Assembly (NCBI GenBank): GCA_900758315.1
Contig: CAAERF010000402.1
Span: forward strand, 1-55,732
Length of the DNA: 55,732 nt
From: an uncultured Oscillospiraceae bacterium
GTDB lineage: Bacteria; Bacillota; Clostridia; Oscillospirales; Oscillospiraceae
Direction: 5' to 3'
Shown: positions 1 through 55,732 of the stretch, piece by piece
Numbering within the stretch: the stretch's first letter is position 1
Layout of the letters: the number at the start of each line of letters is the position of its first letter
Notes under the pieces: model-generated
The model's database searches: none
What the model was told of the DNA's origin: nothing
What the model saw: only the letters and a program-made list of their open reading frames with translations
Program-made: the position numbers and the translations under genes

Positions 1-1754
1 AGGAGGAGAAGGCCGCCGCCCGGGCCGACCGGGAAGCCCGGGCCGCCGCCCGGAAGCGGGAGCGGGACCGCAAGGCCCGGGAGGCCGCCCTGGCCGCCGC
101 CGAGACCGCGGCCGCCCAACCGGCCCAGGAGGCCCAGCCCGACCAGGTGGAGATGATCGCCACCCCCGGGGAGACGGGCCCGGTCTTTGACCAGCCCACC
201 GTGCCGGAGACCTTCGGCTACGACCAGCCCCCTCTGGTGGAGCCGGACCCCGCCGCCTTCACCCCCACCCCCGTGTCTGCGGAGGGCCCGGTGGTGGAGC
301 CGGAGCCCGCCCCGGTGCAGGAGACCCCTGCCTTCACCCCCGCAGCCCAAACGCCGGCGGAGAGCGAGTGGGACGCCCTGAAAGACCTGAACACCCTGGC
401 CGGCCAGCCGGAGGCCGCCCCGGAGATCCCCGAGGCCATCCCCGCCCCCACGGCGGAGATCCAGGTGGGCCAGACCACCGTGGAGCCCGCCGCCCCGGCC
501 CAGCCGGCCCAGGCAGACCAGCAGCCCCAGGCAGAGCCGCCGGTGAACACCGAGGAGGACCTGGATGCCCTCCTCCGGGAGGTGCGAGACCTGCTGGCGG
601 AGAGCCCCGTCCCCACCCTCACCCAGGAGCAGCTGGAAAAGCCTGCCCAGCCGGTAGAGGAAGTGGCCATCCAGGAGGAGCCCGAGGCCGAAGCCGCCCC
701 GGAGGCCCCCGCCCAGGAGGTCCCCCAGCAGCAGGCCCCTGCCACCGAACCCCCGGTGGAGCAGGCGCAGCCCCCCCAGGAGGAGGCCCCCCGGGCCGAC
801 TTCGACGTGGAGGAGCCCACCATCCACATCGGGGAGATCCCCACCCAGTCCCTCTGGCAGGGGGACGGGCAGGACAAGCCCGCGGCAGAGAACTATGCCG
901 ACGTGATCGATGACCAGCCCACCCAGGTCATCCCCACCCAGGAGATCTCCAAGGAGATCCAGGCCCAGCAGGCGGCCAAAGCCCAGGAGGACGAGGCCGC
1001 AGAGCCCCAGCCGGCCCAGGAGGACCTGCTGGAAGCCGTGCTGCCCCCCCAGGCCAAGGCCCCCACCGCGGAGGAGAAGGCCGCCGCCCGCCGGGCCGCC
1101 CGGAAGAAAAAGAAGAAGCAGGGGATGAACCCTGTTCTGCTCATCGTGTCCCTGATCATTGTGGTGGCCGCGGTGTTCATTGTGGTGCGCACCGTGGTGC
1201 CCGCCTTCCAGACCGGCATCTTCAGCAGCCAGCAGGCCGCAGAGGGCCTCACCCTGGACCGGGAGACCCTGGACCTGGCAGAGGCCGGGACCACCATGAC
1301 CTTGGTCCCCACCTTCTCCCCCGAGGGGTCCACCGGGACGGTCACCTGGTCCAGCAGCGACGAGGCCGTGGCCACCGTGGACGGCCAGGGCATGGTCACC
1401 GCCGTGGCCCCTGGCACCGCCACCATCACCGCCACGTTGGAGAACGGCCAGTCGGCCCAGTGCACCGTCAACTGCACCTGGGATCCTGAGGCCGCAGCGG
1501 ACGGCGAGGAAGCTCCGGCGGAGCAGACCACCGTGGGCCTAAGCGCCAACGACATCACCCTGGACAGCGCCGGGGACAGCCAGCAGCTCACCGTCAACGG
1601 GGCGGAGGGAGAGGTCACCTGGGCCAGCGAGGACACCGCCGTGGCCACCGTGGACGACCAGGGCAACGTCACCGCCGTGGCCCCGGGCCGCACCACCGTC
1701 ACCGCCACCGTGGGGGACCAGACCTTCAACTGCGCCGTGCGCTGCATCTGGTAA
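1..1754 (+). CDS. Membrane protein with two Big_2 domains (5' partial)
   Basis: The reading frame is open from the first bases of the window, so the true start lies upstream. What is visible is a charged Ala/Arg/Glu stretch, then about 300 residues rich in Pro, Glu, Ala and Gln, a basic KKKKK stop-transfer-like patch, one membrane segment (VLLIVSLIIVVAAVFIVV), and two bacterial Ig-like Big_2 repeats ending at the stop. Each repeat carries the TVTWSSSDEAVATVD / VTWASEDTAVATVD signature and closes with a C-x-V-x-C-x-W motif. Topology is inferred to be cytoplasmic N-terminus and external Ig domains, so a cell-envelope role is likely; the specific function is unknown. It ends 13 bases before the nitroreductase, whose RBS overlaps its stop region. 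Confidence 0.8.
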   Translation, partial: EEKAAARADREARAAARKRERDRKAREAALAAAETAAAQPAQEAQPDQVEMIATPGETGPVFDQPTVPETFGYDQPPLVEPDPAAFTPTPVSAEGPVVEPEPAPVQETPAFTPAAQTPAESEWDALKDLNTLAGQPEAAPEIPEAIPAPTAEIQVGQTTVEPAAPAQPAQADQQPQAEPPVNTEEDLDALLREVRDLLAESPVPTLTQEQLEKPAQPVEEVAIQEEPEAEAAPEAPAQEVPQQQAPATEPPVEQAQPPQEEAPRADFDVEEPTIHIGEIPTQSLWQGDGQDKPAAENYADVIDDQPTQVIPTQEISKEIQAQQAAKAQEDEAAEPQPAQEDLLEAVLPPQAKAPTAEEKAAARRAARKKKKKQGMNPVLLIVSLIIVVAAVFIVVRTVVPAFQTGIFSSQQAAEGLTLDRETLDLAEAGTTMTLVPTFSPEGSTGTVTWSSSDEAVATVDGQGMVTAVAPGTATITATLENGQSAQCTVNCTWDPEAAADGEEAPAEQTTVGLSANDITLDSAGDSQQLTVNGAEGEVTWASEDTAVATVDDQGNVTAVAPGRTTVTATVGDQTFNCAVRCIW

Positions 1755-1767
1755 GAGGAGAACCCCT

Positions 1768-2286
1768 ATGCGTGAGACGATAGAAACCCTGAAAACCCGC
1801 CGCAGCTGCCGGGCCTACCAGCCCCGGCAGGTGGAGGAAGGGCTCTTGCAGCAGGTCTTGGAGGCCGGCCTCTATGCCCCCAGCGGCCGGGGCGCCCAGC
1901 CGGTGGTCTTCGTGGTGGTCCAGGACCAGGCCACCCTGGCAGAGCTCTCCCGGCTGAACGCCGCCGTCATGGGGGCGGACACCGACCCCTTCTACGGCGC
2001 CCCCACCGTGATCGTGGTCCTGGCCGACCGCAGCCGCCCCACCTGGGTGGAGGATGGCAGCCTGGCCCTAGGCAACCTGATGAACGCCGCCCACGCCCTG
2101 GGCCTGGGGTCCTGCTGGATCCACCGGGCCCGGGAGGTCTTTGACAGCCCGGAGGGGCAGGCCCTCCTGCACCAGTGGGGCCTGGAAGGGACCTACGCCG
2201 GGGTGGGCCACTGCATTCTGGGCTACCCCGCCGCCGACCTGCCGCCGGCCCCGCCCCGGAAGCCCGGCCGGGTGGTCCGGGTGTAA
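1768..2286 (+). CDS. Nitroreductase family protein
   Basis: A 172-residue FMN-dependent nitroreductase-like oxidoreductase. The N-terminal TRRSCRAYQPRQV segment and the central APSGRGAQP motif are the FMN-binding signatures of the family, and LGLGSCWIHRARE fits the conserved C-terminal half. It is at the short end for the family, typical of clostridial stand-alone members; the substrate cannot be told. An AGGAG RBS (AAGAGGAGAA) precedes the ATG. It follows the Big_2 membrane protein closely and is followed by a hairpin, so it is probably the last gene of that transcript. Confidence 0.87.
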   Translation: MRETIETLKTRRSCRAYQPRQVEEGLLQQVLEAGLYAPSGRGAQPVVFVVVQDQATLAELSRLNAAVMGADTDPFYGAPTVIVVLADRSRPTWVEDGSLALGNLMNAAHALGLGSCWIHRAREVFDSPEGQALLHQWGLEGTYAGVGHCILGYPAADLPPAPPRKPGRVVRV

Positions 2287-2340
2287 GGCCCCCGCCCCGG
2301 ACCCGGAGCGGGACAGAAACCGCAAGCCGTATCAACATCC

Positions 2341-2375
2341 AACGCCCCCAAGCCGAGGTTCGGCTTGGGGGCGTT
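2341..2375. terminator. Bidirectional hairpin between nitroreductase and proA
   Basis: A perfect 16-bp inverted repeat (AACGCCCCCAAGCCGA and its complement) with a 3-base loop sits between two convergent genes. There is no long T run on either side, so it is a strong hairpin but not a textbook intrinsic terminator. Confidence 0.7.
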
Positions 2376-2396
2376 GCTGCGTCCAGGGACGGGGGA

Positions 2397-3746
2397 TTAC
2401 CGGATCTGCCCGTCTCCCAGGATGATGTACTTGTAGCTGGTGAGCTCCTCCAGCCCCATGGGGCCCCGGGCGTGGAGCTTCTGGGTGGAGATGCCCATCT
2501 CACACCCCAGGCCGAACTGGCCCCCGTCGGTGAACCGGGTGGAGGCGTTGACGTAGACGGCGGCGCTGTCCACCAGTTTGGTGAACAGGTCCGCGTGGGC
2601 CCGGGTCTGGGTGAGGATGGCCTCGCTGTGGCCGGTGGAGTGGCGGTTGATGTGGTCGATGGCCTCCTCCACGCTGCCCACCACCCGGACGGCCAGGATG
2701 TAGTCCAAAAACTCCGTGTCGAAGTCCGCCGGCCCGGCAGGGGATCCCTTCCCCAGGAGGGCCAGGGCCTCGGGGTCCAGGCGGAGCTCCACCGGCGGCT
2801 GGCCGGCGGCCCGGCGGCGGTCCACCAGCCGGTCCCACAGCTGGGGCAGGAAGGCGGGGGCAATGTCCCGGTGGACCAGGCAGACCTCGGCGGCGTTGCA
2901 CACCGAGGGGCGGCTGGTCTTGGCGTTGTCCACGATGGTGAGGGCCTTGTCCAGGTCGGCGTCCCCGTCCACGTAGAGGTGGCAGATGCCGGTGCCCGTC
3001 TGGATGCAGGGGACCTTGGCGTTGTCCACGCAGGACTGGATCAGGGAGGCGCCCCCCCGGGGGATCAGCAGATCCACATACCCCACCGCCCGCATCAGCT
3101 CGTTGGCGGAGTCCCGGGTGGTGTCGGTCACCAGGCTCACCAGGGCGGCGGGGAGGTGGTGCTTTTCCAGGGCCTGGTGGAGGGCGTCCACAATGGCGGT
3201 GTTGGAGTGGATGGACTCCTTGCCCCCCCGCAGCACGCACACCGACCCCGCCTGGAAGGTGAGGCTGGCGGCGTCGGAGGTGACGTTGGGCCGGGACTCA
3301 TAGATGATGGCGATGACCCCCAGGGGGACAGACACCTTGTTCACCTGCAGCCCGTTGGGCAGGGTGTGGGAGGCCAGGGTGCGGCCCACCGGGTCCGGCA
3401 GGGCGGCCACCGCCCGGACGCCGGCGGCCATGTCGGCGATCCGCCCCTGGGTGAGGCGGAGGCGGTCCTGCATCACCGGGGCGATGGTGCCCTGGGCGGC
3501 CTCCAGGTCCTGGGCGTTGGCGGCCAGGATGGCCGGGGCGTTGGCCTCCAGGGCGTCGGCCATGGACAGCAGGACGGCCTTCTTCTCCTCGGTGGACAGG
3601 GCGGCCAGGGCGGGCTTGGCGGCCAGGGCGGCCTCCAGCAGGGCGCCGGTGCGGGGCAGGTGGGGGGTGCCGGCGGCCTGGCCGGGGGCTGCGCCCCCGT
3701 CAGGGGGATAGCAGGACATCCCCTGGGAAGGAAGGGTGGTATTCAT
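2397..3746 (-). CDS. proA: Gamma-glutamyl phosphate reductase ProA
   Basis: Second step of proline synthesis: NADPH-dependent reduction of glutamyl-5-phosphate to glutamate-5-semialdehyde, in the cytoplasm. The 449-residue protein has the aldehyde-dehydrogenase fold signatures: [12 protein letters not shown], the catalytic cysteine in [14 protein letters not shown], and the C-terminal [19 protein letters not shown] and [13 protein letters not shown] motifs. It is about 30 residues longer at the N-terminus than usual (roughly 415), so an internal start is possible, but the first ATG lies 4 bases after the proB stop, favouring translational coupling. It is the second gene of a proB-proA operon. 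Confidence 0.95.
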
Positions 3747-3750
3747 AGGC

Positions 3751-4545
3751 TTATCCTTTCTTAACGGCGCGGAAGCGGCTGCCTACAGGCTTGCCCTCCG
3801 CAATGTCGTACAGGCGCTCCGGCTGGGAGCCGTTGGTGATCACCATGTCGCACCCGGCGGGGGTGCACAGGGCGGCGGCCTGGAGCTTGGAGGTCATCCC
3901 CCCGGTGCCCAGCTTGGAGCTGGCCCCCCCGGCCAGGGCCCAGATCTCCTGGGTGAGGGAGGGGATCTCGGTGATGAGGGTGGCCTCCGGGTGGGTGTGG
4001 GGGTCGGCGGTGTACAGCCCGTTGATGTCCGAGAGGATCACCAAAAGGTCGGCCCCCATGGTCACCGCCACCTGGGCGGCCAGGGTGTCGTTCTCGCCGA
4101 TGGTGGTGTGTTCGCCGATCTCCTCGGTGGAGACGGCGTCGTTCTCGTTGAGGATGGGCAGGGCGTGGAGCTCCAGCAGGCGCTGGATGGTGCTCTTAAC
4201 GTTGGTGGAGCGCTGGGGGTCGTGAATGTCGTCCCCCGACAGCAGGACCTGGGCCACCACATGGCCATACTCGGAAAAAAGTTTGTCGTAGGTATACATC
4301 AGCTCGCACTGGCCCACCGCGGCGGCAGCCTGCTTGGTGGGCATATCCTCTGGCCGGCGGGAGAGGGAGAGCTTTCCCACCCCCATGCCAATGGCGCCGG
4401 AGGAGACCAGGATGAGCTCATGCCCGGCGTTTTTCAGGTCGCTGAGGACCTTGCACAGGGACTCCACCTGCCGGATGTTCAGCAGGCCCGAGGGATGGGC
4501 CAGGGTGGAGGTGCCGATCTTGACCACAATGCGCTTGTTCTGCAT
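3751..4545 (-). CDS. proB: Glutamate 5-kinase ProB
   Basis: First step of proline synthesis: ATP-dependent phosphorylation of glutamate. The ATG at 4545 is chosen because AAGGAG lies 9 bases upstream and the product then begins [15 protein letters not shown], the expected family N-terminus. The product has 264 residues and contains the amino-acid-kinase motifs [17 protein letters not shown] and the [12 protein letters not shown] region. It lacks the C-terminal PUA domain of the E. coli enzyme (367 residues), as in many Firmicutes. It is co-transcribed with proA from the promoter at 4612-4641. Confidence 0.95.
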
Positions 4546-4570
4546 GGAAGGAATCTCCTTACCTGGAAAT

Positions 4571-4607
4571 GACGGAACCCCAAACGGAAGGCTTTGGGGC
4601 TGCCGTC
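4571..4607 (-). promoter_or_regulatory. Hairpin in the proBA 5' leader
   Basis: CCCCAAA and TTTGGGG pair around an 8-base loop, extended by GACGG/CCGTC outside an internal loop. It lies between the proBA promoter and the proB RBS. No T-box motif is present. It could affect mRNA stability or translation; function is not shown. Confidence 0.45.
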
Positions 4608-4611
4608 CTTT

Positions 4612-4641
4612 ATTGTACTGGATGGTCCCGGGGCTTGTCAA
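4612..4641 (-). promoter_or_regulatory. proBA promoter
   Basis: On the minus strand a perfect TTGACA (-35) is followed 18 bp later by TACAAT (-10), about 65 bases before the proB start. Confidence 0.75.
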
Positions 4642-4663
4642 TGACCCGGGCCAGCCGGGGAAG

Positions 4664-4697
4664 AAAAAACGTCCGGCCCAGGGCCGGACGTTTTTTT
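4664..4697. terminator. Bidirectional intrinsic terminator
   Basis: GTCCGGCCC and GGGCCGGAC form a GC-rich stem with A runs before it and T runs after it, so it can work in either direction. It insulates the divergent proBA and sensor-kinase operons. The 4,700-4,870 stretch between it and the kinase RBS holds no convincing gene. Confidence 0.85.
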
Positions 4698-4918
4698 GCT
4701 GGAAAGGGGGCTTAGGGAACCTGGTGGGCCTGGAGGCGGGCTGCTGTCCCGTCTGCGAAAGCTGGTGGCGCTCTCCCGGACGAAGGTCATGGATTGGTCA
4801 AACTGGGTGGTGTCCCTGGGGGCGGTTTCGGGATGATGATGGCCTGGTTTTTTCCGTCAGTTTATGATTCTGTTATAAATTGGGTGTACAATCACAGGGA
4901 TCAAGGAGGCAGACCCCC

Positions 4919-6400
4919 ATGACCATCAAAAAACGACTGTTTCTGTCCAACATTCTGATGATTGTCATCCCGGCTTGCCTGGGGGTGCTGGCGGTGGCGG
5001 CGGCGCTGCTGCTCTTCCTCACCGTTTTGCTGCCCCAGTCCGGTTCGACCTGGCTCAGCCAGCACGACATGGCGGAGACCCGCAGCGAGCTGGTGTCCCT
5101 GGCGGAGGATTGGCTGTCGGAGGCCGACCCCGCCCAGCAGACCGCCCTGGCCGCCCGTCTGGAGAAGACCGCCGCTGCCCATCAGATGGTCCTGGTGATC
5201 CGCCAGGACGGCGGGGAGGCCGGGCGCTTTGGCCAGGGGGCGGCCACGGACCAGCCCGGCCTCACCCAGGCCCTGGCGGCTTTGGAGGGCAGCGGCACCG
5301 TCTCCGACGGCACCACGGACCTTTTCGGCGCGGTGTATTCCGCCGGGGGGGTTACCTATCAGCTGGAGGTCTACAGCCAAGGGGTGGTCACCGACCTGCC
5401 CCACCAGACGGAGCACCTGGCGGCCACCCTCCTGGCCGCGGCGGTGGTGATGGTCCTGGCGGCGGTGCTGGTCACCAACCGCTTCCTCACCCGGTTCGTG
5501 TTCCGGCATATCCAGGAGCCCTTGGAGACCCTGGCGGAGGGGGTTCACCAGATCCGGGACGGCAACCTCACCCACCGCATCGCCTACGACAGCCGGGACG
5601 AGTTCCAGCCGGTGTGCGAGGACTTCAACGACATGGCCCAGCGGCTGCGGGCCTCGGTGGAGCAGTCCCAGCGGGAGGAGGCCAGCCGGAAGGAGCTGCT
5701 GGCCAGCATCTCCCACGACATCCGCTCCCCCCTCACCGCCATCCAGGCCTATGTGGAGGGCCTGCTGGACGGGGTGGCGGACACCCCGGAAAAGCAGCGG
5801 GAGTACCTCACCATCCTCCAGGCCAAGGCCACGGAGATGGACCAGCTGGTGCGGAAGATCTTCCTGTTCTCCAAGATGGACCTGGGGGAGTACCCCTACA
5901 GCCCGGAACCCCTGGACCCCGCCCAGGAGGTGGAGGCCGTGGTGGCGGCCTCCCGGGAGGCCTACCGCCAGCGGGGCCTGTCCATCACCGTGGAACCCCT
6001 GCCCACCGGCTGCCAGGTGCTGGCAGACCCCATCTACTTCCACAGCATCCTCACCAACCTGCTGGACAACAGCGCCAAGTATAAGGACAAGGCCACCGGC
6101 CAGGTGACCATCACCGGGGCGGTGGAGGGGCAGGACTTCTGCCTCACCGTGGACGACGACGGCCCCGGCGTGCCCCCCGAGGCCCTGCCCCGGCTCTTTG
6201 ACGTGTTCTACCGCAACGACCCCGCCCGGAAGAACCCCGACCAGGGCAGCGGCCTGGGCCTGGCCATCGTGGCCAAGAGCATGGAGCGGATGGGCGGAAC
6301 CATCCGGGCGGAGAACCGCCCCCAGGGGGGGCTGCGGATGGTGCTGCGCATCCCCCAGACGGAAGGAGAGATGGACCATGAAACGCATTCTGATCGTTGA
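4919..6400 (+). CDS. Two-component sensor histidine kinase
   Basis: A 493-residue membrane kinase. The ATG at 4919 is chosen over an upstream TTG at 4880 because AAGGAGG is well placed before it. Order: TM1 at about residues 8-38, an external sensor region of about 125 residues, TM2 at about 168-187, a HAMP linker, the HisKA box ISHDIRSPLTAI with the phospho-acceptor His266, and a HATPase_c domain with the N box (LLDNSAKY), G1 (VDDDGPG) and G2 (GSGLGLAI). The closest general class is the VanS/BaeS-type kinases. It overlaps the response regulator by 23 bases, so the two form one signalling pair. The signal is unknown. Confidence 0.93.
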   Translation: MTIKKRLFLSNILMIVIPACLGVLAVAAALLLFLTVLLPQSGSTWLSQHDMAETRSELVSLAEDWLSEADPAQQTALAARLEKTAAAHQMVLVIRQDGGEAGRFGQGAATDQPGLTQALAALEGSGTVSDGTTDLFGAVYSAGGVTYQLEVYSQGVVTDLPHQTEHLAATLLAAAVVMVLAAVLVTNRFLTRFVFRHIQEPLETLAEGVHQIRDGNLTHRIAYDSRDEFQPVCEDFNDMAQRLRASVEQSQREEASRKELLASISHDIRSPLTAIQAYVEGLLDGVADTPEKQREYLTILQAKATEMDQLVRKIFLFSKMDLGEYPYSPEPLDPAQEVEAVVAASREAYRQRGLSITVEPLPTGCQVLADPIYFHSILTNLLDNSAKYKDKATGQVTITGAVEGQDFCLTVDDDGPGVPPEALPRLFDVFYRNDPARKNPDQGSGLGLAIVAKSMERMGGTIRAENRPQGGLRMVLRIPQTEGEMDHETHSDR

Positions 6401-7067
6401 GGACGACGGGGCCATTGCCGCCATCGAGCGGGACTACCTGATGCTCAGCGACTTCCAGGTGGACATCGCCGCCACCGGCCCGGAGGGGCTGGCCATGGGC
6501 CGGTCCGGGGGGGACGATTTGATCCTCCTGGACCTGATGCTCCCGGGGCTGGACGGGTTTGCCCTGTGCAGCACCCTGCGGGAGACTTTGGACATCCCCA
6601 TCCTCATGGTCACCGCCCGGCAGGAGGACATCGACAAGATCAAGGGCCTGGGGCTGGGGGCGGACGACTACATCACCAAGCCCTTCTCCCCCAGTGTGCT
6701 GGTGGCCCGGATCAAGGCCCACCTGGCCCAGTATGGCCGGCTGAAGCAGGCCGGGGGCGTGGACCGGAACCAGCTCCAGCTGGGCAGCGTCCTGCTCCAG
6801 AAGGACGCCCGCCGGGTCTTCGTGGACGGGGCAGAGGTGGCCTTGAAGAACAAGGAGTATGAGCTCCTCCTCTTCCTCCTGTCCAACCCCGACATCGTCT
6901 TTTCCAAGGAGACCCTGTACGAGCGGATCTGGGGGTACGACGCCATGGGGGACAACGCCACCGTGGTGGTCCACATCAACCGCCTGCGAGAGAAGATCGA
7001 GAAGGACCCCTCCCACCCCCGGTACATCCAGACGGTCTGGGGGGCGGGGTACCGGTTCAAACCCTGA
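6378..7067 (+). CDS. OmpR/PhoB-family response regulator
   Basis: A 229-residue DNA-binding partner of the preceding kinase. The receiver domain shows the acidic pair at residues 9-10 (VEDD), phospho-acceptor Asp52 (LLDLMLPG), the switch Thr in VTARQ and Lys in DDYITKPFSP. The C-terminal winged helix ends with the characteristic HINRLREKI and TVWGAGYRF motifs. The start at MKRILIVEDD lies inside the kinase 3' end (23-base overlap), preceded by GGAGAG. The nearby EamA and flippase genes are possible targets, which is inference from position only. Confidence 0.94.
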   Translation: MKRILIVEDDGAIAAIERDYLMLSDFQVDIAATGPEGLAMGRSGGDDLILLDLMLPGLDGFALCSTLRETLDIPILMVTARQEDIDKIKGLGLGADDYITKPFSPSVLVARIKAHLAQYGRLKQAGGVDRNQLQLGSVLLQKDARRVFVDGAEVALKNKEYELLLFLLSNPDIVFSKETLYERIWGYDAMGDNATVVVHINRLREKIEKDPSHPRYIQTVWGAGYRFKP

Positions 7068-7081
7068 GAGGAGGGAAGAAC

Positions 7082-7945
7082 ATGTCTTGGCTGCTGTTTG
7101 CAGTGGGTTCCGCCTTTTTCGCCGGGATCACGGCGATTTTGGCCAAAATCGGCATCCAATCCGTCCCCTCCCACCTGGCCACTGCCCTGCGGACCGGGGT
7201 GGTGCTGGTGTTCGCCTGGGGGATGGTCTTCCTGGTGGGCTCCCAGGGGGACCTGGCCCAGCTCACCGGGGGGGACCTGGCCTGGCTGGTGCTGTCGGGC
7301 CTGGCCACCGGGGCCTCCTGGCTGTGCTACTTCCGGGCCCTCCAGCTGGGGGATGTGAACAAGGTCACCCCCATTGACAAGTCCAGCACGGTGCTCACCA
7401 TCCTGCTGGCCTGGCTGCTGCTGGGGGAGCCCCTCTCCCTGCCCCAGTGGCTGGGGGTGGTGGCCATCGGCGCCGGCACCCTGCTGATGATCACCCGGAA
7501 GGAGGGGGCGGCCGGGCAGCCCCATGACCGGCGCTGGCTCCTCTACGCCCTGGGCTCGGCGGTGTTTGCCAGCCTCACCGCCCTCTTTGGCAAGTTGGGG
7601 GTGGCGAACATCGAGTCCAACCTGGCCACCGCCATCCGCACCATTGTGGTGCTGGCCATGGCCTGGGGGATGGTCTTTCTCACCGGGGAGCAGAAGGCCC
7701 TGCCCCAGGTGGACCGGCGGAGCGGGACCTTCCTGGTGCTCTCGGGGCTGGCCACCGGGGCCTCCTGGCTGTGCTATTTCCGGGCCCTGCAGGCCGGGCC
7801 GGCCAGCGTGGTGGTGCCCATTGACAAGCTGAGCATCCTGGTGACCATCCTGTTCTCCAGCCTGGTTTTGAAGGAGACGTTAAGCAGAAAGGCCGCCCTG
7901 GGCCTGGTGCTGATCCTGGCCGGCACCGGGGCTATGCTGCTATGA
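7082..7945 (+). CDS. EamA/DMT-family transporter
   Basis: A 287-residue integral membrane protein of about 10 helices made of two homologous EamA halves. The duplication is plain: SGLATGASWLCYFRALQ occurs in each half, as do the SAFFAGITAILAKIGI and SAVFASLTALFGKLGV openings. Family members export or import small metabolites; the substrate is unknown. It starts 14 bases after the response regulator with a GAGGAGG RBS, so it is probably in the same operon. Confidence 0.9.
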   Translation: MSWLLFAVGSAFFAGITAILAKIGIQSVPSHLATALRTGVVLVFAWGMVFLVGSQGDLAQLTGGDLAWLVLSGLATGASWLCYFRALQLGDVNKVTPIDKSSTVLTILLAWLLLGEPLSLPQWLGVVAIGAGTLLMITRKEGAAGQPHDRRWLLYALGSAVFASLTALFGKLGVANIESNLATAIRTIVVLAMAWGMVFLTGEQKALPQVDRRSGTFLVLSGLATGASWLCYFRALQAGPASVVVPIDKLSILVTILFSSLVLKETLSRKAALGLVLILAGTGAMLL

Positions 7946-7988
7946 TGCCGTGCCCCCACGGCCTTTGCGGAGGTGATTTTCCACCGGC

Positions 7989-9368
7989 ATGTATCGACGA
8001 TTGCTTTCCAACACGGTGCTCTTTTCTGTGAGCACCTTTGGGTCGAAGATTCTCCTCTTCCTCCTGACCCCCTTTTACACCAGCATCCTCACCGACGCGG
8101 AGTACGGCGTTACCGACCTTATCATCCAGACGGGCAACGTGCTCATCCCCCTGGTCTCCATGGGGATCATCAATGCCGTGCTGCGCTTCGGCCTGGACGA
8201 GACCACCGACCTCAAAGGCCTGTTCACCACGGGCCTGGTGGTGATCCTGGTGGGGGAGGGGGTGCTTGCCCTGTGCTACCCCCTGCTCCAGAGCATCGGC
8301 CTGCTGTCGGACTACGTCCTTCTGCTGCTGCTCTATGTCCTCATGGCCAACCTCCACGCGGTGTTCGGCTCCATGGCCCAGGCCATGGGGAAGGTGCGGC
8401 TGTACGCGGTCAGCGGCATCCTGTGCACCGCCCTGGTGGTGGCGCTGAACATCCTGCTCCTGTCGGTGTTCCGGCTGGGAATTGTGGGGTATGTCCTCTC
8501 CAACGTCCTCGCCGACGGGGTGGTGGCGCTGGTGCTGTTTGGCGCCCTTCGGCTGTGGCGGTACTTCCAGTCGGCGGCGGTGGGGCGGGGCCTGGTGAGG
8601 CAGATGTTCCGCTACTGCCTGCCCCTGATCCCGGCCACCGTCTGCTCCTGGATCATCAACATCTCCGACCGGTACTTCATTTCCTTCCTCATCGGCCCCG
8701 ATGTCTCCGGCCTGTACGCGGTGGGGAACAAGGTGGCCTCCATCCTCCTCATCCTCTCGGGGATCTTCACCTCCGCCTGGCAGCTGTCCATCGTCTCGGA
8801 GCGGTCCAAGGCGGAGCAGGAGAGGTTCTTCTCCAACGTCTTTTCCGTCTACGAGGCAGGGGCCCTGGTGGGGGCCTCCCTGCTCATGGCGGCCAGCCGG
8901 CTGGTGATGCGCTTTCTGGCCGCGCCGGACTACTTCTCCGCCTGGCACTATGCCCCGGTGCTCATCCTGGGCACCGCCATGGCCTGCCTGGGGTCCTTCT
9001 TCGCCTCGGTCTATGTGGCGGAGAAGCGGAGCTCCGCCACCCTGGTGACCACCCTGGCCGGGGCGGGGGTGAACCTGGCGGGCAATGCCCTGCTGATCCC
9101 CCTCTACGGCGCCATGGGGGCGGCGGTGGCCACCTTGCTGAGCTACCTGGTGATCCTCATCGCCCGGGCGGTCCACTCCCGCAGCCTGCTGCGGGTGGCG
9201 TGGAAGGTGCCCCGGTTCGTCCTGGCCATGGGGATCCTCCTGCTCCAGTGCGTGCTGGTGGAGTGGGAAAACACGGCCCTGGCCCTGGCCTGCTGCCTGG
9301 GGATCCTGGCGCTCTACTTCCGCCCCCTGTGGCGGGCCTGGAAGACAGGGATCTTCACCCGGCGGTAA
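7989..9368 (+). CDS. Polysaccharide/lipid flippase (MOP superfamily, Wzx-like)
   Basis: A 459-residue polytopic membrane protein. The N-terminus (SNTVLFSVSTFGSKILLFLLTPFYTSILT) and the central VCSWIINISDRYFISFLIG segment are typical of PST/oligosaccharide flippases, which translocate undecaprenyl-linked glycans for surface polymers. A GGAGGTG lies about 13 bases before the ATG, somewhat far. It is the last gene before a strong hairpin. No glycosyltransferases are visible in the window, so the polymer is unknown. Confidence 0.85.
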   Translation: MYRRLLSNTVLFSVSTFGSKILLFLLTPFYTSILTDAEYGVTDLIIQTGNVLIPLVSMGIINAVLRFGLDETTDLKGLFTTGLVVILVGEGVLALCYPLLQSIGLLSDYVLLLLLYVLMANLHAVFGSMAQAMGKVRLYAVSGILCTALVVALNILLLSVFRLGIVGYVLSNVLADGVVALVLFGALRLWRYFQSAAVGRGLVRQMFRYCLPLIPATVCSWIINISDRYFISFLIGPDVSGLYAVGNKVASILLILSGIFTSAWQLSIVSERSKAEQERFFSNVFSVYEAGALVGASLLMAASRLVMRFLAAPDYFSAWHYAPVLILGTAMACLGSFFASVYVAEKRSSATLVTTLAGAGVNLAGNALLIPLYGAMGAAVATLLSYLVILIARAVHSRSLLRVAWKVPRFVLAMGILLLQCVLVEWENTALALACCLGILALYFRPLWRAWKTGIFTRR

Positions 9369-9384
9369 AGAGATGGCATGTAAA

Positions 9385-9428
9385 AAACCCCACGGAGGCT
9401 TCCCAATCAGGAAGCCCCCGTGGGGTTT
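9385..9428. terminator. Bidirectional terminator between flippase and cinA
   Basis: AAACCCCACGG-A-GGCTTCC pairs with GGAAGCC-C-CCGTGGGGTTT around a 6-base loop, with A and T tracts on either side, between two convergent genes. Confidence 0.85.
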
Positions 9429-9438
9429 CTCTCATTGC

Positions 9439-10686
9439 TTAGTCCAGGCCCGTCAGGTGCCGGCGCAGCAGGTCCAGGGCGGTCTGGGCGGCTTGGCGGC
9501 GGACCCGCTCCCGCTCCACCGGGCCGGCGCGGAATTCTGTGACCCGGCACTGGTCCCCCCAGGCCAGGCCCAGGTAGACCAGGCCGATGGGGTTGCCCCG
9601 GTCGTCGGCGTCCGGCCCGGCCACCCCGGTGGTGGACAGGGCGATGTCGCAGCCCAGGGCGGCCTTGGCCCCCCGGGCCATAGCCTCCGCCACCTGGGGG
9701 GAGACGGCGCCGTACCGGTCCAGCAGGTCCTGGGGCACCCCCAGCAGGCCAGCCTTCACCCCGTTGGTGTAGCTCACCACGCCCCCCCGGAACACGGAGG
9801 AGGACCCGGGCAGGTCGGTGAGGAGCTTGGCCAGCAGCCCCCCGGTGCAGGACTCGGCGGTGCCCACGGTGAGGCCGCGGTCCTTCAGCAGGGCAAAGCA
9901 CACCTCCTCCAGGGAGTCCACGTCCACCCCGATGACCTTGTCCCCCAGGATGGCCTTCACCTGTTCCTCCACCGGGGCGATGAGGCGGAGGGCCTCCTCC
10001 CGGGTGGGGGCGTGGGCGGTGATCCGCAGCTCGGTCCCCGTGGGCTTGGCGTAGGGGGCCAGGGTGGGGTTGTGGAGGGCATTCATCAGGTCCCGGAGCA
10101 GGGCCTCGGCGGCGGACTCCCCGATGCCGAAGGTCTTCACCGTCCGGGAGGCGATGACCCCGTCGGAGAGTTTTTGCAGGTAGGGCAGGGCCCGGTGGCG
10201 GAACATCTTCTCGCACTCCCGGGGCGGGCCGGGGAGCATGAGCACGTGGGTGCCGCCGGATGCAAAGGCCACCCCCGGGGCGGTGCCCCAGTCGTTGTCC
10301 AGCACGGTGCACCCTTCGGGGACCATGGCCTGCTGGAAGTTGTTCTCGGTGACCGGGGTGCCCCGCTGGGCAAACCGTTCCCGGATCCGCTGGGCGGAGG
10401 GTTCGTGGTACACCAGTTCCTTCCCGAAGGCCTGGGCCACCGCCACCTTGGTCAGGTCGTCACAGGTGGGCCCCAGGCCCCCGGTGGTGATGAGAATGTC
10501 CGCCCGGCCCCGGGCGATGTCCACCGCCTGGCGGACCCGCTGGGGGTTGTCCCCCACCACGGTGTGGTAGTAGACGTTGATCCCCAGCTGGGACAGGCCC
10601 TGGGAGATCATCTGGGCATCGGTGTTGGCGATGTTGCCCAGCAGCAGCTCGGTGCCCACGGCGATGAGTTCGGCGGTGTGGCTCAC
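9439..10686 (-). CDS. cinA: CinA-family nicotinamide-nucleotide amidohydrolase
   Basis: A 415-residue competence/damage-inducible protein A homologue. The N-terminal MoCF/COG1058 domain (ELIAVGTELLLGNIANTDA, TTGGLGPTCDDLTK, PGPPRE) is fused to a C-terminal CinA amidase domain with TAESCTGGLLAKLL and STTGVAGPD. Family enzymes deamidate NMN and cleave ADP-ribose, recycling pyridine nucleotides. The start is a GTG that overlaps the thiI stop by four bases (GTGA), so it is translationally coupled to thiI. Confidence 0.94.
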   Translation of the reverse strand: MSHTAELIAVGTELLLGNIANTDAQMISQGLSQLGINVYYHTVVGDNPQRVRQAVDIARGRADILITTGGLGPTCDDLTKVAVAQAFGKELVYHEPSAQRIRERFAQRGTPVTENNFQQAMVPEGCTVLDNDWGTAPGVAFASGGTHVLMLPGPPRECEKMFRHRALPYLQKLSDGVIASRTVKTFGIGESAAEALLRDLMNALHNPTLAPYAKPTGTELRITAHAPTREEALRLIAPVEEQVKAILGDKVIGVDVDSLEEVCFALLKDRGLTVGTAESCTGGLLAKLLTDLPGSSSVFRGGVVSYTNGVKAGLLGVPQDLLDRYGAVSPQVAEAMARGAKAALGCDIALSTTGVAGPDADDRGNPIGLVYLGLAWGDQCRVTEFRAGPVERERVRRQAAQTALDLLRRHLTGLD

Positions 10687-11885
10687 GGGTCCAGCACCAC
10701 CCTTTCGATGCCTTGGACGGCCTCCTCCACCAGGGCCTCGATGTCCAGGGCGGCCTCGGCCTCGGTGATCTCCTCCAGTTTGGGGTGGGTCTTGGGGTGC
10801 CGGGGGGTGAAGACGGTGCAGCAGTCCTCGTAGGGGAGGATGGAGGTCTCAAAGGTGCCGATTTTCCGGGCGGTGCGGACGATCTCCTCCTTGTCCATCC
10901 CCACCAGGGGGCGGAACACCGGCAGGGTACACACCTGGCCGGTGACGGCCATGGCCTCCATGGTCTGGCTGGCCACCTGGCCCAGGGACTCCCCGGTGAT
11001 CAGCCCGTGGGCCCCCACCCGCTGGGCCACCCGCTCCGAGATGCGCATCATGAACCGGCGCATCAGCAGGGTGAAGAGGGCCTCCGGGCAGTGGAGCCGC
11101 AGCTGCTCCTGGATCTTGGTGAAGGGCACCACGTGGACGGTGAGCCGCCCGCACCAGGGGGTCAGGAGCTGGGCCAGGGTGAGGACCTTGTCCTTGGCCT
11201 CGGGGGAGGTGTAGGGGTAGCTGAAGAAGTGGACCATCTCCAGGGCCACCCCCCGCTTGGCCATCATCCAGGAGGCCACGGGGCTGTCAATCCCCCCGGA
11301 CAGGAGGGAGACCGCCTTGCCCCCCACCCCCACCGGCAGGCCGCCGGCGCCGGGGGCGGGGTCCCCGTGGACGTAGGCGGCAAAGTCCCGCACCTCCACG
11401 TGGACGGTGAGCTCCGGGTGGTGCATGTCCGCCTGGATGTGGGGGAAGGCCTCGTTGAGCTCCCCCCCCACGTACTGGGAGAGCTGGATGGAGGTCAGGG
11501 GGAAGGTCTTGTCCGACCGCTTGGACTCCACCTTAAAGGTCCGGGCGGCCATCAGGTCGTCGTGGAGGTAGGTCTTGGCGGTTTCGAGGATGGCCTCGGG
11601 GGTCTTTTCGCAGGCCTTGGCCCGGGACAGGCCCACCACCCCGAACAGGCGGGAGAGGGTGGCAAAGGCCCCGTCCATGTCGCACCCGGCCTCCTTGGGC
11701 TCCACGTAGGTGATGGACTGGCGGGAGTAGATGCGGAACTTGCCGTACTTTTGCAGCCGGCGGCGGGCGTTGCCCATGAGCCGCTCCTCAAAGGTGCGGC
11801 GGTTGAGGCCCTTGAGGACCATCTCTCCCATCTTGAGCAGAAAGATCTCATCGCCCACAGGGGGCGCGCTGGGAACGTAAGACAT
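10683..11885 (-). CDS. thiI: tRNA 4-thiouridine synthase ThiI
   Basis: A 400-residue enzyme that transfers sulfur to U8 of tRNA and can supply sulfur for thiazole synthesis. An N-terminal ferredoxin-like plus THUMP region is followed by the PP-loop SGGIDSPVASWMMAKRG that adenylates the uridine. It ends without the C-terminal rhodanese domain of the E. coli protein, as usual in Firmicutes. It overlaps cinA by four bases and follows the interrupted comM on the same strand. Confidence 0.95.
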   Translation of the reverse strand: MSYVPSAPPVGDEIFLLKMGEMVLKGLNRRTFEERLMGNARRRLQKYGKFRIYSRQSITYVEPKEAGCDMDGAFATLSRLFGVVGLSRAKACEKTPEAILETAKTYLHDDLMAARTFKVESKRSDKTFPLTSIQLSQYVGGELNEAFPHIQADMHHPELTVHVEVRDFAAYVHGDPAPGAGGLPVGVGGKAVSLLSGGIDSPVASWMMAKRGVALEMVHFFSYPYTSPEAKDKVLTLAQLLTPWCGRLTVHVVPFTKIQEQLRLHCPEALFTLLMRRFMMRISERVAQRVGAHGLITGESLGQVASQTMEAMAVTGQVCTLPVFRPLVGMDKEEIVRTARKIGTFETSILPYEDCCTVFTPRHPKTHPKLEEITEAEAALDIEALVEEAVQGIERVVLDP

Positions 11886-11926
11886 AGTGGATAGCTTCCT
11901 TTCGTGGTTGGGTTGGCGCCCCGCCC

Positions 11927-12589
11927 TCAGGCGGGGAAGTAGTCTGACTGGCGGTACTGGATGGCCTCCGCCAGGTGGTGGGGCTGGAGGGGCTGGCTGC
12001 CGTCCAGGTCGGCAATGGTCCGGGCCACCCGGAGGATGCGGTCATAGCTCCGGGCGGTGAGGCCCATGTGCTCGTAGGCCCCCTTCATAAGGGCCTGGCT
12101 CTCCCCGTCCAGGGCGCAGTACTGCCGCAGCTCGGCCTGGCCCATGGCGGCGTTGCACAGGGGCCCCTCCGGGCCGTAGCGCTGGGTCTGGATGGCCCGG
12201 GCCTGGGTCACCCGGGCCCGGATGGCGGAAGAGGGCTCCCCGGGGCTGCGGTCGGCCAGAGCCTCGAACTCCAGGGCGGGGACCTCGGCGAAGAGGTCGA
12301 TCCGGTCCAGCAGGGGGCCGGAGAGCTTGCCCAGATACTTCTTCACCTGCTGGGGGGAGCACCGGCACCGGCCGGAGGGGTGGCCGTACCACCCGCACTT
12401 GCAGGGGTTCATGGCGCACAGGAGGAGGAACCGGCTGGGATAGGTCTCGGTGGCCGCCGAGCGGACCACGGAGATCACCCCGTCCTCCATGGGCTGGCGG
12501 AGGACCTCGATGACGTCCTTGTGAAACTCCGGCAGCTCGTCCAGGAACAGCACCCCCGACTGACGGTGGTGTTCAATACGCGAGTGCAA
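11927..12589 (-). pseudogene. comM: 3' part of yifB/comM (Mg chelatase-like AAA ATPase), cut by the prophage
   Basis: About 215 C-terminal residues of a YifB/ComM protein: the Walker B region GVLFLDELPEFHKDVIEVL, LLCAMNPCKCG with the adjacent cysteine cluster (CRCSP), the LLDRIDLFAEV sensor and the C-terminal SYDRILRVARTIADLDG motif. The family is normally around 500 residues; the N-terminal Lon-like domain and Walker A are missing here. The first ten or so residues of the open frame (MHSRIEHHRQ) do not fit the family, where LAHNGVLF would be expected. Homology stops at about 12,557-12,570, which marks the prophage junction. The missing 5' part should lie past the right end of the window. Confidence 0.9.
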
Positions 12590-12600
12590 ATGAGTGTATT
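12557..12600. other. Prophage attachment-site junction within comM
   Basis: comM coding homology (GVLFLDELPEF) ends at about 12,557 and unrelated AT-richer DNA begins. The crossover must lie in or near these bases. The short core shared by serine-integrase att sites cannot be defined without the other end. Confidence 0.6.
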
Positions 12601-12639
12601 GGGAGTATAGGTATCCCCCTCAAACGGATTTTACACTCA
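12591..12639 (-). terminator. Hairpin after the protease gene
   Basis: An 8-bp inverted repeat TGAGTGTA/TACACTCA encloses an inner GGG...CCC stem and begins at the protease stop codon. It may terminate the protease transcript; being next to the junction it could also be part of the phage half of the att site. Confidence 0.45.
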
Positions 12640-13317
12640 CAACAGCCACGTTTTAGCGACCGTTATTGCCTCTCTTATGTCATACGCTTTAACTATTCCG
12701 GTGTTGTCTTTGAGATAGTATTCAGTTATATTTCCGGTAGGGTCGAGCACTTTCTTTTTTTCATAGTAGTATCCAGAAATAACCCCTGCAATTCGCATCG
12801 ATTTTTCATCTGACTGGATACTCTTAAAGCACACGGGTCCCCCCGAAAAGCCTTTATTGTTTTGGCCATCTAACACAAGTATCGAATGTTCATTTAGCGC
12901 ACCAGACAAGCAGGCTTTCTTAATAAAAGGCACCGGGGTTTTGCTATCCGGCAAAGATTTTAAGTGCACATCAAAATCGTATGGGAAGCCCAAAAAGTAT
13001 ACGTCTTGCCCCCAAATTAATCCTTCGCTTGTGTTCTTATTATCATATATTTTTGAAACGAATAGGTATGGATTTGTTTTCATTACAGCGATATCTATTT
13101 CTTGATCCTCTGGATATCTGATTTCCACATGAATAGATTGATAACGTCCTTCTTTCCATAACATTATTTCCGCTTGGGCAGGGAACTGAGCGTCCTTAAA
13201 AATATGCTTAGCCGTCACAAGAAATTGTGTTCCATCCTGTTCGATAGTAAATGTTGTTCCTGCATTTGAGCCAAAAACGATTCTAAATACTCTTCCGAAA
13301 ATCTCTGACTGAACCAT
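12637..13317 (-). CDS. Trypsin-like serine protease (cargo gene)
   Basis: A 226-residue protein with the trypsin-fold triad in order: His in VTAKHIF, Asp in EIDIAVMK, and the nucleophile Ser in GFSGGPVCF. There is no signal peptide, transmembrane segment or PDZ domain, so it should act in the cytoplasm, unlike HtrA proteases. It is clearly AT-richer than both the chromosome and the rest of the phage. It has its own promoter (13356-13384), a GAGGAGAGG RBS and a following hairpin, so it can be expressed in the lysogen. Stand-alone cytoplasmic trypsin-like proteases are found among conflict/defence genes; that role here is inference. Confidence 0.8.
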   Translation of the reverse strand: MVQSEIFGRVFRIVFGSNAGTTFTIEQDGTQFLVTAKHIFKDAQFPAQAEIMLWKEGRYQSIHVEIRYPEDQEIDIAVMKTNPYLFVSKIYDNKNTSEGLIWGQDVYFLGFPYDFDVHLKSLPDSKTPVPFIKKACLSGALNEHSILVLDGQNNKGFSGGPVCFKSIQSDEKSMRIAGVISGYYYEKKKVLDPTGNITEYYLKDNTGIVKAYDIREAITVAKTWLL

Positions 13318-13355
13318 ATAGTCCTCTCCTCTCTCGTCAGGGTGCTCATAGTGTG

Positions 13356-13384
13356 AGTTTACCAGAATTTCCGCAATAATTCAA
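13356..13384 (-). promoter_or_regulatory. Promoter of the trypsin-like protease
   Basis: On the minus strand TTGAAT and TAAACT are separated by 17 bp, about 40 bases before the protease ATG. It is divergent from the recombinase promoter. Confidence 0.6.
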
Positions 13385-13410
13385 CAGCTTGGAGTCTGGA
13401 TTGTCACTGC

Positions 13411-13438
13411 TTGACTTTTCCCTTATCAGAGGTAATAT
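13411..13438 (+). promoter_or_regulatory. Promoter of the first serine recombinase
   Basis: TTGACT and TAATAT are separated by 16 bp. A second -10-like TATAAT lies at 13468-13473. The leader contains a GCGCGA-TT-TCGCGC inverted repeat (13480-13493) before the GGACGGTG RBS. Confidence 0.6.
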
Positions 13439-13535
13439 TGCACTGTCCTACTGGAAAGACAAGCCGGTATAATAGGGTTGCGCGATTTCGCGCCCCTACG
13501 TAGCAGAGTCGGCTGCGGGAAAGGACGGTGATACT

Positions 13536-14735
13536 ATGAAAGGGAAAAATGAGCAGAAAGCCAAATGGAGCGGGTCTGTGACCGAAAAGCGGAGGGAGGC
13601 TAAACGGCAGAAGATCGACAAGAATTTGAAGGCCGGTCTTACAGTCGAGATAATCCCCGCTCGTTCTGAGTTGGAGCCTGAGAAGGTGAAAACCGTTCGG
13701 GTTGCTGCGTACTGCCGAGTCAGCACCGACCAGGATGCTCAGACCACAAGTTATGAGTATCAGGTAGACCATTTTCAGAAGCTGGTCGCTGCCAACCCTG
13801 ACTGGGTATTGGTGGACATCTACGCTGATGAAGGGCTGTCTGGCACCAACGCGGCAAAACGGAAAGACTTTCAACGTATGATAGCTGACTGTAAAGCCGG
13901 GAAAATCGACATGGTATTGACTAAGGACATAAGGCGCTTTGCCAGAAATACCTTGGATTGTCTTTACTATGTGCGCCTGCTAAAAGACCTCGACCCGCCG
14001 GTAGCAGTCTACTTTGAAGGCGAAAGCCTAAATACACTGGACGCCAAACAGGAAGCAGTGCTTGCTCTATTGAGTAGCGTGGCACAGGGAGAATCCGAGA
14101 ACAAGTCTGAAGCTATCAAGTGGTCGTACAGACACCGCTTCTCGAACGGGATTCCCATGATTCCAACTTGGGTGCTCCTCGGTTATACAACGGACGAGTA
14201 TGGAAACATGGTAATTGTCCCGGATGAAGCCGAGGTTGTATCCTTCATCTATGAGAAATATCTCGACGGGTGGTCCGTCAAAGAAATCGCTGCTCATCTG
14301 ACCAAAGAAGGCATTCCGACCGTAAAAGGTCTGGATGTTTGGCCAGTGGGCAGCGTTTACAATATTCTGCGCAATGAGAAATATTGCGGAGATGTTCTCA
14401 TGCAAAAGACCTACACGCCAAACTGCCTCACTCACCGCGTTGTCAAAAACAGAGGACAAGTGCGGTCATACAGACTGAGTGACCACCATCCTGCCATTGT
14501 CAGCCGAGAGGTATGGACGGAGGTGCAGCAGTGCTTGTCCTCTGGCAAGCGGCGTAGACGGCACAGTGGTGCGGTCAGCAAGCCGTTGAGTAAAATACGC
14601 ATCAAGACTATAAAGGGTGGCACCTTTAAGGGATGGTGTGTACTTAATCCAGACTGGCCAGTTGACAGCATCTCGGCTATAGTCACCAAGCTCAAAACCA
14701 ATACGACAAGAGAAGGAGTCAGTGAAAATGCTTAA
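13536..14735 (+). CDS. Large serine recombinase 1 (probable integrase)
   Basis: A 399-residue recombinase. The resolvase-like catalytic domain has the nucleophile Ser in AAYCRVSTDQDAQ and the conserved DIRRFARNTLDC motif, followed by a Recombinase domain (GYTTDEYGNMVIVPDEAEVV; YNILRNEKYCGDVLMQKTYT). The usual C-terminal zinc ribbon is absent; instead it ends with a short GGTFKGWCVLNPDWP tail, a variant that I believe occurs in related clostridial recombinases. It sits nearest the attachment junction and faces away from it, so it is a good candidate for the integrase. Its stop overlaps the next gene by 8 bases. Confidence 0.88.
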   Translation: MKGKNEQKAKWSGSVTEKRREAKRQKIDKNLKAGLTVEIIPARSELEPEKVKTVRVAAYCRVSTDQDAQTTSYEYQVDHFQKLVAANPDWVLVDIYADEGLSGTNAAKRKDFQRMIADCKAGKIDMVLTKDIRRFARNTLDCLYYVRLLKDLDPPVAVYFEGESLNTLDAKQEAVLALLSSVAQGESENKSEAIKWSYRHRFSNGIPMIPTWVLLGYTTDEYGNMVIVPDEAEVVSFIYEKYLDGWSVKEIAAHLTKEGIPTVKGLDVWPVGSVYNILRNEKYCGDVLMQKTYTPNCLTHRVVKNRGQVRSYRLSDHHPAIVSREVWTEVQQCLSSGKRRRRHSGAVSKPLSKIRIKTIKGGTFKGWCVLNPDWPVDSISAIVTKLKTNTTREGVSENA

Positions 14736-15165
14736 GGATTTTACCGTTATCGAGATTCGCAAGCGCGTCGGCCCGATGCAGATGATCATCGAGCCCAAGC
14801 GTCTCCGCTTTTCCCGCCATGTGATTGAGGCGCTGGAATACAGCCCGTTTGTCCACTTCCTCATCAACGCCAGAGATAAGAAACTGGCCATCCAGGTCTG
14901 CCGCGAAAAGGACGTTCAGGCCACGCGCTTCTCCAAGCCTCGGGAGGAGCAGGGGCAGAAATCCACCCTCGTCCAGAATGAGGCTTTGATGGCCACTCTC
15001 CACGAGCTGATGCCGGAGTTGAACGACGGGCAGCGCCACTCCGTCCTCGGTGTGTACAGCTCCCAGGATAAGGCGGTCATCTATGACCTGAAGGACACTG
15101 TCATCTGGCATCGGGGAAGCCACAAAAAAGCTGACGCTGACGAAATGGAGGAAGATAACGAATAA
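14728..15165 (+). CDS. Unknown protein coupled to recombinase 1
   Basis: 145 residues, not recognised. The ATG at 14728 is preceded by AAGGAG with 9-base spacing and overlaps the recombinase stop by 8 bases, so the two are translationally coupled. The sequence has a basic N-terminus, no membrane segment and an acidic tail (DADEMEEDNE). A coupled small protein beside a large serine integrase could be a recombination directionality factor, but nothing in the sequence proves it. Confidence 0.75.
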   Translation: MLKDFTVIEIRKRVGPMQMIIEPKRLRFSRHVIEALEYSPFVHFLINARDKKLAIQVCREKDVQATRFSKPREEQGQKSTLVQNEALMATLHELMPELNDGQRHSVLGVYSSQDKAVIYDLKDTVIWHRGSHKKADADEMEEDNE

Positions 15166-15172
15166 GTAAAAT

Positions 15173-15209
15173 GGCCGCTGGTGAGTGTAATGCCCACCAG
15201 CGGCCTTTC
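15173..15209 (+). terminator. Terminator of the recombinase 1 operon
   Basis: A perfect 11-bp stem GGCCGCTGGTG/CACCAGCGGCC with an 11-base loop, followed by TTTCTT, directly after the 145-residue gene. Confidence 0.88.
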
Positions 15210-15292
15210 TTGTATAGGGTTGCTCCTTTACGGTTATAGGCGAGGGTACCCCCCTTGCGGTTATATACGAAAACATAAAGGAGGCCAACGCG

Positions 15293-15532
15293 ATGAAAGA
15301 AAACAAGATTTTAGTTTGCCAGGACTGTTGTAGGAAATTTGTCTTCACCACTGTTCAGCAGGAGCACTTTGAAGCTAACGGGTGGCCAGCACCTAAAAGG
15401 TGCCCCAACTGCAGAGCTGCGAAGAAAGAGCGAGCTGCTCGAGCAGAAATCTACGCTCTGATGCGTGGTGGGGATATGAGACTTCACAGCAGACACGGTC
15501 GTGGATTCTTTGCGAAGCTCACAGGCCGTTGA
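15293..15532 (+). CDS. Small zinc-ribbon protein
   Basis: 79 residues with two CxxC pairs (CQDCCRKF and CPNCRAAKK) forming a probable zinc-ribbon of the stand-alone zinc-binding type, then a basic tail. An AAAGGAGG RBS precedes the ATG. Upstream, two direct copies of CGGTTATA lie at about 15,231 and 15,258. It converges on the NYN gene with a 12-base gap. A role in nucleic-acid binding is plausible. Confidence 0.72.
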   Translation: MKENKILVCQDCCRKFVFTTVQQEHFEANGWPAPKRCPNCRAAKKERAARAEIYALMRGGDMRLHSRHGRGFFAKLTGR

Positions 15533-15544
15533 CCGACAGTAGAC

Positions 15545-16336
15545 CTATCCCCTGCTTGGATCCCAAAGCCCCTCGGCAATCAGCGCCTCCCAGTTGGCGG
15601 TGATAACCTTGACGGTCCGGTTGAAATCTACACGGCGATCCTTTCGTACCACCAAACCCTTGTCCAGCATTTCTTGAAGCGCTGCAGCCACCTCCGGCTC
15701 TTCCACACCGTTGTGTCTCGCCACAGCCGCCACCGTTCCATTAAAGGATGGAATAATATTGCTTTTGGTTGAGACGTATGCAAGGTTATCAACAATCATA
15801 GAATAGCAGGATTTGATAACAGAATCGGAGGTGGGGATCTCATATAATTCCGTCGCGACGTCCTTCAAACGCTTGCTGGTGGCGTTGGTGACACCATAGA
15901 CAATCACCTGTTTGCCCATCTTCTGAGTTAGGTACTTCACGACAGACTGGAAGTGCCCGTCTCCTGTGAACAATATGTATGTTCCTACGTCACTACGCTC
16001 GGCAGAAACCTGATAGATATAGTCGAGCATAATAAAGTCGGTCATGTCTTTCTTATGGTGTGGAGCGGATTGCTGTGTTGAGATAACCGTATTGGTCATA
16101 GCTCGGACACTATTTAAGCTGTCTGCAATAGGCCGCATGGAAAAATCAGCAAAGACCATTACATCTTCGAGCGTGTACTTTTGTTCGAGTTCCTTTCGCC
16201 AAGAGACAAGGTCAGGTGTCATGTGGAATAGATTTCGATAGGAATAAAACCAATGTTCGTAATCAATGAAGGCAATGGCTCGATTGGTGTCCGCTGCCTC
16301 TTTTCCTCGCCTAAAGAGGGAATCAAGAAAACCCAC
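15545..16336 (-). CDS. NYN-domain protein (PIN-like ribonuclease fold)
   Basis: 263 residues. The N-terminal half matches the NYN/LabA-like fold: AIAFIDYEHWFYSY with the first acidic residue, MTDFIMLDYIYQ, and the TYILFTGDGHFQSVVKYL motif with the metal-binding Asp. The C-terminal part (SFNGTVAAVARHNGVEEPEVAAALQEM) looks like a winged helix. NYN proteins are metal-dependent RNA nucleases. The start is a GTG with GAGGTGG 7 bases upstream. It lies between recombinase genes, in the usual place for cargo. Function in phage biology is unknown. Confidence 0.8.
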   Translation of the reverse strand: MGFLDSLFRRGKEAADTNRAIAFIDYEHWFYSYRNLFHMTPDLVSWRKELEQKYTLEDVMVFADFSMRPIADSLNSVRAMTNTVISTQQSAPHHKKDMTDFIMLDYIYQVSAERSDVGTYILFTGDGHFQSVVKYLTQKMGKQVIVYGVTNATSKRLKDVATELYEIPTSDSVIKSCYSMIVDNLAYVSTKSNIIPSFNGTVAAVARHNGVEEPEVAAALQEMLDKGLVVRKDRRVDFNRTVKVITANWEALIAEGLWDPSRG

Positions 16337-16373
16337 TCATATACCACCTCAAATTCATTAGAATTCCTGACCG

Positions 16374-16406
16374 TAGGAGGGCGGCTGGCGAAAAGCCACC
16401 CTCCTA
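16374..16406. terminator. Hairpin between recombinase 2 and the NYN gene
   Basis: TAGGAGGG/CCCTCCTA outer stem and GGCT/AGCC inner stem. It follows recombinase 2 on the minus strand and precedes the NYN RBS. Confidence 0.65.
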
Positions 16407-16443
16407 TGTCCTATTTTAGCACACAACACTTTTCGCCGCCATA

Positions 16444-17853
16444 TTATTCGGCCTCTGTTTCAACGCAAATTTGTGAGCCATCTAAGAAATGAAAAGCCAA
16501 GATACCTCCATTGTTGACCACCACATAGTCCAGACATTTCCCCACAAGGGACAAGTCGATTGCAGTCAACCTTGTGCCAGCGGTCAATTCAATCATTTGC
16601 TGGGCACGAAGCCGTTCCAGCGCATTACCCTTCTGCATGGTCTCCTCCCATTCAGGGAGCAGCCCCTGACGGTTGTTAACAATAGCATTCCACGCAACCA
16701 CAAAGGCGTTGTACAGAGTTTCCTCTTTGAGGTTTTCGCTGGAGCAGGTCACGACCCCTTTCTCCTGGTAGCGCTTCCCACACTGCCAGACCTTAATCGG
16801 CCTGTGGTTTCTGTACCATGTGCGCCTCCAGAACGGAGTGCCACAAACGCCACAAATCACCTTGCAGGAAAAAGGCTGAACATCAGAGTTGCGTCCCCGG
16901 AAACGGATGTTATGCTCTTCGGTATAGCGATGCCGACGCTGAAGCTCCAATTGGACCGCATCCCAAATTTCAGGCTCAATAATAGGCTCATGGTCACCCT
17001 TGACCCTAACCTGCTCTACCTCACCCTTATTTTTGATAGCCCGCTTATTCAGAAAGTCGGGGGTGTAGGTTTTTTGCAACAAGGCGTCTCCCATATATTT
17101 CTCGTTTTGCAACATCGCCTGAATTGTGCTTACTGCCCATCGAGGTTGTCCCATACAGCCGGGTACGCCTTCGGCCTGAAGCCTCCTGGCAATGGCATCC
17201 GGGTTAAGCCCCTCCCAAATATATTCATAGAACACTCTGCGGACAATAGCCGCCTGCTCCTTGTTGATGACCAGCTTGCCCTTTTCATCTTTGTCGTAGC
17301 CGAGAAACCTGTTCGCATTGAGGTGGAGCTTGCCGTCACGGAATTTCTTACGAATGCCCCATTTGCAGTTTTCAGAAATATTGCGGCTTTCCTCTTGTGC
17401 GAGGGAGGAAAGAATGGTGAGCAGCAATTCGCCGCCGCCATCAAGGGTGTTGATGTTTTCCTTCTCAAAGTAGATGCCGATGCCGAGGTCCTTCAGCTTT
17501 CGGGTATAGAAAAGGCAGTCCTCAGTATTCCGGGCGAATCGGGACACGGACTTTGCAATGATAAAGTCAATTTTACCTGCCTCGCAGTCCTCGATCATCC
17601 GGTTAAAGTCATCTCGATGGCGGGTGTTGGTGCCCGTGATACCTCTATCAGCGTAAATCCCCACAAAAATGTACTTGGGGTTTGTTTTGATGTAGTGCGT
17701 GTAATAATCCACCTGCGCCTCATAACTGTTGAGCTGCTCTTCCTGTTCTGTCGATACCCGGCAATATGCAGCTGTCCGCAAGCGGGTATTTTCCGTAGCA
17801 GAAACAGTGGTCGCTCTTGGTTGGGCTGGGATATGAACAATTGTTCTTGCCAT
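16444..17853 (-). CDS. Large serine recombinase 2
   Basis: 469 residues from the ATG at 17853, chosen for its AAAGGAGG RBS. Catalytic domain: Ser in TAAYCRVSTEQEEQ and KSVSRFARNTEDC. The Recombinase domain is followed by a zinc ribbon (VICGVCGTPFWRRTW ... WQCGKRYQEKGVVTCSS) and a coiled-coil-like tail. All expected domains are intact. It starts 4 bases after the stop of recombinase 3, so the two are made together. A long antisense frame covers it but has no domain content. Confidence 0.92.
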   Translation of the reverse strand: MARTIVHIPAQPRATTVSATENTRLRTAAYCRVSTEQEEQLNSYEAQVDYYTHYIKTNPKYIFVGIYADRGITGTNTRHRDDFNRMIEDCEAGKIDFIIAKSVSRFARNTEDCLFYTRKLKDLGIGIYFEKENINTLDGGGELLLTILSSLAQEESRNISENCKWGIRKKFRDGKLHLNANRFLGYDKDEKGKLVINKEQAAIVRRVFYEYIWEGLNPDAIARRLQAEGVPGCMGQPRWAVSTIQAMLQNEKYMGDALLQKTYTPDFLNKRAIKNKGEVEQVRVKGDHEPIIEPEIWDAVQLELQRRHRYTEEHNIRFRGRNSDVQPFSCKVICGVCGTPFWRRTWYRNHRPIKVWQCGKRYQEKGVVTCSSENLKEETLYNAFVVAWNAIVNNRQGLLPEWEETMQKGNALERLRAQQMIELTAGTRLTAIDLSLVGKCLDYVVVNNGGILAFHFLDGSQICVETEAE

Positions 17854-17857
17854 GCTG

Positions 17858-19081
17858 TCACGCCTCCTTTTTGATGTACGGACACCCCACACGTCGCTCA
17901 TAATTCCTCTTAGGCACTGGGGTAAAATGCTGGTTGCCGAAATCATCCTTTGACTGAAGGACCGTAGTCGGCTCCGATATAGTCCATTTTTCTGCTTCCT
18001 GCGCGGGAACATAGATGCCAGGGCAGGAATTTTTAGATTTTTTCAAGGTGGTGCTGCAAGCCCAATATTCTGTGGTTTTCTTGTTGCACCACTTATGATG
18101 GAGCACAGCTCCACACCATGGGCAGTAGAGCATACCGGCCAACAGGTATTGACCGGCCTCGTCTTTTCTGGCGTATGCCACAGGTCGCGCAACTGGTGGT
18201 GTATAGTTATCAAGAAGCTCCTGCACCCTTTGCCAGTCTTCACGGGAAACAATAGCTTGGTGATTGTCCTGAACATACCAGCTTTCGACTTGGCCTTTGT
18301 TGGGGTGGCGCTGCCGCTTGGTATCGAGGTAGGATTTCTGGAGCATTAGGTCTCCTTGATAAGTCACATTGCGCAGAATGCGCCGTATCCCCGTGGGATT
18401 CCACTGACCACCCTGAATGGCCGGTATCTTGTGGTTGTTCAGCCAGTTTGCGATACCACTGAGCGTTGCGCCTTCAAGAGCAAGGCTGAAAATCTGACGC
18501 ACCACACGGGCTTGAGGCTCATTCACTTTCAATTCACCATAGTTGCCTTCGCAGTAGCCGAAGGTCGCTGCAGTGCGCCGTGAAGGAGTCCCCTGGCAGA
18601 ATTGCCGCTTGTAATGCAGTCGGGTAAGCTCCGCATAGTTGTCACTTTCCCCTTGTGCGAAGGCCGCGAGCACAGTCAGCATCAGCTCACCGTCTGCTGA
18701 AAGACTGTTGATGTTCTGCACCTCAAAAAAGACACCGACGCCTCTGCTCTTCAGTGCTCTGACTGTTTTGAGCAAGACCTCGGTGTTTCGTGCAAACCGC
18801 GATATAGATTTCACATAGATCAAATCAATGGAGCCCGCCATGGTGTCATGCATCATCTGCTGGAAACCGGGACGTTTCTCCTTATAGCCGGTGACGCCCC
18901 TATCAGAATAAACGCCGACAAATTCATAGGCTGGGTTGTGGCTGAGAAAGTCACTGTAGTAGCGGGTCTGGTTTTCCAGTGAGCCCTCCTGATCTTCTGA
19001 GTCAGTTGAAACACGGACGTATGCAGCCGTGCGCAGTTTACGTTCCTCGGGAGGCTTTGCTTTTATGATTTTGATTCGCAT
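17858..19081 (-). CDS. Large serine recombinase 3
   Basis: 407 residues with Ser in TAAYVRVSTDSEDQ, KSISRFARNTEVLL, a Recombinase domain (GIRRILRNVTYQGDLMLQKSY) and a zinc ribbon (MLYCPWCGAVLHHKWC ... YWACSTTLKKSKNSC). It has a shorter tail than recombinase 2. It is the first gene of the tandem pair, behind one of the five 19-bp-spacer promoter-like elements (19112-19142). Tandem serine recombinases with a 4-base gap recall paired systems such as CcrA/CcrB, which act together; that comparison is inference. Confidence 0.92.
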   Translation of the reverse strand: MRIKIIKAKPPEERKLRTAAYVRVSTDSEDQEGSLENQTRYYSDFLSHNPAYEFVGVYSDRGVTGYKEKRPGFQQMMHDTMAGSIDLIYVKSISRFARNTEVLLKTVRALKSRGVGVFFEVQNINSLSADGELMLTVLAAFAQGESDNYAELTRLHYKRQFCQGTPSRRTAATFGYCEGNYGELKVNEPQARVVRQIFSLALEGATLSGIANWLNNHKIPAIQGGQWNPTGIRRILRNVTYQGDLMLQKSYLDTKRQRHPNKGQVESWYVQDNHQAIVSREDWQRVQELLDNYTPPVARPVAYARKDEAGQYLLAGMLYCPWCGAVLHHKWCNKKTTEYWACSTTLKKSKNSCPGIYVPAQEAEKWTISEPTTVLQSKDDFGNQHFTPVPKRNYERRVGCPYIKKEA

Positions 19082-19111
19082 TTTGTCCCTTCTTTCGCTT
19101 TTTCGGTACTG

Positions 19112-19142
19112 TATTCATCACTCTAAAAGGCGTATTAGTCAA
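19112..19142 (-). promoter_or_regulatory. Repeated promoter-like element, copy E (recombinase 3)
   Basis: Minus strand: TTGACT, 19 bp ending in TAGAGTGA, then TGAATA, followed by TACCGAAA; 31 bases before the ATG. It matches the copies at 38141, 38640, 40873 and 41934. Confidence 0.6.
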
Positions 19143-19194
19143 GTAAAACAATCTGCCGAGAGGGTCTGTTTTTTAGGTGAATTTATGCCTATAT

Positions 19195-19231
19195 AAAAAA
19201 TAGGGGCAGGCAAAGTGCGCCCGCCCCTATT
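19195..19231 (-). terminator. Terminator of the late (lysis) operon
   Basis: AATAGGGGC-GGGC...GCCTGCCCCTATT stem followed on the minus strand by a run of six T, a few bases after the endolysin stop. Confidence 0.9.
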
Positions 19232-19234
19232 GTC

Positions 19235-19987
19235 TTACTTCAGCTCACCGGCCTGCGTTTTGTCATGGTAACGTTTGAGCACTACGCAAAACTCCTCACG
19301 GGTGATAGGGCTGCGGAGCATCAAATCCCCCGTGTCGGTGCCCTCCAGCAGCTTATTGTCAGTTGCCCAGCTCACCGCTTCTTTAGACCAGCTACTCGGT
19401 GTATTATCCAATTTCGGCTCCTCCTTTTCCTCCAGGTCAGCTTTGACTGCAGCCCGAAAATCGTCCATTGTCTTACCGTGCTTGGGAAACCAGTGCATCA
19501 CGTCACCGTGGTTGCTGGCGATACCCCTATCGTGTCCCTCACAGTGACAGAGCACATCCTTCTCAGTGAGACCGTAGAGCTTGCAGAGATACACACAAAG
19601 CTCAACAGCCTCCTGATAAACGGCAGAAAAATACGAGGCATCGGTCAGACCGTCCTCGCAGATTTCAAATCCAATATGCGTTTGATTGCCGGACCCGGCA
19701 CAGTGCCAGCCTTCGTAGTCCCACGGCAGCGTTTGATAGGTGGCGATGCTCCCATCCTTTAATTTGCCAATGAAGGCATGAACGCAGACCTTTTGACCAC
19801 CAGGAGCATAAGTGTTCCAGTGATTGCCGTACTGATTGACGCCAAGCAGCCCATCATCAGGGCCGATGTAACGGCGCAGAGTGGGGTTGTTTGCCCCCGT
19901 GGAGTGTACCATGATTCCCTTCGGTTTCATTCTGTTTCCTGCAATATAGCAGGCGTTTTGCGTGAGTAGGAGCTTGTGCAAATTCAT
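19235..19987 (-). CDS. Phage endolysin, N-acetylmuramoyl-L-alanine amidase
   Basis: 250 residues. The N-terminal amidase_2/PGRP-type domain has zinc-ligand candidates in KGIMVHSTGANN and in DVMHWFPKHG, plus HIGFEICEDG. The C-terminal ~45 residues (WSKEAVSWATDNKLLEG ... ITREEFCVVLKRYHD) look like an SLH-type wall-binding repeat. It cleaves the lactyl-Ala bond of peptidoglycan at the end of the lytic cycle. No signal peptide, so release depends on the holin, with which it overlaps by four bases (ATGA). Confidence 0.93.
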   Translation of the reverse strand: MNLHKLLLTQNACYIAGNRMKPKGIMVHSTGANNPTLRRYIGPDDGLLGVNQYGNHWNTYAPGGQKVCVHAFIGKLKDGSIATYQTLPWDYEGWHCAGSGNQTHIGFEICEDGLTDASYFSAVYQEAVELCVYLCKLYGLTEKDVLCHCEGHDRGIASNHGDVMHWFPKHGKTMDDFRAAVKADLEEKEEPKLDNTPSSWSKEAVSWATDNKLLEGTDTGDLMLRSPITREEFCVVLKRYHDKTQAGELK

Positions 19988-20397
19988 TTCTGATCATCCT
20001 CCTTGTCCTTCAACTGAGCAAGCATGGTTTTGAGCTTTTCTGGGATGGGAAGTCCAATATTCCCGGCATTCTCCAAAATGGACAGCCCCTCATTGGACAG
20101 GTAGAAGAAAATCACCGCAGTGCGTAGTGCCGTGCCGTTCTGGATGACATCCACATCAATGATATTGGCGATGCCTACCAGCAAGAAAATGGCGATCTTC
20201 TTTGCGATGCCCTTGAAGCCCACCTCACTCGACAGCTTCTTCTGCACACCAGCGGCCAGAAGACCGGTCAGGTAGTCGATGACCACAAACGCAATAAGGG
20301 CGTAGAGGAAGCCATCCAAGCCGCCAATAAACCACCCAAGCGCCCCTCCAATGGCTGCAAATCCGAGTTGGCAGTAACCTACGATTTCTTTCAACAT
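19984..20397 (-). CDS. Phage holin (holin_4 / TcdE-like family)
   Basis: 137 residues with hydrophobic segments at about 10-45 (FAAIGGALGWFIGG, FLYALIAFVVIDYLTG) and 68-100, a KGIAKKIAIFLLVGIANIID motif typical of the family, and a charged C-terminal tail (KDKEDDQK). It forms lesions that let the endolysin reach the wall. It is directly upstream of and coupled to the amidase. Confidence 0.92.
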   Translation of the reverse strand: MLKEIVGYCQLGFAAIGGALGWFIGGLDGFLYALIAFVVIDYLTGLLAAGVQKKLSSEVGFKGIAKKIAIFLLVGIANIIDVDVIQNGTALRTAVIFFYLSNEGLSILENAGNIGLPIPEKLKTMLAQLKDKEDDQK

Positions 20398-20503
20398 AAA
20401 ATTTCCTCCTCTGACTAAAAAATCTGATATGATAAAAGGTGCGGGTGTGAAAACGTGTAACTGAACGACAGTGTTGCGTCTGAAAATAGAAAGAAGGCGT
20501 TAA

Positions 20504-20923
20504 GTGTTTAAAATCACCTTGTCTGCCGCACTCAGGCAGATTTGCACTGAAAGGGAATTGACGTTTGAATCCGCCTCCCTGAAATGTGGTCTTAACAGCA
20601 GATTTTTAGAAGAACTGATTACCACAAGGGCAGATACATCTATTGATTCATTAGAAAAGCTCTGTAATGGATTAGGCGTGACCCCCAATGAGTTACTGCT
20701 GGGGAGTCACGCCTTCGATGAGTTGACATATCGAAGCCCTTTAGCCGTTACACGAATCCGGGTTTATCAAGGACGCTGGGGCCTTGATGGATACCCGCTC
20801 TGCCCACGCTGCGGAATTACCATGGAGCGGGAGTACCAGCGATATTGTGATAGATGTGGTCAGTATTTGGATTGGTCTAACTACGATGAAGCTCAAATAG
20901 TAACAAGGCCAATCCGTTCGTAG
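20504..20923 (+). CDS. XRE-type HTH protein with C-terminal zinc ribbon
   Basis: 139 residues from a GTG preceded by AGAAGG. Residues 1-70 resemble a Cro/CI HTH (LRQICTERELTFESASLKCGL ... SIDSLEKLCNGLGVTPNELLLG); the C-terminal part has two Cx2C pairs (CPRCGITM, CDRCGQYL). It is the only plus-strand gene within the late region, divergent from the holin, and ends 4 bases before the 3' end of the minus-strand tail gene. It could be expressed in the lysogen and oppose late transcription; this is inference. Confidence 0.75.
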   Translation: MFKITLSAALRQICTERELTFESASLKCGLNSRFLEELITTRADTSIDSLEKLCNGLGVTPNELLLGSHAFDELTYRSPLAVTRIRVYQGRWGLDGYPLCPRCGITMEREYQRYCDRCGQYLDWSNYDEAQIVTRPIRS

Positions 20924-20927
20924 AGAC

Positions 20928-23105
20928 TTAATCCAACACCCGCATCTGAATCGTCCCGGATAGAGTAAAGGTCATGGATGGGTAGTTATACATAGATCCA
21001 AGGGTAACAGTGCCGTTGGTCGTAATGCTTTCAGACCTTCCACCTATTGATGATTCTCCGCTACTGATGCACCAGCCGCCAAAAGAAGCACCAGTAACAC
21101 GACACCCGTAGGCGACTCCACCGCCAGAGGCTACCCCTTGACCGTGATTGGTGAACGGCAGGCCGGTGATGCTGGTGACAGTCGAGGTCGTAGTAGTACT
21201 GGAGAAGGTGCCAGAAACACACCAACTGAGAGTAACTAAGCCCCCTTGATAGTTAAAGTGGCCCTCTCGATAGGAGTAAGACCCAGCCCCGCTTACAGCC
21301 GGATTCCAAGTAGCCCCAATAGACAGCACTTCATAGTAGGTGCCGGTAAACATCACAGTCACCATGCTTTGAGCAAGCCACCTATACGCGCCGCTGATTC
21401 TGACCCCTCCATAAGCGAGGTACGTCAACCCCGTTCCGTTAATGTTGAGCCGTGGCGAGGTTGCAGTGTTCGCATTGGACATAAAGATTGTAACGATAGC
21501 GCCAACGGCACGTGTGAAGTTTGCGCAGGTGACAGTTTTGGATGTGGTACCAGCTGATGTCGTACAAGTCCCGTAATAGCACTTTGCAAAGCCAGATACA
21601 TTTCCGTAGAAGGTGGCATCGCCACTGAATGATACACGACCAGTAAAATAGCTCAGACCGTTGAGCCTTGTTTCTCCGGTCACCTTCAGGTCGGAATCCA
21701 AGGTGACATCCCGCCTGAAATGCGCATTCATATCTACGTCCATCCCATCATCTTCTGCCACTTTGCCGAAGGCTATTCCTGTCCCTCCAGCCTTAAAGTC
21801 CATGAACACCGCCGCAGTGGAGACTACATCCAAGACGCTGACAGAAGAGAAAGCATCCGTCAGCGTGTAACGGATGTCATAGGAGTATTCTGTAGAAATC
21901 AGCCCACCGCCAAAAATACAGGCGACATTGGAACTGAAGTTACCGGAATCCGTTGTCCATGTGCTCTCGGTAGAACGCTTGTACTCGATTTGGGTAGTGA
22001 CTGAATTGTGCCCGTTGCAGGATGAATACCGGAAACGGTTTAGAGCTTGGATATATGTTCCGTCACCCGAAAGCACGCCATCGCTGGTACAACGATCAGA
22101 TTCGTAGCTCGTAAAAGACGGTACGCTGTAGCTTTGTACGGTGATAGAAACAGTGGCGTAGTCTGAGAAGCGGCCTCGTGAATCAGTGACTCTCGCTCGG
22201 AAGGTGATGGTCCCGGAGCTGTTCAGAAAGCCCGTGGTCAGAGAACTCTCAGAACTTGAATATCCTCCACCAGTAATACTGTAGGAGCTTATGGTGGAGC
22301 CGTAGGAGCCAGCAGCACCTTGGATGGTCACTGTTGCCTTTGATTTAGTTGCCACATACACGCCCCAGTTTGGTGGAACGTCACCGTCTACCCTCGTTAC
22401 AATCAAATCTGAAATGGTCGGCACCACGCTGGATGGAACGGTCAGCGTAAGATAGCTGGTCGACGTTCCAATCTGCGTGGTGCCGTTATAGGTGGTACAG
22501 GTGATTGTGCAGGTGCCGGAGATGGCGTTTGGAATTTGATTGCACAGACTCATCAGAGGCGTCCACGAAATGGAGGTGGATGTCGTTCGGCTGGCAATTG
22601 TCCCGCTTCTCGCACCAAATGAGTAGGTCAGTGTGTGTACGAAGGCGGTTGAAGCCCGGTTGACTGTCAGCGTCAGCGCAGTGCCTATAGTACCGTCAGG
22701 AGCAGTCACTGTAGAGGCACGTGGTATTGTGTCCAGGGTAATGGTCGCCGTTGCCGTGATGGAGTCATAGTAGGTGCCGCTCAGTGTCGCACGAATATAG
22801 TAGACTGCGGTGATGGTCAGGGTTTTGGTGCCATCGCTGTTGTGATTGACCACTTGGCTGACAGTATTGAACTGATGAGTGCCGGTCGAATACACACCAG
22901 GTGACGAGAAGGTTTGCGTTGTTCCATCTATTGTAATTCGGTTATCTGTACGACCGCTCACCTGAAGAGACCAGTCATTGATGAGCGCGATGCTCACCTG
23001 AATGGCAGATGTGTTTGCAGATACGTTCGGGGTCTGCGTCCAGCTGATACTTAGCGCATAGTGGCCGCTGCGAATAGACCCGGAAAAAGTGCCACTGGAA
23101 GCCAA
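20928..23105 (-). CDS. Phage minor structural protein (DUF859 type)
   Basis: 725 residues, Ser/Thr/Gly-rich with repeated beta-sandwich-like segments (SGSIRSGHYALSISWTQT opening, several TVTIDTIPRAS-like linkers). The FKAGGTGIAFGKVAEDDGMDV signature in the middle is typical of DUF859 proteins of Gram-positive siphophages. The C-terminal 250 residues are probably the exposed, receptor-facing part. It contains more cysteines than is usual for a tail protein. It lies after the tail-spike/Tal gene, in the adsorption-apparatus position. Confidence 0.8.
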   Translation of the reverse strand: MASSGTFSGSIRSGHYALSISWTQTPNVSANTSAIQVSIALINDWSLQVSGRTDNRITIDGTTQTFSSPGVYSTGTHQFNTVSQVVNHNSDGTKTLTITAVYYIRATLSGTYYDSITATATITLDTIPRASTVTAPDGTIGTALTLTVNRASTAFVHTLTYSFGARSGTIASRTTSTSISWTPLMSLCNQIPNAISGTCTITCTTYNGTTQIGTSTSYLTLTVPSSVVPTISDLIVTRVDGDVPPNWGVYVATKSKATVTIQGAAGSYGSTISSYSITGGGYSSSESSLTTGFLNSSGTITFRARVTDSRGRFSDYATVSITVQSYSVPSFTSYESDRCTSDGVLSGDGTYIQALNRFRYSSCNGHNSVTTQIEYKRSTESTWTTDSGNFSSNVACIFGGGLISTEYSYDIRYTLTDAFSSVSVLDVVSTAAVFMDFKAGGTGIAFGKVAEDDGMDVDMNAHFRRDVTLDSDLKVTGETRLNGLSYFTGRVSFSGDATFYGNVSGFAKCYYGTCTTSAGTTSKTVTCANFTRAVGAIVTIFMSNANTATSPRLNINGTGLTYLAYGGVRISGAYRWLAQSMVTVMFTGTYYEVLSIGATWNPAVSGAGSYSYREGHFNYQGGLVTLSWCVSGTFSSTTTTSTVTSITGLPFTNHGQGVASGGGVAYGCRVTGASFGGWCISSGESSIGGRSESITTNGTVTLGSMYNYPSMTFTLSGTIQMRVLD

Positions 23106-23119
23106 AAGCGCTCACTCCT

Positions 23120-24727
23120 TTACGTTACAGCGGCTCTCCATTGAATGGACAGGTTGCCGGTGGTGCGGGGGATAAAGTCAAACCAGCCCCGTTCCTCATT
23201 GCCAAGGGATAGTTTGTTCCTTATCTCAGCATTCGTGATGACCAGGCTCTGATTGGAGATGTAGGCAATGGTCTGCCCGTTCTCTTTGAACGCCAGCTCC
23301 TCATTGGACAACTCTGCTGTGAAAGCATTGCCTACACGCCCCAGCTCAATCAGCGCTCCACGGAAGCGGATGTACTCTTCCAGCAGGCTCTGATTGGAGG
23401 AGATCGTGTCGATGATGTCGTTGGTGACAGCCGTGAAGTCCATGCGAATCTCCGTGCTGTTCTGCGTGATAGTAGTCTGGAAATCCCGCTGGATGGTCTC
23501 CATGTCGGATTTGGAGAGGTAGTTTTCAGCCACAGACGCCTTGATCTCCTCAGCAGTTTTGGAGATTTCGGAATAGTTGTCCTGCACCTCCACCTTGACA
23601 GAGGAAATGGTCTCCCGAAGGTACTGCTGGGTGCCAAGAATATCGTCAAGGGTCTCCCGCTGCCCCTCATTGACCGTCTGGCTCAGCGTTTTCCTGGTCG
23701 TGCCAAGGGTGACCTTAGAGTTTTCCGGCTTTTGTAGGTCAAGCTCCAGCTTCTGGATGGTCATATATTCGTCCAGGCCATGTGGCTCAGAAATCACTCT
23801 GATGGAGTCACCAACCTTGATGCGCTCGATGGACACGTCCACTAAGTGGAGGTCGATGGCACTCAGGGTCAGGGTCACTGTGGGTAGCTGCTGACTTGCC
23901 AGTTGCTCATACCCCTTGGAGAGAAGATTGGAGGCCACGGTCACATCATCAAATTCTACGGTCTTTACAATGCGACCGAATAACGCGACCGCATCTTCGT
24001 CCTCGATATAGTCCTTTCCGTCATTGACAGCTTCGACGGTGAGCCGCTCATCTGTCTCCTCGTTCTTTGCTCCAAGCGGGATGAGCACTGTAGCGATATC
24101 TTCACCACGGATGGCCTGCGTTAGGTCAAGAATATTTGAGCCAAAACGGATGACTTGGGGATTGACATTGGCGTAGTCAGTCACATAGTCGATGACTCTG
24201 GCTCCGTCCACACGGCGAGTGCGGATGTAGCCCCCCAACCGGTCGAGCAGCTTTTCCTCAATGGTCGACCATGTCGACTCGTATGAGGAATATCGATAAA
24301 GGCTGTCATTGGGGTCGGTCACATTTACCGTGCCGACTGAGAACTGCTTGTCCTCACCGACATCAGCATTGTGATTGGAAATGAGGATACCAAAGTACTC
24401 TGCGACCGGGGTGTTATGATATTCAGCCGGCCTCTGTACACTGTCCAGCAGGAATGCCAACTCACCCTCACAGGTGACGGACATGATATTTTGAAAGTCT
24501 CCCTCCATATTCAGCGCTCGGAAGGAGCCGAGCCATTCACCGTCCTGATACAGAGCAATCTCAGATTTCATCTTTTGAATTGAGCTGTACATTGGGTGCG
24601 TCGGTGCGATGCGGAAGGAGAGGCTCCCGGTCTTGTTGACCTCCAGCTCGCACTTAAGGTCAGCAAGGGCGTAATCTGGGTTTCGCAGGTCGTAGAGTAG
24701 CGCCCCATCGCAGAAAAGCTGGTACAC
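23120..24727 (-). CDS. Tail-associated/tail-spike protein (minor structural protein)
   Basis: 535 residues. The N-terminal ~350 residues resemble the phage minor structural protein N-terminal region (gp44-like/Tal baseplate hub): MYQLFCDGALLYDLRNPDY, EYFGILISNHNADVG, then a coiled-coil region (VNEGQRETLDDILGTQQYL ... QNSTEIRMDFTAV). It begins one base after the distal tail protein ends. It should form the tail tip and thread into the adsorption apparatus. No clear peptidase motif was recognised. Confidence 0.85.
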   Translation of the reverse strand: MYQLFCDGALLYDLRNPDYALADLKCELEVNKTGSLSFRIAPTHPMYSSIQKMKSEIALYQDGEWLGSFRALNMEGDFQNIMSVTCEGELAFLLDSVQRPAEYHNTPVAEYFGILISNHNADVGEDKQFSVGTVNVTDPNDSLYRYSSYESTWSTIEEKLLDRLGGYIRTRRVDGARVIDYVTDYANVNPQVIRFGSNILDLTQAIRGEDIATVLIPLGAKNEETDERLTVEAVNDGKDYIEDEDAVALFGRIVKTVEFDDVTVASNLLSKGYEQLASQQLPTVTLTLSAIDLHLVDVSIERIKVGDSIRVISEPHGLDEYMTIQKLELDLQKPENSKVTLGTTRKTLSQTVNEGQRETLDDILGTQQYLRETISSVKVEVQDNYSEISKTAEEIKASVAENYLSKSDMETIQRDFQTTITQNSTEIRMDFTAVTNDIIDTISSNQSLLEEYIRFRGALIELGRVGNAFTAELSNEELAFKENGQTIAYISNQSLVITNAEIRNKLSLGNEERGWFDFIPRTTGNLSIQWRAAVT

Positions 24728-25390
24728 CTACAGGCACCCCCTTTGATAGGAAAACTTGATGCTTGTCGCTCCGCTTGCTATGAATGATGTCTCTCCTTCG
24801 GGAAGAATGATGCTCGGTAAGGTTTGTTCACCCGAGGACAGGGCGTAGGTCACAGTGCCGATAACGAGGTTGCATTCTGCATCTACGGTGATGGTTGGAC
24901 AGGCAGGTTTTCGGGTATTCACGAGTACCCCGGATATTTCAGTGCCGGATGCCGCTTCCCATTCGCTGGAATAGACCTCTTGCTCATAACGAAACGGGTC
25001 TGCGTCGACCGTAATCAGGAGCTGGCCTGCCGAGCCAAGACGTTGTGGGTTGGACACGCTGGCGCGGCCAACATAATAGTGCCCAAGGTCATCATCAAAG
25101 GTCAGCTTCACAGAGCGACCGTGAATAGAATCAAAAATGTGGAGGCAGGTACTATACCAGTCCTCCGCATTCGTGCTTTTGGCGAGCTGCAATTTAATGG
25201 TGCGGTTGGAGAAGGTCACATCTCCGGTAAGAACTTCAGACAAATCCAGCCTTCCGTTCCGACCCGGTATCTCCAAATAGGTGGTATTTGGCTCAGGCAT
25301 AGAGATAACGTCCGAGTTGGTGATGGCAGCGCCCCAATCCTGGAGTGAGTGCTCATCGTTTATAAGCACGCCACGAAATATGCTGCTCAT
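24728..25390 (-). CDS. Distal tail protein (Dit-like)
   Basis: 220 residues in the position of the siphovirus distal tail protein, between tape measure and tail spike. The N-terminus (IFRGVLINDEHSLQDWGAAIT) and YLEIPGRNGRLDLSEVLTG are characteristic of the phage tail (Sipho_tail/Dit) family; Dit rings connect the tail tube to the baseplate. It overlaps the tape-measure stop by four bases. Confidence 0.88.
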   Translation of the reverse strand: MSSIFRGVLINDEHSLQDWGAAITNSDVISMPEPNTTYLEIPGRNGRLDLSEVLTGDVTFSNRTIKLQLAKSTNAEDWYSTCLHIFDSIHGRSVKLTFDDDLGHYYVGRASVSNPQRLGSAGQLLITVDADPFRYEQEVYSSEWEAASGTEISGVLVNTRKPACPTITVDAECNLVIGTVTYALSSGEQTLPSIILPEGETSFIASGATSIKFSYQRGCL

Positions 25391-28377
25391 CGGTTACCCC
25401 TCCCACTTCGAATGTTGTAGTCAGCCAAGCCAGCGTCGATGTTGGGCAGCAGACGCCCAACCAAGGTGCCATCGTCGAGGTAGATGCCCTTTCCGCTGTT
25501 GGCAGCGATGACCGCCAAATACTGCTCCATATTGCTGGTGTCCAGACGAGTAGTCAGGATGCGCTCCAACTGGTCATAGAAGCCCTTTAGAGGAAGGATC
25601 GCCTCGGGTCCCGCCTCGCCACCGGCCATGAGATTTGTCCCGTTCATGCCGAAAATCGTGGGGGAGTCCATGATGCCGCCCTCTTTGTACCAGTCAATAG
25701 ACAAATGCGGCACACTCGGAGGTGCCAGACTGAACTTGCCCGTGATGGAGAAGTGGGGCAGCTTGATTTTAGGGAACTCAATTTTCATGCCGGAGAAGAA
25801 TCCGACAATTTTGTCCACGATGCCCTTCACGGTATCTCTGGCCTTCTCAATCGGCTGGACGATGGCATTCCTGATGCCGTTCCATACGTTGGTCGCCGTA
25901 TTCTTGATATTGTTGAATACAGTGGACACCGTGTTTTTCACCGAATTGAAAACCGAGCTGATGGTATTTCGAATGCCATCCACCACGGTGGTGATAGCGC
26001 TCTTGATACCGTTCCAGATAGTAGTCACAACCGACTTAACTGCGTTAAACACCGTAGACACGACGGAGTGGATAGCGTTCAGCACCGTGGATATGCGCTC
26101 ATAGATGGCGCTCCACACGGTGCTGAAGAAATCCCTGATAGCAGTGAAAATCGTGGTGATGACCGAGCTCACCGCATTTACTGCTGTGGATACGGCACTC
26201 TGGATAGCGTTCCAAGCCCCTATGAGAATGTCCTTGCAATTCTCCCAGATGAACTGGAACGGCAAGGATATAATGTCCACGGCGGCTTCCAAAATCGAGC
26301 CAATGAACATCACTGCGGTCTGCACCACATTACAAATGGTATCCCAGACCGACTGGATGTGCTCCCACAAGCCGGTGAAGAAGGATTTTAACCCTTCGAT
26401 GGCCACGCCAATGGCATTTACGACATTTTGAAAGATGTTCTTTGCCGTTTCGACTATCGTATTCCAGTTCTGTATGACGGCTATGATAGCAGCGATGGCC
26501 GCAGCTACAGCCGCAATCACCCCTATGACAGGGAGCAGGGAGATGTTCAGTGCTCCAATGGAAACTGCGATGGCGGCTATCACAGGGGTCAGTGCAGTAA
26601 AAGCCGCAAGCAGCACGCCGAGAATGACCACGAAGTTCTTCACGGGTCCTGGCAGCTTACCAAACCACTCACTGACTTTTTGGATAGCGGTAGTGAGCGG
26701 CGGGAGCACTGTGTTTGCGAGCTCGGTGATACGCTCTCCCAGAGGTGCCAGCGCCTGCTGTACCTTTCGGGTATTAGACTCCAGTTGCTCGGTTGAAGTC
26801 ATCGTCTCATCGAGCATCCCATTTGCCGCATCTCCGACGCTGTCGTAGGTGTCACCAACGGACGTGAGCGCCGTGATGAAGCGAAGGCTCCCGTCTTCGG
26901 CCATGGTACCGAAGGCAGTAGCCGCCAAGTTCAATGCTTCCTGCTGATTTGTGCAAGAGGCGATGTCCTGTACAATGGCGTCAATGACCTGCTTTTGTGT
27001 TGCTTCGCCGTTCTGCCATGCGGTAAAGAACTCCTGTGTCCGTGTAGAAAACGATCCGATGGCCTCGCCAATGGTGCCATCCACCAATCGGGTCGTGACC
27101 TCGTTAATGGCATCGTTAACCTTGTCCAAGTTGTAGGCACCATTATCGAGACCGTTGTTCAGGAGCTGGAAATACTCCGAGGCAGAGTAACCGGCCTGTG
27201 CAAACTTACCTGCATACTCACTGAGGTTGTCACCCAGCTCATTTGTCTTGTCCAGGCCATTCTGGGTACCGACTACGATGTAGTCCATGGCCTCCTGTGC
27301 GGTAAGACCGAACTGTACCATGAGGGAATTGACGCCCCTCAGAGTTTCGTTCATGTCGATGCCGTACAGTTCGTCCAGCCTGAGTGCCTGCTGAGTAAGG
27401 TTGGTGAGGTCGGTATCATTGAGGTCGCCCAGATTACGCCTCACGAGGATGAGGGCATCGGCAACGCTCTCCATGCTGTCACCGACGCCGTTGCCGTATA
27501 CGTTTTGGATGATGGCGGCAGAGCGTTCTGCTGCCTCGCCTGTCTCGCCAAAGTAGGCAGACACCTTGGAGGACGCCCGCTCCGCATCAGAAAAGGCATC
27601 CACAGCTGCACCGCCCAGCTCTTGCAGTTTATCGCCTACACCGGAAAGCTGGTCAGCCGCCTGGATAAGCGCAGAGCCTTTGGTTGCATCTGCAATCCCA
27701 CCGATACTCTCAGAGGTCTTATCCGCTGCGTCGCTGGCTTCACGAAGCTGCTGGATGAGGTTGTTGATGGCCGTGCCATCATCCACTGTATCTATGGCAT
27801 CAATGAGCTGCCGCACATCGGCGCGGCCTCCGGTAGCTGCGGAGCCAATTTTCTCGATGGCTGTCTTCAGCTGGTCAGAAGAAGCTCGACCATTCTTGAT
27901 GGCACGTACCAACTGGTCGCCCAACACATCGGCGTAGTCATCTACCGTGGTGCTGGTCGCCTGGAAGAGCTTCTCCAGCCGCTGTGTGTTTGTCCCAAGT
28001 CTGTCTTGCTCTGTCTGAAGGTCAGAGAGGTCGTTTTGATACCGGGTCAGCTTGCCACGTGTCTCTTCGATCTCACGTTGGAATGCCTGATATTTGTCTT
28101 CACCGAGGTCGCCGCGCTGGAATGCGGCTGTGACCTGTTCCTGCGCAGCCTCCAGAGCAGAGAGCTTCTCTTCCGTCTGACTGATGGCCTGGGTGAGAAG
28201 CTCCTGCTTCTGGGTCACAAGCACGGTATTGGTTGGATCCAGTTTCAGCAGGCGATTCACGTCGTTCAGCGCAGACTGGGTCCTGCTGATGGACGAATTG
28301 ACGCCCTTTAGGGCTTTGTCCAGACCAGTCGTGTCACCACCGATCTCAATGGTGATGCCCTTGATTCGATTTGCCAA
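25387..28377 (-). CDS. Tape measure protein
   Basis: 996 residues; sets tail length and is probably ejected into the cell. The N-terminal coiled coil (NRLLKLDPTNTVLVTQKQELL) is typical of clostridial phage TMPs. A TP901-type core (NNGLDNGAYNLDKVNDAINE) precedes a hydrophobic region at about residues 575-635 (VILGVLLAAFTALTPVIAAI), and the C-terminal third is made of repeated short units of the type NAVKSVVTTIWNGIKSAITT. It follows the small tail assembly chaperone genes as expected. Confidence 0.93.
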   Translation of the reverse strand: MANRIKGITIEIGGDTTGLDKALKGVNSSISRTQSALNDVNRLLKLDPTNTVLVTQKQELLTQAISQTEEKLSALEAAQEQVTAAFQRGDLGEDKYQAFQREIEETRGKLTRYQNDLSDLQTEQDRLGTNTQRLEKLFQATSTTVDDYADVLGDQLVRAIKNGRASSDQLKTAIEKIGSAATGGRADVRQLIDAIDTVDDGTAINNLIQQLREASDAADKTSESIGGIADATKGSALIQAADQLSGVGDKLQELGGAAVDAFSDAERASSKVSAYFGETGEAAERSAAIIQNVYGNGVGDSMESVADALILVRRNLGDLNDTDLTNLTQQALRLDELYGIDMNETLRGVNSLMVQFGLTAQEAMDYIVVGTQNGLDKTNELGDNLSEYAGKFAQAGYSASEYFQLLNNGLDNGAYNLDKVNDAINEVTTRLVDGTIGEAIGSFSTRTQEFFTAWQNGEATQKQVIDAIVQDIASCTNQQEALNLAATAFGTMAEDGSLRFITALTSVGDTYDSVGDAANGMLDETMTSTEQLESNTRKVQQALAPLGERITELANTVLPPLTTAIQKVSEWFGKLPGPVKNFVVILGVLLAAFTALTPVIAAIAVSIGALNISLLPVIGVIAAVAAAIAAIIAVIQNWNTIVETAKNIFQNVVNAIGVAIEGLKSFFTGLWEHIQSVWDTICNVVQTAVMFIGSILEAAVDIISLPFQFIWENCKDILIGAWNAIQSAVSTAVNAVSSVITTIFTAIRDFFSTVWSAIYERISTVLNAIHSVVSTVFNAVKSVVTTIWNGIKSAITTVVDGIRNTISSVFNSVKNTVSTVFNNIKNTATNVWNGIRNAIVQPIEKARDTVKGIVDKIVGFFSGMKIEFPKIKLPHFSITGKFSLAPPSVPHLSIDWYKEGGIMDSPTIFGMNGTNLMAGGEAGPEAILPLKGFYDQLERILTTRLDTSNMEQYLAVIAANSGKGIYLDDGTLVGRLLPNIDAGLADYNIRSGRGNR

Positions 28378-28391
28378 AGCCCTCGCCTCCC

Positions 28392-28556
28392 TTAAAATCT
28401 ATCGAAATCTTCCTGCGTGGCTACCTGCCGGTATTTCACTCCATCGTTAGCCCGCTCCGTCCACATATCCGTGACCATGCCGATGGTGAGCAAGTCAAGG
28501 TCACGGATAGAAACGCCAATCTCAAGGCAACGCAGAAGGAACAGAGGCGTTGTCAT
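28392..28556 (-). CDS. Tail assembly chaperone extension (gpT-like), read by -1 frameshift or from its own ATG
   Basis: A 54-residue frame beginning MTTPLFLLRCLEIGVS and ending EDFDRF. Its ATG overlaps the stop of the preceding gene (ATGA). The same frame is also open upstream to the A-heptamer at 28580-28586, so a -1 shift there would give a gpG-T fusion of 178 residues (116 + 62). This matches the G/GT arrangement known between the major tail protein and the tape measure of siphophages. Confidence 0.75.
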   Translation of the reverse strand: MTTPLFLLRCLEIGVSIRDLDLLTIGMVTDMWTERANDGVKYRQVATQEDFDRF

Positions 28557-28927
28557 TTCCCGCTCACTTCTGCCAACCCTTTTTTTGCGGCCACATCCGT
28601 CTGCACGTTATCGCTCCACATGGCCAACAGGTCGGGCATAATTTCATAGATAGAGAAAATCTCGAACTGGTCGAGCCACTCATTGATGTCCTGGGGAATA
28701 GAGTTGTCCGCGTGATACGCCATGATGTAAGCCAGATTTTCAAAAATCTCGAGGTCGTCAATGGCAAACTCGTCCCCGGTCTCCGCATTGGCTTTGAACG
28801 ACTTCTCCAGCTTCGAGAGGTCACGGAAGATGTCCCTCTTGAACTTCGCTCGATACAGGCGGGGTACCGTAGCGGAAGATCGGAACTTCACAGGTTTGCC
28901 GCAAACCATGATCTCGCGCTTGATCAT
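28553..28927 (-). CDS. Tail assembly chaperone (gpG-like)
   Basis: 124 residues, soluble and charged, in the conserved position between the major tail protein and tape measure gene. It begins MIKREIMVCGKPVKFRSSATV and contains FAIDDLEIFENLAYIM, a pattern seen in Firmicutes phage tail chaperones. Codons 114-117 (GCA AAA AAA GGG) contain a slippery A AAA AAA heptamer. It overlaps the major tail protein by four bases. Confidence 0.82.
   Translation of the reverse strand: MIKREIMVCGKPVKFRSSATVPRLYRAKFKRDIFRDLSKLEKSFKANAETGDEFAIDDLEIFENLAYIMAYHADNSIPQDINEWLDQFEIFSIYEIMPDLLAMWSDNVQTDVAAKKGLAEVSGK
28580..28586 (-). promoter_or_regulatory. Slippery heptamer A AAA AAA for -1 frameshift
   Basis: Seven A on the minus strand in the X XXY YYZ phase of the gpG-like frame, followed by GGG. 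The -1 frame is open from here through to 28392. Confidence 0.75.
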
Positions 28928-29520
28928 ACGCCACCTCCGGCTTCAGTGACCGGCACCATCTCATACACCGTGGAATACCAGCTGTTATAGGTCTCGGTAT
29001 CCGTGGTGTCTCCGGTACGGGCTTTGACCATTCCATCAGCACGGGGGTCAGCAGTCAGGCTCAGTGTCTCCGTGCCGGGCTCGATGGTGTCCTCCTTCGT
29101 CTCGGACTCAATGGAGGGACGGGACGCTGTGCAGTTGTAGAGAACGTGGCGAATAGCGTTCACATCACCGTCGAACTCAAAAAGCAAAGCGAACTTGACC
29201 GATTCTGCATTGTTGCTCTGTTCAATGAGCACACCATTCTCATCAAGAGTCTCCTGAAGAATCTCTTCACGAAACCACTCAGGGATAAGGGCAATCTCCA
29301 GGTCGCCGCTGTATCCGTTGTTGGTCACGGTACGGAAATACACGATACCGTCCGCATAGAACGGGCTGGACTCGCCTTCGGCGCTCAGGCTGATACTGAC
29401 TGCGCCGGGGATAGCCTGCGGAGTAGCGTAGCTATAGGTGACCACTCCGTCCTCGCCTGGGGTCTCCGTCAGCTTTGCCGCATATACATTTTTCAAATTG
29501 TATTTGACTTTGTTACCCAT
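28924..29520 (-). CDS. Major tail protein (phi13 type)
   Basis: 198 residues. VKYNLKNVYAAKLTE at the N-terminus, IPGAVSISLSAEGESSPFYADG and GYSGDLEIALIPEWFREEIL are the signatures of the phi13-type major tail (tube) protein, which polymerises into the tail tube. The C-terminus (SLTADPRADGMVKARTGDTT) fits the family. It is the first tail gene after the head-tail joining genes. Confidence 0.9.
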   Translation of the reverse strand: MGNKVKYNLKNVYAAKLTETPGEDGVVTYSYATPQAIPGAVSISLSAEGESSPFYADGIVYFRTVTNNGYSGDLEIALIPEWFREEILQETLDENGVLIEQSNNAESVKFALLFEFDGDVNAIRHVLYNCTASRPSIESETKEDTIEPGTETLSLTADPRADGMVKARTGDTTDTETYNSWYSTVYEMVPVTEAGGGV

Positions 29521-29525
29521 ATGGG

Positions 29526-29843
29526 TCAGACCTCCAATTCATATAAAACTTCGTACAGCTTCTCCGACTCGATGTAAGACTCGGTCTTATCGTAGAAAAG
29601 CCCCGCCCCATCGAGCAGGGCTTCCAGCTGCGCCTCTGTGTCCGGACTCTTTTCGTCCGTGTACAGCTCAATATCCACCTGTGTGACTTTGAAATAGGCA
29701 ATACCATCAGCGGCAAAGTTGTCCGAGCCAGGGGAGAGATACAGTAAAAAGGGCGGGTCAGGAGACTCGCCTTCTGCAAAATGGTGGTAAGCCAGGGGAA
29801 TACCCATGCCGCGCAAAAGTGTGGCCATTTCCTGAAGTGTCAT
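29526..29843 (-). CDS. Tail completion/terminator-like protein
   Basis: 105 residues, located between the HK97-gp10-like gene and the major tail protein, where siphophages carry the tail terminator. The sequence (YFKVTQVDIELYTDEKSPDTEAQLEAL) has the beta-alpha pattern of this small family; identification rests on position and shape more than on motifs. It overlaps the preceding gene by four bases. Confidence 0.7.
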   Translation of the reverse strand: MTLQEMATLLRGMGIPLAYHHFAEGESPDPPFLLYLSPGSDNFAADGIAYFKVTQVDIELYTDEKSPDTEAQLEALLDGAGLFYDKTESYIESEKLYEVLYELEV

Positions 29844-30220
29844 CCTTCCAGCCCCTTTCTGATTCTCTTTTCCAGCTCATCGACCGCATATTCCTCTGCC
29901 GGAGCGATATGTGGAGTACCTTCCACGCGACCGCCGCCGCGTTTCGCATGACCTTTCTCCAAGAGATGAGTCAGACCGGGCTTCTTGCGGTTGTAGACTG
30001 TAACGGTCAACTTCCCGCTGCGGTCAAGCGTCTTCTTCGCCGCCCAGCCTTTCCGATATTCACCGGAGCGGACGGGAGCCTTGTCCTCTACCTGTTTGGT
30101 AGTCTCTTTGGCCACGCTGTTCACCGCATCTCGGACGGTGTCTTCCGCAAGGTCACGGTATTCTTCCAGCGCGTCCATAACCGCAGTGGCGAGGTCACCA
30201 ATAGGGGTTTTCCTGCTCAT
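29840..30220 (-). CDS. HK97 gp10-family protein
   Basis: 126 residues with the family core: helical N-terminus, KAPVRSGEYRKGWAAKKT, then VYNRKKPGLTHLLEKGHAKR and HIAPAEEYAVDELEKRI. Members act in head-tail joining or tail completion. It overlaps both neighbours by four bases, so it is translated within the same morphogenesis operon. Confidence 0.92.
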   Translation of the reverse strand: MSRKTPIGDLATAVMDALEEYRDLAEDTVRDAVNSVAKETTKQVEDKAPVRSGEYRKGWAAKKTLDRSGKLTVTVYNRKKPGLTHLLEKGHAKRGGGRVEGTPHIAPAEEYAVDELEKRIRKGLEG

Positions 30221-30555
30221 GACCGTTTCACCCGCTCTCCTGTCAGCTTCAAGCGCTGGTGTCGGAACTGGACATCGTCAACGGTTGTGAGGTTGTAAAT
30301 CCTGCCTGCAAACAAAATGCGAAACTGGGAGCAGTCCAGACGCTCCAGCTTCTTGCACCAGCGTATAGTGAACACCAACGTGTCGCCGGGGAGTGTTTGA
30401 CCAGCAGCCTCATACTCTTTCCCAGACGAGAGATTGACATAGGCAAAGCAGGCATGGTAGTCAGCCCAGGTATTTTGCCTGTTCCCAATCTCGTCCTCGG
30501 TCACGCTTGCCTTCTGAATGGCGATGCGCTGACGCATTGCGCCGACTTCCATCAT
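30217..30555 (-). CDS. Head-tail adaptor (phage head closure family)
   Basis: 112 residues with MRQRIAIQKASVTEDEIGNRQNTW and AGRIYNLTTVDD, characteristic of the SPP1 gp16-like head closure family that seals the connector. An internal ATG at residue 7 (MRQRIAI) is an alternative start. It overlaps the upstream connector gene by one base. Confidence 0.9.
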   Translation of the reverse strand: MMEVGAMRQRIAIQKASVTEDEIGNRQNTWADYHACFAYVNLSSGKEYEAAGQTLPGDTLVFTIRWCKKLERLDCSQFRILFAGRIYNLTTVDDVQFRHQRLKLTGERVKRS

Positions 30556-30833
30556 TAGAAAACCACCTCCCGTTTGCCAGAGAGGATGGCCTTCAGCATC
30601 CCAACCAGCTCAGTCATATTGGTTTCGCCACGGCTATCAAAGAGATAGCTGACTGCATAGAGGACAGCGACACGCACGGTATCATCATCGGGAAGGTCTT
30701 TACGCAGTATAGTAGCGCACAAATCCTCTGCGGATGCGATCAAGGAGAGCAGTAGGTCATCCTCATCATCGTATTCGATTTTCAGATACGCCTTTGTCTC
30801 TTCCAGAGAAACCAGCAATGCGGTCACCTCCAC
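30555..30833 (-). CDS. Head-tail connector protein (gp6/gp15 type)
   Basis: 92 residues. The EETKAYLKIEYDDEDDLLLSLIASAEDL motif is the hallmark of the Phage_connect family, which forms a ring under the portal. It is the first gene after the capsid gene and its terminator hairpin. Confidence 0.9.
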   Translation of the reverse strand: MEVTALLVSLEETKAYLKIEYDDEDDLLLSLIASAEDLCATILRKDLPDDDTVRVAVLYAVSYLFDSRGETNMTELVGMLKAILSGKREVVF

Positions 30834-30835
30834 TA

Positions 30836-30871
30836 AAAAGTGCGGCTCCGGCAGGATGTCCCACCGGAGCC
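30836..30871 (-). terminator. Hairpin after the major capsid gene
   Basis: GGCTCCGG/CCGGAGCC perfect 8-bp stem, followed on the minus strand by CTTTTTA. It probably lets capsid mRNA accumulate in excess of downstream genes. Confidence 0.75.
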
Positions 30872-30883
30872 ATATTGGGTATA

Positions 30884-32101
30884 TCAGCCACCAGTGCCTG
30901 CAGCAGCGGCCATGGAAAGGGTCTTCACTGCCTCGGGCAGAATGAGCTTACCATCCACACGCTCGGAGGCGAGGAAGCCTACCTGACCGTTGGCAGCATA
31001 CAGCTCATTAAGGCGCTTGAAGGAACGACCCTGACGGTCAGCGATCCAGTAATAGGAGAGGTCGCCAAACGCCATGACCTTTGCGCCCGCAGCAATGGTG
31101 GGGACATAGGCAGAGGTGTAGAGTGGACGATTCAGAATCATGTCGGGCACACCGATCTGGACAGAGGGCTGCCAGATGTAGTTGCCGTTGTTGTCCTTCA
31201 GCTTACGCAGGGCTTTGACAGTGGCGTCGTTCAGCAGCCACACGGCACGGCGACGGTAGGGGGACTTCAGGGAGTGATAGAGGTCCATCACATCGTCAAA
31301 GGTGATGGCGGTCTGGCTGGACACAGTCACCCCAGCAGAAGCGCCGCCAGTGGCATTGAAGATGCCCGTGGGCTTGCCGGTACCGTCACCAACGAAGAAG
31401 GCTTCCTCTTCCTTGGCACCGATACGACGGGCAAACTCACGGGCAATATAGGTCTCCAGATTAAAGGCAGAGTCGTTCAGGAGCTCATCAGAAACCTTCA
31501 TCATGGTGGCCAGCTTGTAGGCAGAAATGGTCACCTGACCGAAGGCATCGTCATCCTCGGGGAACGCGCCCTCCTCGTCGATCCACGCAGCCTCGCCCTT
31601 GGAAGAGACGACGGGAATCTTACGGTCACCGGAGTTGGTCTGGATGATGGTAGCCAGGGAGCGGAAAAAGTTCTCCTCCTCCAGACCCTCAACGAGAGTG
31701 CGTTCAAACTCGTCGGGCACCAGGTAGCCGCCTTCGGTGTCGGTACCGACCTGCAGGGCGTTGCGCACATCATAGAAGTTCTTCTTGCGCATAGCATCCC
31801 AGAATGCCTGACGATATTCATCGGTGGCACGGCCGGTCTTTTCCTCGCCGCTCATAGCTGTGCCGGGCTTATTGGTGATGGGGCTGCTGGTGGGCTTGGA
31901 CAGCTCAAGGTCAATCGCAGCCTGACGCTCCAGCCGGTCGATCTCTTTGCCGAGCGCCACCACATCGGCCTCCATCTTGTCATAGGTGGCGGTATCCTCC
32001 GCAGAGAGCAGGCCGTCGCCGCCACGCTTGGTGTCGAGGAATGCCTTAGCAGCTTCCCACGCCTTTGCGCGCTTCTCACGCAGTTCCAGAATTTTGTTCA
32101 T
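30884..32101 (-). CDS. Major capsid protein (HK97 fold)
   Basis: 405 residues. The N-terminal ~90 residues form the charged coiled-coil delta/scaffold domain (MNKILELREKRAKAWEAA, EADVVALGKEIDRLERQAA), removed by the protease. The HK97 shell domain follows (TEGGYLVPDEFERTLVEGL, ISAYKLATMMKVSDELLNDS, GDGTGKPTGIFNA). It sits directly after the ClpP-like maturation protease and before a hairpin that could favour its high expression. Confidence 0.95.
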   Translation of the reverse strand: MNKILELREKRAKAWEAAKAFLDTKRGGDGLLSAEDTATYDKMEADVVALGKEIDRLERQAAIDLELSKPTSSPITNKPGTAMSGEEKTGRATDEYRQAFWDAMRKKNFYDVRNALQVGTDTEGGYLVPDEFERTLVEGLEEENFFRSLATIIQTNSGDRKIPVVSSKGEAAWIDEEGAFPEDDDAFGQVTISAYKLATMMKVSDELLNDSAFNLETYIAREFARRIGAKEEEAFFVGDGTGKPTGIFNATGGASAGVTVSSQTAITFDDVMDLYHSLKSPYRRRAVWLLNDATVKALRKLKDNNGNYIWQPSVQIGVPDMILNRPLYTSAYVPTIAAGAKVMAFGDLSYYWIADRQGRSFKRLNELYAANGQVGFLASERVDGKLILPEAVKTLSMAAAAGTGG

Positions 32102-32121
32102 TGTATTTTTCCTCCAATCAC

Positions 32122-32850
32122 TTATTTCAAGAGCTCCAGCCGCTTATCCAGCTGGTCAATGGGGGTCTTCTTCTCAGGCTTGGGAGGTATGAGCTTCGAG
32201 AGCAGGGAGTTGGTGACCGCCATGCGGGAAAACATGATGGCCTCCGGCTTGTCCTGCTCCTGGGTCTCTTCACCTTGGCCTGCAGGGGAATCAAAAAGGA
32301 TGCCGTCAGCGAAGCCCAACTCCACGGCTTTCGTGGCGTTAAACCAGCTCTCGGCATCCATCAGGTGCGAAATCCTCGCACGACTCAGATTGGTCTTGAT
32401 TTCATAGGCGTTCATGATACTCTCTTTGACCTCGGAGAGCATATCGATGGCCTTCTTCATCTCCCCGGCATCACCAATCGCAATGGTGGCGGGGTTGTGG
32501 ATCATCATCATGGCGACCGGGGACATGAGCACTGTGGTACCCGCCATAGCGATGACCGAAGCTGCGGAAGCGGCAAGCCCGTCGATCTTGACAGTCACAT
32601 TGCCGCTGTAGTCCATCAGCATATTGTAGATTTGGGCTGCGGCAAAAACGTCACCGCCGGGACTGTTGATCCAGACGGTAATGTCCCCGGTACCGGCATT
32701 CAGCTCATCTCTGAACAGAGCCGGGGTCACCTCATCGCCGTACCAAGTCTCATCGCTGATCTCGCCATTTAAAAAGAGCGTCCTCGTTTCGGGGACGCCC
32801 AAGGCTTCATCAGCATTATTTTTGACCCAGGTCCAGAATTTTCGCTTCAT
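32122..32850 (-). CDS. ClpP-like prohead maturation protease
   Basis: 242 residues of the S14/ClpP-type phage head protease. The nucleophile lies in DGLAASAASVIAMAG, the His in MMMIHNPATIAIGDAG, and NSPGGDVFAAAQIYN is the family's oligomer-contact motif. It trims the capsid delta domain and scaffold during maturation. It lies between portal and capsid, 4 bases after the portal stop. Confidence 0.94.
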   Translation of the reverse strand: MKRKFWTWVKNNADEALGVPETRTLFLNGEISDETWYGDEVTPALFRDELNAGTGDITVWINSPGGDVFAAAQIYNMLMDYSGNVTVKIDGLAASAASVIAMAGTTVLMSPVAMMMIHNPATIAIGDAGEMKKAIDMLSEVKESIMNAYEIKTNLSRARISHLMDAESWFNATKAVELGFADGILFDSPAGQGEETQEQDKPEAIMFSRMAVTNSLLSKLIPPKPEKKTPIDQLDKRLELLK

Positions 32851-32854
32851 GGCC

Positions 32855-34162
32855 TTACCTCACTTTCTCCTGTAGTGTGTTTCTCTGGGGTGATTGTGGA
32901 TCTTGTTGAGTGGTGGTATCTCCGGTACCCGCAGCGAAGGCTCCGGCATCCTTCAACCTGGTCATGTTACCGTTTATCAGGTACAGGTCACCGCCCTCTT
33001 CGGCAGGGATAGGATTCAAGTCCTCCATCTCACGAATGTCGTTTGCAGACATCCAGCCGTTCTGTCTGGCTGTGGCATATCCGTTCATGCGGGAGGCGTA
33101 GTCACCTCTCAGCAGGCCATCCACATTGAGCTTGATGAAATAGTCCCGCTTCTCCTGGGGGAGCAGAAGGGAGCGCTGCAAAGACTGCTCCCAGCGAATG
33201 ACCCACGGGTCGAGGGTGTACATCACGAACTCCAGAGACTGCTGCTCAATGTTGGAGAAGCTCGACTTGTCGAGGTCACCGACCATGTGGGGTGGGATGC
33301 GGTAAAGTCGGGCAATCTCATCCAGCTGGAACTTCCGAGTTTCGAGGAACTGACTATCCTCTGGCGGGAGACCCACCTGCTGATACTTCATGCCCTCTTC
33401 AAGCACGACCACCTTATGGGCATTCTGACTTCCCTGATAGACCGCATTCCACGAGTCCCGCACCTTGCCGGGGTCTTTGAGAACACCGGGATGCTCCAGA
33501 ACGCCGCCCGGAGTGGCTCCGTTGGCGAAGAAGCTGGCTCCGTACTCCTCACAGGCGATAGTGATGCCTACTGCGTTTTTCATCATGGCAATGGGGCTGT
33601 ATCCAACCAGGCCATCAAAGCCAAGTCCAGGGATGTGAAGCACATCCTGTGGTGCAAGAGCAATCTGCCCGTACTTCTTCATGTTGGGATTGAGGTCGCT
33701 GTCCCTTGTGTAGAGATAGACCAGCTGACCATTGCTCATCCGCTCCACACTCATTTTATTTGGGAGCAACGGGTAAAGGGCAGTAACACGCCCAGCACCA
33801 TCACGTATGATTTGTGCATAGGCATTGCCCCAGAGCAGCAGGTGGGTCATCAGTGTCTCACGGAAGACGAAAGAGGTCATTTCGGGATTCGGCTCATCGT
33901 GGAGCAGGTGGAACAACGGGTGGTTGTAGACCCTCGTTTTGTTCCTACCCTCATAGCGATAGACGTGCAACGGGAGGGAAGCAATCGTCTCTGCCAGCAC
34001 ACGCACACAGGCATAAACCGCAGTGGTCTGCATAGCTGTGACCTCATTGACAGACTTGCCGCTGGTCGTGGGACCGAACAGGAAGGAATACTGCGACCCG
34101 AGGTAGTAGTTTTTGGGCTTATCCCTCGCCCGAGCGAGTCCGAGCAATTCACGAATACCCAT
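32855..34162 (-). CDS. Phage portal protein (HK97 family)
   Basis: 435 residues from the ATG at 34162, chosen for its AGGAGGTGC RBS; the open frame extends upstream into the HigA terminator region and is not coding there. Motifs: AMQTTAVYACVRVLAETIASLPLH, FHLLHDEPNPEMTSF, GLVGYSPIAMMKNAVG, and IARLYRIPPHMVGDL near the C-terminus, all typical of HK97-type portals. Forms the dodecameric DNA channel at the head vertex. Confidence 0.95.
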   Translation of the reverse strand: MGIRELLGLARARDKPKNYYLGSQYSFLFGPTTSGKSVNEVTAMQTTAVYACVRVLAETIASLPLHVYRYEGRNKTRVYNHPLFHLLHDEPNPEMTSFVFRETLMTHLLLWGNAYAQIIRDGAGRVTALYPLLPNKMSVERMSNGQLVYLYTRDSDLNPNMKKYGQIALAPQDVLHIPGLGFDGLVGYSPIAMMKNAVGITIACEEYGASFFANGATPGGVLEHPGVLKDPGKVRDSWNAVYQGSQNAHKVVVLEEGMKYQQVGLPPEDSQFLETRKFQLDEIARLYRIPPHMVGDLDKSSFSNIEQQSLEFVMYTLDPWVIRWEQSLQRSLLLPQEKRDYFIKLNVDGLLRGDYASRMNGYATARQNGWMSANDIREMEDLNPIPAEEGGDLYLINGNMTRLKDAGAFAAGTGDTTTQQDPQSPQRNTLQEKVR

Positions 34163-34171
34163 AGAGCACCT

Positions 34172-34216
34172 CCTAAAAAACGCAAAAGAAAAGCACCTGC
34201 CGTTTCCGGCAGATGC
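34172..34216 (-). terminator. Terminator of the higBA cassette
   Basis: GCATCTGCCG-GAAA-CGGCAGGTGC stem with a GAAA tetraloop on the minus strand, followed by TTTTCTTTTGCGTTTTTT, between the HigA stop and the portal RBS. Confidence 0.9.
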
Positions 34217-34238
34217 TCCATAGAAATAATGTTTGATT

Positions 34239-35294
34239 TTATGCTGTAATTTCGTACTTGGTCTTGAGGTCTTTATACCAGCTGTACTCGACAAAGCCTT
34301 CTTTCTGTAAGCGCCCGACCACTATTCCAGGGTCAATGGAAACTCTATCTGCGAATCTTAATATAGACGCTCGCGAGAAGTCTCTGTGCTGCACGAATGA
34401 CGTAAACGACTCATGATCAATCAATATATCTCGTGCAAACGCATCCGCAGCATCTTCGTCAGCTTGTGTGGTTCCACCCGACTGTCCGATGTGCCCGAGG
34501 ACGATGTGCCCCACTTCATGAAAAAGGCTAAACCAAAAACGGTCTGCATCCTTGCCTCTTACGGTCAGGCCCATAACAATTTTATCTTTGTCATAGAACG
34601 TGGCTCCATGCAGGAACGACCCACTTATGTGGGGAAGGAATATAAGGGAAACTCCGCAGTCAGCCATATCCTGCACAAGCTCAGGGCAAAAGACTGATGG
34701 GTTTTTCCGTGTCATCGCACGAATTTGCGGAAGTTCCTTCTGAAGTCCACCCACATTGATAGGCCGAACTACTTTCCCGCGGGCTTCCAGTTTTGCACGC
34801 TGCGCCCAAGCATACAGAGCATAGTCAGCTTTTTCACCGTCAGCTAATCTGCGACAGGCTATACCCGGTACGAGTGATTCTTTCTCCAATAGGTTGAGAG
34901 TAGCAACCTCGAAAAACTTACGCAAACAAAATACTTTCTCAGTCGGAGTCTTGACATTCTCGACCCAGCCATTCTGAGCCATTTCCTTGTAAGGAAATTT
35001 CTTTGACAGCTCTATGTCTGCGTCCATTTCATTTTCTGCCTTTGCCTTTGCGAGCTTCTCTCTGTAGACCGCCTCAAGATTGTTCCAGAACTGAGCAGGT
35101 ACACCGAGTACCATCTCCAAGCGCAACGCCATGTCAGGGGTGAGCTGCACCTCACCGTTGATGAGGTGGCTGATGTGCTTCTGGGACATCCCCATTCGGT
35201 CGGCAAACTCTTTCTGACTCATGCCCCTGTCGACCAGCTGCTCCTTAATTGTAGCCCCTGGTGGTGTTGCAATGTAGTTGCGACTCCTCACCAT
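34239..35294 (-). CDS. higA: HigA-type antitoxin with HTH and ImmA/IrrE peptidase domain
   Basis: 351 residues. The N-terminal XRE HTH (GATIKEQLVDRGMSQKEFADRMGMSQKHISHL) has the HigA/VapI-family layout. The C-terminal half carries an ImmA/IrrE-like zinc-peptidase motif HEVGHIVLGH at about residues 259-268 with a downstream Glu/Asp (DEDAADAFARD). It follows the HigB gene with a 30-base gap and an AAGGAGG RBS. It should neutralise HigB and repress the cassette through the two operators at 35641 and 35698. The fused peptidase domain is unusual for a minimal antitoxin but known in large HigA-like proteins. Confidence 0.9.
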   Translation of the reverse strand: MVRSRNYIATPPGATIKEQLVDRGMSQKEFADRMGMSQKHISHLINGEVQLTPDMALRLEMVLGVPAQFWNNLEAVYREKLAKAKAENEMDADIELSKKFPYKEMAQNGWVENVKTPTEKVFCLRKFFEVATLNLLEKESLVPGIACRRLADGEKADYALYAWAQRAKLEARGKVVRPINVGGLQKELPQIRAMTRKNPSVFCPELVQDMADCGVSLIFLPHISGSFLHGATFYDKDKIVMGLTVRGKDADRFWFSLFHEVGHIVLGHIGQSGGTTQADEDAADAFARDILIDHESFTSFVQHRDFSRASILRFADRVSIDPGIVVGRLQKEGFVEYSWYKDLKTKYEITA

Positions 35295-35324
35295 AGAACT
35301 TTCCTCCTTAACTATGCTGTACCT

Positions 35325-35621
35325 TTAATGATAGTCGACAATTTCCAGAATATTCGCAATCCGAATTTCTGTACCCTTCTGTTCGAACACCAATCGGAAC
35401 GGGTGTACTAAATCAACTGCGTATTGATTTTTGCGATTCCCAGTTAGAGGATGGCACCTTCCAATCTTAAACTGAATCATCATTTCAACACTGTCAGCGG
35501 CAGAAATTTGGTCGAGGCGCATTTGTATCTTTTGCGCCATTTCTCGCCCATACTGCTTTTCCGCTTCATAAGCGCTGGTACACACTTTCTCCAGCCTGCG
35601 GCTTTTGTATGTGATTTGCAA
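35325..35621 (-). CDS. higB: HigB/RelE-family toxin
   Basis: 98 residues with the plasmid-maintenance killer pattern: short N-terminal strand, SRRLEKVC, EMAQKIQMRLDQISAADSV, and a C-terminal GNRKNQYAVDLVHPFRLVFE region typical of HigB mRNA interferases that cut on ribosomes. The start is a TTG with AGGTGA just upstream; no ATG fits. The toxin-first order is standard for higBA. Confidence 0.88.
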   Translation of the reverse strand: MQITYKSRRLEKVCTSAYEAEKQYGREMAQKIQMRLDQISAADSVEMMIQFKIGRCHPLTGNRKNQYAVDLVHPFRLVFEQKGTEIRIANILEIVDYH

Positions 35622-35640
35622 CCCGTCACCTCATTTGCCG

Positions 35641-35657
35641 TTAACCTCTGGGGTAAA
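35641..35657. promoter_or_regulatory. higBA operator 1
   Basis: TTAACCTCTGGGGTAAA, an imperfect palindrome just downstream of the -10. It matches 14 of 17 positions of the copy at 35698. Confidence 0.65.
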
Positions 35658-35660
35658 CTT

Positions 35661-35689
35661 AGTATAGCTCAATCAGAGAGGATAGTCAA
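35661..35689 (-). promoter_or_regulatory. higBA promoter
   Basis: Minus strand TTGACT, exact 17-bp spacer, TATACT. It is flanked by the two operator copies. Confidence 0.85.
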
Positions 35690-35697
35690 GCAAATCG

Positions 35698-35714
35698 TTA
35701 ACCTATAAGGTAAA
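35698..35714. promoter_or_regulatory. higBA operator 2
   Basis: TTAACCTATAAGGTAAA, upstream of the -35; same orientation as operator 1, with 57 bp between centres. Confidence 0.65.
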
Positions 35715-35723
35715 TTTTCGACT

Positions 35724-37316
35724 TTAAAGAACAAAGAGACCACGTTCGTCATACACACTGGCTCCGTCCCCCTCATGTCTGATACAACGGTCAAGCGCCA
35801 TGATCAAAGCCACGATGCCATCGATTTTCTCAGTGGACTTTTCCTTGTCGGGCTTGATGTTCCCGGCAGGGTCTTGGCGCATGACTACGTTCTGAGCCAT
35901 CCACTTTAATACCGGGTTACCCCCATGAATGACGTTCCCCTCCATCAAGAGCTTAAACAGCTCCTTGCTTGGAGGGGACATATCTTTATAGCCCTGACCG
36001 AAGGGCACCATCGTGAATCCGTCATCCTCCAGATTCTGAATCATCTGTGTTGCATTCCAACGGTCGACCGCAATCTCTCGTATATCGTACAGCTTGGCCT
36101 GCTCCTCAATAAACTTCTCTATGAATCCATAGTGAATGACGTTACCTTCCGTTGTCATGATAAAGCCCTGCTGTGCCCACACATCGTATGGCACATGGTC
36201 ACGGCGGCAACGAAGCTCCAGAGTGTCTTCTGGAAGCCAGAAATACGGGAGCACGATGTACTTCTCGTCCTCTGACCGAGGAGGGAACACCATCACGAAT
36301 GCGGTGATGTCCGACGTGCTGGAAAGGTCAAGTCCGGCATAACAGACACGACCCTTGAGACTGGTCAGGTCAACGGAGCTATTTCCTTTCTCATAGATGT
36401 GGTCGGGGATCCAGCATACGGTGGACGATGTCCAAATGTCCAGACGGAGCTGCTTGAAGATGTTCTCCTCAGCTGGGTTGTCCTTTGCGGACAGAAATGC
36501 GTCCCGCATCCGGTCAATACCGATGGTGTGCCCGAGGGACGGGTTAGCCTTGTACCAGTTGGCCTCGTCCGTCCAGTCATCATCGTCAGCAAGCCCATAT
36601 ACCACGGGATAGAAGGACGGGTCGATTTTCCTGCCGTTCATCAAATCCAGCGCCGTGGTGTGCAGCTCATAGCAGATGCTGTTGCGGTCGTTACCAGCCG
36701 TAGTGATAATGAAGAACAGCGGCTGCTCGCGGGCGTCGCCGGAGCCTTTGGTCAGCACGTCGTAGAGCTTCCTGTTCGGCTGAGCGTGTATCTCGTCGAA
36801 CACCAAGCCGCTCACGTTGAATCCGTGCTTGGTACCGACCTCGGCACTAAGCACCTGGTAAAAGCCGCTGTTGCTGTAGTTGACGATGCGCTTTGTTGCC
36901 CCCATAATTTTGCAGCGTCTCATGAGGGCAGGGGACATCTCCACCATCTGTTTTGCGACATCGAAAACGATGGATGCCTGCTGGCGGTCGGAAGCAGCGC
37001 CATACACCTCTGCCGACATCTCGTTATCAGCAAAGAGCAGGTATAGCGCGATGGCTGCGGCGAGCTCACTCTTCCCGTTTTTCTTTGGGATCTCCACGTA
37101 GGCAGAACGGAACTGACGCTTTCCGTCTGGCTTCACAACGCCAAACAGGTCGCGCACGATTTGTTCCTGCCAGGGTAGTAAGGTAAAGGGCTTCCCAGCC
37201 CACTTGCCCTTGGTGTGGCGCAGGTTTCGCACAAAGGCGACCGCCCGGTCAGCCTTGGCTTTATCGTAGTGGGAGGTGGAAAGCATAAAACTCGTTGGCG
37301 TATATTGAAACCCCAT
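35724..37316 (-). CDS. terL: Terminase large subunit
   Basis: 530 residues. Packaging ATPase: Walker A-like EIPKKNGKSELAAA and Walker B-like SGLVFDEIHAQPN. The C-terminal nuclease domain starts at YAGLDLSSTSDITAF, with the second acidic cluster in IREIAVDRWNATQM. The ATG at 37316 overlaps the small-subunit stop (TGATG); a GTG one codon earlier is also possible. HK97/phi-type terminase; pumps DNA through the portal and cuts concatemers. The higBA cassette separates it from the portal. Confidence 0.95.
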   Translation of the reverse strand: MGFQYTPTSFMLSTSHYDKAKADRAVAFVRNLRHTKGKWAGKPFTLLPWQEQIVRDLFGVVKPDGKRQFRSAYVEIPKKNGKSELAAAIALYLLFADNEMSAEVYGAASDRQQASIVFDVAKQMVEMSPALMRRCKIMGATKRIVNYSNSGFYQVLSAEVGTKHGFNVSGLVFDEIHAQPNRKLYDVLTKGSGDAREQPLFFIITTAGNDRNSICYELHTTALDLMNGRKIDPSFYPVVYGLADDDDWTDEANWYKANPSLGHTIGIDRMRDAFLSAKDNPAEENIFKQLRLDIWTSSTVCWIPDHIYEKGNSSVDLTSLKGRVCYAGLDLSSTSDITAFVMVFPPRSEDEKYIVLPYFWLPEDTLELRCRRDHVPYDVWAQQGFIMTTEGNVIHYGFIEKFIEEQAKLYDIREIAVDRWNATQMIQNLEDDGFTMVPFGQGYKDMSPPSKELFKLLMEGNVIHGGNPVLKWMAQNVVMRQDPAGNIKPDKEKSTEKIDGIVALIMALDRCIRHEGDGASVYDERGLFVL

Positions 37317-37789
37317 CACACATCACCGCCTAACAACTGCTCCATCTCGTCCTCAGAGCTATTACCGTCCGCACCCGCAACGATGCGGCTGCGGGAGGAG
37401 GGAGTAAGGCCAAACTGCTCACAGAACTTGAGCATGATTTTCTGATTGGTCTGGGCAATTGATACCTGTGGCACTTGCTGAAGATACCCGTTGGGGGTGC
37501 GCACCATAGAGCCATGCTGGGTGATAAACTCCTCTGCCTCTTTCCAGCGGGCGTAGGCTTGGCAATAACCCGCGAAAGCGGCCATGTCCATCTCGGTCAG
37601 AAGACCCATAGCCTCCAGCACCTTCGCCATGCGTTTCCACTCACGCTTAGCCTCATCCTCCAGCCAGGCGGGGCAGCGGGGCGCTTTTTTCTGCGGCTTT
37701 GGCTCATTTTTGTTGAGAGGCCGGCCTCCGGGGTTGCCCTCCAGCTCCTTGATTGCCGTGGGGACCGGCTTTCTGCCCCTCTGCGCCAT
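37316..37789 (-). CDS. terS: Terminase small subunit (P27 family)
   Basis: 157 residues from the ATG at 37789 (GGAGGTG 6 bases upstream). It begins MAQRGRKPVPTAIKELEGNPGG, the classic P27-family N-terminus, with a helical core (WKRMAKVLEAMGLLTEMD) and an acidic C-terminus. It binds the packaging site and delivers DNA to TerL, with which it overlaps. Confidence 0.93.
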   Translation of the reverse strand: MAQRGRKPVPTAIKELEGNPGGRPLNKNEPKPQKKAPRCPAWLEDEAKREWKRMAKVLEAMGLLTEMDMAAFAGYCQAYARWKEAEEFITQHGSMVRTPNGYLQQVPQVSIAQTNQKIMLKFCEQFGLTPSSRSRIVAGADGNSSEDEMEQLLGGDV

Positions 37790-37860
37790 AGGCATCACCT
37801 CCAAAATGGGCAAAAAGAAAGGACCTCCGAAGAAGCCCATAAAATCATTTATAACGAAGA

Positions 37861-37878
37861 ACAGCCCCGTAGGGCTGT
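37861..37878 (-). terminator. Small hairpin upstream of terS
   Basis: ACAGCCC/GGGCTGT 7-bp stem with a 4-base loop, followed on the minus strand by TTCTTCGTT; a weak terminator after the 70-residue gene. Confidence 0.45.
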
Positions 37879-37886
37879 CCTGCTGT

Positions 37887-38099
37887 TTAGTTGTACTGTT
37901 TCAGGATTTTCGCGTAGGCTACGTTTGCTTCCTTGCCGGTGGGCTTGATGTCCCAGCCCCTATCGTAGTTAGCCACGATGCGTCCGTCCTTCCGAATCTC
38001 CAGCTTGGAAATGCGCCCCTCATTGATGCCGAACTCGCTGCCCTCATCAAAGTGCTTCACGCAGTAGGTGAATCCGTCTATCTTACCCTTTGTCCACAT
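37887..38099 (-). CDS. Small unknown protein (70 residues)
   Basis: MWTKGKIDGFTYCVKHFDEG at the start; GGAGG lies 8 bases before this ATG, which is preferred over the longer open frame. It has the pattern of a short beta-rich domain (RISKLEIRKDGRIVANYDRGW) common in clostridial mobile elements, without a known function. It is preceded by copy A of the repeated promoter-like element, so it is expressed independently of terS. Confidence 0.72.
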   Translation of the reverse strand: MWTKGKIDGFTYCVKHFDEGSEFGINEGRISKLEIRKDGRIVANYDRGWDIKPTGKEANVAYAKILKQYN

Positions 38100-38140
38100 A
38101 ATCTTGTCCTCCGTTTTCTTTGTTTTCCCTTTCGGTGTGT

Positions 38141-38171
38141 ACATATTCGCTCTAAAATGGCAGAATAGCAA
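38141..38171 (-). promoter_or_regulatory. Repeated promoter-like element, copy A
   Basis: Minus strand: TTGCTA, 19 bp ending in TTAGAGCGA, ATATGT, then ACCGAAAGGGAAAA; 41 bases before the ATG at 38099. Confidence 0.62.
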
Positions 38172-38230
38172 GTTAATTCAGAGGCATATAGTACACAAAG
38201 ATGAGGGCGCAAAATTGGTGTTTATACGCT

Positions 38231-38267
38231 AAAGAGGATTGTATCAAAATATGATACAATCCTCTTT
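38231..38267. terminator. Perfect bidirectional terminator
   Basis: A 16-bp perfect stem AAAGAGGATTGTATCA and complement with a 5-base loop, A run before and TTTTCTGTTT after. It follows the 108-residue gene on the minus strand and separates it from element A. Confidence 0.9.
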
Positions 38268-38272
38268 TCTGT

Positions 38273-38599
38273 TTAGGCTCTGACAGGAAGGACGTCCACC
38301 AGCCAGCCAACACCCTTGTGGGTAAGGCCGGTGGCCTTTTCCAGAACATTCTCGGCTTCCTCTACGTAGTGGACTCCCTTGCCGACTTTGATGAAGCGGG
38401 CGTCCTCATAACCAGGGATGTCGGTGCGATAAACGTAGGCGTGGCGGGTCTCGCCGTTGTAGGACTTTCCGTCCCAGCCATTGAATGAAAACTCAATCCG
38501 CTCCTTGGTCTTAGTGAAGTGTGCTTCGAAGGTCATGCGGTTAATGGCTATGCGGTCAATCAGTTCGAACTGCTCTCTCAATGTCCAGGGGTGCTTCAT
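38273..38599 (-). CDS. Unknown protein (108 residues)
   Basis: MKHPWTLREQFELIDRIAIN at the start; the ATG has GGAGG 8 bases upstream. Not recognised. It is mixed alpha/beta with many charged residues (FTKTKERIEFSFNGWDGKSYNG) and no membrane segment. It has its own copy (B) of the repeated promoter-like element and its own terminator, forming a single-gene unit. Confidence 0.7.
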   Translation of the reverse strand: MKHPWTLREQFELIDRIAINRMTFEAHFTKTKERIEFSFNGWDGKSYNGETRHAYVYRTDIPGYEDARFIKVGKGVHYVEEAENVLEKATGLTHKGVGWLVDVLPVRA

Positions 38600-38639
38600 T
38601 TTATGTTCCTCCGTTTTCGTTGTTTCCCTTTCGGTAGTC

Positions 38640-38670
38640 ACATATTCGCTCTAAAGCACCATAATATCAA
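38640..38670 (-). promoter_or_regulatory. Repeated promoter-like element, copy B
   Basis: Minus strand: TTGATA, 19 bp ending in TTAGAGCGA, ATATGT, then TACCGAAAGGGAAA; 41 bases before the ATG at 38599. Confidence 0.62.
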
Positions 38671-38721
38671 GTTAATTCGACTCATATAGCACACGATCAT
38701 ACAGCCTTCATTTTGTACATA

Positions 38722-39093
38722 TTATGTGCGGTCTACACCGATTCCAAGAGCCGAAATCTCTTCATCCGTCAGGCCGAGGCATCCGTGGAGCGTGGGATAA
38801 AGGTCATTATGACCAGCTGCTTCGATGATGTACTCCAGTGCACGGGAAAATATCTCCTCCCGTCGTTCCGCGGTGATGACCGGGACACAAAGGTCGGCTC
38901 TGTACACCACATTCAGGGACCCACCGGTCTCCCAGCCGACCATAATGCTGCCGGTATCATCAACGCCTCTCACCACACCCAGTGTCCCAACCGGGGGAGC
39001 CTGTGGGTCATCCATCCGTAGGAGCCGGACTTGGAGTCCAGGAGGGTAGCTCTCACGGATGAGAGATACCACGGAAGGATCTGGGAAGGTCAT
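38722..39093 (-). CDS. DUF4314-containing protein
   Basis: 123 residues from the ATG at 39093, which overlaps the upstream gene's stop (ATGA). The YPPGLQVRLLRMDDPQAPPVGTLGVVRGVDD segment with VGWETGGSLNVVY is the small DUF4314 barrel, common in clostridial phages and conjugative elements. The C-terminal helices (EEIFSRALEYIIEAAGH) are extra. Function unknown. Confidence 0.78.
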   Translation of the reverse strand: MTFPDPSVVSLIRESYPPGLQVRLLRMDDPQAPPVGTLGVVRGVDDTGSIMVGWETGGSLNVVYRADLCVPVITAERREEIFSRALEYIIEAAGHNDLYPTLHGCLGLTDEEISALGIGVDRT

Positions 39094-39302
39094 CGCGTTC
39101 CACCGCCTTTGCACTTGTGAATGATTTCTATGATCTGCTCCTGCTCTTCAGCCGCGACGCCGATTTCAGTGAGAGCTTCCCTTGTCCCGCAATCGGGGCA
39201 GATAAGGGTCATGTTGTCTTTGCGGGACAGAGCCGGAGGCTCGGAATATGGACGACCGCACCTCGGGCAAATGGTCATTCGAATGGTCATGGGCTTCATC
39301 AA
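39090..39302 (-). CDS. Small zinc-ribbon protein (70 residues)
   Basis: Two CxxC pairs, CPRCGRPYSE and CPDCGTREAL, form a probable zinc ribbon, followed by a helix (GVAAEEQEQIIEIIHKC). It overlaps the GGCT stop by four bases and the DUF4314 gene by four, so all three are one translational unit. Function unknown. Confidence 0.75.
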   Translation of the reverse strand: MMKPMTIRMTICPRCGRPYSEPPALSRKDNMTLICPDCGTREALTEIGVAAEEQEQIIEIIHKCKGGGTR

Positions 39303-39775
39303 GAATCCACCTCCCCAACGCTATAGTCATAAGCGATTTTTAACGCCTTCGGGTCAAAGCCAAAATCCCGATACCCGAATGCACACGTTTTCATATAACT
39401 CCGGGATGGCGTTCCGAGCTTGTGGTCCTCATGCATGATGTAGATGAACGCCTTTCTCATCTTGGCTTCGTTGGAGCCAAAAGCTGTCACAGGAAGGCGC
39501 ATATCAGTCTTGTAATAAAACCTCGGATACCCTTCGTAGACGTCCAGCATCCTTTCATCCTCCGGAGTTACAGACCAAACACCGACCGGCACCTCGTAGC
39601 CTTTTGCTGGCTCGATGGTGAGGTAGGAGCCGGTTTTACTGCCCTTGAACATGAGCCGGTAATCCTTGATGACCCCGGTGCCCTCTGCCTTTGCGTCAGG
39701 GCACCTGTGAGCCATCTGGAACTTATCCAGGTTGCTCCCGTAGGCAAGATATAATTTTCTGCTTTTCGTATTCAT
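39299..39775 (-). CDS. Gamma-glutamylcyclotransferase-like protein (GGCT/AIG2 fold)
   Basis: 158 residues from the ATG at 39775 (AAAGGA 8 bases upstream). The KLYLAYGSNLDKFQM loop binds the gamma-glutamyl group, and the Glu in LDVYEGYPRFYYKTD is the expected catalytic acid. GGCT enzymes release 5-oxoproline from gamma-glutamyl amides. It lies directly downstream of the amidoligase, which makes such amide bonds, so the two may make and break the same modification. This pairing is known for amidoligase loci; the substrate here is not known. Confidence 0.87.
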   Translation of the reverse strand: MNTKSRKLYLAYGSNLDKFQMAHRCPDAKAEGTGVIKDYRLMFKGSKTGSYLTIEPAKGYEVPVGVWSVTPEDERMLDVYEGYPRFYYKTDMRLPVTAFGSNEAKMRKAFIYIMHEDHKLGTPSRSYMKTCAFGYRDFGFDPKALKIAYDYSVGEVDS

Positions 39776-39817
39776 CACAGTCATCCTTTCGTGGGGAATA
39801 CCCTTCTACCACCTAAA

Positions 39818-39834
39818 GGGCGGTCATGCCGCCC
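39818..39834 (-). terminator. Hairpin between amidoligase and GGCT genes
   Basis: GGGCGG/CCGCCC 6-bp stem with a 5-base loop, followed by TTTAGG on the minus strand; a weak terminator or processing hairpin. Confidence 0.45.
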
Positions 39835-39899
39835 AATAGTGGTCTGTGGGGTCGATTCCCTCAAGAACGTGGCCTTGCGGCCTCGTCCCTGCCTGGCCT

Positions 39900-40832
39900 T
39901 CAAGCAGCCCGACCGTTGCGGAAGGCTGCATCGCCGCCGAGCCGCTTGGTCAGAGTGTAGCGGGCGGTCTGGAACTCGTCCCCGATGAAGCCCAGCCGAA
40001 GGAGCCAGGTGCGCATGGCGTACTTGGGGTTTTCATTCTGCTGGGGCTTGGGACTCGCGGTCTTGACCTCCTTTGCCATCTGGCTCAGTGCGAGGCAGAG
40101 CTGGATGTAGGTGCGAAGCTGGCCTGCGTGAATGCCACCCTTGCGGCCATCGCCAGGGTTGTCGAACTGGAAGAGTCGAAACTCAACCGTGCCCTTGGTA
40201 AAGGTCGCGTGGAGGTTGAGCATATGGTAGCGGGTCGGATTGTAATGGATGTTGCGGCTTCCGTAGCTATCCTGATACCAAATGTCGGCCAGGCCGCTCA
40301 TGGTCTTGGGCTTTTTCCTGTTCAGCCGCTGGAGAAATTCAGGATCCACAGTCCTGCAGTAATGGTTGATCCTGCTGCGGTCGAGGTTGAGGGCGTCAAT
40401 CAGCAGGCTTTCATGGCTTGCCATGATGTTTGCCAAGTTCCGCAGGGTTCCTGCTGTGTGGCCGTTGGCGCCGATGTGGATGTGTACTCCGCAGCCATGC
40501 TCAGGGTTGCTGATGGCTCCTGCGTGGCGAAGCTCTCTTGCGACCGCCAGCAGGTCCTCCAAATCGTCGTAGGTGAGGATCGGGGTGGTCAGCTCGGCGG
40601 TATGTCTGCCGCGGATGCTGGAGTCACTCATAGCCTTCCAAGTGCGACCCTTCCGGTCTTTGCAGCTCCATACATCGTAGCCGCCGCCATCGTAGCTCAC
40701 CGTATTCTCGGTGCCGAAGTATCTGGCGACCACCTGGGCGGTTTTCTGTCGGGTGATGTTGCTCATCTCAAGCTCGACCCCGATGGTCTGCTTTTTCATT
40801 TCCTCGACCTGTCTGGCAAGCTTATCGTTCAT
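39900..40832 (-). CDS. Amidoligase enzyme (Amidoligase_2, COOH-NH2 ligase family)
   Basis: 310 residues from the ATG at 40832, which has GGAGG 9 bases upstream. Family motifs in order: IGVELEMSNIT with the paired Glu, AELTTPIL, CGVHIHIGANGHTAG, and GTVEFRLFQFDN. These match the GCS/glutamine-synthetase-like fold that forms amide bonds with ATP. The last ~45 residues (KYAMRTWLLRLGFIGDE ... AAFRNGRAA) are a separate module also found at the end of the upstream neighbour. It is preceded by element C and followed by a GGCT gene. The substrate (peptide, protein or wall precursor) is unknown. Confidence 0.88.
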   Translation of the reverse strand: MNDKLARQVEEMKKQTIGVELEMSNITRQKTAQVVARYFGTENTVSYDGGGYDVWSCKDRKGRTWKAMSDSSIRGRHTAELTTPILTYDDLEDLLAVARELRHAGAISNPEHGCGVHIHIGANGHTAGTLRNLANIMASHESLLIDALNLDRSRINHYCRTVDPEFLQRLNRKKPKTMSGLADIWYQDSYGSRNIHYNPTRYHMLNLHATFTKGTVEFRLFQFDNPGDGRKGGIHAGQLRTYIQLCLALSQMAKEVKTASPKPQQNENPKYAMRTWLLRLGFIGDEFQTARYTLTKRLGGDAAFRNGRAA

Positions 40833-40872
40833 GGTATGTGACCTCCGTTTCTTGTTTTCCCTTTCGGTAGTC

Positions 40873-40903
40873 ACATATTCACTCTAATTCAGGTAAATAG
40901 CCA
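40873..40903 (-). promoter_or_regulatory. Repeated promoter-like element, copy C
   Basis: Minus strand: TGGCTA, 19 bp ending in TTAGAGTGA, ATATGT, then TACCGAAAGGGAAAA; 41 bases before the amidoligase ATG. Confidence 0.6.
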
Positions 40904-40964
40904 GTTATATTTGAGCGTAAAGTACACAATCATGAGGAGCAGGAATTGTGTGTTTTAGCGCATC

Positions 40965-41903
40965 TTACTCCTCGAAAGATTCGTTGACCGTGTGGATAGG
41001 CGCCGCATCAGCGATTGTCTCCTGAAGGGATTTCTCCTTGGTCAGAGCCGGAAGCAGCTCCCCCTCAGAAGGGGCAGGAGTGGCCTCCTGTTCGGCCTTC
41101 TGGCGCTCACGGGCTGCGGCTCGGGCAGCTTTCCACTTGGCCTCGTCGTCGGGCGTACGGAAGGCCGTGTGGCCTTTAAGCCCTTCCAGCAGGACACGCC
41201 TCCCGTCTTTACCGTCAGCCCCGTCGAAGCCCACACGCAGGAGCCAGGAGCGGAGGTAGTATTTTTCGTTATCCTCAATGACGGTTTTCGGATTGACACG
41301 CTTGGACTCTGCAGCGGCTTTGACCATGTTACCCATGAGCGTGGACAGCGCAGCATTCTTATCTGCATCCTCCTGCTTCGGATAGGTCAGGGTCACCTGA
41401 CTGTCATCGAACGAGACTCCCTTGCAGGTCGAACGGAATCCCTCGAAGATGGTCAGGAAGTCATTGCGCTCAGTAGGGTTTTCGTCGGAAAGCCTCTGTA
41501 CGAGGTCATCGTCAATGTTCCAGAACTCCTGACCGAACACTTTGTTGAGCAGGTATTGCTTTGCGTGAGCCAAGTACGCAATGTTGCGAAGCTGCCCGGC
41601 GGTCAGCTCCTGAGCAGGTACCACTACGTTGACTTCCGTCATATCCTCGTCCTCCTCATTCTCGGCATGGAAACCCGCGGCTTCGAGCTGCTCAATGAGG
41701 TTTTCCACCTCCTCACTGTCAGCGCGGGCATCGAAAATGACGGTGCCGCTCTTATCAATGGTGAAATAGTCCACCACATAGTTGAACGTCGGCACCCCAA
41801 GGTACTTGGCTTCGCAGCCGAGGATCTCAGCCATTTTGTCAGCGAGGCGTTTCCGGTCGTTCCCGGTCACATTGTAGTTCAGGGTGAAGTTATTGGTGGT
41901 CAT
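40965..41903 (-). CDS. Unknown protein sharing a C-terminal module with the amidoligase
   Basis: 312 residues from the ATG at 41903 (AAAGGAGG upstream). The N-terminus (FTLNYNVTGNDRKRLADKM ... YLGVPTFNYVVDYFTIDKSG) belongs to a family often labelled virulence protein in clostridial mobile elements, without experimental basis known to me. At about residues 220-265 it has KYYLRSWLLRVGFDGADG ... LKGHTAFR, closely matching the end of the downstream amidoligase. The tail is Ala/Glu/Lys-rich. It is preceded by element D. It may be a partner or substrate adaptor of the amidoligase. Confidence 0.8.
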   Translation of the reverse strand: MTTNNFTLNYNVTGNDRKRLADKMAEILGCEAKYLGVPTFNYVVDYFTIDKSGTVIFDARADSEEVENLIEQLEAAGFHAENEEDEDMTEVNVVVPAQELTAGQLRNIAYLAHAKQYLLNKVFGQEFWNIDDDLVQRLSDENPTERNDFLTIFEGFRSTCKGVSFDDSQVTLTYPKQEDADKNAALSTLMGNMVKAAAESKRVNPKTVIEDNEKYYLRSWLLRVGFDGADGKDGRRVLLEGLKGHTAFRTPDDEAKWKAARAAARERQKAEQEATPAPSEGELLPALTKEKSLQETIADAAPIHTVNESFEE

Positions 41904-41933
41904 GGCTTGCAGCCTCCTTTTGTTTTGGTAGCA

Positions 41934-41964
41934 CATATATCACTCTGAACGCCTCATAAGTCAA
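41934..41964 (-). promoter_or_regulatory. Repeated promoter-like element, copy D
   Basis: Minus strand: TTGACT, 19 bp ending in CAGAGTGA, TATATG, then TGCTACCAAAAC; 31 bases before the ATG at 41903. Confidence 0.62.
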
Positions 41965-41997
41965 CGGGTTTCGTGCTTGATTTTGAGAGTTATCAGC

Positions 41998-43299
41998 TTA
42001 GACACAATTTGCGTAGGAATCCAGGATGGCCTGTCCAATTGCAGAAACGACCGGCACGGTTACGCCATTACCCGCCTGCTTATAGAGCTGGGCATCAGAA
42101 TTGACTGCCCTGGCTCTATCGAACAACTCATCCGGGAAGCCTTGCAATCGGAAGCACTCCCTTGGGGTCAGCCTGCGAATGCGCACCTGCTTTCCGTTCC
42201 ATGTCACGACTCCCATGGAGCCGCTGCAGGTAAGGTTGTGGGCAACACCCTGACCCACCCGCGCCCGCCTTGTCTCCGACTTGGGATAGGCAAGGTCGAT
42301 GGAGTCACCTGGAGCTGCTTCCTCATAACCTTTGTTGACTGCACTGCGTACCTTTATAAGATTAGGCTCCTCAAGCACCACGCCGTGGCGGTCTTGAGCG
42401 GTGAGCGTGAACATCGGCTCATCAACGTCCTTGACCCTGCGACCGTTCTGATTCTTAGACACATGGCTTGGGTCGATAACAGCCCTGGGATGCTGCACCT
42501 CCAGCACACCGCTGTTCGAGGCACGCCGATTGACGATCCCTGCGGTATAGTGGGAGACGAGACACCGAGCAGTATCTGTTATCTTCGGATTCACCAGCGA
42601 CTGGTCTATGAGGTACAAGCCCGTCTTGGCACCCACGCCACCGCCTTCACCGCAGATAGCGGAGGACACACCATTCATCTCATAAACCCTATACCCCTGT
42701 CTTCGCAGATTCACAACCTGCTTAAGATGTCCATGGCTCGTTGGGCTGACAGGTAGTATTTTTCTTCGACCTCTGACTCTAAGATGCCCGATAGTGTACA
42801 CTCGCTCCCGGCTTTGGGGGACACCAAAGTCTCTGGAATTGAAAATGTCCCATTCAACATCGTACCCAGCTTCGGCCAGCTCACCGAGATAATCGAGGAA
42901 ATCCCATCCGGCATGGCTTGACAGAAGTCCTTTAACATTCTCCAGCAATACCCATTCGGGTTTATCTTCTTCCTTTTGGCCTTTGATGAGGTCAATGAAG
43001 TTAAAAAAGAGTCCACTTCGCTCACCGTGTATTCCGGCGCGTCCCCCTGCAAGAGAGACGTTCTGACAAGGGCTTCCCGCACACCAGATATCTGCTTTTG
43101 GAATTGCATCCGCTGTGAGCTTTGTGATGTCTGCTCCATACCATTCTCCCTCCGTTTCGTACATGGCGCGATAGGACCGCACGGCGAATTTATCGTTCTC
43201 GCAAAAGCCCACGCACCTCATGCCGACCCGCTCTAAGCCGAGTCTGAAGCCACCGACCCCGGCAAAGAAGTCAATGAAGGTGAGCTGTCGGCCCATCAT
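41998..43299 (-). CDS. dcm: C5-cytosine DNA methyltransferase
   Basis: 433 residues with the ordered m5C motifs: I (FIDFFAGVGGFRLGLE), IV with catalytic Cys78 (AGSPCQNVSLAG), VI (LLENVKGLL), VIII (SRERVYTIG), a target-recognition region, then IX-X (RRLTPRECFRLQGFPDE and QAGNGVTVPVV). No cognate restriction gene is visible. It overlaps the ParB-methylase gene by four bases. It probably protects phage DNA from host restriction, with SAM supplied in part by the linked MetK. Confidence 0.95.
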   Translation of the reverse strand: MMGRQLTFIDFFAGVGGFRLGLERVGMRCVGFCENDKFAVRSYRAMYETEGEWYGADITKLTADAIPKADIWCAGSPCQNVSLAGGRAGIHGERSGLFFNFIDLIKGQKEEDKPEWVLLENVKGLLSSHAGWDFLDYLGELAEAGYDVEWDIFNSRDFGVPQSRERVYTIGHLRVRGRRKILPVSPTSHGHLKQVVNLRRQGYRVYEMNGVSSAICGEGGGVGAKTGLYLIDQSLVNPKITDTARCLVSHYTAGIVNRRASNSGVLEVQHPRAVIDPSHVSKNQNGRRVKDVDEPMFTLTAQDRHGVVLEEPNLIKVRSAVNKGYEEAAPGDSIDLAYPKSETRRARVGQGVAHNLTCSGSMGVVTWNGKQVRIRRLTPRECFRLQGFPDELFDRARAVNSDAQLYKQAGNGVTVPVVSAIGQAILDSYANCV

Positions 43300-44564
43300 G
43301 CTTCACCCCCGGTCTGGGGCTTGGGCACTTCGCTCCACGGGAGCTTCTCACCGTCTCGCAGCAGAAACACACCGTCCGCATCACCGGTCTGCTCGATGTA
43401 CCGAGCAACGATGACATCCACAAACTTCTCGTCCAGCTCGATGCCATAGCAGATGCGGTTGGTCTGCTCACACGCAATGAGTGTGGAGCCAGATCCGCTG
43501 AAGGGGTCGAGAACGATGCAGTTGCTCATGCAGGAGTTCTGAATGGGGTAGGCCATCAGTGCGATGGGTTTCATGGTGGGGTGGTCTTTAGAAGCGGAGG
43601 GCCGGTCATACTCCCAGATGGTTGTCTGCTTGCGGTCTGAATACCACTGATGCTTCCCGCCGACCTTCCATCCAAACAGGCACGGCTCGTGCTGCCACTG
43701 GTAAGGGGAGCGCCCGAGCACAAGTCTGTCTTTCTTCCAGATACAGCACCCAGACAGATAAAAACCTGCGTCGTGGAACGCCTGACGGAAGATGAGCCCT
43801 TTGGAATCAGCGTGGAAAACATAAATGGAGGCGTCTGCCTCCATGTTCTGCTCCATATTCACGAATGCCGCAAAGAGGAATTTATAGAAATCCTCATCGC
43901 TCATATTGTCGTTTTTGATTCGTCCGGCTGTCTCTTCTACATTTACATTATAGGGTGGGTCGGTGAGAACGAGGTTTGCCCTCTTGCCGTCCATGAGCTT
44001 TTCATAGGACTCGGGTAGCAGGGAGTCACCGCAGAAAATGCGGTGCGGACCCAGCAGCCAAAGGTCACCGGGCTTGGCGACATTGGGCTTCTGAAGCTGT
44101 GCGTCTACATCAAAGTCATCCTCTGTGATTTTCTTGTTGTGTACCTTGGAGAAGAGTTGATCGATTTCGGCAGGCTCGAAGCCGGTTAGGTCAGTATTGA
44201 AGTCGGCACTCTGCAGGTCAACCAGCAGGTCTGCCAGGAGCTGCTCATTCCAAGCGCCGGTGATTTTGTTCAGCGCCACATTCAGAGCTTTAACCTTGTG
44301 CTCATCCTCGATATGGAGCACGACACACTCCACTTCGGTATAGCCCAAGTCCTTCAGGACAGTTAGCCGCTGGTGGCCTCCAATGACGGTCATATTGTAG
44401 TTGACGATGATTGGCTCCACATATCCAAACTCCTGGATGGAGTTCTTGATTTTCTCATACTCTTTATCTCCGGCCTTCAGCTTCTTGCGAGGATTGTATG
44501 CTGCAGGCCGCAAGTCGCCAACGGGAATGGTACGCCACTCCATGGCGCTTTTGTTTTCACTCAT
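43296..44564 (-). CDS. ParB-like / DNA (N6-A or N4-C) methyltransferase
   Basis: 422 residues from the ATG at 44564 (AAGGAGG upstream). The N-terminal ParB/sulfiredoxin-like domain (DLRPAAYNPRKKL ... VIGGHQRLTVLKDLGY) is followed by a beta-class amino-methyltransferase: motif IV DPPYNVNVEE at about residue 202, KDHPTMKPIAL, and motif I DPFSGSGSTLIACEQ after it. This fused type is common in clostridial phages. The 5' end overlaps the upstream HTH-zinc gene by 8 bases. Confidence 0.94.
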   Translation of the reverse strand: MSENKSAMEWRTIPVGDLRPAAYNPRKKLKAGDKEYEKIKNSIQEFGYVEPIIVNYNMTVIGGHQRLTVLKDLGYTEVECVVLHIEDEHKVKALNVALNKITGAWNEQLLADLLVDLQSADFNTDLTGFEPAEIDQLFSKVHNKKITEDDFDVDAQLQKPNVAKPGDLWLLGPHRIFCGDSLLPESYEKLMDGKRANLVLTDPPYNVNVEETAGRIKNDNMSDEDFYKFLFAAFVNMEQNMEADASIYVFHADSKGLIFRQAFHDAGFYLSGCCIWKKDRLVLGRSPYQWQHEPCLFGWKVGGKHQWYSDRKQTTIWEYDRPSASKDHPTMKPIALMAYPIQNSCMSNCIVLDPFSGSGSTLIACEQTNRICYGIELDEKFVDVIVARYIEQTGDADGVFLLRDGEKLPWSEVPKPQTGGEA

Positions 44565-45033
44565 TATACGGATCCTCCTTGTCAGGGGTGTATGGCGGGC
44601 GACCGTCCTCGTCGCGCCAGAAACGGTCACGGATGTAGCATTCGTGTGAGCAATACTTTCTGCTCCGGTTTCCGTAAGAGACAAACTCAGTGCCACAGCA
44701 GGCGCACATCAAATGGTAGTACGCAGACTCGCTGCGCTTGGTGGCCTCTGGATGTGACTTCCACCATGCACGGCGGCAGGAGTCCGAGCAGAACTTCTTC
44801 CTTCTCCCGGTGTGTGGTTGGAGAAGGGGCCGACCGCAGTACCAGCAGACCTTTCCCCGTTCCATCTGCTCCTTCATATTTACCGTGAGGTCTGAGCAGA
44901 GGCCATCCAGCCCATGGGATTTACAGTAGTTGCGTACTATGTCGCGGGTGAGCCCAGTCATGGTGGCGATGGACTTGTAACCGGCACCTCGTAATCTGAG
45001 TTCCCTGATTTGAGCCGCCTGGATTTGAGTCAT
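44557..45033 (-). CDS. HTH plus double zinc-finger protein
   Basis: 158 residues from the ATG at 45033. An N-terminal HTH (QIRELRLRGAGYKSIATMTGLTRD) resembles a sigma-region-4-like motif and such proteins are sometimes labelled sigma-70-like. It is followed by Cys-rich fingers (CWYCGRPLLQPHTGRRKKFCSDSCRRAW split by ~15 residues; CACCGTEF ... YCSHECY). Likely a DNA-binding regulator or small recombination-associated factor. First gene after the terminator at 45072, followed by the two methyltransferases. Confidence 0.75.
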   Translation of the reverse strand: MTQIQAAQIRELRLRGAGYKSIATMTGLTRDIVRNYCKSHGLDGLCSDLTVNMKEQMERGKVCWYCGRPLLQPHTGRRKKFCSDSCRRAWWKSHPEATKRSESAYYHLMCACCGTEFVSYGNRSRKYCSHECYIRDRFWRDEDGRPPYTPDKEDPYNE

Positions 45034-45071
45034 TTCTCCACCGTCCTTTCGCCATAAGGTACAATAAAAAA

Positions 45072-45106
45072 GCGCAAAACGTAAGCAAATGACTTGCGTT
45101 TTGCGC
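45072..45106 (-). terminator. Terminator after metK-HNH
   Basis: GCGCAAAACG/CGTTTTGCGC stem extended inside by a wobble-containing 4-bp helix; followed on the minus strand by TTTTTTATTG. Confidence 0.9.
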
Positions 45107-45111
45107 CTATC

Positions 45112-45291
45112 AGTGAGCACCTTTTGGCGAAAAGGCACCCGATATTTGACGTGAAGCTCCAGTATAATCGGTAGCTGACAGAGTCGGAGGGGTATCCCCC
45201 CTCTTTAATTTTGCGTTTTTGCGCAAAGAGGGGGGCGCCGGTCTTTTAGCAAGAAGGTTGTAGGGATTTAGCCCCCCCTACCCCTTGGTGC
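45112..45291. other. Non-coding region with a strong hairpin beside HNH
   Basis: No gene found. It contains an 11-bp inverted repeat CCCCCCTCTTT (45196-45206) and AAAGAGGGGGG (45225-45235), then a C/G-rich tract. HNH genes often lie near phage cos sites, but terS is about 8 kb away, so this remains a structured region of unknown role. Confidence 0.4.
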
Positions 45292-45660
45292 TCAATAGCT
45301 GTACACAGGATTTTTATCTTCGTTCCCTGTCTTTTTGTCGTGGCAGGGCTTGCAAAGCGGCTGCCAATTTGCCCGATTCCAGAAGAGGGTCGGGTCACCT
45401 CGATGCGGTTTGATGTGGTCAACGACCGTGGCCTTGGTGTATTTCCCTTGCCGAGCACACTCTGCACACAGTGGGTGTGCTCGTAGATATGCCTTGCTTT
45501 CTCGCTGCCAACGGGAGCCATACCCACGGGAGCCAGCCGACCTCACCGCTTCCGGGTGCAGCGGCTTGTGTGTCTCACAGTACTGTTGGCCATAAGGCAC
45601 GAGGTTTGCGCAGCCTGGGTGTCGGCAGGGCGTGTTGGGTCGACGGGGCACAGCGGTCAC
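45292..45660 (-). CDS. HNH endonuclease
   Basis: 122 residues. An N-terminal zinc finger (PCRHPGCANLVPYGQQYCETH) precedes the HNH core: CAECARQGK, VVDHIKPHRGD and NWQPLCKPCHDKKTG. In HK97-like phages such proteins assist terminase in DNA cleavage at packaging. The start is a GTG overlapping the metK stop (GTGA), so it is coupled to metK. Confidence 0.92.
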   Translation of the reverse strand: MTAVPRRPNTPCRHPGCANLVPYGQQYCETHKPLHPEAVRSAGSRGYGSRWQRESKAYLRAHPLCAECARQGKYTKATVVDHIKPHRGDPTLFWNRANWQPLCKPCHDKKTGNEDKNPVYSY

Positions 45661-46703
45661 TCCTCCCAGGGAAGACCACAGCGCCCGAAGTGGCCGTAGG
45701 CCGCCACGTCATTGTAATCGACGTCCAGCAGGTGGAGCCGGTCAATAATACCGCGAGGGGTGAGGTCATAGGACGAGCGAATGGCTTTCACGATTTCACC
45801 GACAGGTCGCTGCTCGGTGCCGAAGCAATCCACGCCCACGGAAACTGGCTCGGCCACGCCGATGGCATACGCCAACTGGACTTCGCAGCGTTTGGCGTCT
45901 CCGGCACGGACGATGTCCTTTGCGATTTTCCTCGCCATATAAGCACCGCTTCGGTCGACCTTTGTAGGATCCTTGCCGGAAAGGGCACCACCACCATGGC
46001 GGCACATTCCTCCGTAAGTGTCAGCTATGATTTTTCTCCCGGTAAGCCCGCAGTCGGCAAATGAGCCGCCAATGACAAACCGCCCGGTCGGATTGACCAG
46101 GCGGCGAAAATCTGTATTCAGTTCATACTCTTCAGCAGCGGTCTCCATGATGGTCCCCACGATGGAGCGGAAATCCGACACCTGATATTCAGACCGATGC
46201 TGAGTGCTGATGAGGAATGTCGTGATTTTTCCCGTTTCGTAGTCAAAGGAAACCTGCGCCTTCGCATCCGGTAAGAACATGGAAGAATCCAAATCGCGCA
46301 GGAGCCGCAGTGCGAGGGTAGCTACAGCGAAGGGGATAGGGAGCATTTCAGGGGTCTCATCCGTCGCATAGCCGAACATCATGCCTTGGTCACCGGCTCC
46401 ACCTGTGTCTACGCCTTGGGCGATGTCTGGGCTTTGGATACCGAGCCAGTCGGTGACCCAGTATTGGCTGGTGTCTCGAATGCCCACACTATGGAGCACA
46501 TCAAAGGCCAGCCGCTCCAAGTCTGGATGGTGGAGGGAGGACAGCTCACCGGAAATGAGAATGTCCCTGTCTTTGATCAGACACTCGATACCGCACCTGC
46601 TGTTTCGGTCATTTCTCAGGCAATCGGTGACGATGGCGTCTGATATTTGGTCGCATATTTTGTCCGGGTGCCCACAGGACACCTGCTCACTGGTAAAAAC
46701 CAT
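45657..46703 (-). CDS. metK: S-adenosylmethionine synthetase (phage-encoded)
   Basis: 348 residues that make SAM from Met and ATP. Conserved motifs are intact: CGHPDKICDQISDAI (P-loop-like His/Asp), GAGDQGMMFGYAT, and GGGALSGKDPTKVDRSGAYMAR with the catalytic Lys/Asp. It is shorter than host MetK (about 395), mostly through internal and C-terminal trimming, a form I associate with phage and mobile-element copies. It heads a transcript with HNH and lies just upstream of two DNA methyltransferases, a natural consumer of SAM. Its own promoter is followed by a terminator before the start. Confidence 0.94.
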   Translation of the reverse strand: MVFTSEQVSCGHPDKICDQISDAIVTDCLRNDRNSRCGIECLIKDRDILISGELSSLHHPDLERLAFDVLHSVGIRDTSQYWVTDWLGIQSPDIAQGVDTGGAGDQGMMFGYATDETPEMLPIPFAVATLALRLLRDLDSSMFLPDAKAQVSFDYETGKITTFLISTQHRSEYQVSDFRSIVGTIMETAAEEYELNTDFRRLVNPTGRFVIGGSFADCGLTGRKIIADTYGGMCRHGGGALSGKDPTKVDRSGAYMARKIAKDIVRAGDAKRCEVQLAYAIGVAEPVSVGVDCFGTEQRPVGEIVKAIRSSYDLTPRGIIDRLHLLDVDYNDVAAYGHFGRCGLPWEE

Positions 46704-46704
46704 G

Positions 46705-46803
46705 TTACCCGCTCCTTTCTATGTACGGGCGGGGGAAAGGACGAAAGCCCCGCCCGACAAAAGAAAAAGGGAGGGATCTCTCCCACCCTTGTACCTTCTG
46801 CAT
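46705..46803 (-). promoter_or_regulatory. metK leader with overlapping 32-codon frame
   Basis: The ~100-nt leader contains a frame of 32 codons starting MQKVQGWERSLPF and ending one base before the metK ATG. The frame begins almost at the predicted transcription start, so translation would have to be leaderless and is doubtful. Two hairpins lie inside it: 46769-46788 and CGGGCGGGG/CCCCGCCCG (46727-46759). Confidence 0.45.
46764..46788 (-). terminator. Intrinsic terminator between metK promoter and metK
   Basis: GGGTGGGA-GAGA-TCCCTCCC stem then TTTTTCTTTT on the minus strand, located after the promoter at 46809-46837. It also could terminate transcripts from the upstream regulator gene. Confidence 0.8.
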
Positions 46804-46808
46804 TTTAA

Positions 46809-46837
46809 ATTATAGCAGGTAATATTGGAATTGTCAG
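46809..46837 (-). promoter_or_regulatory. metK promoter
   Basis: Minus strand CTGACA, exact 17-bp spacer, TATAAT; about 110 bases before the metK ATG. Confidence 0.78.
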
Positions 46838-46864
46838 TGGACTTTTAGTGTAACCACAGTATGC

Positions 46865-47668
46865 TTACTTGTACTCATCGAGCAGCTCTGAAGCAGAGAT
46901 ACCCATGAAACCCGCGACCTTCACGATCGTGCTCAAAAATGGGTCAGCTTTCCCGGATTCCAAAGCGACAATCTCGTTCGTAGGCAATGACCAGTCGGAA
47001 GCAAGCTCATACTGGCTTTTTCCTAATGTCTCTCGATAAGCCCGTATTTTTTTCGCCATGATAGCCGTTCCATCCATTGCATGTGTGCCCCCTTCATATT
47101 CAGGTGCCTCATCGTAGATGCCTATATCGTAGAGCTTATCCACTGCGGTACCAAAGCGGTTATTCTGAACCAAATTGTTCTGGAATTCGTCCCCCATCTC
47201 CTCACAGAGCTGGCTTATGATGCTCTCCTTCGCATCCTGGCTGATTGCTTCTGAAAAATAGTTGATGAAAATGTGTAGTCTCGTCCAACCGGTCTTGTCC
47301 GGCATGAAAGAGAAATATGTAGACCGGGTCAGCACATCAAAGATAAACCGTCTGTCCTCCGGAAAATCGATCTCGAAGAATGGTACATATAAATTGATAT
47401 GGGACTCATACTGCTCGAAATCCACGATGCCCCGAAGCCGTCCACCGTGCCGCTTGGCGAAAGCGTCACACTGCTCCAATAAATAATCATAATTCGCCTT
47501 GTCCTCGGGAACAATGACCTTGGGGATCTGGCTTAGCCGTTCATTCAACTTCTGAAAGAAGCCCGCTGCCTTTAACTCGCTAATCACATCGAAGTCAGTG
47601 CTTTGTAGCACCTGACGTTTACGTTCTTTGGCCTGCCTATAGTCACGCTCATATATTTGGTTTTCCAT
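46865..47668 (-). CDS. Unknown protein with C-terminal XRE HTH
   Basis: 267 residues from the ATG at 47668; the longer open frame upstream overlaps the preceding gene and is unlikely to be used. Residues 1-200 are not recognised (acidic, mixed alpha/beta, with KVIVPEDKANYDYLLEQ and FFEIDFPEDRRFIFDVL). The last 65 residues are a Cro/CI-type HTH (MAKKIRAYRETLGKSQYELASDW ... GISASELLDEYK in outline). It overlaps the upstream Spo0A-C-like gene by 20 bases. Probably a regulator or the DNA-binding member of a two-gene switch. Confidence 0.75.
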   Translation of the reverse strand: MENQIYERDYRQAKERKRQVLQSTDFDVISELKAAGFFQKLNERLSQIPKVIVPEDKANYDYLLEQCDAFAKRHGGRLRGIVDFEQYESHINLYVPFFEIDFPEDRRFIFDVLTRSTYFSFMPDKTGWTRLHIFINYFSEAISQDAKESIISQLCEEMGDEFQNNLVQNNRFGTAVDKLYDIGIYDEAPEYEGGTHAMDGTAIMAKKIRAYRETLGKSQYELASDWSLPTNEIVALESGKADPFLSTIVKVAGFMGISASELLDEYK

Positions 47669-48122
47669 CTTGTGTCTCCAGTTCTTCAATAGCCATGTGT
47701 AAATAGTAACCACGCTGATTGCGAATGGCATCCTCGTATTTTGTAACGAATGGAACATAAGCCTCGCAAACGCGCCTGATGGCTTCTGTGGTATTCGGTG
47801 GAGTTGGCTCATGCCATCCGGCATAATGCTCCCACTCCCAGGCAAACGGATGCTTACCCTCCCATCCAGCACGCACATAGCGTTCGATCACAGCTCGGAA
47901 GCTCGCCGGTCGGATGCCGAAGTCCGCAGCTGCTTCTTTGACAAATCTGCTGTAGTTGGCTTTTGTTGCCGTACAGCCGTTTTCAACATAACGAGTCAAG
48001 ACCGCAGCTAAGTACTTCGCGCCCTTTCGCATGATCCAACCGTACTGCCGTGTGTAGTTCCGAATAAGCTCTGGATCCTTAATATCCAACAAAGGTGTTC
48101 CCCTCTTTCCCTCAAGCGCCAA
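47649..48122 (-). CDS. Spo0A C-terminal-domain-like protein
   Basis: 157 residues. The middle (RKGAKYLAAVLTRYVENG, CTATKANYSRFVKEAAADFG, RPASFRAVIERYVRAGW) resembles the DNA-binding effector domain of Spo0A, with the GYLYL, ITK and TASRVERAIRHAIEVAW landmarks in the same order. No receiver domain is present. It is transcribed from a strong promoter divergent from the XRE gene at 48222. It may be a phage transcription factor; similarity is by eye and moderate. Confidence 0.65.
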   Translation of the reverse strand: MALEGKRGTPLLDIKDPELIRNYTRQYGWIMRKGAKYLAAVLTRYVENGCTATKANYSRFVKEAAADFGIRPASFRAVIERYVRAGWEGKHPFAWEWEHYAGWHEPTPPNTTEAIRRVCEAYVPFVTKYEDAIRNQRGYYLHMAIEELETQDGKPNI

Positions 48123-48155
48123 AATGAAGTCGTTGTGTCCTACCAGTGGGACACG

Positions 48156-48168
48156 AATTTCGCAAATT
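48156..48168. promoter_or_regulatory. Probable operator
   Basis: AATTT-CGC-AAATT palindrome directly downstream of the -10 of the minus-strand promoter and about 55 bases upstream of the divergent XRE gene. Confidence 0.5.
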
Positions 48169-48169
48169 T

Positions 48170-48198
48170 AGTATAACCTTGTGGGTAATGATAGTCAA
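48170..48198 (-). promoter_or_regulatory. Promoter of the Spo0A-C-like operon
   Basis: Minus strand TTGACT, 17-bp spacer, TATACT. Nearly the same outer sequence as the higBA promoter (GCTTGACTATC ... TATACTAA). Confidence 0.82.
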
Positions 48199-48221
48199 GC
48201 TGAAGGAATGGGGGCAGGCCA

Positions 48222-48467
48222 ATGAAGAGGATACTGGATGGGCAAAAGCAAAACATGGTCGGTCCTCGTATCAAGCAGTTGAGATTAGAAAAGGGCATGA
48301 CGCAGAAGACCCTTGCCGAGAGGCTTGACACTTTAGCGGTCTATGTTTGCCGAGGCTCCATCTCCCGCATTGAGGAACAGAAGCGCACCATAACCGACAT
48401 TGAACTGGCAGGCATCGCAGAGGTACTGCAGGTGGACATATCCGAATTCTTCAAAAAAGACGAATGA
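48222..48467 (+). CDS. XRE-family regulator
   Basis: 81 residues, mostly a single Cro/CI HTH (GPRIKQLRLEKGMTQKTLAERL ... SISRIEEQKRTITDIELAGI). An alternative start is the ATG at codon 12. The gene is divergent from the Spo0A-C-like/HTH operon, with a promoter and palindrome in between, so it is a good candidate for the lysogeny repressor or an anti-repressor. It ends at a bidirectional terminator. Confidence 0.85.
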   Translation: MKRILDGQKQNMVGPRIKQLRLEKGMTQKTLAERLDTLAVYVCRGSISRIEEQKRTITDIELAGIAEVLQVDISEFFKKDE

Positions 48468-48499
48468 GTGGGCATCCCAGATAGGGACGCCCACTCATT
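48463..48499. terminator. Bidirectional terminator
   Basis: AATGAGTGGGC/GCCCACTCATT 11-bp stem extended by TCCC/GGGA, between the convergent XRE and MazF genes. Confidence 0.88.
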
Positions 48500-48853
48500 T
48501 TATATAGCGCCGATTTGTACCTGCAACGCTCTCGTGACTTTTCGCATGGTCGCCGCATCCTTGACTGTACCAACCTTACGCACCAGTTCACTTTTCTCCA
48601 CGGTGAAGAGCTGCTCGGCAAGAGCGATGCTGTCCTGCTTAAGCCCATAGCCGGCTTTCCTCGATAGGAAAACATGGGTGGGCTGCCGGAGCTTTTTCTT
48701 CACCTGTGCTGTGAGCGGTATGACCGTAACGACGGGAGAGTATTTGTTTGCCACATTGTTGCTGACAATGAGGGCAGGGCGAAATCCGCATTCCTTACTA
48801 CTGTTCATATTCGTTCCGAAATCAATATAGTAAATATCGCCTCTCCTATACAT
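48500..48853 (-). CDS. PemK/MazF-family toxin
   Basis: 117 residues from the ATG at 48853. It has the MazF pattern: MYRRGDIYYIDFGTN, GFRPALIVSNNVAN, VVTVIPLTAQVKKKLRQPTHV and KQDSIALAEQLFTV. Family members are sequence-specific mRNA interferases. It starts 4 bases after the putative late regulator, and no MazE-like antitoxin is visible upstream, so the neighbour may serve as antidote or the gene may have another role. Confidence 0.9.
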   Translation of the reverse strand: MYRRGDIYYIDFGTNMNSSKECGFRPALIVSNNVANKYSPVVTVIPLTAQVKKKLRQPTHVFLSRKAGYGLKQDSIALAEQLFTVEKSELVRKVGTVKDAATMRKVTRALQVQIGAI

Positions 48854-48857
48854 GGTG

Positions 48858-49349
48858 TCACCCCAGCAAGTATGCTGCCATGCGCTGGTCATGCTTGCTA
48901 TAGAGCACGTCCAATTCGGCAATGGCCTTTTTCCTGGCATTTGCAACGGTCTTTCGGCAAATGTGATATTTTCCCATGACCATATCCCAAGTCTCGCGCT
49001 CCACAACCAGGTCGTGAATCAGGCCGGGAAGGTAGCCAGAGAGCTGGCTCACAGCGGTGTCGAAGAAGTCAAGCTCTTCTTTCAGGCTTGTATATTCATC
49101 AGCAAGGTGCTTGAGCCAGTCACGATTTATCTGCTCCAGACGGTCACGGTAGTTAATGGCAATGGTGCAGGTCTTGTCGCTTACATTGCTGGTCTGTACT
49201 CTGTCCCCAGTGGGATGGGAAAACTGCATCGTGTCCAGCACCTCCTGTGGAGTGATGCCCCTGAAGTTGTCCAGCTCACTTTCCAGCACAGCAAGGTCAC
49301 GGCGCATGGTATCATAATTCCGCATGATGTATTCAACTCTCTCGCTCAT
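48858..49349 (-). CDS. Putative late-gene regulator (ArpU/sigma-like)
   Basis: 163 residues from the ATG at 49349. The N-terminal part is helical, coiled-coil-like (MSERVEYIMRNYDTMRRDLA). The C-terminal region (LVVERETWDMVMGKYHICR, KTVANARKKAIAELDVLY) looks like a sigma-region-4/ArpU-type HTH, as found in regulators of Gram-positive phage late genes. It begins one base after the helicase stop and is followed by MazF. Identification is by layout and HTH shape. Confidence 0.6.
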   Translation of the reverse strand: MSERVEYIMRNYDTMRRDLAVLESELDNFRGITPQEVLDTMQFSHPTGDRVQTSNVSDKTCTIAINYRDRLEQINRDWLKHLADEYTSLKEELDFFDTAVSQLSGYLPGLIHDLVVERETWDMVMGKYHICRKTVANARKKAIAELDVLYSKHDQRMAAYLLG

Positions 49350-49350
49350 G

Positions 49351-50691
49351 TCAAACCTCCAGTCTCGCCCTGACCGCATCACGTAGAGCGTTTTGCCCGA
49401 CGTCCTTTCGTGCCAGGGCGCTCATAATATCTTCGTCGATTGTGCCCTCTGAGATGATGTGATGAATTACCACGGTGTGCTCCTGACCCTGTCTCCATAG
49501 CCGGTCGTTCAGCTGTTCGTAGAGCTCCAGTGACCAGGTTAGGGAAAACCACACCAGCGTAGAGCCCCCTGATTGAAGGTTGAGGCCATGACCGGCAGAG
49601 GCGGGATGTATCAGGCCAACAGGGATCTCTCCTGCGCACCATGCTGCAATGTCCTCGGCGGTATTGATGTCCCGGCAATCAAACCGCTCATGGAGCCGGT
49701 CGTGCTCATGATGAAACCAGTAGGCAACGAGCAGAGGTTTCCCGTTGGCGGCTTCGATCAGATCCTCCAGGGCGTCCAGCTTTCGGGAATGTAGTACAAC
49801 GGTTTGATGGCCACTGCTGTAAACAGCACCACTGGCCATCTGCTGGAGCTTGTTGCTCAAGGACGCAGCATTCACGGCGTCCAGCTCCTCGCCATTCAGT
49901 TCCGTCACCATGTCCCTACGAAGGCGGTCATAAACCTCATGTTCCTTGGGGCTCATTGAGACCGTCACACGATTGGTCACCAGCTCTGGCATCTGCAGGT
50001 GGTCTTTCGCTTTCATGGAGATACAGATGTCGGAAATCAACTCATATATCTTGTCCTCTGCACCTTCACGAGGTTTGTAGGAATACACGATCTCCCGATT
50101 GCGTTTGTCCGGTACGAAGAATCGCTCCCGGTAACTGCCGATATAGCGTCCGAGCCGCTGACCCATATCCAACAGGCACATCTCAGCCCACAGATCCATG
50201 AGGGAGTTGGGAGCGGGGGTGGCGGTCAGGCCAACGATGCGTGTCACCAGTGGCCGCACCTTTCGCATAGCTTTAAACCGCTGTGCCTGGTGGGACTTGA
50301 ACGAGGACAACTCATCGACGACCACCATATCGAAATCCCAGTGCCGATTTTTCACCAGCCATGTAACATTTTCACGGTTGATGATATATAGAAAAGCGGG
50401 GGTGTTCAGAGCCGAGCGTCGTTCCTGCTCACTGCCCAGCACCTTCACTGCGGTCAGGCCGGCCAGGTGCTCCCACTTTTCAATTTCCTGTACCCACACA
50501 TTTTCGGCCACTCGCTTGGGAGCGATGACCAGCACCCGTCCTATGTCAAAAGAATCGAGCACCAAATCCCATAGCGCGGTCAAGGTAATGACCGTTTTGC
50601 CGAGACCGCAGTCAAGCATCAAACAGCTGATGGGGTGTTCCAGCAGGAAGCGTGTGGCATAGGTCTGATATTCATGGGGCTTGTATTTCAT
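49351..50691 (-). CDS. SNF2-family DEAD/DEAH helicase
   Basis: 446 residues from the ATG at 50691 (GGAGG upstream). Helicase motifs: I LDCGLGKTVITL at about residue 30, II VVDELSSFK, III GLTATPAPN, and VI QLNDRLWRQGQEH in the C-terminal RecA-like lobe. This compact phage type, found next to VRR-NUC and the VapE primase-helicase, probably assists replication or recombination. It overlaps VRR-NUC by 20 bases. Confidence 0.93.
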   Translation of the reverse strand: MKYKPHEYQTYATRFLLEHPISCLMLDCGLGKTVITLTALWDLVLDSFDIGRVLVIAPKRVAENVWVQEIEKWEHLAGLTAVKVLGSEQERRSALNTPAFLYIINRENVTWLVKNRHWDFDMVVVDELSSFKSHQAQRFKAMRKVRPLVTRIVGLTATPAPNSLMDLWAEMCLLDMGQRLGRYIGSYRERFFVPDKRNREIVYSYKPREGAEDKIYELISDICISMKAKDHLQMPELVTNRVTVSMSPKEHEVYDRLRRDMVTELNGEELDAVNAASLSNKLQQMASGAVYSSGHQTVVLHSRKLDALEDLIEAANGKPLLVAYWFHHEHDRLHERFDCRDINTAEDIAAWCAGEIPVGLIHPASAGHGLNLQSGGSTLVWFSLTWSLELYEQLNDRLWRQGQEHTVVIHHIISEGTIDEDIMSALARKDVGQNALRDAVRARLEV

Positions 50692-50953
50692 CCAGGATAC
50701 CTCCAATCTGCTCCGGCCTGTCAATGCAATAGACGCGAAAGCCCAGCTCTTCCAACTGCCGCTTCCGTAAAAGCTGAAGCGGTCGCATCTTCTGGCCGGG
50801 TGCCTTGACCTCCACGAAGGCCAATCTGCCATCGGGGAGGAGTACCAAACGGTCGGGCACCCCATCTAATCCGGGGGATGTGAATTTGGGAGCGAGGCCA
50901 CCGCGTTTTTTGACTGCAGTGACCAGCCTGCGCTCCACTTCTCGTTCTCGCAT
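50672..50953 (-). CDS. VRR-NUC domain nuclease
   Basis: 93 residues from the ATG at 50953. VRR-NUC motifs are visible: REREVERRLVTAVKKRGG, DGVPDRLVLLPDGRLAFVEVKAPG with the catalytic D...E-x-K, and RKRQLEELGFRVYCID. These are stand-alone Holliday-junction/flap-type nucleases of phages, commonly located beside a SNF2 helicase as here. Confidence 0.93.
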   Translation of the reverse strand: MREREVERRLVTAVKKRGGLAPKFTSPGLDGVPDRLVLLPDGRLAFVEVKAPGQKMRPLQLLRKRQLEELGFRVYCIDRPEQIGGILDEIQAP

Positions 50954-50963
50954 AAAGGCTCCT

Positions 50964-51205
50964 GTTCCTTGTTTCGTTCCTATCACCATTTTTCTCTATA
51001 CGCGCGCACTCGCACGCATCACGTGCCTGAGTTTCTTTGTTCTTTATTTCCCATGCTTTAATAGGGAAAAGATAGGAACAAAGGAACAATCCCTCAAAAC
51101 TCCCCGTGGGTCAGGAACTCTGTGTGTTCCTGCCATTGTTCCTGATCTACAGCAAGGATACATAGAAACGTGCGACTCAGTTCCTAACGGTCACGGCTTG
51201 TTCCT
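50964..51205. repeat. Cluster of GTTCCT/AGGAAC hexamers, putative replication origin
   Basis: Nine exact hexamers: GTTCCT at 50964, 50976, 51126, 51138, 51180 and 51200; AGGAAC at 51074, 51082 and 51113. Most extend to TTGTTCCT or AGGAACAA. The cluster fills the intergenic gap between VRR-NUC and the primase-helicase; the last copy overlaps the 3' end of the latter. An AT-rich stretch (about 51,030-51,075) lies inside. Confidence 0.6.
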
Positions 51206-53566
51206 ATCAAAAGCCGGAACAAAGGTCTTTTGAGGGCCGTAGAGCGGTCGGCGGGTCTTGCCGTGCCGATTCGTTTTGATGACCGACCAGCCGAGCTTGT
51301 TCAAGATGCCTTCTATCTCATAGGAGTCGGAGCGCTTGATGTTCGAGCGCTCCTTGCCGAAGCATTCACACCAAATCTCCAAGATGCAGACACGGTCACG
51401 TGGCTCAGTGCCGACCGCAAGGCCACCGTCAAATTCGCTACCGCCCAGGAAGCTCCTGCGCTGATAGAGATCCATGCTATCCCACTCTGCTGGGAGCAGC
51501 CGCCCAAGGTACTCTTCAATGATACCTTCACGGTCATCCGACTCCATAGCATCCAGCTGGCGATGGTACGCCTCGGCTGCGATGTCACCCTTCAGATACA
51601 GCTCCTCTCCGGCATGATAGCAATTGAGAGCCTCGGCCCACACTTGGTCGACCTCCGTCAGCTCCCAAGGATGGTGCTTGCCGAGGCCGGTCACGTCAAC
51701 AGGCCAGAAGCGGCGGTTTCCGGTTATGTCCCGAAGGAAACCGTTATCTGAATTGCTGGAGCCAACAATAATGTTCGTCCTGGGATGGCTTTCGACTACG
51801 GTGCCGTATGCCTGACGGAATTTGTCATCGGTACGGGAGAGGAATGATTTCACTGTCTCTACGTCCACCTTTTTGATGCCGTTCATTTCAGCTATCTCAA
51901 GGATCCAGTACCCCTGCAGCTTCTCCGCAGCAGTCTTGTCCCTCATATCAGCAATGGAGAGAGAATCGGAAAACCAGTCCTTGCCCAGAATGGCGTAAAA
52001 AGTAGACTTTCCCATACCCTGCGGGCCATTGACCACCAGCATGGAGTCAAACTTGATACCCGGCTCGTAAATACGGGCTACCGCTGCACACAGTGTCTTA
52101 CGGGTAACGGCTCGGACGTAGGGTGTATCTTCCGCACCCATATAGTCGATGAGTAGGGTGTCCAGGCGTGGCACACCATCCCATGCCAGACCGTCCAGAT
52201 AGTCTTTCACCGGGTGATAAGTGCGCTCTGCAGATACGACCGCCAGAAGTGCGTCTTTAAACTTCGTGGGAGACCAAATCCCATACACCCGCTCAAAGTA
52301 GAGCTTGGCGTTTGCCATGTCCGCATCAGACCAACCTGGTTTTACCTGCTGCCACGGCAGGGAGCCAATCACATCCAAGGTACCCTTGAACTCGTTGAAC
52401 ACAATATTCTGAAGGTTAGGGTCATACCGGATGATAGTGGCGATGTTTGTGAGGGTGGCCTTCACTTTGCCCTGCTTGTCCAGTTCCAGCGCATTTTGCC
52501 AATCGTAATCTTCGGACGTAAACTCAGACTGAGCAAGCTGCTCCCGCTCCCTGCCGAGGGTGCGCTTTACCTCATCGTCCTGTGCGGCAAACTCCTGCAT
52601 GGCCTGAAAGCTGGGGAGTTTCGCTGCGTCGGTGTCCTCATCGGCCTTTGCGTCCAGTGTGCCGAATTTATGAATGCGCACCACATCGAAGGCGTTGAGC
52701 AGTTTCCCGCAGGCGGGGTCGGTGGCGTGATGGCTATAGGCAAACTTGTCCTCGTAGATCACGACGCCCGCTTGGGAATCGGCAGGGATGTAGTCAAAGC
52801 GCCCTGCCATGGCACTGTGTTGGTACACATCGGGCAGGAACTTCTCGATTGCATCCTGCACAGAGTAGGTCCGGCAAAAAGCGCCGACCAGCCCGGACTT
52901 GGTGAGCGGGTCAGCCTGACGCTTCACCTCTCTGGCAACCACCTTCTCCTGCCGCTTGGAGACGGGCCACTCTGCAGTGTTATGCCAGTCGGTGTATCTC
53001 GCCAGCACGTTGTCCGGGTCGAGGAACTCACCTTTGATCTCACGGAAGAGAAACACACCGTCGCAAGATGTGGATGGCCAGTACATAAGTCGGCTCGGCT
53101 CATAGGTGGTATCGTCAAACAGCTCGATTCCAATGTCTTCAGCCACCTTGCGCGCCACTGCCATATACTCATCCCCTGTGACTTCACGGGTCAGAGGGAC
53201 GATGAGCCGCAGGCGCGGCTTTTCCGGTGTGCTTTTATGGGTGGAATAGATGAGGCAGTAGAAGGGGAACAGCATCTCCAACTGCTCCACGATGTCCGGG
53301 GTCGCGTAATCCATATCGAGAGTGAGACCCGAGCGGGAGATGACGCTGTCCTTTTTCCGTCGACCATCACGCAGGCGACCGAGCACGAAGCCGCCGACAT
53401 CCTTGATGGAGTCCTGTTTGGCCTTCGGCATTTTTCGATATTGTTCGACAGTTTCCGACGTGGTGTAAGTTACAGAAATGCGCTCCCGGAAGGTGTCAAG
53501 CTCCATTTCCTGACCGTTCCAGACCTTCTCCATGCGGGAGTTACCGGTCGATACATACAGTTTCAA
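51191..53566 (-). CDS. Prim-Pol / VapE-type SF3 helicase
   Basis: 791 residues. The N-terminal part has a primase-polymerase pattern (GLTLDMDYATPD with DxD; YSTHKSTPEKPRLRLIVPL). The C-terminal half is a VirE/VapE helicase with Walker A NGPQGMGKSTFYAIL at about residue 515, Walker B-like LEIAEMNGIKK, and FRQAYG ... RRFWPVDV. The start is a TTG with GGAGGTGA upstream. It probably initiates phage replication, with the hexamer cluster just beyond its 3' end. Confidence 0.93.
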   Translation of the reverse strand: MKLYVSTGNSRMEKVWNGQEMELDTFRERISVTYTTSETVEQYRKMPKAKQDSIKDVGGFVLGRLRDGRRKKDSVISRSGLTLDMDYATPDIVEQLEMLFPFYCLIYSTHKSTPEKPRLRLIVPLTREVTGDEYMAVARKVAEDIGIELFDDTTYEPSRLMYWPSTSCDGVFLFREIKGEFLDPDNVLARYTDWHNTAEWPVSKRQEKVVAREVKRQADPLTKSGLVGAFCRTYSVQDAIEKFLPDVYQHSAMAGRFDYIPADSQAGVVIYEDKFAYSHHATDPACGKLLNAFDVVRIHKFGTLDAKADEDTDAAKLPSFQAMQEFAAQDDEVKRTLGREREQLAQSEFTSEDYDWQNALELDKQGKVKATLTNIATIIRYDPNLQNIVFNEFKGTLDVIGSLPWQQVKPGWSDADMANAKLYFERVYGIWSPTKFKDALLAVVSAERTYHPVKDYLDGLAWDGVPRLDTLLIDYMGAEDTPYVRAVTRKTLCAAVARIYEPGIKFDSMLVVNGPQGMGKSTFYAILGKDWFSDSLSIADMRDKTAAEKLQGYWILEIAEMNGIKKVDVETVKSFLSRTDDKFRQAYGTVVESHPRTNIIVGSSNSDNGFLRDITGNRRFWPVDVTGLGKHHPWELTEVDQVWAEALNCYHAGEELYLKGDIAAEAYHRQLDAMESDDREGIIEEYLGRLLPAEWDSMDLYQRRSFLGGSEFDGGLAVGTEPRDRVCILEIWCECFGKERSNIKRSDSYEIEGILNKLGWSVIKTNRHGKTRRPLYGPQKTFVPAFDRNKP

Positions 53567-53567
53567 G

Positions 53568-53888
53568 TCACGTCACCTCCAAATACTCCATATTCCTCTG
53601 AAGTCTGCGAAGGAGCCTGCGGCTCCGCTGAATGTCCTTCAGGACTTCCCTTTTCTTCATATGTGGCATGAGCGAGAGCTGCAGTTGCTGGGTATTGCTC
53701 TCGATGCTTGCCTCATATGCTTGTGCCCGTTCCAGCAGGTATTCCATCAACTCCTGGCGTTCCTCCTGTGGGCACCACTGGTTGATGAGCCGGAATACCT
53801 TCCTGGCCTTCTGAAGTGGGCAGGGGAAGAAGGTATCGACATAGAGGTCAATATACCCGCTTGCGTGGTTGATTCTTAAGTGTTCCAT
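53568..53888 (-). CDS. Small coiled-coil protein (106 residues)
   Basis: From the ATG at 53888, giving MEHLRINHASGYIDLYVDTF. Not recognised. The C-terminal half is strongly helical and basic (LKDIQRSRRLLRRLQRNMEY). It starts 4 bases after the DNA polymerase stop and ends one base before the primase-helicase, so it is locked into the replication operon and is probably a replication accessory protein. Confidence 0.7.
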   Translation of the reverse strand: MEHLRINHASGYIDLYVDTFFPCPLQKARKVFRLINQWCPQEERQELMEYLLERAQAYEASIESNTQQLQLSLMPHMKKREVLKDIQRSRRLLRRLQRNMEYLEVT

Positions 53889-53892
53889 ATCC

Positions 53893-55732
53893 TCAGTCCT
53901 TTTTATAGAAAGCGCATTCGTAACCGTCAGCACGGAGGGGAAGCCCGCTTGCCCAAGAGGGACCTTGAGCCATTACGGTGGTCATCTCATCTACGGACGC
54001 GACCCCAATTGGCATTTCGGCAACTGCCTCGTCGTGGATGTGCATCACGATTTGATACCCATGCTGTGAAAGGTTGAGCATGGCATGGGCGAGAAGATCA
54101 CGCGCAGTGCCCTGAACAATATTTTCGACCAGTTTCGGGCCGTAGGTTTCTATCCTGCACCATTTCTTGTTCTCACCGATGCCCTCGTAGGTGAGGCCGT
54201 CCCTGCCAAACTTGTTCACTGCAAGGCGAGGTTTCACATACGCCAATCTCCTGCCGGACGGAAGGGTGATGAACAGAAAGCCCGAACGGTACTCAAGGGC
54301 GATTCGCCCCACCTTGATCGAGGTGCGCTCTCTGACTGCCTTTAGAGCTGCAGCGTCGATATCCCACCAAAACTGTACGATGCGGGGATTGGCTCCGCGC
54401 CACGAGTTAACCAGGCCAGGTAGCTCGACCTCACCCACGCCCATATCCAGAGCACCCATGGCTTTCAGAGCGCCGACACCGCCGCCGTAACCAAGGGCCA
54501 ATTCAGAGATTTTTCCTTTTTGTCTGAGAGGGCTTCCTTTGGTGATCTGTTCGATTGGCACATGGAACATCTGGCTTGCAGAAGCCTCATAGATTTTGCC
54601 GTGCGATGCGAACACCTCCAACCGCCATCGCTCCTCTGCCAGCCACGACAAGACCCTTGCTTCGATGGCGCTGAAATCTGCCACGATAAATCGTGAGCCG
54701 GACTTGGGAACAAACGCCGTGCGGATGAGCTCAGATAGGACACCGGGGGTATTATCGAAGAGAAGCTCAATGTCCTCATAGCGCCCCGTGCGCACCAGCT
54801 CCCGAGCCAGCTCCAAATCCGGTATGTGGTTTTGAGGCAGATTTTGAACTTGGACGAGGCGGGATGCCCATCGCCCGGTGCGGTTGGCACCGTAGAACTT
54901 GAAAAGGCCATGCACACGACCATCCGAGCAGACCGAGCGCTTGATGGCCTCATACTTCTTCACAGAGGTTTTGGACAGCAGAAGTCGGAGCTTGAGCATT
55001 TCGAGAGCTTCTCCATCAGCTTCTTTTATCAGGTCCCGTACTGCCTTTTTGTCCAGAGTCTCGGCAACCACGCCGTGCTCAGCAAGCCACCCCTTTACCT
55101 GGGAGACGGAATTGGGGTTTTCGAGACCGGTCAATTCATATGCTCTGGCTGTTGCCGCATCCTTATATTCGAGGTCACATTCTACAGCGTGCTCTACCAG
55201 TACGGGGTCCACCAAGACGCCCCGGTCGTTGATGTCCTGATCCATAAGGTAATATTCCTGCTCCGCAGGAGGGATGGGGAATGCCCTTAACTTTCGACGA
55301 ATCTCTCGCTCCACTTCAACGTCGCGGATGTTGTACTGGATAAACCGTGCCCACTTGTCCGGTGCGTCCTCCGGTCGATTGCGTGTCCGACCACCGTTGG
55401 CCTTCGTCGCTTTACATGGCACAGAGAAATAGCGTATCAGGTCATCGCCCTCGGCCAGCTTTTGAGCTTCAAGGCCAAGCACGGACCCGACACCTTTTAG
55501 GGAGAGGGGTAGGCCGAGGAGCAGGGCTTGGGTAGCCGTGCAGTACCACTGATCTGTCGGTAGAGCAAGATCCAAGTACCTCCCCAGACACACACGCTCA
55601 AAAGATGCGTTGAAGGCAGTCTTTGTGACGGTAGGGGCTGTCAGCGCAGCGGCAACCTCATCTGGGAGATGTTGGCCGCTGGCGAAGTCTATGACCTGTA
55701 CAGGCTCGTCATCAAAGGCGTAGCCAAAGAGC
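53893..55732 (-). CDS. polA: Family A DNA polymerase (5' partial)
   Basis: The frame stays open to the right edge of the window, so the start is outside. A 3'-5' exonuclease-like domain (KTAFNASFERVCLGRYL; QYNIRDVEVEREI) is followed by the polymerase motifs: A in VADFSAIEARVLSWLAEE, B in KGKISELALGYGGG, and C in MHIHDEAVAEMP. No 5'-nuclease domain is visible. Phage replicative polymerase, working with the prim-pol/VapE protein. Confidence 0.94.
   Translation of the reverse strand, partial: LFGYAFDDEPVQVIDFASGQHLPDEVAAALTAPTVTKTAFNASFERVCLGRYLDLALPTDQWYCTATQALLLGLPLSLKGVGSVLGLEAQKLAEGDDLIRYFSVPCKATKANGGRTRNRPEDAPDKWARFIQYNIRDVEVEREIRRKLRAFPIPPAEQEYYLMDQDINDRGVLVDPVLVEHAVECDLEYKDAATARAYELTGLENPNSVSQVKGWLAEHGVVAETLDKKAVRDLIKEADGEALEMLKLRLLLSKTSVKKYEAIKRSVCSDGRVHGLFKFYGANRTGRWASRLVQVQNLPQNHIPDLELARELVRTGRYEDIELLFDNTPGVLSELIRTAFVPKSGSRFIVADFSAIEARVLSWLAEERWRLEVFASHGKIYEASASQMFHVPIEQITKGSPLRQKGKISELALGYGGGVGALKAMGALDMGVGEVELPGLVNSWRGANPRIVQFWWDIDAAALKAVRERTSIKVGRIALEYRSGFLFITLPSGRRLAYVKPRLAVNKFGRDGLTYEGIGENKKWCRIETYGPKLVENIVQGTARDLLAHAMLNLSQHGYQIVMHIHDEAVAEMPIGVASVDEMTTVMAQGPSWASGLPLRADGYECAFYKKD

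Follow-up and report, generated by a model that had tools for sequence, protein, structure and literature searches.

An amidoligase and a gamma-glutamyl cyclotransferase inherited as a unit in phages, with a covarying hairpin RNA between their genes in most relatives

An amidoligase (AMID) and a gamma-glutamyl(amine) cyclotransferase (GGCT), encoded side by side in a prophage of an uncultured Oscillospiraceae bacterium, form a movable accessory cassette, often with a zinc-ribbon gene (ZnR). In most relatives the gap between the two genes holds a conserved, covarying RNA. A neighboring gene, PSEUDO, belongs to the phage backbone and encodes an amidoligase relative that, judged by its residues, is catalytically dead.

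The amidoligase-cyclotransferase pair was already known from other phages and occurs widely among gut-bacterial phages. Inheritance as a unit, exclusion of the third gene and an RNA at the junction make it a defined minimal system to assay. The analysis further suggests a corrected label for a large family that is filed under "virulence protein" or "amidoligase" and is devoid of the catalytic residues, and it adds a candidate structured RNA associated with a single enzyme pair.

Genome context

The window, the whole 55,732-bp stretch analyzed, is a prophage. Similarity to phage PV036448 begins at window position 12587, with 99.9% identity over 12587–24900 and 98.7% over 31000–55732. Terminase genes were located through the annotation of this near-identical phage. 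The cluster genes are all on the minus strand (Table 1). The zinc-ribbon and DUF4314 genes named earlier beside the pair are present, as are the two methyltransferases and the terminase genes between which the pair had been placed. The site itself carries little functional weight, because the cassette is optional there (absent from 38 of 63 loci) and because Bacillus phage 035JT001 and Arthrobacter phage Waltz carry the pair at another site; packaging genes do not always adjoin it.

Table 1. Features of the cluster and its neighbors in the window
Feature	Coordinates	Strand	Basis
Terminase large subunit (TerL), neighbor	35724..37319	-	corresponding gene in near-identical PV036448
Terminase small subunit, neighbor	37316..37840	-	corresponding gene in near-identical PV036448
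DUF4314 protein, neighbor	38722..39114	-	profile match 9.5e-23
ZnR, small zinc-ribbon protein, 70 aa, often co-inherited with AMID-GGCT	39090..39302	-	phrog_2945
GGCT, gamma-glutamyl(amine) cyclotransferase, PF06094, 161 aa	39299..39784	-	PF06094, PHROG, residues
Proposed window copy of the hairpin RNA, divergent, inner stem GGGCGG/CCGCCC	39802..39843	-	position, GGTGGTAGAAGG, fold
AMID, amidoligase, PF12224, 310 aa, predicted glutamine-synthetase/GCS-like fold, catalytic motifs intact	39900..40832	-	PF12224 profile
Promoter-like leader upstream of AMID	40833..40933	-	repeats; 17-base spacing
PSEUDO, 323-aa AMID relative lacking catalytic residues, backbone gene	40965..41936	-	BLASTP, hhalign, residues, TerL-like distances
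C5-cytosine DNA methyltransferase, neighbor	41998..43299	-	profile match
ParB-N6/N4 DNA methyltransferase, neighbor	43296..44696	-	profile match

Ligase and cyclotransferase

AMID matches PF12224 (Amidoligase_2) at an E value of 3.9e-52 and 178 bits, against a curated cut-off of 22. It carries VELEM (E20/E22), HIHIG (H117/H119) and VEFRLF (E217/R219), which contain the ExE, HxH and EFR motifs of the PF12224 family. Among distinct copies of at least 250 aa, window included, E20 is kept in 196 of 198, E22 in 197 of 198, and H117, H119, E217 and R219 in all 198 each. GGCT matches PF06094 (GGACT/AIG2-like; E 5.6e-12; 46.7 bits, cut-off 22.8) and phrog_2520 (2.1e-48), and its family profile matches human GGCT (2pn7, 1.9e-12). 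It has YGSN at residues 15–18, and its catalytic Glu is Glu84, present in 203/203 distinct copies of at least 120 aa, window included. The motifs first read from the sequence were thus borne out for both enzymes. Loss of catalytic residues in alignment, named beforehand as counter-evidence, was not seen; they are kept in nearly every copy. Both genes are under purifying selection (median dN/dS 0.11 for AMID and 0.15 for GGCT). No hydrophobic segment was found in either protein, which makes cytosolic action likely.

Structure prediction gives AMID a glutamine-synthetase-like fold. Its model is closest to YbdK and the glutamate-cysteine ligases, which share the predicted fold at only about 8–15% identity in structural alignments; the top Foldseek TM-score is 0.51. 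Foldseek fold relatives include the amine-using enzymes GmaS and 1-naphthylamine GS, and PuuA is a further amine-using one. Proximity to YbdK and the glutamate-cysteine ligases would fit a maker of gamma-glutamyl amides, and the cyclotransferase family breaks such amides. The proposal of a maker and a breaker agrees with this model as far as the ligase goes; the chemistry would be that of the families. We know of no PF12224 member of the AMID lineage with measured activity. A candidate ligase fusion (P0001) was set aside, as its repeated segments resemble an assembly artefact.

Inheritance of the pair

In 63 phage loci, chosen by a neighboring gene, AMID and GGCT are both present in 25 and both absent in 38, and neither occurs singly (Fisher 4e-18, ignoring kinship). 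On the PSEUDO tree all 9 independent supported contrasts show the two changing together (p 0.004), and on the TerL tree all 6 do (p 0.03). AMID and GGCT distances correlate at rho 0.80 (0.78 controlling for TerL) across 129 loci, against 0.31 for AMID and TerL; across 87 loci the values are 0.61 and 0.11. The two genes diverge together, separately from the phage backbone. The pair also occurs in Arthrobacter and Bacillus phages, in other gene orders. Pairing is strict in 63/63 loci but not universal: four of the seven more distant PF12224 phages examined lack PF06094, which shows that the ligase does not require a GGCT-type eraser.

Those four phages, and the origin of most loci from related phages, are what favors reading the pair as accidental neighbors within one phage lineage. 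Joint gain or loss on at least nine independent branches, with no separate change, and divergence coupled against the backbone contradict it, and the pairing is almost certainly not an accident. Accidental linkage had been the other counter-evidence named beforehand.

PSEUDO

Records name this gene "virulence protein", "virulence-related protein" or "amidoligase". It falls within the range covered by the preliminary description, which picked out neither this relative nor the gap RNA. It matches AMID by BLASTP (4e-11) over PSEUDO residues 73–260, the C-terminal two thirds, and by hhalign (99.8%, 3.5e-28 over 223 columns), and the two fall in the same PHROG. At the six catalytic columns (ExE, HxH, EFR) the window copy has N, N, N, V, T and T. 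Among 195 aligned rows, all six catalytic letters are gone from 128, one survives in 66 and two in a single row; none has His at either HxH column. PSEUDO is thus an apparently dead amidoligase relative, homologous in those C-terminal two thirds, and a second active amidoligase was rejected for want of the ExE, HxH and EFR residues. Its dN/dS is 0.25. It occurs in 38 of 63 spanning loci without AMID, and its distances follow TerL (rho 0.72) rather than AMID (0.19); the idea of an obligate AMID partner was rejected on both grounds. A single-sequence search of viral contigs gave no PSEUDO matches, and relatives there were retrieved with an alignment query. We did not find its nature, a non-catalytic amidoligase relative in the backbone, in print.

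Hairpin RNA

Stems in the ligase-cyclotransferase gap were located by script and then with a covariance model. The RNA is present in 72 of 77 ligase-to-cyclotransferase pairs in the AMID set and 29 of 33 in the PSEUDO set, with one locus common to both; it is absent from 9 of 110 pairs. It was found in none of 39 loci without AMID and none of 3 with another gene order. A whole-record search placed it in 15 of 29 records, once each: 14 of the 16 IMG/VR records with the pair, plus Terrisporobacter phage TPDSL_ph1, where it lies inside the gap. At one locus (L041) a match lies outside the gap and is excluded from the 72 of 77. A structure-fitted alignment contains 43 double-changed cells, and shuffling gives 13.3 ± 2.7 (0 of 500). 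RNAalifold gave no pairs on a plain MAFFT alignment of the gap (A4), which we put down to the varying junction. No Rfam match reached the gathering score in the window or in 12 loci (116 kb), and a relaxed threshold gave a single chance-level match on the opposite strand. Amidoligase is not mentioned in the main text of a survey of structured RNAs (PMC8040213), whose supplement may list the RNA by number. The covarying RNA was not found in print, and in the records searched it is confined to the gap.

The window hairpin shares the GGTGGTAGAAGG block with the gap RNA of relatives and folds at −26.9 kcal/mol (z −3.3). It scores 18 bits against the covariance model (E 0.1 over 844 kb); over 301 b the E value is 3.6e-5, but with different pairing. 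Near-identical PV036448 has no match at E 0.001. We propose that the window copy is a divergent variant scarcely detected by the model. An intrinsic terminator is unlikely, because in most of the sequences inspected the inner hairpin is followed by just two T. A 40-aa ORF, considered as a candidate peptide substrate, also lies in the gap (39781–39903).

Related systems

Iyer et al. (2009) are reportedly the source cited for the phiEco32/RIO-1-type cassette. This "peptidoglycan modification cassette" (PMC5498523) has a phage amidoligase and a gamma-glutamyl cyclotransferase in common with the window; the linkage is already in print, as the preliminary description stated. The window differs from it in having one intact ligase, one cyclotransferase and a zinc ribbon, with a conserved RNA between the enzyme genes in relatives. 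Two "amidoligase" genes followed by a cyclotransferase are described in TPDSL_ph1 (PMC11253131) and in Clostridium clostridioforme LM41 prophages phi13 alpha/epsilon (PMC11318856); the available parts of both papers name both genes amidoligases and leave the RNA unmentioned. The first "amidoligase" of TPDSL_ph1 is a PSEUDO member (341 bits versus 60 for AMID) without the motifs, and this phage resembles most window relatives in having the gap RNA. In Arthrobacter phages (Waltz; cluster AL, PMC5513430) a cyclotransferase adjoins the amidoligase. The cyclotransferase there is upstream of the ligase, unlike in the window, and in Waltz a glutamine amidotransferase lies downstream.

Interpretation

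In butirosin biosynthesis the ligase BtrJ adds, and the GGCT-fold BtrG removes, a gamma-glutamyl group; BtrJ differs from AMID in its ATP-grasp fold, and its target is a known antibiotic intermediate. For the cassette of AMID, hairpin RNA (in most relatives) and GGCT, often with ZnR, we give about an even chance to reversible gamma-glutamylation of a cytosolic amine. AMID, if YbdK/GCS-like, would spend ATP on linking glutamate, or a glutamyl peptide, through its gamma-carboxyl to the amine, and GGCT would take the tag off as 5-oxoproline. We infer this direction, and a substrate common to both enzymes, from the chemistry of the families. The RNA just upstream of GGCT may set how strongly the eraser is translated, or how stable its mRNA is, compared with the maker, and PSEUDO stands outside the cassette as an apparently dead relative retained by the backbone. 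Against this reading, an adjacent maker and breaker would undo each other's work if time, state or substrate did not keep them apart. It is rather unlikely that the cassette is a self-regulating switch, in which the RNA would sense the product, a cassette enzyme or the infection state and control the eraser, and dead PSEUDO could bind the same target and leave it unmodified.

Published cassettes of this kind are read as wall modification against superinfection (PMC5498523, PMC10580990, PMC11253131, PMC11318856): the ligase would decorate peptidoglycan precursors or another surface amine and block rival phage adsorption, and GGCT would recycle or trim. We consider this improbable here. Lacking hydrophobic segments, the enzymes would reach only precursors. 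Neither the glutamine amidotransferase nor the ATP-grasp protein known from those cassettes is among 30 window proteins scanned with Pfam or named in the PV036448 annotation. GGCT requires a free alpha-amine, which stem-peptide D-Glu does not have. Alternatively, small amines (polyamines or amino sugars) could be glutamylated to adjust metabolism in infection, much as in gamma-glutamylputrescine formation, with GGCT restoring the amine. This would suit the amine-using fold relatives and the GGACT/BtrG class, whose substrates are small gamma-glutamylamines. It is doubtful, given that the PV036448 annotation shows no gene of amine metabolism next to the pair and that packaging genes are not constant neighbors. 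A maker adjoining a breaker on the same strand could instead drive a futile, ATP-consuming cycle that serves abortive infection or shutdown, and an ATP-wasting GCS-GGCT cycle is known in human disease. We hold this to be highly improbable: AMID, GGCT, ZnR and PSEUDO have no PADLOC match at E 0.001, and the RNA conserved ahead of GGCT in most relatives speaks against the enzymes simply running together. Reversible gamma-glutamylation is the reading we prefer.

Zinc ribbon and leader

ZnR was counted with a cysteine filter that excludes an alternative frame of GGCT. LysW-type carriers hold their amine on a conserved C-terminal Glu, and a LysW-like role was rejected for ZnR, whose C-terminal tails vary among the rows inspected. 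Its match to the Mu Com zinc ribbon (PF10122) is below cut-off (13.4 bits, cut-off 22.9; E 0.053). Nor do the data support ZnR as a Com-like regulator on which the gap RNA depends, since some loci in which no ZnR was detected (for example L031, L049 and L094) have strong RNA matches. A possible stem pairing the AMID leader with the stretch past its Shine-Dalgarno is weak (mean 3.67 versus 3.41 shuffled, p 0.003, kinship uncontrolled). The leader is repeated at 38595–38700 and 38124–38206, and 72 of 86 leaders have a 17-base spacing.

The DNA matches phage record PV036448 (record NatCom_34192, "Ca. Heliusvirales", from human feces) with 99.9% identity over positions 12587–24900 and 98.7% over 31000–55732 (24901–30999 were left out). 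The range with the amidoligase AMID (PF12224) and the gamma-glutamyl cyclotransferase GGCT (PF06094) sits inside a prophage. Similarity to PV036448 breaks off abruptly at 12587, which argues that positions 1–12586 are probably host chromosome. Preceding genes look bacterial (Big_2 repeats, aldehyde dehydrogenase, polysaccharide synthesis), which points to 12587 as the probable prophage end. Two adjacent large serine recombinases are encoded close to that end. The closest phages with a named host have Evtepia as host. Minus-strand genes run in the order S-adenosylmethionine synthetase, HNH, N6/N4 methyltransferase, C5 methyltransferase, PSEUDO (an AMID relative without catalytic residues), AMID, GGCT, the small zinc-ribbon gene ZnR, DUF4314, small genes, and terminase. 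The phage-borne S-adenosylmethionine synthetase lies near the two DNA methyltransferases, and its family is listed as unknown function in PHROGs.

Positions of features in the window
Feature	Position	Strand	Remark
Two large serine recombinases	16444–19081		adjacent
Repeated promoter-like leader	38124–38206	minus	ahead of a small gene
Repeated promoter-like leader	38595–38700	minus	ahead of a small gene
ZnR	39090–39302	minus	zinc ribbon
GGCT	39299–39784	minus	PF06094
Gap RNA copy	39802–39843		proposed
AMID	39900–40832	minus	PF12224
Repeated promoter-like leader	40828–40933	minus	ahead of AMID
PSEUDO	40965–41936	minus	AMID relative
S-adenosylmethionine synthetase	45657–46703	minus	phage-borne

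The preliminary description had proposed AMID and GGCT as a linked pair; the pair is confirmed, and the two genes are not linked by accident. Each locus set was limited to the 80 loci most similar to its query; close relatives therefore make up most of them, and the sets share some contigs. GGCT is present in 77 of the 80 viral AMID loci, and the other three all stop 3–72 bases past AMID. AMID is present in 80 of 81 newly fetched GGCT loci; the sequence of the exception, L237, starts just ahead of GGCT. Loci retrieved with a PSEUDO alignment, 80 in all, gave a less biased test. AMID occurs without GGCT in five, all ending inside or shortly past AMID. Seventeen were excluded for lack of PSEUDO, of a large terminase downstream of it, or of both. 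The remaining 63 loci, spanning PSEUDO to terminase, encode both AMID and GGCT in 25, neither in 38, and a single gene in none; ZnR is found in 10/25 loci with the cassette versus 0/38 without. Among seven more distant PF12224 phages, PF06094 is found in three (Waltz, 035JT001, NatCom_6392) and was not found in Taranis, Pioen, IMGVR 15666929, and a Porphyromonas phage. L111, L118, and L158 each have two cyclotransferase ORF matches, both upstream of AMID in L111 and L118.

Because no row has one gene alone, the tree test counts how often the pair changes. A quick PSEUDO tree gave at least 10 changes, with AMID and GGCT changing in step in 9/9 of the independent contrasts that had support (p 0.004). 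The large terminase (TerL) tree (51 rows) gave eight, with 6/6 in step (p 0.03). Across 129 loci, distance correlation was 0.80 for AMID-GGCT (0.78 once TerL was controlled) versus 0.31 for AMID-TerL. The 87 loci that contain the full set of five genes gave correlations of 0.61 for AMID-GGCT, 0.48 for AMID-ZnR, 0.19 for AMID-PSEUDO, 0.11 for AMID-TerL, and 0.72 for TerL-PSEUDO. AMID and GGCT thus move from phage to phage as one cassette, to which ZnR is more loosely attached, and PSEUDO goes with the phage backbone, apart from the cassette. The AMID-GGCT linkage is under selection.

The AMID-GGCT gap is usually ~70–110 bases (236 pairs; GGCT start set 12 codons before its YGSN motif). A strong hairpin occurs in 96% of 139 distinct gaps of 50–200 bases versus 20% of shuffled gaps. 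In the common form, an outer stem of GCCxCCNN with NNGGUGGU encloses an inner hairpin (mostly GACCGC/GCGGUC), and UAGAAG follows. The outer-stem score was 11.1 versus a modestly lower 10.3 per sequence with upstream parts swapped (70 sequences), and was reached in 0/500 shuffles. A covariance model built from 11 sequences gave 53 matches at E 1e-4, all in the gap, in 65 loci preselected for the motif there. In the alignment of covariance-model matches, 6/14 pairs have both-sided changes. Double-changed cells numbered 43 versus 13.3 expected (0/500 shuffles) in an alignment fitted to the structure, which favors covariation; sliding the partner side makes the signal fall away. No Rfam family matched.

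At E up to 1, this gap RNA was found in 72/77 ligase-to-cyclotransferase pairs of the AMID set and 29/33 of the PSEUDO set (one locus also in the AMID set), and in 0/39 loci without AMID and 0/3 with a different gene order. The AMID-set pairs without it (L007, L008, L014, L041, L042) all also lack PSEUDO; the four in the PSEUDO set all have PSEUDO owing to set choice. Plus-strand matches in the AMID set fall inside the gap in 73/76 cases; of the other three, two are weak and one is a second copy ahead of GGCT in L046 (36.9 bits). There, copies at 2594–2638 and 3020–3060 bracket a ~400-base insert between AMID and GGCT, one of them directly before GGCT. Nearly all minus-strand matches overlie these palindromic places. 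Genome contigs (80 loci) gave 71 plus-strand matches at E 0.1, counted whatever their position. At E 0.001, 15/29 whole records carry the element, each at a single place. Fourteen of these are IMG/VR records, out of 16 that have the pair; the other is TPDSL_ph1, with the element in its AMID-GGCT gap. No match was obtained at this threshold in six whole records without AMID. Among 100 cases measured, 92 have the end of the element 47–67 bases ahead of the codon for YGSN, which puts it just upstream of the GGCT start. Any function suggested for the element is read from position alone.

The window copy matches the covariance model poorly (18 bits, E 0.1 over 844 kb); over 301 bases it reaches E 3.6e-5 with different pairing, and near-identical PV036448 gave no match at E 0.001. 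It has the shared GGTGGTAGAAGG block, and its minimum-energy fold shows both stems (z -3.3). Place, block, and fold are the basis on which it is proposed as a gap RNA copy.

The AMID-GGCT pair itself was already known. Published papers describe a phage "peptidoglycan modification cassette" of amidoligases, ATP-grasp, cyclotransferase, and glutamine amidotransferase (PMC5498523), an AIG2-like gene with an amidoligase in Arthrobacter phages (PMC5513430), two amidoligases and one cyclotransferase in clostridial prophages (PMC11253131, PMC11318856), and amidoligase together with amidotransferase (PMC10580990). In the passages covered, the Ca. Heliusviridae paper (PMC9226167) does not name these genes. 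Judged by titles and abstract beginnings, with most subscription papers outside the scope, no publication on the gap RNA or the dead relative was found. New relative to the literature searched are the joint inheritance demonstrated for the pair in these phages, the RNA that most relatives have at the junction, and the new classification of PSEUDO, the third ORF.

The promoter-like leader consists of a TTGNTA-like hexamer, 17 bases, a GAATAT/TAATAT-like hexamer, and then ACCGAAAGG. The exact 17-base spacing occurs in 72 of 86 non-redundant AMID leaders, with patterns picked after viewing the sequences.
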